Source of the DNA: Terriglobia bacterium
GTDB taxonomy: Bacteria; Acidobacteriota; Terriglobia; Terriglobales; Acidobacteriaceae
DNA: 32,456 nt
Direction of reading: 5' to 3'
NCBI GenBank assembly: GCA_020073105.1
Contig: JAIQFW010000021.1
Location: 1-32,456 of the forward strand
The notes beneath the pieces are model-generated. The model was not told the DNA's origin, searched no databases, and was given only the letters and a program-made list of their open reading frames with translations. Below, piece by piece: positions 1 through 32,456 of this stretch (position 1 is the stretch's first letter; every line of letters begins with the position of its first letter). A program made the translations under genes and the position numbers.

Positions 1-18
1 TTGCGGAAATTTCCGCAA
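1..18. repeat. Perfect 18-bp palindrome
   Basis: TTGCGGAAATTTCCGCAA reads identically on both strands. It lies 29 bp beyond the stop codon of the TonB receptor gene on the minus strand, so it could be part of a factor-independent or bidirectional terminator, or an operator. There is no clear U-tract. The window begins at its first base, so flanking sequence cannot be judged. Confidence 0.5.
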
Positions 19-26
19 GCGGCGGA

Positions 27-41
27 TGGACTTTTCGTCCA
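27..41 (-). terminator. Hairpin just downstream of the TonB receptor gene
   Basis: The stem TGGAC/GTCCA encloses a five-base loop and starts 5 bp past the minus-strand stop codon. Together with the 18-bp palindrome a few bases further on it may form the 3' end of the receptor transcript. No run of U follows, so intrinsic termination is only a possibility. Confidence 0.3.
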
Positions 42-46
42 CAAGC

Positions 47-3000
47 CTAGAAGTTCAGCTTGAGCGCTGCCTGCATCTGGCGCGCCGAGGTGGTTGAATC
101 GGGGCGAAGATGCGTGGAGCTAATCAACCCGAACGTAGGGCTGGTCTGCAAGTTATCGGGTTGCTCGAAGTGCGGGTGGTTGAAGATGTTGTAACCCTCC
201 ATCCGGAACTCCAGTTCGAATCTTTCCGTCAACTTTGTTTTCTTGGCGAAAGACAGATCGAAGTTTACGTATCCCGGCCCATAGAACTGGTTGCGGGCGA
301 TGGTCCCCTTTCGACCGAAAGGAGGCACATCGAACGCTGCTGGGTTGCTGAAGTACACCTTCTGATTCTGAGTGTCCGCCGAGTTTGCCCCGGCTAGGTT
401 AGGATCACCCACCAAATCGCACCAGGACGCGATGCCCGTTCTCTGGCTGTCCCGAGTGCAGCGGACCTCGAAGGGATGTCCACCCTGAATACTGGTAACA
501 CCGGAGAACTGCATGCCCTCCAGAATCTTGCCCAGCTTGCCGCTGTTTGCGAAGCTGCGCCCGCGTCCGAAAGGGAGTTCCCAGATGTAGTTGATGACCA
601 GAATCTGACGGATATCGTTATCAGAGTTACTGCGATCCTGGCGTAGATCGCGCGAGTTCCGCGGGAAGGTGCGGTTGCCCTGGGCGGGGGCAAGCGGGTC
701 AGAAGCGTCGTCAATACCGTGCGCCCAGGTGTAGGATCCCTGCACCTGCAGGCCATGGCTCAGACGGTGGGTGATTTTCAATTGCAATGCATTGTAGATA
801 GAGTTGCCCACAGAGCGCTGGTAGCTAGGTTGCAAGAGCGCGTTGTGAGCCACCGCATTGAAGGGCAGGCTGCCGAAGGTTCCTCCGTAATACAGCGTCA
901 AGTTTGAGACATCGGCGGGTGTGCATGCGAAAGCATTGTTGACGTCGCTGCAGTAGGTCACCAACTGATCGACCAACACCGGATCGGGTGGGTTCCCGTC
1001 AACATTGCGATAGATATAGGTCCCCTTGGTACCCACGTAGCTCAGATCCAGGGTGTTATTCCCGGGCAATTCACGCTGGATGCCGAGGTTCCAGTTGTTG
1101 CTGGCGGAGTTGCGAAAGTGAGTGTCAAACACCACGGGGGCGAGGAGACCGCAGGTTCCGCAGACATCCGCATCGAATACTGTCGCTGAGGGGGAAGTAT
1201 CAGGAACGACAGTCGGGAAAGCTCCACTGCCAAAGGCGTCGCCAATCGTCTCGAACGGGAATGTGTTCCAATCCTGCTCAAAGGGCGGGCTACCTCGTGC
1301 GTTGCCGAACAGGTTCCCGAAGACACGATCGTGGAAGATGCCAAACGCTGCACGGACAGCCGTCTTCCCATCCTTCCAAGGATCCCATGAGAACCCAATT
1401 CGCGGTTCGATGTTGGAATAGTCGGGTTGATAGAGCTGCTTCCCCGTCCCCGGTCCGACGATCGAAAAGACTACCGGGTATGAGTCGGGTGGGGTGAGTA
1501 AATTGGAGAAGTTAGCGTTTTCTTCGTAGGGTACGCCGTCCAACTGATAGCGCAGCCCCAAAGTCAAAGTGAAATTGGAGAACAGTTTCCATGTGTCCTG
1601 GCCGAACCAGTCATATTCGTGCTGGCGGAAGTGTTTGTTATCGGTCGCCTGCCGCACTCCACTCTTGTCGAAGAACTCGCCATTGAGGTCGTTCCACACG
1701 AAACCGTAGAGAGCCGATGCAGCGTCCTCGAGAGCTGTGAACGGATCGCCGTTGGCGTCGACAGGTTCATTCTGCAGAAGACCAAACCCGGTGAAGGCGA
1801 AGGTACGCGTGTCGACTTGGCGGCGGGAGTAAAAGCTGTTGGGCCCCTGCTCGCCGACGTTGCGAAAATCGAAGCCAAACTTTAACGTGTGGGCACCCTT
1901 CACCCAACTAATGGTGTCCGTGAAGCTGGTGGTCCCGGTCTTGCGCCATTGGCTATTGGACACCAGGTCCGTACAACCCACATTGGTGAAGGGATCTATG
2001 TAGTAATCGTGGCCGTAGCCAAACTGGTCAACCGCGTGGGCGGCATCGATTGGGCTCTGGTTCGTGCAGTCGAAGGCCGCATAGATGCGGTTCCAGCCGA
2101 ACTTGAAGTCGTTAATCAGGTTAGAACGGAACGCGGAGGTCAAGTCCACGAGCAGGCCCTGGTTAAGCGACTTTTCGGCGGTCGCCGCGACATTGCCGGG
2201 CAGGACGTCGTCGTGAAAAGGATTGGGATCTTTGAAATAGTCGTATCCGTACCGCAAGCTTAGCGAGTGCTTGTCGTTGATATGGTGGTCAACCTTGGCG
2301 ACCGCTTGCCAACTGCTCTGCCGCGACGAACTGGGGAAGAAAACCGTACCCAGCAGTCCGTCCGCGGAAGACGACGGCGTGGGGTACAGCGCCAGAACGT
2401 TCTGCATGGTTGGATCCAGCGGCAGGCCGTAGGCGTTGTTTGCCCCACCAGGGGTCAGGTCCAGTGGAACCCCGTTATACGTGAATACTCCCGTTTTGAA
2501 CGCCGCGGTAGGCACGTCCGCCGAGTTTGTCGTTGTGGTAATGAACTTCTGGAACTCCTGGTTGACGAAAAAGAATGTTTTGTCCTTGATGATCGGCCCC
2601 CCAAAGGTATAGCCGAACTGGTTCCGGATATAGGGATCCATCTTCTGGGGCGCACCGGTGACGGGATCGTTGGTCCGGTTGAACCAGTCGCGGGCGCCAC
2701 CAAAACCATTCCACCGGCCAAATTCGTACACGCCGCCATGAAAGGCGTTGGTCCCACTCTTGGTGACCACGTCAATAATGGCACCCGTGTTGCGGCCGTA
2801 CTCGGCGTTGAAGTTGTCGGTAATAACGCGGAATTCCTCGACTGAGTCCGGATTGGCGCTTAAAGCCCCGCCCCCAAAAGGGACCGAAGTGTCGTTATTG
2901 TCAACGCCATCGAGCAGGAAGTTGTTGTTGCGCTCACGCGAGCCATTGACTGTGAATCCGCCCAGGTACGAAGTGGTCTGCGAGGTCCCGGGCGACAGCA

Positions 3001-3469
3001 GGATCAGACTGTAGGGGTCTCTGGTAATCAGCGGCAAATCCTTGATCTCGCGCGCAGCCACCAGATTGCTGATCTGCGAGGTTTCCAGATCCACCGCTGG
3101 AAGCTGGTCAGCCCGCACTTGCAGTTCTTCGGTCACTGCGCCTGGTTCGAGTTGGGCGTTCACCGTCTGCGCTTCAGCAACCGAAAGTTGAAGATCGGCG
3201 ACTTTGAAGGTCTTAAAGCTCCCCTTCCTTATGGTGACTTCATAGTGGCCAACCGTAAGGTTCGGAATACTATAGGCCCCGGTTGTGCTGCTGGTGGCAG
3301 TGCGGGTCTGATTGGTTTCGAGGCTGCGAACCGTGACCTCGGCCCCCTGCACCACGGCCCCGGTCTGATCCAGGACCGTTCCCTGGATGGAACCGGTCTG
3401 ACTGAGGGCTAAAACCGATAACCCCAATACAACCACGACGCCCCAAACCAAAGTCTTAAGAACATTCAT
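47..3469 (-). CDS. TonB-dependent receptor, Oar-like, with carboxypeptidase regulatory domain
   Basis: Predicted outer-membrane beta-barrel transporter of 1140 aa. An N-terminal signal peptide (hydrophobic core about residues 8-23, ending near ALSQ) is followed by a CarboxypepD_reg-like Ig fold (GSIQGTVLDQTGAVV through YSIPNLTVGHYEV). Next come a plug region with the typical acidobacterial motifs FLLDGVDNND and EFRVITDNFNAEYGRNTG, and a long barrel. The chain ends in ALKLNF with the terminal Phe typical of BamA substrates. The start was set at 3469 because GAGGGGGGAAT directly precedes that ATG; an upstream in-frame extension to 3526 lacks such a site. Such receptors import large or chelated substrates, and in Acidobacteriota they often accompany polymer use, but the substrate is unknown. 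It reads away from the catabolic operon, and no TonB or ExbBD genes are nearby. Confidence 0.93.
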   Translation of the reverse strand: MNVLKTLVWGVVVVLGLSVLALSQTGSIQGTVLDQTGAVVQGAEVTVRSLETNQTRTATSSTTGAYSIPNLTVGHYEVTIRKGSFKTFKVADLQLSVAEAQTVNAQLEPGAVTEELQVRADQLPAVDLETSQISNLVAAREIKDLPLITRDPYSLILLSPGTSQTTSYLGGFTVNGSRERNNNFLLDGVDNNDTSVPFGGGALSANPDSVEEFRVITDNFNAEYGRNTGAIIDVVTKSGTNAFHGGVYEFGRWNGFGGARDWFNRTNDPVTGAPQKMDPYIRNQFGYTFGGPIIKDKTFFFVNQEFQKFITTTTNSADVPTAAFKTGVFTYNGVPLDLTPGGANNAYGLPLDPTMQNVLALYPTPSSSADGLLGTVFFPSSSRQSSWQAVAKVDHHINDKHSLSLRYGYDYFKDPNPFHDDVLPGNVAATAEKSLNQGLLVDLTSAFRSNLINDFKFGWNRIYAAFDCTNQSPIDAAHAVDQFGYGHDYYIDPFTNVGCTDLVSNSQWRKTGTTSFTDTISWVKGAHTLKFGFDFRNVGEQGPNSFYSRRQVDTRTFAFTGFGLLQNEPVDANGDPFTALEDAASALYGFVWNDLNGEFFDKSGVRQATDNKHFRQHEYDWFGQDTWKLFSNFTLTLGLRYQLDGVPYEENANFSNLLTPPDSYPVVFSIVGPGTGKQLYQPDYSNIEPRIGFSWDPWKDGKTAVRAAFGIFHDRVFGNLFGNARGSPPFEQDWNTFPFETIGDAFGSGAFPTVVPDTSPSATVFDADVCGTCGLLAPVVFDTHFRNSASNNWNLGIQRELPGNNTLDLSYVGTKGTYIYRNVDGNPPDPVLVDQLVTYCSDVNNAFACTPADVSNLTLYYGGTFGSLPFNAVAHNALLQPSYQRSVGNSIYNALQLKITHRLSHGLQVQGSYTWAHGIDDASDPLAPAQGNRTFPRNSRDLRQDRSNSDNDIRQILVINYIWELPFGRGRSFANSGKLGKILEGMQFSGVTSIQGGHPFEVRCTRDSQRTGIASWCDLVGDPNLAGANSADTQNQKVYFSNPAAFDVPPFGRKGTIARNQFYGPGYVNFDLSFAKKTKLTERFELEFRMEGYNIFNHPHFEQPDNLQTSPTFGLISSTHLRPDSTTSARQMQAALKLNF

Positions 3470-3489
3470 ATTCCCCCCTCGCTCTTCGA

Positions 3490-3506
3490 CTTGGCAACCT
3501 ACCAAG
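3490..3506 (-). promoter_or_regulatory. Small hairpin in the leader of the TonB receptor gene
   Basis: CTTGG and CCAAG flank a seven-base loop about 20 bp upstream of the receptor start codon, just before the GAGGGGGG ribosome-binding site. It could influence translation, but the five-base-pair stem is weak and may be chance. Confidence 0.2.
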
Positions 3507-3522
3507 CACCGACTCCCACCGT

Positions 3523-3550
3523 ACAAATGCTACTGCACAAATGCTACTGC
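3523..3550. repeat. Tandem 14-bp direct repeat upstream of the TonB receptor gene
   Basis: ACAAATGCTACTGC occurs twice in perfect tandem, 54-81 bp upstream of the receptor start codon. The position suits a pair of regulator-binding half-sites, but a slippage duplication would look the same. A similar GTACAAAT word recurs near 4212 and, as TATACAAAT, near 4232, ahead of the molybdenum hydroxylase operon. Confidence 0.55.
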
Positions 3551-3775
3551 GCACATGAAGGACTACAGCAGTGACTGACTGTGTTCCTGCACCCCATCTG
3601 CCAGGAGCTGTCGTTGTCTAAGGTTTTATCTATTAGCGGCTTGGGATTTCCACGGTACACGCTTCAGCGCGGAAATATGGAAATCCGGAATCGGCCTCGC
3701 ACTGTTATCCGTAAACTCATACCGGGACTTTCGGAAGAATTCCCACCTTGGAAAACCCGGCCTCGCCCTTCCACC

Positions 3776-3988
3776 ACCGGCCGTCCCGTCTATCTCCCCC
3801 GGCCCGATACAGAACGCTTCTCCTCAGCGACCACAAGGCGCTTTTTCGACATTGGAATGAAGACCCTGTATGCGGTACCGATCATCGTGCACGGGCGAAG
3901 ACTCGGCGGCCTTATGCTGGCCAGCTCACGCGAGGATGCGCTGAGTAAAACTGATAAGGAGCTCTTCCAGGAGATCGGAAAACGGCAA
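3776..3988 (+). pseudogene. Decayed GAF-domain fragment
   Basis: One frame keeps a recognisable C-terminal half of an FhlA-type GAF domain. TGRPVYL is followed by IGMKTLYAVPI, GRRLGGLML and LSKTDKELFQEIGKRQ, the order seen in GAF sensors of sigma-54 activators and hybrid histidine kinases. The N-terminal GAF strands, any AAA+ or kinase domain and a DNA-binding domain are missing. The surrounding open frame (3581-4270) is basic and low in pattern outside this block. Its stop overlaps the GTG of the next gene by four bases, which keeps alive a small chance that a truncated product is still made. The best reading is the remnant of a regulator that once sat beside the catabolic operon. Confidence 0.55.
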
Positions 3989-4266
3989 AGGGGCCGCATC
4001 TCACCGCAGTGGAAGGTGCGGCTGACTAAGGGTGGCAGCGGGGGGATGGTGTTGGAATTTGTTGGCGCCAGAATTCAGGTTCAAACTGAGCGATGGGGGC
4101 AAGAGTCAATTCCGAGATGGCCAGCCTCTGATATTTTCGTCTTATGTTCTCCTAAGCGAGCACACAAGATCGTTGGGTACGGCGGACGGGCAAGCAAGTC
4201 TGGCGGGCGCTGTACAAATCAGCACCGTTCGTATACAAATAGCGGAAATCCTGCGCCCTTCGCAGG
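3989..4266. other. Non-coding stretch upstream of the molybdenum hydroxylase operon
   Basis: No convincing gene is seen here. The stretch must hold the operon promoter unless that lies further upstream. Two similar words, GTACAAAT near 4212 and TATACAAAT near 4232, stand out in otherwise GC-rich sequence and could be operator half-sites or a -10-like element. No good -35/-10 pair was found by eye. Confidence 0.35.
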
Positions 4267-5130
4267 GTGAGCAACCTCACCCGGGGACTCGATCGCTTGT
4301 ATATCCGGCCCAAGACTCTCGATGAAGCTGCGGTCCTGCTGGCGGGCGAGGGCGGGCAAGTCCTCTCGGGAGGCACCGATTTCTATCCCGCGCTTGGCGA
4401 CCAGTTACCGCGAGGGCGGGTAGTGGATATTTCGGGGCTGAGGGAATTGCGGGGCATTTCCGCCGACGCGGCCCATACGCGCATTGGCGGCCTGACCACC
4501 TGGAGCGAGATCATCGGGGCTCCCCTGCCCCGCGGCTTCGATGGGCTGAAGAGCGCGGCACGTGAAGTGGGTTCTGTCCAGATCCAGAACCGTGGCACCG
4601 TGGCAGGGAATCTGTGTAACGCATCACCGGCGGCAGACGGGGTGCCTCCACTTCTCGCCCTCGATGCGGAGGTGGAACTCGTCTCCCGAGTAGGCAAGCG
4701 TCGTTTACCGTTGGCCGACTTCATCGTCGGAAACCGCAAGACGGTGCGCCGGAACGATGAGTTATTAACCGCTGTGCTGGTGCCCCGCCGCCTCGACGAT
4801 GCCGCGTCCGCTTTCCTGAAACTTGGTGCGCGTCGTTATCTGGTGATTTCCATTTCGATGGTTGCAGCGGTTGTGCAACTCGATGGCTCTGGCCGTGTGG
4901 CCGAGGTCCACGTTGCGGTTGGGTCGTGCTCCGTGACTGCACGGCGCCTCTCGAAGCTCGAACGCGACTTGATCGGCGCGCCAGTCTCCGGATTGGCGAC
5001 GCGCGTAACTCCCGAATACCTCAGCCCCCTCTCCCCAATTGATGACGTCCGGGCCACGGCGCGGTATCGCCTCGATGCGTCACTGACGCTCGTGCAGCGT
5101 GCCCTGAACTACTGCGTGGGGAACAGCTGA
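4267..5130 (+). CDS. FAD-binding subunit of a molybdenum hydroxylase (CoxM/XdhB type)
   Basis: 287-aa flavoprotein of the xanthine-dehydrogenase FAD-subunit family. It would pass electrons from the Fe-S clusters of the partner encoded next to NAD or another acceptor. Visible marks are the N-terminal IRPKTLDEAAVLL, the FAD pyrophosphate loop LSGGTDFYP (about residues 35-43), and the second FAD motif GSVQIQNRGTVAGNLCNASPAAD (about 102-124), followed by a C-terminal CO_deh_flav_C region. Length matches the family. The GTG start is poorly supported by a ribosome-binding site, but the N-terminus aligns well with the family. The next gene begins one base after its stop, so the two are co-translated. 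In this setting the substrate is probably nicotinate rather than xanthine (inference). Confidence 0.9.
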   Translation: MSNLTRGLDRLYIRPKTLDEAAVLLAGEGGQVLSGGTDFYPALGDQLPRGRVVDISGLRELRGISADAAHTRIGGLTTWSEIIGAPLPRGFDGLKSAAREVGSVQIQNRGTVAGNLCNASPAADGVPPLLALDAEVELVSRVGKRRLPLADFIVGNRKTVRRNDELLTAVLVPRRLDDAASAFLKLGARRYLVISISMVAAVVQLDGSGRVAEVHVAVGSCSVTARRLSKLERDLIGAPVSGLATRVTPEYLSPLSPIDDVRATARYRLDASLTLVQRALNYCVGNS

Positions 5131-5131
5131 G

Positions 5132-7921
5132 ATGGCTACGACGCATGAGGTCCCGGTCAGAATTGGAACCGACCCCATTCCTTTCTCCGTTAACGGACGC
5201 AGGGTGACGGTGTCTTGCTCCCCGCTGCAGCGGTTGTCTCGCGTGCTGCGGGAGGACCTCGGCCTCACTGGAACCAAGGTTGGATGTGACGCGGGCGATT
5301 GTGGCGCGTGCACGGTGCTGCTCAATGGCGAACCGGTGTGCGCTTGCTTGGTCGCTGCGGGACAAGCTGAGGGCGGTGAGATCACGACTGTCGAAGGACT
5401 GTCGCAAAACTCGCCCGCCGGCGCCCGGCTCCAACAATCTTTCCTGTCCCATGGTGCGGCTCAATGTGGAGCTTGTACTCCCGGCATGCTCGTGGCTGCG
5501 ACTGCGCTGCTGGAGCGTAACCCAACGCCGAGTGACACCGACGTCATGGACGCGATTGGCGGGGTATTGTGCCGGTGCACCGGATATCGCAAGATCATTG
5601 CCGCGATTCTTGAGGCGGGTACAGCGATCTCAGCGGAGACATCACCGCAGGCCGGCGCAGCTGTGGGAAAACGCCTGGTCCGCCTGGACGGAAAACAGAA
5701 AGTCGAGGGAACAGAGATTTTCGGCGCCGACGAAACTCCCGCCGGGGCCCTGGCCGTCAGAGTTGTTCGGTGCCCGTACCATCGCGCCCGGTTTCACATC
5801 GCTGACCTAAGCGTTTTTGTCCGTGAACACCCCGGCATCCACTCGGTGTTGACGGCCACCGATGTACCGGGGAGAAACTGCTACGGCGTCATTCCTCCGT
5901 TTGCGGATCAGTCAGTGTTCGCTGAACAAGAAGCCCGGTTTCGCGGGGAAGCAGTGGCAGCGGTGGTCGGTGACGCCGAAGCGGTAGAAATGTTGAATCT
6001 CGCAGACTTTCCCATCACCTGGGAAGAGTTGCCGCCGCTCGTCGATATCGACACCGCCCTTTCCCCGGAAGCAACCAGAGTTCATGCTAACCGTCCGGGA
6101 AACGTTTTGGTGAGGGGCCGCGTGGTCCGCGGTGATGTCGAGAAAGCTCTGGCCGAGGCCGATGTAACGGTTGAAGGAGAGTACGAGACCGGCTTCGTCG
6201 AGCACGCTTACATCGAGCCCGAAGCCGGCTTCGCGCGCCGAGTCGGGGAACAAATCGAGATTCAAGCCTGTACCCAGTCACCTTACATGGACCGCTCGGA
6301 CATCGCAGCCATCCTCGGTATTGCGCCGGAGCGAGTCCGCATCATTCCCACTGCGGTGGGAGGAGGATTTGGGGCAAAACTGGATCTCTCGGTTCAACCC
6401 TTCCTGGCCTTGGCCGCGTGGCATCTGGGAAAGCCGGTCCGCATGGTGTACTCGCGTGCCGAATCCATAATCTCCACCACCAAACGTCATCCGGCGCGCA
6501 TGAGGCTTCGCGGCGGTTGCACTCGCGAGGGCAAGCTCCTGGCGCTCGACTTCGCCGCCGATTTCAACACCGGCGCTTACTCTTCGTGGGGACCCACGGT
6601 GGCAGCACGTGTTCCCGTGCATGCCTCAGGCCCCTACCGTGTACCACACTATCGCGCGCTGACCCGGGCCGTGCACACCCACCTCGTTCCCGCGGGGGCG
6701 TTTCGTGGTTTTGGCGTTCCTCAAGCGGCAATTGCTCAAGAGCAGCTCTACGATGATCTGGCAGACGCGGTGGGCATGGATCGGCTGGAGTTTCGGATTT
6801 TGAACGCACTCGACGACAACACACCCACCGTCACCGGCCAAGTGTTGGGGGAGGGTGTGGGTATCCGTGCTTGCCTGGAAGCGCTGCGGCCCCGCTGGCA
6901 GACGGCCCGCAAACAAGTTGCGGAGTTCAATTCCGCCGCGGCAGGGCCGCTCCGCCGTGGGGTCGGAGTGGCCGGCATGTGGTACGGCTGCGGCAATACC
7001 TCGCTTCCCAATCCGTCCACGGTGCGAGTGGGATTGAAGCGCGACGGCCGCATCGCGCTGCACCAGGGCGCGGTGGACATCGGGCAAGGATCGAATACCA
7101 TCGTGACCCAGATTTGTGCCGACGCGTTGGGAGCTCCTATCGACAGGTTTGACTTGCTTTCCGGAGACACGGCTATCACGCCGGATTGCGGCAAGACTTC
7201 GGCGTCTCGCCAGACCTTTGTGACCGGGAAAGCCGCACATATGGCGGGCGCGCAACTGCGACGTAAGATTCTTGAGATGGCACACGCGTGTTCCTGTGCG
7301 ACGATTGTTTTCGCCAATGGCGGTGTGACTGTCGAAGATAACGGCAGGTCGCACAAACTTTCACTCGGCGACATGCCTCTGGATGAGCACGGCTACGTCA
7401 TCACCAGCGAAGCCACGTTCGATCCGCCAACCAGCCCACTCGACGAAAACGGGCAGGGCATACCGTACGCTGTGTTCGGATTCGGCGCTCACGTGGCCGA
7501 AATCGAAGTCGACACCGAACTGGGCACTATTCGTGTTCTCAAAATCACTGCAGCTCACGATGTCGGACGCGCCATCAATCCCACCTTGATTGAAGGGCAG
7601 ATCGAAGGCGGTGTGGCCCAGGGTCTGGGAATGGCCCTGATGGAAGAGTTCTTCCCCGGCAAGGGCGAAAACCTTCACGACTACCTGATTCCCTCGGCGG
7701 GAGATATTCCTCCCGTGGAATCCATCCTCATCGAAGATCCCTCCCCGATTGGTCCGTTTGGCGCAAAGGGGATTGGAGAGCAAGCGGTGATTCCCACCGC
7801 GCCAGCAATCCTGAATGCGCTGCACGACGCCATTGGTGTTCGCCTGCGGAAAACCCCGGCTACTCCTGACCGGGTGCGGGCTGCGATTCTGGCGGCGCGG
7901 AAAGGTGGCGCGCATGGCTGA
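5132..7921 (+). CDS. Fused [2Fe-2S] and molybdopterin subunit of a xanthine-oxidase-family hydroxylase, probable nicotinate dehydrogenase
   Basis: 929-aa fusion of two normally separate subunits. Residues 1-165 carry a plant-ferredoxin cluster (C52, C57, C60, C72) and the second [2Fe-2S] site (C112, C115, C147, C149). From about residue 175 it continues into the molybdopterin-binding subunit, with VGGGFGAK (409-416), AFRGFG (523-528), GQGSNT (651-656) and GIGEQA near the C-terminus. E883 in that last motif corresponds to the catalytic base of xanthine oxidase. The enzyme class hydroxylates N-heteroaromatic rings using water. It sits between its FAD partner and a 6-hydroxynicotinate reductase homologue, which it overlaps by 8 bp. 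On that context nicotinate to 6-hydroxynicotinate is the favoured reaction; xanthine or another heterocycle is possible. Mo-cofactor chaperone genes are not in the window. Confidence 0.88.
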   Translation: MATTHEVPVRIGTDPIPFSVNGRRVTVSCSPLQRLSRVLREDLGLTGTKVGCDAGDCGACTVLLNGEPVCACLVAAGQAEGGEITTVEGLSQNSPAGARLQQSFLSHGAAQCGACTPGMLVAATALLERNPTPSDTDVMDAIGGVLCRCTGYRKIIAAILEAGTAISAETSPQAGAAVGKRLVRLDGKQKVEGTEIFGADETPAGALAVRVVRCPYHRARFHIADLSVFVREHPGIHSVLTATDVPGRNCYGVIPPFADQSVFAEQEARFRGEAVAAVVGDAEAVEMLNLADFPITWEELPPLVDIDTALSPEATRVHANRPGNVLVRGRVVRGDVEKALAEADVTVEGEYETGFVEHAYIEPEAGFARRVGEQIEIQACTQSPYMDRSDIAAILGIAPERVRIIPTAVGGGFGAKLDLSVQPFLALAAWHLGKPVRMVYSRAESIISTTKRHPARMRLRGGCTREGKLLALDFAADFNTGAYSSWGPTVAARVPVHASGPYRVPHYRALTRAVHTHLVPAGAFRGFGVPQAAIAQEQLYDDLADAVGMDRLEFRILNALDDNTPTVTGQVLGEGVGIRACLEALRPRWQTARKQVAEFNSAAAGPLRRGVGVAGMWYGCGNTSLPNPSTVRVGLKRDGRIALHQGAVDIGQGSNTIVTQICADALGAPIDRFDLLSGDTAITPDCGKTSASRQTFVTGKAAHMAGAQLRRKILEMAHACSCATIVFANGGVTVEDNGRSHKLSLGDMPLDEHGYVITSEATFDPPTSPLDENGQGIPYAVFGFGAHVAEIEVDTELGTIRVLKITAAHDVGRAINPTLIEGQIEGGVAQGLGMALMEEFFPGKGENLHDYLIPSAGDIPPVESILIEDPSPIGPFGAKGIGEQAVIPTAPAILNALHDAIGVRLRKTPATPDRVRAAILAARKGGAHG

Positions 7922-9377
7922 CGATGCCATCCGCTGCGATGCCTGCCCGGTGCTGTGCTACATCAAGCCGGGGCGAACGGGTGCGTGCGACCGTTATGGC
8001 AATCACGACGGCGAGTTGGTGCGTCTTGATCCGCACATCGTTCTCGATCGCGCGGTGTCGCGCGGAGATTCCGTCGTGCCCTTCCTGGGGCGCGACCAGG
8101 ACTGGGATGGCAAGATCGTAAGCGGCCCTGACACTTTCATCACCGCGATCGGTGCGGGCACGACCTATCCCGACTACAAGCCGGCTCCTTTCATCATTTC
8201 CTCTGAAGTCCAAGGTGTGGACATGGTCACGGTGGTGACCGAGGGGATCTTCAGCTACTGCGGTGTGAAACTCAAAATCGACACCGACCGCCATCTCGGG
8301 CCGGAGACTAATGCAGTTCGGGCCAAGGGAGAGCAAGTCGGCCACGTCACCACAGGCGAGTACGGCTCGCAGATGCTCTCCCTCGGCGGGGTCCGCCATC
8401 TGACCGGCGGAAGCAGAAAGGAAGGCACGCTTACTTGCGACACGCTGCTCGACCTCTGCAATGGCAAGGCAGTGGAACTCACGATTGACGACGGGGCCAC
8501 CGTCATTGTTCAGGCCGGCAAAGCACCGGTGGTGGATGGAGCGCATGAAGAACGCATGCGCGTGGGCTGCGGTTCTGCGACCATCGGTATGTTTGCCAAA
8601 CAGTGGTTCCAGAAGGTGGACGAGGTCGTCGTGGTGGATGACCACATCACCGGCGTTCTCTCGGAACACCAGGCGGGCAAGCTTTTGGGCGTTCCTGAGA
8701 CCGGCATCAAGATGAAAGGACGCCGCTCCACGCCCGGACGCTACTTCCAGGTGGCCGAGCCGGGCACGGCATGGGGAGCGACGAATATTCAGGACCCTCT
8801 GTCGATTCTGAAAGCGTTCAATCCCAAAAAGGCCTGGCCCGGACTTCGCTTGCTCATGGTCAGCACTACCGGGGAAAACTACGCGTACTTTGAGTTGGAT
8901 GAACATCTGAAACCGATTGAGAAGAATCTGCCTGGCTCACTGCAGGAATCCGTGGCCCGTATCAAGGAAAATTGTGAGCCTGCGCTGTGCACAGTCCTCT
9001 TTATGGGCGGTGCCGGGGGGTCGCTGCGCGCGGGTGTCACGGAGAATCCCGTCCGCCTGACGCATTCGGTGCGAGACGCTCTGACCCGCGTTACCTGTGG
9101 CGGGGCGCCTGTGTATGTCTGGCCCGGAGGCGGGATTACGTTTATGGTGGACGTCACCCTCATGCCGGCGAACGCATTTGGATATGTGCCGACCCCTGCG
9201 CTGGTGGCTCCCATCGAGTTCACGCTCACACTGTCCGACTATGCCGCGCTCGGTGGCTACATGGACCAGGTTCGCTCGCTGCAGTCCATCATGGCGGACG
9301 ATCGCCGGCGTCACCTCTCCGCGCGAGAGAGCAATCCGTGGCCGCTTTCTTCGGCCAAGGACACGAGGCACAAATGA
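7914..9377 (+). CDS. hnr: 6-hydroxynicotinate reductase-type iron-sulfur protein
   Basis: 487-aa protein of the family annotated as 6-hydroxynicotinate reductase, which in Eubacterium barkeri reduces 6-hydroxynicotinate to 1,4,5,6-tetrahydro-6-oxonicotinate. The N-terminus has a cysteine array C8-x2-C11-x3-C15-x9-C25 followed by DRYGN, suited to an Fe-S cluster. More cysteines occur at 116, 175, 182, 219, 354, 359 and 395. The E. barkeri enzyme is known to hold a covalent flavin, one [2Fe-2S] and two [4Fe-4S] clusters. Here a GSAT tetrapeptide (220-223) is a possible flavin attachment site. The ATG at 7914 was chosen because AAAGGTGG precedes it and the Cys motif follows at once. It overlaps both neighbours, and its stop forms ATGA with the next gene. 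Assignment rests on remembered family features and context. Confidence 0.72.
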   Translation: MADDAIRCDACPVLCYIKPGRTGACDRYGNHDGELVRLDPHIVLDRAVSRGDSVVPFLGRDQDWDGKIVSGPDTFITAIGAGTTYPDYKPAPFIISSEVQGVDMVTVVTEGIFSYCGVKLKIDTDRHLGPETNAVRAKGEQVGHVTTGEYGSQMLSLGGVRHLTGGSRKEGTLTCDTLLDLCNGKAVELTIDDGATVIVQAGKAPVVDGAHEERMRVGCGSATIGMFAKQWFQKVDEVVVVDDHITGVLSEHQAGKLLGVPETGIKMKGRRSTPGRYFQVAEPGTAWGATNIQDPLSILKAFNPKKAWPGLRLLMVSTTGENYAYFELDEHLKPIEKNLPGSLQESVARIKENCEPALCTVLFMGGAGGSLRAGVTENPVRLTHSVRDALTRVTCGGAPVYVWPGGGITFMVDVTLMPANAFGYVPTPALVAPIEFTLTLSDYAALGGYMDQVRSLQSIMADDRRRHLSARESNPWPLSSAKDTRHK

Positions 9378-10264
9378 GAGAGCGTGCCCAGATCGGCTAC
9401 TTGCCTGACGGCCGCAGGCTGCACCTGCACGATGGGCCGATTGATTTGATCGTTGAAGCCTTCGGGTCGGCTAGCGAGGTCGAGTGCGCATATCGCGCGG
9501 CAGCAAAGCGGTTCGTGACCGTTCTTGACGAACTGTGCGGCGAGCTTGCATTTCTGCGCCAGCCTACCCGCGACGACGGGCCCTGGCCCACAGGCATGGT
9601 TGCGCGCAGGATGGTTGGGGCGGTGCAACCCTATGCTTCGAGGACATTCATCACTCCCATGGCCGCCGTAGCCGGTGCGGTTGCGGAGGAAATCTTAGAA
9701 GCTATGACCTCGACGGCTGTGCTCGCGAAGGCTTACGTGAACGATGGCGGCGACATTGCGCTGCATCTGGCGCCGGGGGAGCATTTTGTTATCGGCATGG
9801 TCGAGAGGCCGGACCGTCGGTCGCTGTTCGGCACCGCTTCTCTGCATTCGGACCAGCCGGTTCGTGGCATCGCCACCAGCGGCTGGCGCGGCCGCAGTTT
9901 TTCTCTTGGCATCGCCGACGCTGTCACCGTGTTAGCTGCTACTGCCGCTCAGGCCGATGCGGCGGCTACCATCATCGCCAATGCTGTTAATCTTCCCGGA
10001 CATCCCAGCATCAAGCGGGTTCCGGCGCGCGAATTCGCTCCGGACAGCGATCTTGGGGATCGGCTGGTGACGCACGATGTCGGGGCACTCTCCGACAAGG
10101 ATGTCGAGGTTGCTCTGCGGGCGGGAGTGAATGTCGCTGACTCACTCATGTTGGAGGGGCTGATTCACGCAGCAGCCCTGCATCTGCGAGGGGAGACGAG
10201 AATCGTGGGTGGCAGTTGTTTGCCGGCCCTTCAAGCAGAAGCCAGGAGACTTGTTCATGCCTGA
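9374..10264 (+). CDS. UPF0280 family protein, ApbE superfamily; candidate flavin transferase
   Basis: 296-aa UPF0280 (COG2122) protein, a functionally uncharacterised branch of the ApbE superfamily. ApbE proteins attach FMN from FAD to Ser/Thr of partner proteins. Several ApbE-like signatures remain: VNDGGD (122-127, compare VNLGGD), ATSG (167-170), and QADAAATII (193-201), which keeps the metal-ligand Asp195 and Thr199 spacing of the ApbE ADALATAL motif. The usual His-x-Asp-Pro-x-Thr-Gly block is not obvious. The start at 9374 overlaps the upstream reductase stop as ATGA. Because the E. barkeri reductase carries covalent flavin, a role in flavinylating that neighbour is an attractive inference. 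Nothing in the sequence proves activity. No signal peptide is visible, so it should be cytoplasmic. Confidence 0.8.
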   Translation: MRERAQIGYLPDGRRLHLHDGPIDLIVEAFGSASEVECAYRAAAKRFVTVLDELCGELAFLRQPTRDDGPWPTGMVARRMVGAVQPYASRTFITPMAAVAGAVAEEILEAMTSTAVLAKAYVNDGGDIALHLAPGEHFVIGMVERPDRRSLFGTASLHSDQPVRGIATSGWRGRSFSLGIADAVTVLAATAAQADAAATIIANAVNLPGHPSIKRVPAREFAPDSDLGDRLVTHDVGALSDKDVEVALRAGVNVADSLMLEGLIHAAALHLRGETRIVGGSCLPALQAEARRLVHA

Positions 10265-10838
10265 GGTTCGGGTTCGAAAGAAGCTCATCACCGTGGAAGA
10301 AATTCTTCACGAAGGAGGCCCGGCTGCTGCAACGCCTCTGCGTCGCGCGGCGGCGCTGGTTGTCATTCACAATCCCTTCTCGGGCCGGTACGTCGAGCAG
10401 ATCGAGAGCTTTATGGACGACCTCAAGCCGCTCGGCCTCGAAATGGCGAAGTCTCTGGTCGCTGCCTTGGGCGGCGATCCAAAAATTATTGAAGGTTACG
10501 GCAAGGGAGCCATTGTCGGATCAGCGGGCGAGATCGAGCACGGCGCGCTTTGGCATGTTCCCGGAGGCTACGCCATGAGAGAGGTGCTCGGCGCCAAGGC
10601 GATCGTGGCCTCGACCAAGAAAGTCGGCGGCCCGGGGACCCGGCTCGATGTGCCCATCACCCATGTCAACGCCTCTTACGTTCGCAGCCACTTCGACGCC
10701 ATGGAAGTGGGCATCACCGATGCCCCACGAGCCGATGAGATTCTGCTTGCGCTGGTGATGACCACCGGTCCCCGGGTTCACGCACGCGTCGGCGGCTTGA
10801 AAGCATCAGAGATTAAAGGAGAAGACGGACTGCGATGA
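10257..10838 (+). CDS. Amino acid synthesis family protein (PF06684), copy 1
   Basis: 193-aa member of PF06684 (formerly DUF1185), a family with a solved structure but no settled function despite its name. Marks include VVIHNPFSGRYVEQIESF near the N-terminus, GYGKGAIVGSAGEIEHGALWH in the middle and the C-terminal VGGLKASEIKGEDGLR. The ATG at 10257 was chosen over an upstream frame because CAGGAG lies just before it and the length then matches the next paralogue (194 aa). It overlaps the UPF0280 stop by 8 bp and the next gene by 4 bp. Families UPF0280, PF06684 and the Hnr-type reductase tend, from memory, to cluster together, so a role in the same ring-reduction or ring-opening steps is inferred. 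Confidence 0.85.
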   Translation: MPEVRVRKKLITVEEILHEGGPAAATPLRRAAALVVIHNPFSGRYVEQIESFMDDLKPLGLEMAKSLVAALGGDPKIIEGYGKGAIVGSAGEIEHGALWHVPGGYAMREVLGAKAIVASTKKVGGPGTRLDVPITHVNASYVRSHFDAMEVGITDAPRADEILLALVMTTGPRVHARVGGLKASEIKGEDGLR

Positions 10839-11419
10839 AAGCCCGAATCCGCAAGCTCGCGACCTTTGTCGAAGAAACCTGCAACGAGATGGGGCGGGCC
10901 ATCAATCCGCCCGCGCGGCGGGCGGCGGCAGTCGCTGTGATCGAGAATCCTTGCGCCGGAAAGTACGTCGAGGACTTGTCGGAACTGATGGCGATTGGAG
11001 AAGAACTGGGAGAGTTGCTCACGCAAAGGGCGGTCGCCGCGCTCGGCATTCCGGGTCCCTCCGCCGAGAGCTACGGCAAGGCTGCCGCCGTGGGCGAGAA
11101 CGGCGAAATCGAGCACGCCGCCGCGATCCTACATCCCAAGCTGGGTACACCTGTGCGGAAAGTCCTGGGCAAAGGCGCTGCCCTCATTCCCTCGTCCAAG
11201 AAACGTGGCGGCATGGGCGTGGTTCTGGACATCCCACTCGGGCACAAGGACGCGGCCTTTGTGCGCAGTCACTTTGACGGCATGGAAGTCCGCATCAACG
11301 ATGCTCCCCGTGCTAACGAAATCATGGTGGCGATCGCCATCACCGATAGCGGCCGCCCTCTCCCTCGCGTAGGTGGGCTGACCAAGGATCAGATCAAGGG
11401 GGAGGACGGGTTGCGATAG
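10835..11419 (+). CDS. Amino acid synthesis family protein (PF06684), copy 2
   Basis: 194-aa paralogue of the preceding gene, starting in an ATGA overlap with it. The two share the frame of the family: VIENPCAGKYVEDL, SYGKAAAVGENGEIEHAAA, SSKKRGGMGVVLDIPLGH, VRSHFDGMEV and the same C-terminal GGLTKDQIKGEDGLR. They differ through most intervening positions, so this is an old duplication rather than a recent one. Tandem translationally coupled copies suggest a hetero-oligomer. Function is unknown; an isomerase, hydratase or accessory role in nicotinate breakdown is only a guess from position. It closes the overlapping part of the operon; 60 bp separate it from the amidohydrolase gene. Confidence 0.85.
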   Translation: MKARIRKLATFVEETCNEMGRAINPPARRAAAVAVIENPCAGKYVEDLSELMAIGEELGELLTQRAVAALGIPGPSAESYGKAAAVGENGEIEHAAAILHPKLGTPVRKVLGKGAALIPSSKKRGGMGVVLDIPLGHKDAAFVRSHFDGMEVRINDAPRANEIMVAIAITDSGRPLPRVGGLTKDQIKGEDGLR

Positions 11420-11479
11420 GCGGAAGCGTGGGGCCCAGCATTTAGAATGGATCGCGGCTCCGGCCGCTCGGGGTAATAA

Positions 11480-12880
11480 ATGACTTCTTGTCGATCTCTC
11501 TTGCTACTGGTCATTTTTCTTCCGGCTTCTCTTTCGTCTCAAGCGACCAAAGACAAAGCTGACCTGATCGTCACCGGCGGCACCGTGGTCACCATGGACG
11601 GCGCGGGAACCATTTACGACGACGGAGGCATTGTGGTGAGAGGTGACACGATCATCGCTGTCGCTCCGCGCGCCGAGGTCGCCGCCAGGTACCAGGCCCC
11701 GCAAACCATCGACGCCACCGGCAAGCTGGTCCTGCCCGGATTCGTCAACGGGCACACCCATGTGCCCATGACTCTGTTCCGCGGCATCCACGACGATGTG
11801 ACGCTGAACGATTGGCTCTACAAGTACATCTTTCCCGCGGAAGCGAAGAATGTAAATGAGGAATTCGTCCGCTGGGGGACGCGCCTGGCGGCGGCCGAAC
11901 AAATCCGTTCCGGTGTGACCACCTTCGCCGACATGTACTACTTCGAAGACGCGGTTGCCGAGGAAACCAAGGCGGCGGGAATGCGCGGTGTGCTGGGGGA
12001 AACGTTCATCGATTTTCCTGCACCCGACAATAAGACCGAAGCCGAGATGCTCGCCTACACCGAGAACTTCCTGAAGAGATGGCAGGGCGATCCATTGATC
12101 CACGCGGCGGCCGCCCCTCATTCCATCTATACGTGTTCCCTGAAGACTCTTCAGGATTCTTCGGCATTGGCTCGGCGATATCATGCGCCGATCTTGATTC
12201 ACGTCGCGGAAATGAAGAAAGAATGGGCGGACAGCGAAAAGCAGCATGGCATGTCGCCAGTACAGTACTTGGACAAGATCGGCGTACTCGGGCCTGACAC
12301 CATTGCGGCACACTGCATCTTCGTGGACGAGGCTGACCGCAAGACTCTGGCACAAAAGCAGGTTGGTTGCGTCCACAATCCGTCGAGCAACATGATGATC
12401 GCCAGCGGTGTGTCGCCGGTGCCCGAACTGCGAGCGGCCGGAGTCGCCCTTGGACTCGGCACCGACGGGCCTGCCGGCAGCAACAACGATCTGGACCTGA
12501 TGGAAGAGATCGACCTGGCAGCAAAGCTCGCCAAGATCACGAAAATGGATCCGCTGGCGCTGAACGCCAAAGCGGTGGTCGAGATGGCAACCATCGATGG
12601 CGCAAGAGCACTGCACCTGGACAAAGAGATCGGATCACTGGAGCCAGGCAAGAAGGCCGATTTGATCCTCATCAGCTTGGATGCGCCGAACGCCGTCCCA
12701 ATGTACGACGTTTATGCGCAGTTGGCGTACGCGCTCAAGGCCCACGATGTAGAAACTGTCGTAATTGGCGGGCGGATTGTAATGCGCGATCACAAGCTGG
12801 TGACGATCAACGAAGAAGCGGCCATTGCAAAAGCGCGGGAGTACAAGAGGACAATCGCCAATTCGCTCGGCCTGCCCTAG
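11480..12880 (+). CDS. Exported amidohydrolase, MTA/SAH deaminase-like
   Basis: 466-aa metal-dependent amidohydrolase most like the 5'-methylthioadenosine/S-adenosylhomocysteine deaminase branch (TRZ/ATZ subgroup). Metal and catalytic residues are in place: H92-T-H94, H241 in LIHVAEMKKE, H278 in AAHCIF, and D329 in GTDGPAGSNND. The N-terminus (residues 1-22, a positively charged start and the hydrophobic run LLLLVIFLPASLSS) looks like a Sec signal peptide, unusual for nucleoside deaminases, which normally act in the cytoplasm. The substrate could be an aminated heterocycle or nucleoside in the periplasm. It may be read through from the upstream operon, 60 bp away, or have its own start. GGGGTAATAA precedes the ATG, giving a modest ribosome-binding site. 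Confidence 0.85.
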   Translation: MTSCRSLLLLVIFLPASLSSQATKDKADLIVTGGTVVTMDGAGTIYDDGGIVVRGDTIIAVAPRAEVAARYQAPQTIDATGKLVLPGFVNGHTHVPMTLFRGIHDDVTLNDWLYKYIFPAEAKNVNEEFVRWGTRLAAAEQIRSGVTTFADMYYFEDAVAEETKAAGMRGVLGETFIDFPAPDNKTEAEMLAYTENFLKRWQGDPLIHAAAAPHSIYTCSLKTLQDSSALARRYHAPILIHVAEMKKEWADSEKQHGMSPVQYLDKIGVLGPDTIAAHCIFVDEADRKTLAQKQVGCVHNPSSNMMIASGVSPVPELRAAGVALGLGTDGPAGSNNDLDLMEEIDLAAKLAKITKMDPLALNAKAVVEMATIDGARALHLDKEIGSLEPGKKADLILISLDAPNAVPMYDVYAQLAYALKAHDVETVVIGGRIVMRDHKLVTINEEAAIAKAREYKRTIANSLGLP

Positions 12881-12897
12881 CCGTCAGAGCAGCCGAG

Positions 12898-15303
12898 TCA
12901 ATGCTTTGCCGGGGCGGGGACGCCCGCGCCTACACTGTGAGCCGCCACCGTCACCACATCGCGGCCTGACTTCTTCGACTGATAGAGACACCGGTCCGCA
13001 ACCCTGAGCAACTCGTCCGACGTCAGCCCGTGTTCCGGGAAGGTGGCGATGCCAATAGACACTGTGACTGTGTCCAGAGCCTGTCCGTTGTATCGCAATT
13101 TCAGTTGTTTCACTTCTTCCCGCAGATGATTCGCGCGTGCAACTGCGTGCTGCGCTGCAGACTCAGGCAAAATGATGGCAAACTCTTCGCCACCGAACCG
13201 GCAGATTATGTCATCGGAGCGAAAGAAATTACGGAACAACTCTGCCACGGAACGTAGTACCAAGTCTCCCGCATCATGGCCGAAGGTGTCATTGAACTTC
13301 TTGAAATGATCGAGATCAAGGAAAAGAACGGAAACCGGATGCTTCCTGCGGGTGGCGCGCTGCAACTCCCGCTCCAGCGACTCTTCCATAAAGCGCCGGT
13401 TGAATAGGCCGGTCAGCGGATCGCGAATCGACAGATCACGCAGCGCCTCGCGCAGGCGCAAGCTGGCGAGCGAGAGAGCAACCTGTCCAGCAGCCGTCAT
13501 TGCCAGTCGTTGCGTGGAATCCATCCGTTCCTCAGTCCACGGGGTCGTGCTCCCACCCCCGGAACCAGCAAACTCAAGCAGAAACACTCCCAGCGTGTCG
13601 CCCTGACCCACCATAGGAAGACACAGGTACCTCCCCCCGGCCTTGCCCATCAGGTGGGAACAGGAGATGCTTGCTTCGTGGGACTCGCTCCAATGCGGCT
13701 GGCCCCGCCTAAGGGCCCAGCATGCGTCAGGAGTGTACTGCGGCTCGGAGACACTGGGCTGGCCCCAGTGGACCGCTGCTTCGACCAGGTTCCGTGAGGA
13801 CTTGAATAAATACAGGACTCCCGATGCCGCCCCGGGGAAGAGGCGTTGCGCGAAGCGGCAGACTACAGCACAAGCTTCCTTGACGGTTCCGCAACAGTCC
13901 AGCAGGCTGCCCATCTCATTCAGCAGCGTCATTTGGCTGGTGCGCAGTTCCAACTCGCTCACCAACTGGTTGAGTGATTTCGCATGTTGGCGTTCTGCTT
14001 CGGCCGCTTTGACTTGTTCCGAAATATCCTGGTAGATCGTATACGCACCCTGTACCTGTCCATCGACCATCAGGGGCACGGCGTGCATTTCCAGGTCCAG
14101 GACCGTTCCATCCTTCCGCCTGCGCTTCACGTTCTCGTGCAGAGTCTGTCCTGCAAGGGCCCGCGAAGTTGCAAGTACCGCGCCGTCCAGCAAACCTTCG
14201 GGCGACAACAAGCGGTCAGGATCGCTCCCCGCAAGCTCACGTTGATCGTAGAGAAACAGCCTCTCCAGCGCCGGGTTGGTGAGTTCAACCCGGCCCTGAC
14301 CATCCAGAACCACAATCCCCAGCGGGCTGTTCTCAATCAACGAGTTCAAGTAGAAAGTACGTTCGTGCAGTTCAAGCCCCATGCGATGCCGCTCGGTCAC
14401 CTCCGAGCCCACGATGAGACCTACGGCAGAAACCACCAGCATGAACAGTCCAACCTTAGACAGCACGGCGGGCGTGGGTGGGAAGATGTGCATCGCCACT
14501 ACGATGCCGAAGTTCAACGCCAGGACTCCGGTTACCACCCGCCGGATCCCCTGCCGCATGGCGATCCATATAATAGGGACAAAACCAATGTAAAAGGGTC
14601 GATTGGGACGTCCAAACATGACCCAGAGCACGCCGATCAATGCTGCAGCTTGTCCCACAGCTTCCAACCAGGCGGCAGCATGCTCCGGGTAAGTCTTCCT
14701 CCGCAGATTCCTTGCTAGTGTGGGGCCCGAGACTGAAGCTGACAGTTGCCTTCGGACCCATGGGAGCACATGCACCAGGAGAAACGGCGCAATTCCCAAT
14801 AGGCCGATCGTGTCCCCGAAGAACCACCCTACCGCTGAAGCCCAAAACGCACTCCACTGAATCGAATGATCGGCGACCAGGCAGAGTACGCCAATCGCAG
14901 TGGCTACCATCGCCGCTGCGACCGTAACGAATACGTAGCGAACAACATCCCGGCGCCGTCGCAGCCCCAGATCGATGGAAAGCGGCCCACGCAAGACGTA
15001 GGCGGCTGCGGCGTAACAGATGGCAATCCCCGCCGCACCCATCGTCCCACCGAATGCAGCGATTGGCTGGTGGTAGATCCATGTGCCTGCAAGCGTGTCG
15101 GCGAAACAGACCAAAAAAGCGTACCAGGGGCTGATGCCCAACAGAACGGCTAGAACCAGCCCGGTGGCCGGATACCAAGCGGTAAAACCTAGATGAGATA
15201 GAAGTATGACTTCAGGCCGATTGAGCAGGAGGTACAGCAGCAGGAAAGCGAAGGAGAGAAGAAAGTGGCGAACAATCAGGCGCTGCGACGGCTTGGATAA
15301 CAT
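12898..15303 (-). CDS. Membrane-bound diguanylate cyclase, MASE1-PAS-GAF-GGDEF
   Basis: About 801 aa. Residues ~5-305 form a MASE1 sensor with many hydrophobic helices, followed by a PAS domain (~320-430), a short linker helix, a GAF domain (~455-620) and a C-terminal GGDEF domain. The catalytic motif GGEEF is intact, so it should make cyclic di-GMP. An RSDD sequence exactly five residues before it is a proper RxxD inhibitory site, predicting product feedback. DPLTGLFNRRF marks the domain start. The start at 15303 gives a family-like N-terminus (SQRLIVRHFLLSF) but has no clear ribosome-binding site; a GTG at 15447 would add 48 non-conserved residues. It lies between the two halves of the nicotinate gene set and is convergent with the amidohydrolase gene, 17 bp apart. 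Confidence 0.9.
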   Translation of the reverse strand: MLSKPSQRLIVRHFLLSFAFLLLYLLLNRPEVILLSHLGFTAWYPATGLVLAVLLGISPWYAFLVCFADTLAGTWIYHQPIAAFGGTMGAAGIAICYAAAAYVLRGPLSIDLGLRRRRDVVRYVFVTVAAAMVATAIGVLCLVADHSIQWSAFWASAVGWFFGDTIGLLGIAPFLLVHVLPWVRRQLSASVSGPTLARNLRRKTYPEHAAAWLEAVGQAAALIGVLWVMFGRPNRPFYIGFVPIIWIAMRQGIRRVVTGVLALNFGIVVAMHIFPPTPAVLSKVGLFMLVVSAVGLIVGSEVTERHRMGLELHERTFYLNSLIENSPLGIVVLDGQGRVELTNPALERLFLYDQRELAGSDPDRLLSPEGLLDGAVLATSRALAGQTLHENVKRRRKDGTVLDLEMHAVPLMVDGQVQGAYTIYQDISEQVKAAEAERQHAKSLNQLVSELELRTSQMTLLNEMGSLLDCCGTVKEACAVVCRFAQRLFPGAASGVLYLFKSSRNLVEAAVHWGQPSVSEPQYTPDACWALRRGQPHWSESHEASISCSHLMGKAGGRYLCLPMVGQGDTLGVFLLEFAGSGGGSTTPWTEERMDSTQRLAMTAAGQVALSLASLRLREALRDLSIRDPLTGLFNRRFMEESLERELQRATRRKHPVSVLFLDLDHFKKFNDTFGHDAGDLVLRSVAELFRNFFRSDDIICRFGGEEFAIILPESAAQHAVARANHLREEVKQLKLRYNGQALDTVTVSIGIATFPEHGLTSDELLRVADRCLYQSKKSGRDVVTVAAHSVGAGVPAPAKH

Positions 15304-15336
15304 ACTGGTGCCCGCTTCGTGTGCGTGAGGATTGCC

Positions 15337-15355
15337 CGCGACTAGTCGAGTCGCG
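15337..15355 (-). promoter_or_regulatory. Hairpin in the leader of the diguanylate cyclase gene
   Basis: CGCGACT and AGTCGCG form a perfect seven-base-pair stem around a five-base loop, 34 bp upstream of the chosen start. It overlaps a second palindrome, CGACTAGTCG. It may be an operator or a leader structure. If the longer GTG start is real, it would lie inside the coding region. Confidence 0.3.
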
Positions 15356-15505
15356 CCCCCAACCGCCAACCCAAAATCGCTATTGGCCCAACTTGCTGTA
15401 CACAAGTCTATTTGAGGAAGATTCGTTCTGAACCTGGCGCAAATCACCTTGGTAACGTGACTCCCGTAGCAGGTTGCACGTTCGGCTGGCGCCGGGGCCC
15501 TGCAC

Positions 15506-16708
15506 TCAGCCTGCCATAACCTCGGGGACCTTGGTCGCAGGTGGCGTGTTCCGGCTCCTCAGAGCACTGACAACTCCGTCGATGACGACCATGCCGATGC
15601 CCGGCAAATCGCCCTTTTGCACACTGTCTAACAGGGTCTTGCCGGCAGAATGTTGGGCCTTGTCCATGAGGACGAAAGACGCCTCTCGACCCGGTGCGAT
15701 CAACCCGCACTCAAGATTACGCATTCTGGCGGTGTTCCCGGTTGCGAAACAGATCGCGATTTCTGCAGGAATCTCGCCCAGCGAGGACAGCATAGAGATC
15801 ACTCGGATGATCCCCAGCGGCTGCACCCCGGAACCGGCAGGGGAATCTGTGCCCAGGATGAGCCGGCTCAGGCGTTTGAGTTCCTTCGCTGTGCGCATCG
15901 TCAACAGTGCAGCCCGCTCATTTCCGTTATGAACGATCTCCAGGGCCCGGGAGGAGCGTTCACACAGGGCCACGATCTGGTCATCGGGAAGCGCGGTGTG
16001 GCCGCCATTGATATGGCCGACGACGTCTGCATCGGTTTCGAGCACCATGTCCTTGTCAATAAGGCTGGAACCGGGAATCGATGGCCCTCCGGTGTGGATC
16101 GTGCTCTGAATGCCGTATTTCCGCGCCCAGGCGACCATCTGCTTGGCAGTCTTTCCGTCCTTTACACTGCCCAGTCCCACTTCCCCCAGGATCTTCACTC
16201 CAGCGGCAGCCAGTTCTTTGAAGTCGTCTTCGCCCATGCCGTGTTCGATCACCGGAGCCCCGGCGTAGATCTTCACTCCACCGGGACGAAACCCCTGGAA
16301 CGTGCGCTGAGCAGTGATTGCCATCGCTTTCAAGCCGATGATGTCCTTCGGCCGGCCTGGGGTGTGGACCTCGCCCGCCGAAATCATCGTAGTGACCCCG
16401 CCGTGCAGACAGCTGTCGATCCAGCCGACTTGATTTTGCCGGGGTGTCCAGTCTCCGCACACGGGATGTACGTGGCTGTCGATCAACCCGGGCGCCAGTA
16501 CCGTTCCTTTGGCATCAATCGTTGTGGTCGCGTGGGAAGTATCGGTGTCTTTTTCTTTGCCCACAGCCTCGATTCTGCCTGCGACCGCTACCACGGTATC
16601 GGCGTCGAGGATGGGCCGGTCAATGTCACCGCTCAGCAGAAGCCCGATGTTACGGATGACCAGCTTGGAGGGGTTGGCAGCTTTCCCAGATTCGTCATGG
16701 GCCATCAT
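15506..16708 (-). CDS. ena: Enamidase, opens 1,4,5,6-tetrahydro-6-oxonicotinate
   Basis: 400-aa amidohydrolase that resembles Eubacterium barkeri enamidase over its full length. Shared blocks recalled from that enzyme include KSRNTPPA near the C-terminus (here RSRNTPPA), HTGG.SIPGSS, HINGG.TA, GEVGLG and the PGRPKD segment after TTMISAG. The binuclear metal site is intact: H79-V-H81, E176, H205, H232 and D288. The expected reaction is hydrolysis of the cyclic enamide to ammonia and 2-formylglutarate. The start is firm: AGGGAGGAACTC precedes ATGATG. The gene is transcribed away from the nicotinamidase-like gene, with 146 bp between them. It is separated from the hydroxylase/reductase operon by the amidohydrolase and diguanylate cyclase genes. 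Other amidohydrolase activities cannot be excluded, but this match is much closer than to dihydroorotases or deaminases. Confidence 0.85.
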   Translation of the reverse strand: MMAHDESGKAANPSKLVIRNIGLLLSGDIDRPILDADTVVAVAGRIEAVGKEKDTDTSHATTTIDAKGTVLAPGLIDSHVHPVCGDWTPRQNQVGWIDSCLHGGVTTMISAGEVHTPGRPKDIIGLKAMAITAQRTFQGFRPGGVKIYAGAPVIEHGMGEDDFKELAAAGVKILGEVGLGSVKDGKTAKQMVAWARKYGIQSTIHTGGPSIPGSSLIDKDMVLETDADVVGHINGGHTALPDDQIVALCERSSRALEIVHNGNERAALLTMRTAKELKRLSRLILGTDSPAGSGVQPLGIIRVISMLSSLGEIPAEIAICFATGNTARMRNLECGLIAPGREASFVLMDKAQHSAGKTLLDSVQKGDLPGIGMVVIDGVVSALRSRNTPPATKVPEVMAG

Positions 16709-16793
16709 GAGTTCCTCCCTCGCGCCGCGGAATTGGTCTGACCAAGGGGTGCCAAAGCGATTTGCATCCGCCGTAGGCGGCCGCTCAAGCCCC

Positions 16794-16823
16794 TTGTCAG
16801 CCGTGCGGCGACAATGTTATAAG
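16794..16823 (+). promoter_or_regulatory. Sigma-70-type promoter for the nicotinamidase-like gene
   Basis: TTGTCA (16794-16799) and TATAAG (16818-16823) each match the consensus at five of six positions and are separated by 18 bp. They lie 32 bp upstream of the start codon at 16855. AGGA sits about 10 bp before that codon. The region also serves the divergent enamidase gene and could hold a shared operator. Confidence 0.55.
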
Positions 16824-16854
16824 CGCGCACAGTCCCTAACAGGAACGAGAGCAC

Positions 16855-17472
16855 ATGGTATCTCGCAACGTCATTTTTTGGGAAGTCGATACTCAGAATG
16901 ATTTCATGCTGCCCGGTGGCAAGCTCTATGTGCCGGGAGCAGAGAAACTCCTGCCAAATATTCGGCGGCTGACCGACGCAGCCCGACGGGACCTGGTGTT
17001 CCTGGTCTCGCACGGCTGCTTCCACCCTGAGAACGACCCGGAGTTTCAAACTTTTCCACCCCACTGCCTGAAAGGCACGCCTGGCGCGGAGTTTGTTCCC
17101 GAAGCCTTGACGCACCGTTTGGTGCGGGTTCCCAACCAGCCCCAGGAGAAGCTGCCCAGCGATCTCTTCAGCTACCAGCAGATCATCCTAGAGAAGCAAA
17201 CCCTGGACATCTTCGAAAGCCATCACGGTAATGCACTGGTCGAGCGGCTAGGGATGCAGCCGGAGTTCGTGGTTTTTGGCGTCGTCACCGAGTACTGTGT
17301 GCGTTGCGCTGCCAAGGGTTTGCTGCAACGGGGGCGCAAGGTGGCAGTGGTCCAAGACGCCATTGAAACCCTGAAAGCGGAGGACGGCCAGTCTGCTCTG
17401 GCCGAGTTGCAGGCGCTTGGGGCGCGGATGGTGACGACCGGACAAGCACTTGCCCAACTTACGTCAACCTAA
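16855..17472 (+). CDS. Isochorismatase-family hydrolase, nicotinamidase-like
   Basis: 205-aa cysteine hydrolase of the nicotinamidase group. The triad is recognisable: D12 in VDTQNDF, K114 in LEKQTLDIF, and C148 in GVVTEYCVRCA. The PPHCLKGTPGAEF segment (68-80) is also nicotinamidase-like, with H70 as a likely metal ligand. The metal motif, normally Asp-x-His in DWHP, reads C55-F-H57 here, so the usual Asp is replaced by Cys unless the alignment shifts. The expected reaction is nicotinamide to nicotinate and ammonia, feeding the pathway of the divergent enamidase gene. Other cysteine hydrolases of this fold act on N-carbamoylsarcosine or maleamate, the latter also from nicotinate breakdown. 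Substrate is therefore moderately supported. Confidence 0.75.
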   Translation: MVSRNVIFWEVDTQNDFMLPGGKLYVPGAEKLLPNIRRLTDAARRDLVFLVSHGCFHPENDPEFQTFPPHCLKGTPGAEFVPEALTHRLVRVPNQPQEKLPSDLFSYQQIILEKQTLDIFESHHGNALVERLGMQPEFVVFGVVTEYCVRCAAKGLLQRGRKVAVVQDAIETLKAEDGQSALAELQALGARMVTTGQALAQLTST

Positions 17473-17502
17473 GCCGGGGTAACCTCTCCTCTGCGAACGA
17501 GG

Positions 17503-18696
17503 TCAGTGCTGCGCCCGCGCCAGATCGCGAATCTGGTTCAGGTACCCAACGTACACTGGAATTGGAATGTCGGGCGAATCGCCATCATTGAGGAAGTGTT
17601 CCAGCCGGATCTCCAGCGGAATCGTGCGGATCACTTCGCCAAACCGGGGCATCTGCAGGTACTTCACTTTCCATATCTCGATCATCCGTGAGCGAAAATC
17701 CTCGCTGATGAAACCCATCCTCCGCTCACCCAGATAAACATCATCAAAGTGATGCTCGGCCAGCATTGTGCGCAGTGGATCGTTGTCCGGCGAGAAGGTG
17801 TAAACCAAGTGGAAGAGATCGGCCAGATCTCCCCACAGGACCTTCTCTTCAAATGCGCTAAAACGAAAGGGCGTACGGCGGCGCTGTTGAACCAGACGGG
17901 GGTGGTCGCCGGCCACCAGGCCATGTCGACCCAGTTCATCGCGAAACCAGTGCAGACGCTCCGCAGTTAGGTTGTGGCGCAGGAACTCAACCGCGTAAGC
18001 ATTCGGCAAATACAACTTGGGATCGGTGTCGAGACGTGCAAGCCAAGAGGTCCAGTCCCTCTGCTCCAACTGCTTAAGCAGGTCCTCTAGGTCCGCAATG
18101 GTCGTGTCGGGGTGATACTTCACCGCTTGCCAGAAATGCTCAGTGGAGTCATAAGTGGAGCCATACAGTTGGATGCCCTCCTCAATTGGGTACCAGTTAG
18201 AGAGCACCCGTCCGGGAATGGATGGAGATGCGCTCCAACAGTTCAGCGAGTGTTTCCATTTCTCCTGCACCGCTAGAAACGCCTCCGCGTAACCCTGCGG
18301 GACCACCTCCTTCACCTGCGCCAGCGCCTGCCGAAGGTCCTGGCTGGTGTGTGTTACCAACGTCTCGAGCGGGCGCTCGTCTGCCATCGAGATGATCCGG
18401 CTCTCAATTCCCCGGCGCAGCAGGTCCTTGGCCAGACTCTCGCGTTCCGCATCCGCCAAGTTCCAGCGCCGTGTCTGGGACTCGATGTAGGGGAACAACT
18501 CGGCCAGCGATTTGAATTCGATGAAGCCGTGAACGGCAAAGGTGACCGGGTGGCCCTCTTTGAGAACTACGGTGGAGGGAGTAACGATTGCTTGAAGGGG
18601 CACCCGTTCGGCCGACAGGGGCGCGCCCAGGATCGTAGTGGTGAATGTAATCTGCACGACGAACGCGAATACAGCTTGTCTCTTTCCCACGAACAC
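17503..18696 (-). CDS. Secreted protein with NADAR (YbiA)-like motifs, function unknown
   Basis: 397-aa protein with a signal peptide (hydrophobic residues about 9-25, cleavage near PLSA) and a GTG start with a weak upstream GATGAGAG. The first 150 residues are not recognised. The stretch LSNWYPIEEGIQLYGSTYDS then TEHFWQAVKYHP (about 165-196) resembles the NADAR signature (SN-phe/tyr, x-Gly-x-Tyr-x-Ser-x-Glu-His-x-x-Gln-Ala-x-Lys). Near the C-terminus KVKYLQMPRFGEVIRTIP resembles the KF-x-Q-N-P-x-L segment of the same fold, ending with GYLNQIRDLARAQ. The two blocks are separated by an unusually long insert. NADAR proteins cleave N-glycosidic bonds in riboflavin precursors or ADP-ribosylated guanine, and are cytoplasmic. 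Export would be new. It is convergent with the nicotinamidase-like gene. Confidence 0.5.
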   Translation of the reverse strand: MFVGKRQAVFAFVVQITFTTTILGAPLSAERVPLQAIVTPSTVVLKEGHPVTFAVHGFIEFKSLAELFPYIESQTRRWNLADAERESLAKDLLRRGIESRIISMADERPLETLVTHTSQDLRQALAQVKEVVPQGYAEAFLAVQEKWKHSLNCWSASPSIPGRVLSNWYPIEEGIQLYGSTYDSTEHFWQAVKYHPDTTIADLEDLLKQLEQRDWTSWLARLDTDPKLYLPNAYAVEFLRHNLTAERLHWFRDELGRHGLVAGDHPRLVQQRRRTPFRFSAFEEKVLWGDLADLFHLVYTFSPDNDPLRTMLAEHHFDDVYLGERRMGFISEDFRSRMIEIWKVKYLQMPRFGEVIRTIPLEIRLEHFLNDGDSPDIPIPVYVGYLNQIRDLARAQH

Positions 18697-18800
18697 CTCT
18701 CATCCCGCCTTCGGCCACGGGCCGTGCAATAATCCCATGAATACTTTCCGAACTACAAACAGGATTCTTCTCGCCTCAACCAGTTTGCTATCCTACAGCG

Positions 18801-19766
18801 ATGCCACGCACCTTTCTGATTGATACCGACACAGCCTCCGACGACGCCGTTGCTCTCATCATGGCTCTCCGTGCGCCCAATGTCCGCGTGGTGGCGATTA
18901 CGACGGTCGCCGGCAATGTCCCGGTCAGTCAATCCACGCGCAACGCGCTTTATACGGTTGAGTTGTGCGGGGCGAATGTGCCGGTTTATGCCGGCGCGGA
19001 CAAGCCCCTCCTGCGCACCTATCAAAATGCCACCTGGTTCCATGGGCGCGACGGTCTGGGAGACCACAACTACCCGGCGCCTCATCGCTCTCCGGAGAAG
19101 TTGCACGCGGTTGACGCAATCATCGAAACGACCGAAGCCAACCCTGGCCTGGTCATCGTTACCCTGGCGCCGCTCACTAATCTCGCGCTCGCCGTGGCCA
19201 AGAAGCCATCGATTGCTGCCAAGGTCAGCCGCTGCGTGATCATGGGAGGCGCTCCCTGCTGCGAGGGCAACGTGACTCCCGCCGCGGAGTACAACATCTG
19301 GGTTGATCCCGAGGCTGCACGCATGGTCATGCTCAGCGGCCTTCCGGTCGAACTTGTGGGCTGGCAGACCTCGCGGGGAAGTGCAGTCGTTCACGAGGAC
19401 GATATCACGAAGATCCTGGGCTTCAACAACCCAGTCGCCCGCTTTGCCATCGAGTGCAACAGCCACGCACGGAAAGCGTACAAAGTGCAAACGGGGGAGG
19501 ATGGAATCTCGCTACCCGATCCGGTAGCCATGAGCGTCGCCCTCGACCCAAGCATCGGAACCGATTGGAGCACGCACTGGGTGGACGTCGAGACCCAGAG
19601 CGAACTGACGCGCGGCATGACGGTCGTGGATCGGCTGAACGTCGCAAAAGATGACCGCAACAAGGCGGTTTGGGAGCCCGTCACATCCAAGGCACCGAAC
19701 GCTAAGGTGTGCTGGACGATCGACACCAAGCGCTGGAAGGAATCGCTGTTCACTGCTTTGCGGTAG
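18801..19766 (+). CDS. Nucleoside hydrolase, IunH/RihA family
   Basis: 321-aa enzyme of the inosine/uridine-preferring nucleoside hydrolase family, releasing a base and ribose. The calcium-binding motif is present as DTDTASDD (D8, D10, D14, D15; the usual Gly is Ala). T126 in LAPLTNLA, N165 in EYNIWVDPEAA and the late metal Asp D240 are also conserved. The residue before that last Asp is Pro (LPDPVAM), where purine-acting members have His that protonates the leaving base, so base preference may differ. Context points to pyrimidine or nicotinamide ribosides. A weak ribosome-binding site precedes the ATG. It is convergent with and adjacent to the hydantoinase gene. Confidence 0.88.
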   Translation: MPRTFLIDTDTASDDAVALIMALRAPNVRVVAITTVAGNVPVSQSTRNALYTVELCGANVPVYAGADKPLLRTYQNATWFHGRDGLGDHNYPAPHRSPEKLHAVDAIIETTEANPGLVIVTLAPLTNLALAVAKKPSIAAKVSRCVIMGGAPCCEGNVTPAAEYNIWVDPEAARMVMLSGLPVELVGWQTSRGSAVVHEDDITKILGFNNPVARFAIECNSHARKAYKVQTGEDGISLPDPVAMSVALDPSIGTDWSTHWVDVETQSELTRGMTVVDRLNVAKDDRNKAVWEPVTSKAPNAKVCWTIDTKRWKESLFTALR

Positions 19767-21158
19767 TTATGGCTGCGAGTAGAGCGCCCTCTTCACAAAC
19801 TCGCCCGCTCCAGCGCGTCCCAGAAACTTGTCCCCCTCCACCACTACGCGACCGCGGGAAAGCACCACGTCCGGCATCCCCGTAACCTGGATTCCTTCAA
19901 ACATCGAATAATCTACCCGCATGTGGTGGGTCTTGGCGCTGATGGTGTGCTTGCGTTTGGGGTCAAAAATCACCAGATCGGCATCGCTGCCCACGGCAAT
20001 CGTTCCTTTGCACGGATACAGGCCGAATAGCTTGGCCGGAGTTGTGGAAACCAGTTCCACAAAACGATTCACGCTGAACCGCCCTGCCGCTACACCTCCA
20101 GAATAAATCAGGCTCATGCGGTGTTCGATGCCCGGTCCACCGTTGGGAATCTTGGTGAAATCATCCTTGCCCAGCTCTTTTTGTTCCTTGAAGCAAAAAG
20201 GACAGTGATCGGTCGAAACTACCTGCAGATGGTCGCGTTTGAGCCCGTTCCAGAGCTTTTCCTGGTGCCACTTCTCGCGCAGGGGAGGAGTGAAGACATA
20301 CTTCGCTCCTTCAAAACCCGGCGCATCAAAGTTCTCGAGCGAGAGATACAAATACTGCGGGCAGGTCTCCGCATAGACGGGAAGGCCGCGGTCGCGCGCC
20401 TCGCGCACTTTTTCGAGCGCCTCATTGCAGCTCAGGTGCACGATGTAGACAGGGGCGCCCGCCATCTCGGCCAGTGCGATGGCCCGAGACGTAGCCTCGG
20501 CTTCCGCCGTGGTCGGCCGGGTTAAGGCGTGATACTTCGGCGCCTTCTTCCCTTCCGCCAGGGCCTGCTGCACGATGACGTCAATCGCATTGCCATTTTC
20601 AGCGTGCATGCAGACCAAGCCACCGTTTTTCGCTGTCGTCCGCAGCGCCTTGAAGATACTGCCATCGTCGAGCATGAAGACGCCGGGATACGCCATAAAC
20701 AGCTTGAAGCTGGTAATGCCTTCCCGCACAAGCGCGTTCATCTCATCGAGTTGCGCGTCCGCCAATTCGGTAATGATGCAGTGAAACGCATAGTCGCAGA
20801 CGGCTTTGCTGGAAGCCTTTTGCATCCAGGTGTCGAAAGCCGTCCGCAGCGACTGGCCTTTGTACTGGATTGCGAAATCAATCAGCGTGGTCGTCCCACC
20901 AAAGGTAGCAGCCCTCGTGCCGGTTTCGAAGTCGTCCGCGCTGGTCGTGCCTCCGAAGGGCATATCAAGGTGGGTGTGCACGTCGATCCCGCCCGGCAGC
21001 ACGTACTTTCCGACAGCGTCGATGATGCGGGTGGCGTTTTCGCGGGGCAGGTTCTGTCCGATGGCGGCAATCTTGCCGTTGCTGATGGCGACGTCGCTCC
21101 CATAGGTGTCCGTCGCAGTGACCACGCGACCGTTCGTGATGATGGTGTCAAAGGCCAT
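19767..21158 (-). CDS. Dihydropyrimidinase / D-hydantoinase
   Basis: 463-aa cyclic amidohydrolase. The binuclear zinc site is complete: H61-T-H63, the carboxylated lysine K152 in TSFKLFMAYPG, H185, H241 and D317 in STDHCPF. Y157 in that same lysine block is the position that contacts substrate in the family. It would open 5,6-dihydrouracil, dihydrothymine or hydantoins to N-carbamoyl amino acids, the substrates of the amidase encoded at 24691-25584. The start at 21158 (MAFDTIITNG) is chosen because GCAGGAG lies upstream and the N-terminus matches the family; a 25-residue extension is unlike it. It is divergent from the LLM oxidoreductase gene with a repeat element between them, and its last base adjoins the nucleoside hydrolase gene. 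Confidence 0.92.
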   Translation of the reverse strand: MAFDTIITNGRVVTATDTYGSDVAISNGKIAAIGQNLPRENATRIIDAVGKYVLPGGIDVHTHLDMPFGGTTSADDFETGTRAATFGGTTTLIDFAIQYKGQSLRTAFDTWMQKASSKAVCDYAFHCIITELADAQLDEMNALVREGITSFKLFMAYPGVFMLDDGSIFKALRTTAKNGGLVCMHAENGNAIDVIVQQALAEGKKAPKYHALTRPTTAEAEATSRAIALAEMAGAPVYIVHLSCNEALEKVREARDRGLPVYAETCPQYLYLSLENFDAPGFEGAKYVFTPPLREKWHQEKLWNGLKRDHLQVVSTDHCPFCFKEQKELGKDDFTKIPNGGPGIEHRMSLIYSGGVAAGRFSVNRFVELVSTTPAKLFGLYPCKGTIAVGSDADLVIFDPKRKHTISAKTHHMRVDYSMFEGIQVTGMPDVVLSRGRVVVEGDKFLGRAGAGEFVKRALYSQP

Positions 21159-21204
21159 AACAGCACACTCCTGCTGGCAAAACATGCATTCTATGCTATT
21201 TTCG

Positions 21205-21317
21205 TTGTCATTCCGAGCCGCTCGAAGCCGCACGTGCGCGGTGAGGGCGTGTCGAGGAATCTGCAGTTCTGCGGGCTGTGACCAACTGCAGACCCCTCGC
21301 TACGCTCGGGATGGCAA
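21205..21317. repeat. REP/MITE-like imperfect inverted repeat
   Basis: The outer arms TTGTCATTCCGAGC (21205-21218) and GCTCGGGATGGCAA (21304-21317) pair at 12 of 14 positions. Inner arms CTGCAGTT (21261-21268) and AACTGCAG (21284-21291) pair perfectly. The words GTCATTCCGAGC and GAGGAATC are typical of a dispersed palindromic repeat common in Acidobacteriota genomes (recalled, not searched). No transposase is present. It lies between two divergent genes and could fold into a long stem or supply promoter sequence. Confidence 0.7.
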
Positions 21318-21392
21318 TTCATTTAGGATTTCAGCAACGTAGTCGCAAAGCAGCCGATCTGAACGAAGCAGGGGTAGCAACAAGGAGGCACC

Positions 21393-22382
21393 ATGCACTT
21401 CGGTATCACCATCAAGCCCGACATGACGGTAGAACGTATTCTGGCCCTCACCCGCCAGGCCGAGGCCGCCGGATTTGAGTACGGCTGGATCTTCGATTCT
21501 CACGTACTATGGCTAGAACCCTACCCGTTGCTGACCTTGATGGCGGCGAATACCAAGAAGATGCGCCTCGGTCCGTGCGTCACGAATCCCGCGGTGCGCG
21601 ACCTCACGGTGACCTCGAGCCTGTTCGCCACTCTGAACCTGATTTCAGGAGGGCGCATGCAGCTTGGCATCGGCCGCGGCGACAGTTCGCGGCGAGTGCT
21701 GGGCAAGAAACCGGTCGGGGCGGGCGATCTGGAACGGGCGATCAGGACTTTCCGTGAGCTGACCTCAGGACAGGAGATCGATTACGACGGCCAGCCCACA
21801 AAACTTTCCTGGGCGAAAGGCTCGCCTCCCGTGTGGGTGGCGGGATATGGGCCCAAGGTACTGGACCTCGCCGGCAGAGTTGGGGATGGCGTCATTCTGC
21901 AGTTCGCCGATCCTGACCTGATCGCGTGGTGCCTGAGCTTTGTGAAGAAAGGAGCAGAAACTGCGGGACGGGACTGGCGCAAGATCGAAGTGATGGCCGC
22001 CGCGCCGGTGTGGATTTCTGACGATTTGAAGGTCGCGCGGGACCGGGTGCGCTGGTTTCCGGCCTTGGTTTCCAACCACGTGGTGGATTTGATCTCGCGT
22101 TACAAGCCGGAGGAACTCCCGCCAGCCCTGACCTCTTATGTGAGCAGTCGCGATCATTACGATTACCGGGAGCATTGCGAAGTTGACAGCGAGCACTCGA
22201 AATTTGTCTCGGATGACGTCGTGGACCGTTTCTGCGTCGTCGGGACTGCGGAAGCGCACCGGCAGAAGCTTCGCAAGTTGGCCAGCGTGGGCGTGACCCA
22301 GTTCAATGTGTATCTAATGTGCGGCGAGGAAGAGGAGACGCTGGAGCAGTACAAGAAGGAGGTGTTGCCGACTTTCAAGTAA
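21393..22382 (+). CDS. LLM-class flavin/F420-dependent oxidoreductase
   Basis: 329-aa luciferase-like TIM-barrel oxidoreductase. Family marks are MHFGITIKPD at the N-terminus, AEAAGFEYGWIFDSHV, the RLGPCVTNPAVRDLTVTSS segment, and LISGGRMQLGIGRGDSSRR, which forms part of the cofactor-phosphate site. GTAEAHRQKL near the C-terminus is also characteristic. Such enzymes use reduced FMN or F420. The cofactor cannot be read from sequence alone, though the family resembles those annotated as F420-dependent. An excellent AAGGAGG sits five bases before the ATG. Its position opposite a hydantoinase suggests a redox step in cyclic amide or pyrimidine breakdown, but the reaction is unknown. Its 3' end overlaps the convergent DNA glycosylase gene by 8 bp. 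Confidence 0.87.
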   Translation: MHFGITIKPDMTVERILALTRQAEAAGFEYGWIFDSHVLWLEPYPLLTLMAANTKKMRLGPCVTNPAVRDLTVTSSLFATLNLISGGRMQLGIGRGDSSRRVLGKKPVGAGDLERAIRTFRELTSGQEIDYDGQPTKLSWAKGSPPVWVAGYGPKVLDLAGRVGDGVILQFADPDLIAWCLSFVKKGAETAGRDWRKIEVMAAAPVWISDDLKVARDRVRWFPALVSNHVVDLISRYKPEELPPALTSYVSSRDHYDYREHCEVDSEHSKFVSDDVVDRFCVVGTAEAHRQKLRKLASVGVTQFNVYLMCGEEEETLEQYKKEVLPTFK

Positions 22383-23178
22383 GCCCTCGAGCGTAATAGT
22401 CGCAATACTTGGCCGCACCGCAGCGCGAACAAGAAGGATTTGTCTCCAAGCATATGCCACGTTCAAGACCGACTTCTCTGGCCTGCACCTGACCGTAGCT
22501 CACGAAGACAATGTCAACATATCGAATCGGGTACGCGGTAGCCTGCGCGAATTTCCTCCCTTCCTGAATTAACGCGACGTACAAGGGATCGCCCGTCAAG
22601 TCATTCTGGACAAGCGCGAGCCGTTTGAAAATGCGCTCAATGACACGATCCGGCTTGAGGACAGGGAGCCCAATGTCCGTCATGAAGTGAAAGGCGGTCC
22701 TCTCACCCAGGAACCCAAAAAGCTGTCGAAAGTTCTCCCGAAGGCCGATGATCTCCTGATCAGACTGTGCAGGCGGTAGGGAAAGAACGTAATCCCGAAA
22801 CGAACCGCGCTTGCCGATGATGTCCCTGAATGCCCTCGCGTTCCTTATGCACGCCCGAACTTTGCCATCATGTCTTATCATCTGCGAGTCGTTGAGGATG
22901 GACTGAACTTTGTGCTCGTCGTAGTCTGCAACAACACTGTAAATTGGGAAATGTCGGTCAATGACGGGCAGTTTGTTTGTGACTGTCTGGGCCTTAAATC
23001 CAGAATAGAAGACAATGTGAACGAGCATCGTGTAGTACTCGTCATCCGTAAAGCGTTTGCCTTCGAGGTGTTTAAACGGCTCTAGCTCTGCTCGGATCTG
23101 GTCACGGGAAAGTGTGCGAGAGCCAACCTCGAAGAGTGTAGACTCGATCCCATCGAAGATTGCTTTGTAGGCTTTCAT
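22375..23178 (-). CDS. HhH-family DNA glycosylase with endonuclease III-type Fe-S motif
   Basis: 267-aa predicted base-excision repair glycosylase. The N-terminal half resembles 3-methyladenine glycosylase I (VFYSGFKAQTVTNKL, then MIRHDGKVRACIRNARAF). The region FGFLGERTAFHFMTDIGLPV then KPDRVIERIFKRL resembles the helix-hairpin-helix and catalytic Asp (D177) part of HhH-GPD enzymes. The C-terminus holds C243-x6-C250-x2-C253-x5-C259, exactly the [4Fe-4S] spacing of endonuclease III and MutY, instead of the zinc site of Tag. A strong GGGGGAGGAGTC ribosome-binding site fixes the start. Base composition looks AT-richer than its neighbours, which hints at separate origin (impression, not computed). 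It ends the long minus-strand gene run and has no evident link to nucleobase catabolism except shared chemistry on modified bases. Confidence 0.75.
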   Translation of the reverse strand: MKAYKAIFDGIESTLFEVGSRTLSRDQIRAELEPFKHLEGKRFTDDEYYTMLVHIVFYSGFKAQTVTNKLPVIDRHFPIYSVVADYDEHKVQSILNDSQMIRHDGKVRACIRNARAFRDIIGKRGSFRDYVLSLPPAQSDQEIIGLRENFRQLFGFLGERTAFHFMTDIGLPVLKPDRVIERIFKRLALVQNDLTGDPLYVALIQEGRKFAQATAYPIRYVDIVFVSYGQVQAREVGLERGICLETNPSCSRCGAAKYCDYYARGLT

Positions 23179-23237
23179 GACTCCTCCCCCGAACTGCCTA
23201 ACTTAGAATGTGTCCAGGGCCGAACAAATCCCCCAAC

Positions 23238-24671
23238 TCACGCTTCTTCGATCGCCGAATGACCGGATGCCCTCATCTTCATCAACGCGTAGTAAGTACC
23301 AAACGCCACCGCAAACCCCACAAACCACGAGTAGTCATACAGCGTCCGCAGTGACGGAGCCACCAATCCCACCAGGGCCGTCCCCGCTCCAGCACCTAGC
23401 GCCACCAATGCCGCCCCGTTGAAGCCGTGCGAATACTCATAAGCACTGTCGCGGAGGTACAGGTCGTCCACCAGCAGCACACGTCTCCGCACCACGAAAT
23501 AATCGCAGATCATGATGCCCGCCACCGGACCCAGAAACGCCGCGTATCCACCCAGCCATCCGAAGATAAATGTCTTGTAGCTGCCCAGCAGCTTCCACGG
23601 CATCAGCACGATTCCCATGAAGCAGGTGATCACGCCGCCGGTCCGGAAACTGATCTTCTTCGGCCAAAGGTTGGAGAAGTCATTCGCCGGTGAGACCACA
23701 TTCGCGCCGATATTGACGTTCAGGGTTGCGAGCAAAATCGCCACCAACGAAATCACCACGGCCACAGGAGAATGAAACCGGCTGAGCAGTTGCACCGGGT
23801 CCCAGATCGCGGTCCCGTAGATGACCACGGTTGCCGAGGTCACCAGAATTCCGATCAAAGAATACAGCGTCATGGTAGTGGGCAGAGCGAGGGCTTGGCC
23901 AATCACCTGTTGCCGCTGGCTCCGCGCAAACCGGGTAAAGTCAGGAATATTCAGCGAGACCGTCGCCCAGAAGCCAACGGTGGCGTTCAGAGCCGGGACC
24001 AGGAATTTCAAGAAGTCCGCAAAGTTGGCGAACCGAGACGGAGCCGAAAGCATCGGCCCGAAGCCGCCTGCCGCATGATAAGCCCACCCCAGCAAGACAA
24101 GCCCCGCCGCCAGTAGTATCGGGGCGCTGATCCCTTCCAGAAATCGGATGTATTCAATGCCCTTGAGAATGACCGCCAGATTAATGAACCAAAACGCCAG
24201 GAAGCAGATTGAAGTGCTGTAAGGAAAGTTCGCCCAACTGGGAGCCAGAACCGCAATCAGGGTGCTGATGGCTTCGCCGCCGATCCAGGTCTGGATCCCG
24301 AACCACCCACAAGCCACCAACGCACGTAGCACCGCCGCCACGTTCGCGCCCAGAACTCCAAACGACGCGCGAGCCAGCACCGGAAAAGGTATTCCGTAAC
24401 GCGCCCCGGGATGCGAATTCAGCAGCATGGGAACCAGCATGATGGTGTTGCCCAGGAACACGGTGGCTACGGCCTGCTTCCAGTTCATTCCGCCCTGGAT
24501 CAGGCTCGCCGCGAGCATGTAGGTCAAGATATTGACCGACATCGAGACCCACAGCGCGGCGTAGTTGTAGGTTCCCCAATGACGGCGCTCGGCGCTGGCA
24601 GGCGCGAGATCAGGGTTGTACAGCGGGCTGGATTCGATGCGAGACCGCACAGGCTCTTGGACTGTTGTCAT
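23238..24671 (-). CDS. NCS1-family nucleobase/hydantoin permease
   Basis: 477-aa integral membrane symporter with about twelve hydrophobic helices. Key Mhp1/NCS1 features are visible: GWFGIQTWIGGEA (about 122-134, with the Trp and Gln that stack on and bind substrate in Mhp1), GFWATVSLNIPDFTRFAR (233-250, second substrate-binding Trp), and NIGANVVSPANDFSN (about 320-334). The N-terminal SAERRHWGTYNYAALWVSMSV is typical. Substrates of the family are hydantoins, allantoin, uracil, thiamine or purines, driven by sodium or protons. It begins 19 bp after the stop of the amidase gene and has a weak ribosome-binding site, so it is probably translated from the same message. This supports uptake of a cyclic ureide. 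Confidence 0.93.
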   Translation of the reverse strand: MTTVQEPVRSRIESSPLYNPDLAPASAERRHWGTYNYAALWVSMSVNILTYMLAASLIQGGMNWKQAVATVFLGNTIMLVPMLLNSHPGARYGIPFPVLARASFGVLGANVAAVLRALVACGWFGIQTWIGGEAISTLIAVLAPSWANFPYSTSICFLAFWFINLAVILKGIEYIRFLEGISAPILLAAGLVLLGWAYHAAGGFGPMLSAPSRFANFADFLKFLVPALNATVGFWATVSLNIPDFTRFARSQRQQVIGQALALPTTMTLYSLIGILVTSATVVIYGTAIWDPVQLLSRFHSPVAVVISLVAILLATLNVNIGANVVSPANDFSNLWPKKISFRTGGVITCFMGIVLMPWKLLGSYKTFIFGWLGGYAAFLGPVAGIMICDYFVVRRRVLLVDDLYLRDSAYEYSHGFNGAALVALGAGAGTALVGLVAPSLRTLYDYSWFVGFAVAFGTYYALMKMRASGHSAIEEA

Positions 24672-24690
24672 GGTCGTGGCGGGTACGATC

Positions 24691-25584
24691 TCAGTCCGCG
24701 GCCGCGGTTCGTCCGGTCTGCGTGGTCAGCGCACCGTAGGTTTCGGGCCGGCGGTCCCGGAAGAACTGCCAGACCTTCCTCACTTCTTCAATTATGTCGA
24801 GATCGAGGTCCGCGACCACGATCTCGTCTTTGTTGCGGCTGGCTTGGGCGATGATCTTCCCGCGCGGATTGCAGAAGTAGCTTTTGCCGTAGAACTCGCC
24901 GATGTTCCAGGGCTTCTCCCTGCCCACGCGGTTGATTGCGCCCACGAAATAGCCATTGGCTACGGCATGCGCGGGTTGTTCCAGTTCCCACAGATACTCT
25001 GAGAGTCCTGCGACCGTGGCTGAGGGATTGAACACGACTTCCGCGCCGTTCAACCCCAGGACCCGGGCGCCTTCCGGAAAGTGCCGGTCGTAGCAGATGT
25101 AAACTCCCACGTTCGCATACTTGGTCTGGAACACGGGATACCCCAAGTCGCCTGGCGTGAAGTAGAACTTCTCCCAGAATCCGGGATGCACGTGCGGGAT
25201 ATGGTGCTTGCGGTACTTGCCCAGATAGCGGCCGTCGGCGTCAATGACCGCGGCCGTATTGAAATACAGCCCGGCCATTTCTTCTTCGTACACCGGCACA
25301 ACAATCACCATGCGATGCTTGGCGGCGATCTTCTGCATGAGCTTGGTGGTCGGCCCGTCGGGCACTCGCTCGGTAAGTTCGTACCAGCGAATGTCTTGCT
25401 CTGCGCAGAAGTATGGGCCGTAAAACAGCTCTTGCAGGCAAAGGACCTGGACTTTCTTGCGCGCCGCCTGCTCGATCAGCTTGAGGTGCTTGTCGATCAT
25501 GGCCTGCTTGATTTTCGGTAATGGATGATTGCTGCCGAGGGCATTGCTCGCCTGGATGAGACCACAGCGCACGATCCGGGACAT
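24691..25584 (-). CDS. Carbon-nitrogen hydrolase, beta-ureidopropionase type
   Basis: 297-aa nitrilase-superfamily amidase. The Glu-Lys-Cys triad is present: E52 in CLQELFYGPYFC, K126 in GKYRKHHIPHV, and C164 in YICYDRHFPEGAR. Those three blocks match N-carbamoyl-beta-alanine amidohydrolase and N-carbamoylputrescine amidase. With a hydantoinase and NCS1 permease close by, cleavage of N-carbamoyl-beta-amino acids to the amino acid, CO2 and ammonia is the favoured role; N-carbamoyl-D-amino acids are possible. A GGAGG lies upstream of the ATG within the near-palindrome GGAGGTGCCTCC. The gene is 59 bp downstream of the queuosine-salvage-like gene and 19 bp before the permease gene. Confidence 0.9.
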   Translation of the reverse strand: MSRIVRCGLIQASNALGSNHPLPKIKQAMIDKHLKLIEQAARKKVQVLCLQELFYGPYFCAEQDIRWYELTERVPDGPTTKLMQKIAAKHRMVIVVPVYEEEMAGLYFNTAAVIDADGRYLGKYRKHHIPHVHPGFWEKFYFTPGDLGYPVFQTKYANVGVYICYDRHFPEGARVLGLNGAEVVFNPSATVAGLSEYLWELEQPAHAVANGYFVGAINRVGREKPWNIGEFYGKSYFCNPRGKIIAQASRNKDEIVVADLDLDIIEEVRKVWQFFRDRRPETYGALTTQTGRTAAAD

Positions 25585-25643
25585 GGAGGCACCTCCAAGA
25601 CAGGCAATATATCAGAAGAGGCAGACGTAGCCGGGCCGGCAAG

Positions 25644-26672
25644 CTAGTACATGATCGTCATGGTCAGGTGATGCGGCCACCAGGTGGTGTGATAGTGGGT
25701 CCAGAGGCGTGCGTCGACTTGGGGGATGATGATCTGCTGATCGGGCGGCCGGAGCTTGTTGATCTCCTCGGTGAGCAACGCCGTGGCATAGATGCAGTGG
25801 GCGCGGATCTCGATCTCCCACCAGCTGTCACGCGGAATCATCTGGTAGGAACTGATCGCGCGTTCCAACTCTTCCGAATAGCTCGTGATGCCCAGCAGGC
25901 GCAGCGGTACGGGCACAATGTAGTCGGCAAAAGCCGTCATCTTCTCCAGGTCATCCACGCGGAACTGGCCCTTCTCCCGCAAGGCCGAATACAGGAACCA
26001 GACGCCCAACTGCGCCAGCTTGTAGAACCTGACAGTGTGGCCATCGTATTCACTGACATCCTGGAAGCGCGGAAACTCTCTGACCAACCGCTCCACTAGA
26101 CCATTGCCATTGTCGTACAGCTTTGGCGAACACGATTTGACGAAGTTGCGAAAGCGTCCTTCGTAGCTTTTTGCCAGCACTGCTCCAACTTGGTGCAAGA
26201 TCTGCATCTTTTCGTCGAGCATGGGAAGCTCGATGTTGCCCGCGAAAATCTTCTCCAACTCCGGCCGGGTCACCCTGGCGAGGTAGGCGCCGTCCAGTAT
26301 GGGACTGCCGCCGTCCATGGCGCATCTCATGCACGCGAACAACGCATCGGAGTCCGACCAGTGCCGTCCGGCATAGTCCACCTGAAACTTGAGGTGACGG
26401 GAGAAGTCGGTGAAAGCCGTGTCTATACAATTCGTCGTCAGAATGAAGTCGATAACTTCGTCCGGATCGCCCTCACCCATGCCCATGGGCAAGGCGTAGT
26501 CCGGCACGGGCAACTCCTCGTAGGCCATCCAGGCAGCGACTTCGACGATGCGATTCAGGTGAATTCGCACATCGCGCGAGTGCTCGATGACCGGCACCAG
26601 ACTGTCCAGGACCGGGCTGCCGGTGAGCATGGGCCAGCGCGTCACCGGCTGAGCATGGGATGGTTCAGTCAT
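25644..26672 (-). CDS. Queuosine salvage-type N-glycosidase (PF10343, formerly DUF2419)
   Basis: 342-aa protein of the queuosine-salvage family, whose members hydrolyse queuosine 5'-monophosphate to queuine and ribose 5-phosphate. Matching blocks in order are PLLDE-like LPMLDEKMQILHQVGAVL (149-166), FPRFQDVSEYDG (200-211), TAFADYIVPVPLRLLGITSY (246-265) and EIEIRAHCIYA (286-296). The conserved Asp of the FADY block and Glu of the EIEIRA block remain. The N-terminal 90 residues are more divergent. The start at 26672 gives a sensible N-terminus and overlaps the TPR gene stop by 8 bp; an upstream extension in this frame reads antisense-like sequence. Neighbouring PfkB kinase and DeoC-like genes could use the released sugar phosphate. 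A different nucleotide substrate is possible. Confidence 0.8.
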   Translation of the reverse strand: MTEPSHAQPVTRWPMLTGSPVLDSLVPVIEHSRDVRIHLNRIVEVAAWMAYEELPVPDYALPMGMGEGDPDEVIDFILTTNCIDTAFTDFSRHLKFQVDYAGRHWSDSDALFACMRCAMDGGSPILDGAYLARVTRPELEKIFAGNIELPMLDEKMQILHQVGAVLAKSYEGRFRNFVKSCSPKLYDNGNGLVERLVREFPRFQDVSEYDGHTVRFYKLAQLGVWFLYSALREKGQFRVDDLEKMTAFADYIVPVPLRLLGITSYSEELERAISSYQMIPRDSWWEIEIRAHCIYATALLTEEINKLRPPDQQIIIPQVDARLWTHYHTTWWPHHLTMTIMY

Positions 26673-27972
26673 GTTTCTCGAGGTTTTTCGCCAGGCGGTC
26701 AGCTTCCTGCTGTTCGGCTGTTGCTTGTGACTCGCGGGCGGTAAGGGCGTAGATATCGGCCATGCGCTGGTGAGGAGTTGGCTCCACGGGCCGCAGTTTT
26801 GCGGCCTCCTCCAGGTGGTGCAGAGCGTCGGAATACTGGGCGGCATCTTTGCTTTTCTGCGCCAACCCGAGATTGGAAAAATAGAGCAAGTCCACAACCC
26901 CGGAGTCCTGTGGGTTGAGATCGTGGGCGTGACGGAGGGCTTGATAGGCGGCAGCGTCTTCACCCAGCTTCAACAGAACAGCACCATAGAGGGCGTTCAG
27001 CTGAAACAGGTCCGGCCAGCGTTTGAGGGCGGTTTCCAGGGGCGGGCGAGCGTCCGTAAACTGATTCAGCTGGAAATAGGCCAGCGCGAGGTTGTACTGC
27101 ATCTGGGGCGATTTCGGAGCCAACTCCGCGGCGCGGCGCAAGGGCTTCAATGCAGCTTCCAGGTTTCCGTGCTGGGCATAAATCGTACCCAACTCCGTCA
27201 GTCTCTCCGCATCGTCCGGATCGTATAGCTGGTCGCAGACGGCCCGAGCTTCCGCCGTTAGGCCCTGGTCGAGTTTCTGCCGGCAATCCAATCTCAGCTG
27301 GCTCGCGTGGGCGTCGCCCTGGCGAAGCTGCTCTGACAGCGCCAAGGCTTTCTTCGCCTCGGCTGCGCGCCCCTGCCTGCGATACACCAGCCCCAGTTGA
27401 TACTGCGCCCGCGAGTCTTTCGGATCAACCCGCACGGCTTCTTTCAACCACCTCTCGGCGTAGACCAAGCGGCCCTGTTTGAAGTACGCAAAGCCCAGAT
27501 AGTACGCCGTGTCAGGAAAGGGCGGCTTGATGACCGCTTGCTTCAGATCCTGGATTGCGGCGTCGAACTTGTGGTCGTCGAGGTCCAACCTGCCCAGATA
27601 GTACAAAACGTTCGGGTGACCCCCTACTTCCTGCCGCACGGTTTCAAATTCCTTACGGGCTTCGTCGGACTTGTGAGATTCGAACAGCGCCACCGCTAAG
27701 GGAAAACGCGCTCTCTCGATCAGCGAGGAATCAAGCGCCAGAGCAGCTCGAAACTCGCTCGCGGCCTCGTCGTACCGGTCTTGTTTCAGAGCGTCGTAGC
27801 CTCTGCCGACGTGGGTTTCTGCGCTGTCGGTCACGGATGAGGAGACGGCTGGCTCCTGCGCATTGGCCCAGCCAAGGCTGGCCGCCAGCAAAAAAGCAAC
27901 GGCCACCAACATCCCGTGCACCCGCTTGGCCGAGACGCTCGAGCCAACATCGATCTTTCTGGGTGCTCTCAC
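26665..27972 (-). CDS. Exported TPR-repeat protein
   Basis: 435-aa protein made largely of tetratricopeptide repeats after an N-terminal export signal (charged start, then MLVAVAFLLAASLGWANA, about residues 21-38). Repeats are seen in HVGRGYDALKQDRYDEAASEF, YYLGRLDLDDHKFDAAIQDL, YYLGFAYFKQGRLVYAERWL, YQLGLVYRRQGRAAEAKKAL, TELGTIYAQHGNLEAALKPL and YNLALAYFQLNQFTDARPPL, ending near residue 400. No catalytic domain is visible. It probably acts as a periplasmic scaffold. The GTG start overlaps the stop of the upstream ferritin-like gene as GTGA, and its own end overlaps the next start. This places a secreted scaffold inside an otherwise metabolic run, which is unexplained. Confidence 0.88.
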   Translation of the reverse strand: MRAPRKIDVGSSVSAKRVHGMLVAVAFLLAASLGWANAQEPAVSSSVTDSAETHVGRGYDALKQDRYDEAASEFRAALALDSSLIERARFPLAVALFESHKSDEARKEFETVRQEVGGHPNVLYYLGRLDLDDHKFDAAIQDLKQAVIKPPFPDTAYYLGFAYFKQGRLVYAERWLKEAVRVDPKDSRAQYQLGLVYRRQGRAAEAKKALALSEQLRQGDAHASQLRLDCRQKLDQGLTAEARAVCDQLYDPDDAERLTELGTIYAQHGNLEAALKPLRRAAELAPKSPQMQYNLALAYFQLNQFTDARPPLETALKRWPDLFQLNALYGAVLLKLGEDAAAYQALRHAHDLNPQDSGVVDLLYFSNLGLAQKSKDAAQYSDALHHLEEAAKLRPVEPTPHQRMADIYALTARESQATAEQQEADRLAKNLEKHD

Positions 27973-29279
27973 GCCCTTCGCGCCGCCTTCTCGATCAACG
28001 CACCGGCAACTCTTTTGATGTCCGCAACTTCGTCGGCTGTGGCCGTGCCCACGTAATCGCTCACCAGTTTTCCGCAGCGTTCCCGGACCTGCTCGTAAGC
28101 CGAGGGATCCTCACCTCGAACGGCGAGCAACTCCTTGAGCCAATGTTTGCCATAGCCCGCATGGATGGTTTCGTCCGCCCAATCAAAGTCCATATCGTGC
28201 TCGCTCAGGCCATCTCCGTAGGCGTGGAAGAGTTGTGCGCGGGTAAGCTTGTACCGGATATTCTTGGTTTCGAAAAAATAGAGCATTCCCAAACGATAGA
28301 TCGGGTCCTCACCTGAGGCGCTGTCGTAGATGTAGGTTCCCAGCGGGATCTCCGCCGGATCCAGGCCCCACGCCAAAAAGCGCTCGTAGCCCATCCGGCA
28401 ATGGCGTGACTCATCGTAGGTCCAGCGGGCAGCGTTGTGAATCCACTCCCATGGCAGCATGTCGGCAAAAGCGCTCAACATCACCCCGCCGGCCTCGATC
28501 GCCCAGACTTCGTTCAGGTGGCTGATGGCGGAGCGCAGTTGCAGGAGCATCCCTTCTCCGTAGGGATAGTTGGGGTCGACCACATCCGGCCAGTAAAACC
28601 GGCACGGCCAAAAACGTGGATCCCGCGCAGGCCGGTCTGGAATGGAATAGGCCTTCGAACCCACTAAAGCTCCAACCACAGGAACCGAGGGTGACGGCCC
28701 AACCCCCACGCCGCCGACTTCGGCGAGCCGGTGAGCAACAGTTTGTGTCCAGGCGAGAGCGGCCTCACGCAACTCCGGATTTCGGGAAAGCTCGGCATCC
28801 GCCCATCGCTCGAACCCGCGAATCTGTTCCTCCTTCTCGGAAAGTGCCAGAGAAAGAAAACGATGGGTGGGGCCATCCGCGATGGAATCCGACGCGGTCA
28901 GATAATCCCGGTAGGAATCGCGCAGTGCCGGCAGGAGTACCTTTCCGACGCTCAGGAGGAAAGCGGGGGCCGAAGGGGAATCCTTGACGGCGCCGAAGAA
29001 CTCGATCAGCGCCTGATCCGCGCCCTCTTCCTCCAACAGGCGGCTAGGGAAACGAAGCTCGAACACTCTCTCCCGCAGGGCATGAGCGGTTTCGGCACTT
29101 TGCCAGATGAAACGGGCGAGGCCGGCCTTAGCTTCGAGAGGCGCGATTGCGGGAATCCAGGCGGCTTGGCTCAGCAGCAGCGAGCGTTCACAAAAGAAAA
29201 AGCGCTTCAAAAGCTGCGCAGTGTCGAGACGCATCCAGCGCGCCCGAGACTGCGAGCCCTGCAGAAACGCCTGTGACAT
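27969..29279 (-). CDS. Ferritin-like di-iron protein with two halves, function unknown
   Basis: 436-aa helical protein whose C-terminal half has the full ligand order of a di-iron four-helix bundle. Glu257 or Glu262 lies in LNEVWAIEAGG, E290-x-x-H293 in TYDESRHCRMGYERF, E337 in YFFETKN, and E370-x-x-H373 in WADETIHAGYGKHW. The N-terminal half seems to be a weaker copy, with E31, E63-x-x-H66 in SAETAHALRERV, and E149 to E151. No specific family name is recognised; oxygenases, rubrerythrin-like proteins and MiaE-type hydroxylases share this fold. AAGGGGGGACG precedes the ATG. It is 10 bp from the transporter gene and overlaps the TPR gene as GTGA. Its place just ahead of a queuosine-salvage homologue makes an oxidative step on a modified base or sugar conceivable, as inference only. 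Confidence 0.65.
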   Translation of the reverse strand: MSQAFLQGSQSRARWMRLDTAQLLKRFFFCERSLLLSQAAWIPAIAPLEAKAGLARFIWQSAETAHALRERVFELRFPSRLLEEEGADQALIEFFGAVKDSPSAPAFLLSVGKVLLPALRDSYRDYLTASDSIADGPTHRFLSLALSEKEEQIRGFERWADAELSRNPELREAALAWTQTVAHRLAEVGGVGVGPSPSVPVVGALVGSKAYSIPDRPARDPRFWPCRFYWPDVVDPNYPYGEGMLLQLRSAISHLNEVWAIEAGGVMLSAFADMLPWEWIHNAARWTYDESRHCRMGYERFLAWGLDPAEIPLGTYIYDSASGEDPIYRLGMLYFFETKNIRYKLTRAQLFHAYGDGLSEHDMDFDWADETIHAGYGKHWLKELLAVRGEDPSAYEQVRERCGKLVSDYVGTATADEVADIKRVAGALIEKAARRA

Positions 29280-29289
29280 CGTCCCCCCT

Positions 29290-30303
29290 TCAGAGGCGGT
29301 TGCTCAACGCGACGGTGATCACCGCCGCAATCAGCACCAGCATACCCTGATTCAGCAAGCGTCGAGCCGCAGCGGGTGCGCCTTGCCATTCCCCTCTCCA
29401 CAAACCCCAAACGTTGCCCATGACGATCGAGAGCGAAATGAACAATGGCCAGCCAACCACAACGCCCCAATGCCCAAGCCTCGCCGCGCCTGCCCCGTAG
29501 AGATAGAAGCTTCCAATCCACATCAAGGCCATCAGTGCGCTCAAGCCGAGGTTGCGGGCGGTCTCGGGCCCCCAATACTGGCTCAGAGTATTCTTGCTCA
29601 CCATAAGGAACAAGCAATAGGCGAAATTCACCGCGAATCCCAGGGTGAACAGCAGCGCCCACACGGTGTTGCCGGACGATGCCTGCGACACGCCCAGGGT
29701 CTCCGCGACATGGGTTACGTTTCCCCCAAAAGCGACGCCCACATTGGGGAGGCAGGAAAGAATTCCTGCCAGAATCGCGATCACCAGTCCGGATCTGAAG
29801 AGGCTGACAGGCGTGGCCGCTGATTTGGTTCCACCCGGCGTGCGGCGCGACCCGCCTATCGAGCACAACACAATCCCCAGAATCACTAACGCGGTGCCCG
29901 CGAGCAGAACCAGCCCCTTAGTCGTCAGCAGGGTCTGCGGAAAGAAAATCAGCAGCGGGATCAGCGCACCCAGGCTGGCAATCAATCCCATAATGATCGG
30001 ATATCCCAGCGCCATCCCAAGCCGGTCCATGCCCAAGCCGAACAAAACGGCACCGACGCCCCAACCCGCCCCGAAAATCGCCAGGATTGTGAGGTCTCGC
30101 GAGGGAGATGCGCTGTACACAGAGAAGATGTTAGGTACGAGCAGGAGCGTGATCATCCAGTTGAAGACCAACATGCCCAGCAGCGAGAAGGTCGCCCAGG
30201 TGTGTTCCCACGACCATCGCCGCACCAGGGTCATGGGAAGAATGAAGGTCCCCTGCAGTAGACCAGCCAGCAGCACCAGGAGAAAGCCTGTGAATAGGGG
30301 CAT
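29290..30303 (-). CDS. RhaT-like sugar transporter (DMT superfamily)
   Basis: 337-aa membrane protein with about ten hydrophobic helices, resembling the L-rhamnose-proton symporter family. Typical pieces are GLLQGTFILPMTLVRRWSWE near the N-terminus, FGAGWGVGAVLFGLGMDRLGMALGYPIIMGL in the middle, and ARNLGLSALMALMWIGSFYLYGAGAARLG near residue 260. No rhamnose catabolic genes are seen. Beside a PfkB kinase and a DeoC-like aldolase it more likely carries a pentose, deoxy-sugar or nucleoside-derived sugar (inference). No clear ribosome-binding site precedes the ATG; it follows the aldolase gene by 42 bp. Confidence 0.82.
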   Translation of the reverse strand: MPLFTGFLLVLLAGLLQGTFILPMTLVRRWSWEHTWATFSLLGMLVFNWMITLLLVPNIFSVYSASPSRDLTILAIFGAGWGVGAVLFGLGMDRLGMALGYPIIMGLIASLGALIPLLIFFPQTLLTTKGLVLLAGTALVILGIVLCSIGGSRRTPGGTKSAATPVSLFRSGLVIAILAGILSCLPNVGVAFGGNVTHVAETLGVSQASSGNTVWALLFTLGFAVNFAYCLFLMVSKNTLSQYWGPETARNLGLSALMALMWIGSFYLYGAGAARLGHWGVVVGWPLFISLSIVMGNVWGLWRGEWQGAPAAARRLLNQGMLVLIAAVITVALSNRL

Positions 30304-30345
30304 AGGCGTCAGCCGAGAATTCTACCCGGTCGATGGCAACAAGGT

Positions 30346-31077
30346 TCAGTACACTGTCCGACTTCGGTTCCCGATCAGTTTTTTGCCAAGCAACTCTTTC
30401 ATGATCTGCGCCCCAGCACTGCTGCCGACCAGGTCCGCCCCGGCCGCCAGGAGTTCTTGTACCTGTTGAGCAGTCTTTATCCCGCCGGAGGCTTTGATCC
30501 GGATGTTGGCCGGAGCCAATCTTCGTAGAAAGCGGATGTCTTCAGCGGTGGCCACGCCGACCGCTCCACTGCTGGCGTTCTTAAGGTAGGCCGCGCCCGC
30601 CTCGATGCTGAGCGCGGCGGCACGCTCCTTTTGCCGGGCATCTAGCAACGGAAGCTCCAGCATGACCTTGATCGGAACGCCCTGTCCCGCCTCGACCACC
30701 CCTCGGATATCCGCGGCATATTCTGCCTCCATGCCCGAAAGCAGAAACCCGACGTTTGGCATGAGGTCGATCTCTTCTACGCCGTCCTGGACAAGCCTTC
30801 CTGCTTCGTACGCTTTCCCGGCACTCGTCATCGTCCCGTAGGGCAGGTCGATAAACGAAGCAGTACGTATCTCAGTGCCTCGCAGCGCTTGGGCAGTCTT
30901 CTTGACCCACGCCGCGGGAACCATGGCGGCATGAAAGCGGTATTTCATGCACTCGGCAATGTGCTCTTCCAATCGCGCATGGGTCAGGACATTCGAGATG
31001 ATCGTGGACTGAATGCGGCCAGCAACGCGGGATGCATCCGAGGACTCAGAATCGGATTGTGACCGATTAAAGCTCAC
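30346..31077 (-). CDS. deoC: Deoxyribose-phosphate aldolase family protein (DeoC)
   Basis: 243-aa TIM-barrel aldolase. The Schiff-base lysine is in AAYLKNASSG (usually VKTSTG), the second catalytic lysine in IKASGGIKTAQQ, and the conserved Asp in EEIDLMPNVG. These would cleave 2-deoxyribose 5-phosphate to glyceraldehyde 3-phosphate and acetaldehyde. The altered NASSG after the Schiff-base lysine and a long N-terminal tail allow a different aldehyde product. The start is placed at GTG 31077, which shares GTGA with the kinase stop and has TTGGAG at good spacing; a TTG at 31092 would add five residues without such a site. With the coupled kinase it suggests use of sugars freed from nucleosides. 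Confidence 0.87.
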   Translation of the reverse strand: MSFNRSQSDSESSDASRVAGRIQSTIISNVLTHARLEEHIAECMKYRFHAAMVPAAWVKKTAQALRGTEIRTASFIDLPYGTMTSAGKAYEAGRLVQDGVEEIDLMPNVGFLLSGMEAEYAADIRGVVEAGQGVPIKVMLELPLLDARQKERAAALSIEAGAAYLKNASSGAVGVATAEDIRFLRRLAPANIRIKASGGIKTAQQVQELLAAGADLVGSSAGAQIMKELLGKKLIGNRSRTVY

Positions 31078-32033
31078 GCTTGCTCCAACCAATTCGGAGC
31101 CGTCAAGCTGTTCTGCCCGTAGTATTGAAGCACCTCGGAACGAGTCGGGAGTGAAGGGATGACACCCTCCTTGGTGACTGCCAAGCCGCCCGTGATCACT
31201 GCAAACCGGACGGCAGCCTCGAGGTCGGCGCCCGAAGCCAGTGCCATTGCCAGCCCCGCATTGAAAGCATCGCCGGCCCCGGTCGTATCCACTGCCTTCA
31301 TCTTCTGCGCGGGAACATGCACCGCAGTCGCAGCCGTTACGATCAACGCGCCTTTATCGCCCAGGGTCAGCACTACCTGTTTGACTCCCTTCGTGATCAG
31401 CTCGCGCGCAACCGCCTTGGGATCAGCACTCACATTCGAACTCCGCCCGGCCAGCACCTTGGCCTCGGTTTCGTTGGGCGTGAGTACATCTACCATCCGC
31501 AAGACGGAGGCAGGAAGGGGACGCACTGGGGCGGGGTTCAGAATCGTGATGGCCCCGTGGGCGCGTCCGAGTGCCAGTGCTGCCTCTGCGGCCGCCACGG
31601 GAATCTCAAGCTGGGTGAGCACAACCGCCGTCGAGTCTATTGCCGACTTGCCATGGGTAACATCATCAGCGGTCAACAGCTCATTTGCTCCCGGGTCCAG
31701 CACGATGCAGTTGTGGCCGCTCGTCGCTTCCACCACGATAAAACCCACACCGGTGGGCGCATCTGCGGTTTGTATCACATGGGCGACGTCGATACCCTCG
31801 TCTCGATAGAGCTTCAGCGCCATCTCACCGAAACTGTCCCGCCCGATTTTGGCGAGGAAGCTGACCTTCGCTCCCAGGCGCGCACAACCTACGGCCTGAT
31901 TGGAGCCCTTGCCGCCATAGTCCACGCGGTAGCCGGTTCCCAGCAGGGTCTCGCCGGTGCTCGGCAGGCGTTCGACTTTCATGGTCAAGCCGGTGGCGTA
32001 ACTGCCCACAACGGTGATGCGAGGAACGATCAA
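31074..32033 (-). CDS. PfkB-family sugar kinase, ribokinase-like
   Basis: 319-aa carbohydrate kinase. Family motifs are ITVVGSYATGLTMKVERLP at the N-terminus, the GG signature YGGKGSNQAVGCARLGAK (about 39-56), ILNPAPVRPLP, TPNETEA, and the catalytic DTTGAGDAFNAGLAMA near residue 255. It would phosphorylate ribose or a related sugar. Ribokinases normally have Asp in the N-terminal GS-x-N-x-D motif to bind ribose hydroxyls, but here the segment is GSYATG, so another sugar or a nucleoside is possible. The start codon appears to be TTG at 32033, with CCGGAG about nine bases upstream. It is the first gene of the ten-gene minus-strand run and overlaps the aldolase gene. Confidence 0.88.
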   Translation of the reverse strand: MIVPRITVVGSYATGLTMKVERLPSTGETLLGTGYRVDYGGKGSNQAVGCARLGAKVSFLAKIGRDSFGEMALKLYRDEGIDVAHVIQTADAPTGVGFIVVEATSGHNCIVLDPGANELLTADDVTHGKSAIDSTAVVLTQLEIPVAAAEAALALGRAHGAITILNPAPVRPLPASVLRMVDVLTPNETEAKVLAGRSSNVSADPKAVARELITKGVKQVVLTLGDKGALIVTAATAVHVPAQKMKAVDTTGAGDAFNAGLAMALASGADLEAAVRFAVITGGLAVTKEGVIPSLPTRSEVLQYYGQNSLTAPNWLEQA

Positions 32034-32112
32034 CGGGCACGACTCCGGACGTGGTTTTGACCAGCCAAGTCCGTAAGCCTACCACAAGGCGAAATCGGTC
32101 GGTCCCCCAACC

Positions 32113-32141
32113 TTGACCACCTCCAGTGGGGCTGTTAGATT
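32113..32141 (+). promoter_or_regulatory. Sigma-70-type promoter for the right-end gene
   Basis: TTGACC (32113-32118, five of six consensus bases) and TAGATT (32136-32141, four of six) are separated by 17 bp, 35 bp upstream of the proposed start of the right-end gene. The same 142-bp gap should hold the promoter for the divergent kinase operon, but no equally good minus-strand pair was found. Confidence 0.5.
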
Positions 32142-32175
32142 TCGGCTCTACTGTGAGCTACCAGGAGGCACCTCT

Positions 32176-32456
32176 CTGACCCCGCTGGAGAAGCCAGGCC
32201 ATCCCCTCAGTCTTCCACGGCGCGATTTTCTCATCCGCTGCTGTCAGGGAACCGGGGCGATGCTGATTCCCGCGGGGCTGCGCGGACTTGCTCTTCCTCC
32301 CTCCCCGGATGCCACTTTTCATTTGCATCCCCACTATCGTGCGCAGAGGCCGCTGGATGCGACGCTCCTCAAGACCCGTGCGGGCCTCGACGAGTTCATC
32401 ACTGAAAAGTATGCCGATCAGATCGCGGCGACGCTGGCGGAATGGAGCGCCGGCTT
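32176..32456 (+). CDS. Partial Tat-exported protein with probable CTG start
   Basis: The first 93 residues of a gene cut by the window edge. A perfect AGGAGG (32163-32168) stands seven bases before a CTG codon at 32176, and the frame from there gives a twin-arginine signal: SLPRRDFLIRCC, then a hydrophobic stretch AMLIPAGLRGLALP. The mature part begins about residue 45 with DATFHLHPHYRAQRPLDATL and contains EFITEKYADQIAATLAEWSAG. No in-frame ATG, GTG or TTG lies between the AGGAGG and the twin arginines; the first ATG (32260) would delete the RR motif. The family is not recognised. A sequencing error turning ATG into CTG would give the same picture. Confidence 0.7.
   Translation, partial: MTPLEKPGHPLSLPRRDFLIRCCQGTGAMLIPAGLRGLALPPSPDATFHLHPHYRAQRPLDATLLKTRAGLDEFITEKYADQIAATLAEWSAG

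Follow-up and report, generated by a model that had tools for sequence, protein, structure and literature searches.

Which kind of nicotinate catabolism is encoded in the chromosome of an acidobacterium, and where did it come from? The question is raised by a stretch of 32,456 nucleotides from a Terriglobia bacterium, referred to here as a whole as the window, in which a group of genes had been suggested as plausibly forming an undescribed acidobacterial branch of the pathway defined in the anaerobe Eubacterium barkeri. The comparisons reported here point to a different answer, namely that the cluster very probably represents nicotinate catabolism of the Azorhizobium/Bradyrhizobium type, which proceeds through 1,4,5,6-tetrahydro-6-oxonicotinate (THON), gained by a Terriglobia acidobacterium from Alphaproteobacteria. 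Such a cluster is of a known kind, well conserved and with an expected mechanism, and its interest lies in the transfer and, to a greater extent, in two orphan families, UPF0280 and DUF1185. What is new is the co-occurrence of UPF0280 with the 6-hydroxynicotinate reductase Hnr, as well as the presence of DUF1185 alongside enamidase-like genes even where Hnr is missing. Aerobic THON-type nicotinate degradation would thereby be extended to the abundant soil Acidobacteriota, and because the gain was likely horizontal, nicotinate use becomes a testable trait in this hard-to-culture group. Moreover, as UPF0280 and DUF1185 are linked to defined pathway steps, their functions are directly testable by co-expression.

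Gene content and organization

The genes named in the original prediction, encoding a molybdenum hydroxylase, Hnr, an enamidase (Ena) and a hydrolase, are all present as open reading frames (ORFs) with Pfam or PDB matches (Table 1), and the enzyme families and the order of steps were also read correctly, judging from Pfam, PDB and membership of the Hnr family. Genes for UPF0280, two AA_synth (DUF1185) proteins and a TRZ/ATZ amidohydrolase are further members of the cluster that had gone unmentioned. The operon at 4267-11419 is tight, with neighbouring genes overlapping or nearly touching. A GAF ORF at 3581-4270 was rejected as a member since tblastn (at least 60 bits) found no homologue in the other acidobacterial loci. 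By eye, the N-terminus of the TRZ/ATZ amidohydrolase is signal-peptide-like.

Table 1. Genes of the cluster and its neighbours, with window coordinates
Feature	Coordinates	Strand	Evidence
FAD subunit of molybdenum hydroxylase, NdhF-like	4267-5130	+	PF00941 139 bits, E 1.5e-40; PF03450 46 bits
Fused [2Fe-2S]/molybdopterin subunit NdhSL, probable nicotinate dehydrogenase	5132-7921	+	PF00111, PF01799, PF01315, PF02738, PF20256
6-Hydroxynicotinate reductase Hnr, short form	7914-9377	+	Identity, tree, N-terminal motif count
UPF0280 protein, remote ApbE homologue	9374-10264	+	NF003322 408.9 bits (cut-off 290)
AA_synth/DUF1185 protein 1	10257-10838	+	PF06684 237 bits, scored on longer ORF 10209-10838
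AA_synth/DUF1185 protein 2	10835-11419	+	PF06684 244 bits; 2QTP E 1.2e-88
TRZ/ATZ-family amidohydrolase, facultative neighbour	11480-12880	+	PF01979 241 bits
GGDEF protein, between TRZ/ATZ amidohydrolase and Ena	12898-15447	-	
Enamidase Ena	15506-16708	-	PF01979; 2VUN E 3e-110
Isochorismatase-superfamily hydrolase, divergent from Ena	16855-17472	+	PF00857 81 bits, E 1.5e-22

The named loci used for comparison are the best 80 of 290 relatives, picked by enamidase and ranked on likeness to PDB entry 2VUN, the E. barkeri enamidase, so that co-occurrence counts apply to that sample. Hit coordinates in these loci were taken from tblastn, with starts assigned by a simple rule. E. barkeri itself is not among the best 80, and Bacillota relatives, the nearest being L016-L019, served as stand-ins. 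The order NdhF, NdhSL, Hnr, UPF0280, the two AA_synth proteins and a reversed Ena is found in 21 of 71 loci, comprising 14 acidobacterial and seven alphaproteobacterial ones; it is kept, with the NdhF-like FAD subunit at the head, in 14 of the 16 other acidobacterial loci, and the seven alphaproteobacterial loci match the window in gene order. Chance assembly of unrelated genes is ruled out by this sharing of gene order between the two groups. Ena had been described as a separate, divergent unit, which is right as regards its opposite strand, but the seven loci make this an ordinary alphaproteobacterial arrangement and no acidobacterial peculiarity.

Relation to known nicotinate clusters

According to excerpts of PMC3511419, the cluster was described in 2012 in Bradyrhizobiaceae SG-6C, A. 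caulinodans, B. japonicum and R. palustris. The same excerpts state that 6-hydroxynicotinate appears transiently while SG-6C grows on nicotinate, that the Hnr cluster of this strain covers the first three steps, also encodes an ABC transporter and two proteins without known function, and is conserved in A. caulinodans and other Proteobacteria, and that in A. caulinodans THON is processed onward via glutarate. The first three steps and the conserved genes of unknown function are common to the window and the Azorhizobium caulinodans/SG-6C cluster. Genes for an ABC transporter, MarR and FNR, frequent in proteobacterial loci, occur in 0/16 acidobacterial loci within the fetched stretches, and in their place these loci have an isochorismatase gene and often also one for a TRZ/ATZ amidohydrolase. 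No description of such a cluster from Acidobacteriota turned up in the literature searched.

In extracts of PMC9304392, E. barkeri and A. caulinodans are grouped together. The E. barkeri type, as seen in L016-L019, has Hnr, Ena, a molybdenum hydroxylase, UPF0280 and one AA_synth protein in common with the window, but it differs in having an Hnr with an N-terminal 2[4Fe-4S] domain, split molybdenum hydroxylase subunits and the later enzymes nearby. The N-terminal stretch, marked by two ferredoxin-like Cys motifs, is present in 9/9 anaerobe-type Hnr loci and in 0/62 proteobacterial and acidobacterial ones (71 loci in all), and it is missing from the window ORF too. A ferredoxin-NADP reductase gene lies near Hnr in 29 of 46 proteobacterial loci and in none of the nine anaerobe-type or 16 acidobacterial loci, counted over fetched stretches whose ends differ between loci. 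As the short Hnr has no ferredoxin-like domain, it probably takes its electrons from a separate carrier.

The identity of Hnr itself was established through relatives, because it is 42-45% identical to nine Hnr proteins encoded near enamidase genes on Bacillota, Desulfobacterota and Myxococcota contigs and 60-69% identical to 26 plasmid records, where 17 list it under the name 6-hydroxynicotinate reductase; identity to the remaining aligned rows is 59-84%. For comparison, the excerpts of PMC3511419 give 42% between the SG-6C and E. barkeri proteins. Searches of Pfam (above cut-off) and NCBIfam returned no family for it, and no PDB sequence matched better than E 0.45. In the tree the product falls inside the Hnr family, as had been predicted. 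Foldseek found nothing at E 0.001 or better for the predicted structure (mean pLDDT 83.3, pTM 0.81), and the best VIA result was a Z of 4.6 over 64 residues, to glycine-cleavage T-protein; a new fold is not shown by this.

Host, distribution and origin

The earlier description of the chromosome as Acidobacteriota-like is supported by a genome of the same family (G641), in which 100 consecutive bases are identical to part of the Candidatus Sulfotelmatobacter contig at locus L052; this taxon belongs to Acidobacteriota, Terriglobia, Ca. Korobacteraceae. The distribution of Hnr is patchy, with 4 of 61 relatives and 37 of 398 genomes of the window's family (11 of 79 genera) carrying it. In an even sample of the phylum it was found in one of 396 genomes, the window's own, and in a sample of the class in 10 of 399 genomes from two families, four from the second family, two of the ten matches being marginal (36% over 58-77 residues, E near 1e-3).

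All 17 acidobacterial sequences in the 71-row Hnr tree fall into a single clade with support of 100/100. It is nested among Bradyrhizobium, Dongia and other alphaproteobacteria in a clade of 30 rows (99/95), which in turn lies inside a wider 42-row alphaproteobacterial clade (99/98). This tree was built after removal of rows below 400 aa, of the four short loci L005-L008 and of L106-L132; it is rooted at the midpoint, and long branches meet at the base. A quick tree of Ena (81 rows) places 16 acidobacterial rows in one clade (SH-aLRT 99) with the same nesting, inside a 45-row alphaproteobacterial clade that also holds one Granulosicoccus; 20 rows from Bradyrhizobium and Burkholderiales, chosen by hand as likely near-copies, and L137, a copy of L052, had been left out. 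Since the acidobacterial sequences of Hnr, and likewise those of Ena, make up one clade among alphaproteobacterial ones, the cluster was likely gained horizontally from Alphaproteobacteria. The simplest account is a single such gain, after which the cluster was inherited patchily or passed on within Terriglobia.

The label of an E. barkeri-type cluster did not survive: an Hnr without the N-terminal domain, alphaproteobacterial clades and gene order rule it out, and sequence, gene order and domain make-up are those of the aerobic Azorhizobium/Bradyrhizobium type. It had been correctly noted that the later fermentative enzymes are missing, as Hgd, mutase, isomerase and dimethylmalate enzymes are encoded by none of 20 larger window ORFs scanned nearby. 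One could still imagine a branch of the E. barkeri type that is vertically old in Acidobacteriota and leads 2-formylglutarate to an undescribed fate, given that the three enzyme families are shared, that the fermentative enzymes are not encoded in the cluster, and that a genome-wide query with one Hgd-like protein, the neighbour of the enamidase in L019, recovered one homologue of the 3-hydroxyisobutyrate dehydrogenase type at 36% identity. We consider this highly improbable in view of the N-terminal domain that all nine anaerobe-type loci possess and the window Hnr lacks, the alphaproteobacterial order and clades, and the occurrence of Hnr in 0/395 other genomes of the phylum sample and in two families of the class sample.

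Proposed route from nicotinate to 2-formylglutarate

For the Azorhizobium/Bradyrhizobium type, each reaction proposed for this bacterium, the way out for 2-formylglutarate and the functions given to UPF0280 and DUF1185 are reconstructed from homology and context. The molybdenum hydroxylase (4267-7921) would convert nicotinate to 6-hydroxynicotinate. Its FAD, Fe-S and Mo parts, all of the xanthine dehydrogenase family, were found in the cluster by Pfam and PDB searches. The best PDB match of NdhSL is aldehyde oxidoreductase (1SIJ, 407 bits), while the separate chains of nicotinate dehydrogenase 3HRD score 265, 246 and 147 bits, and the Mo subunit reaches no NCBIfam equivalog cut-off; for these reasons, we infer nicotinate as the substrate from context. 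Hnr would then reduce 6-hydroxynicotinate to THON with electrons delivered by a separate ferredoxin/flavodoxin system, and Ena would open the ring of THON to yield 2-formylglutarate and ammonia.

Ena is well matched to the E. barkeri protein, as had been anticipated: 2VUN is its best PDB match, with 372 bits over residues 14-397 and 46% identity, and the next structure scores 29.7 bits. Residues H66, H68, E163, H192, H219 and D275 (first-row numbering), which we take to be the metal ligands of enamidase, are invariant in 5/5 aligned rows. As regards the predicted place in the enamidase clade, Ena lies within the Hnr-associated proteobacterial clade of the quick tree, but enamidase-like proteins without Hnr nearby (L024 and L014/L030/L081) branch between the aerobic clade and 2VUN with SH-aLRT of 89-93, so that orthology of Ena to 2VUN is not proved by the tree alone.

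It has also to be considered whether the cluster acts on another pyridine that enters at or beside 6-hydroxynicotinate, such as a 6-substituted nicotinate that the TRZ/ATZ amidohydrolase would supply, with nicotinate as a minor substrate. A TRZ/ATZ amidohydrolase adjoins the operon in 8 of the 16 other acidobacterial loci, and excerpts of PMC3511419 describe a TRZ/ATZ enzyme of SG-6C, Cch2, that feeds 6-chloronicotinate into the same pathway. The enzyme is nonetheless lacking from the other eight loci, the window protein has the signal-peptide-like N-terminus and its closest PDB entries are amidohydrolases resembling MTA/SAH deaminases, which makes such a substrate unlikely.

With nicotinate as the substrate, 2-formylglutarate would be converted to glutarate and leave through glutaryl-CoA dehydrogenase (GCDH). 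One of the six acyl-CoA dehydrogenases in the genome (L101) was compared with the PDB, and its nine best matches are GCDHs (444-408 bits), followed by 4W9U (403 bits) and then a drop to 228 bits; all six fall below the cut-off of the Desulfo-type GCDH model of NCBIfam. This homologue offers an exit where an undescribed fate had been proposed for 2-formylglutarate. Its gene lies apart from the nicotinate cluster, which leaves its link to 2-formylglutarate at the level of inference, and GCDH serves lysine and tryptophan breakdown as well.

UPF0280 as a candidate partner of Hnr

The Hnr of E. barkeri is reported (Alhapel 2006) to carry a covalent flavin. All 57 Hnr loci among 87 plasmid and named loci collected by Hnr or Ena, the named ones being the best 80 of 290 relatives, contain UPF0280, and in 70 of the 71 loci with both genes UPF0280 lies directly downstream of Hnr on the same strand. 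A survey of co-occurrence across the family agrees with this: in the 398 genomes, UPF0280 occurs in 39 and is shared with Hnr in 36, and the four exceptions that show one without the other (G523, G478, G507 and G495) are in each case fragments at a contig end.

UPF0280 matches PDB entry 2O34 (E 2.8e-7), and its profile aligns with that of the flavin transferase ApbE in hhalign at 92.4% (E 5.2e-7, 105 columns); the negative control, Hnr aligned with ApbE, reached 0.1%. The GGD, TSG and ADAxxT motifs are common to both families, whereas the HxxD segment of ApbE, with its His, has no counterpart in UPF0280, and the ORF gives no match to PF02424 (ApbE). ApbE itself was rejected as the Hnr maturase here on the basis of 0 PF02424 matches in the whole genome; of four Hnr genomes checked, the window's (G000), G005 and G028 have none and G009 has one. 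Given the remote homology to ApbE and the covalent flavin reported for Hnr, UPF0280 is proposed as a candidate flavin transferase that would attach this cofactor.

It is an evenly balanced possibility that UPF0280 transfers no flavin and serves Hnr in another way, as a subunit, a flavin-binding chaperone or an FAD hydrolase. It lacks the segment with the catalytic His of ApbE, a residue named as the general base in extracts of the review PMC12052999, the [ST]GA[ST] target site of the ApbE type occurs in 0/51 Hnr sequences, and UPF0280-like matches below cut-off turn up in M. jannaschii and M. acetivorans among 14 control genomes. Retention of the three ApbE motifs speaks for transfer, as does the covalent flavin reported for E. 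barkeri Hnr. UPF0280 is not mentioned in the literature searched, and neither nicotinate nor UPF0280 was found in the extracts of PMC12052999.

DUF1185 and a possible role in ring opening

Among the same plasmid and named loci (named ones, best 80 of 290), an AA_synth gene accompanies Hnr in 56 of 57. In seven further loci the enamidase is divergent (<60% identity) and the stretch retrieved contains no Hnr; four of these (L014, L026, L030 and L048) carry AA_synth. As AA_synth stands beside enamidase without Hnr, DUF1185 seems to be tied to ring opening rather than to reduction, and it may act on the enamine or 2-formyl dicarboxylate intermediates that Ena would release. The family is wide, with 388 plasmid records; three of four plasmid neighbourhoods inspected encode an LLM oxidoreductase, a flavin reductase, an aldehyde dehydrogenase and an alpha/beta hydrolase, and the fourth encodes nucleoside hydrolases, an isochorismatase and MarR.

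Excerpts of PMC7913881 describe a DUF1185 homologue in trigonelline breakdown, TgnF, that stimulates TgnE, and another, HcdD, for which no effect was found. Both belong to the same Pfam family as the window proteins, and ring cleavage there is oxidative. Compared by structure, the DUF1185 model matches its own family at Z 27.1 and 25.1, and beyond it Rid, selenophosphate synthetase and chorismate mutase folds at Z of at most 7.0, within the usual background; a fold like that of Bacillus chorismate mutase has been noted for the family (PMC2954203).

Tentatively, and with rather less than even confidence, the two families may be joined in one proposal, in which UPF0280 would be a second, cytoplasmic flavin transferase with a site unlike that of ApbE, DUF1185 would act on the enamidase products in a RutC-like manner, and both would be needed by the pathway. 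If this is true, DUF1185 belongs with enamidase and an amidase of the isochorismatase type to a recurrent unit for ring opening, a parallel to the Rut pathway.

The isochorismatase-type hydrolase

The protein at 16855-17472 had been called nicotinamidase-like. It does belong to the isochorismatase superfamily (PF00857), but with 47.3 bits it misses the cut-off of 174 of the PncA model NF008623, and its substrate may be nicotinamide or a ring-opened amide. The gene adjoins Ena in 15 of the 16 other acidobacterial loci, and the sixteenth stops at a contig end. An Asp-Lys-Cys triad and a DxH metal site are presumably the active-site features of PncA. The triad columns are kept in 16/16 acidobacterial sequences of this hydrolase, and the metal-site Asp column holds Cys in 13 and Asp in three.

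That it cleaves a ring-opened amide in the manner of RutB, rather than nicotinamide, is a real possibility, a little short of even. In L026, L032, L037, L048 and L062, the gene immediately upstream of the enamidase-like one encodes a hydrolase of another isochorismatase subfamily, and the Sinorhizobium member of that subfamily is closest to RutB in the PDB. Against this, the top PDB hit of the window protein is the pyrazinamidase/nicotinamidase of P. horikoshii (75.9 bits, the next 47.2), and of the genome's four isochorismatases this one alone matches the PncA model among matches listed to E 1e-10, the other three being RutB-, BiuH- and YcaC-like at best and none above cut-off. The extracts of PMC9304392 also describe the E. 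barkeri enamidase as itself releasing ammonia. The Sinorhizobium isochorismatase is grouped with two nucleoside hydrolases, which would fit nicotinamide riboside salvage.

The putative 6-hydroxynicotinate reductase and its surroundings

Hnr, the putative 6-hydroxynicotinate reductase, has no model in Pfam or NCBIfam, and its structure, which was predicted with confidence, gave no clear match on comparison with the PDB. In two Chloroflexota loci, L026 and L048, genes for AA_synth (DUF1185), an isochorismatase and an enamidase-like protein are consecutive (L026:8736-11149 and L048:1119-3537), and Hnr was not found in the fetched stretch of either. These gene rows possibly play a role in the ring opening of a different lactam.

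Genes surrounding the putative nicotinate-degradation cluster

The TRZ/ATZ amidohydrolase, whose nearest PDB entries are MTA/SAH-deaminase-like, is present in half of the other acidobacterial Hnr loci compared (8 of 16), where it is 80–85% conserved. Further along, the cluster is adjoined by genes of nucleobase catabolism, among which the dihydropyrimidinase matches the profile TIGR02033 at 653 bits (cut-off, 393) and the F420-type LLM oxidoreductase matches TIGR03842 above its cut-off. The Hnr cluster of L144, a comparison locus, likewise has genes for a nucleoside hydrolase, a CN hydrolase, an NCS1 permease and an LLM oxidoreductase as its neighbours, and also a 73% conserved counterpart of the 397-aa protein.

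Features of the window discussed here
Feature	Position	Remarks
Hnr	7914-9377	
TRZ/ATZ amidohydrolase	11480-12880	N-terminus signal-peptide-like
MASE1-PAS-GAF-GGDEF protein	12898-15447	between operon and Ena (enamidase)
397-aa protein	17503-18696	no match in Pfam
Nucleobase catabolism neighbours of Hnr cluster	18801-25584	nucleoside hydrolase, dihydropyrimidinase, F420-type LLM oxidoreductase, NCS1 permease, CN hydrolase
Queuosine salvage protein	25644-26963	PF10343, 191 bits
TPR protein, DUF455-like protein, RhaT-like permease, deoxyribose-phosphate aldolase, ribokinase	after queuosine salvage protein, to 32033	matches over cut-offs
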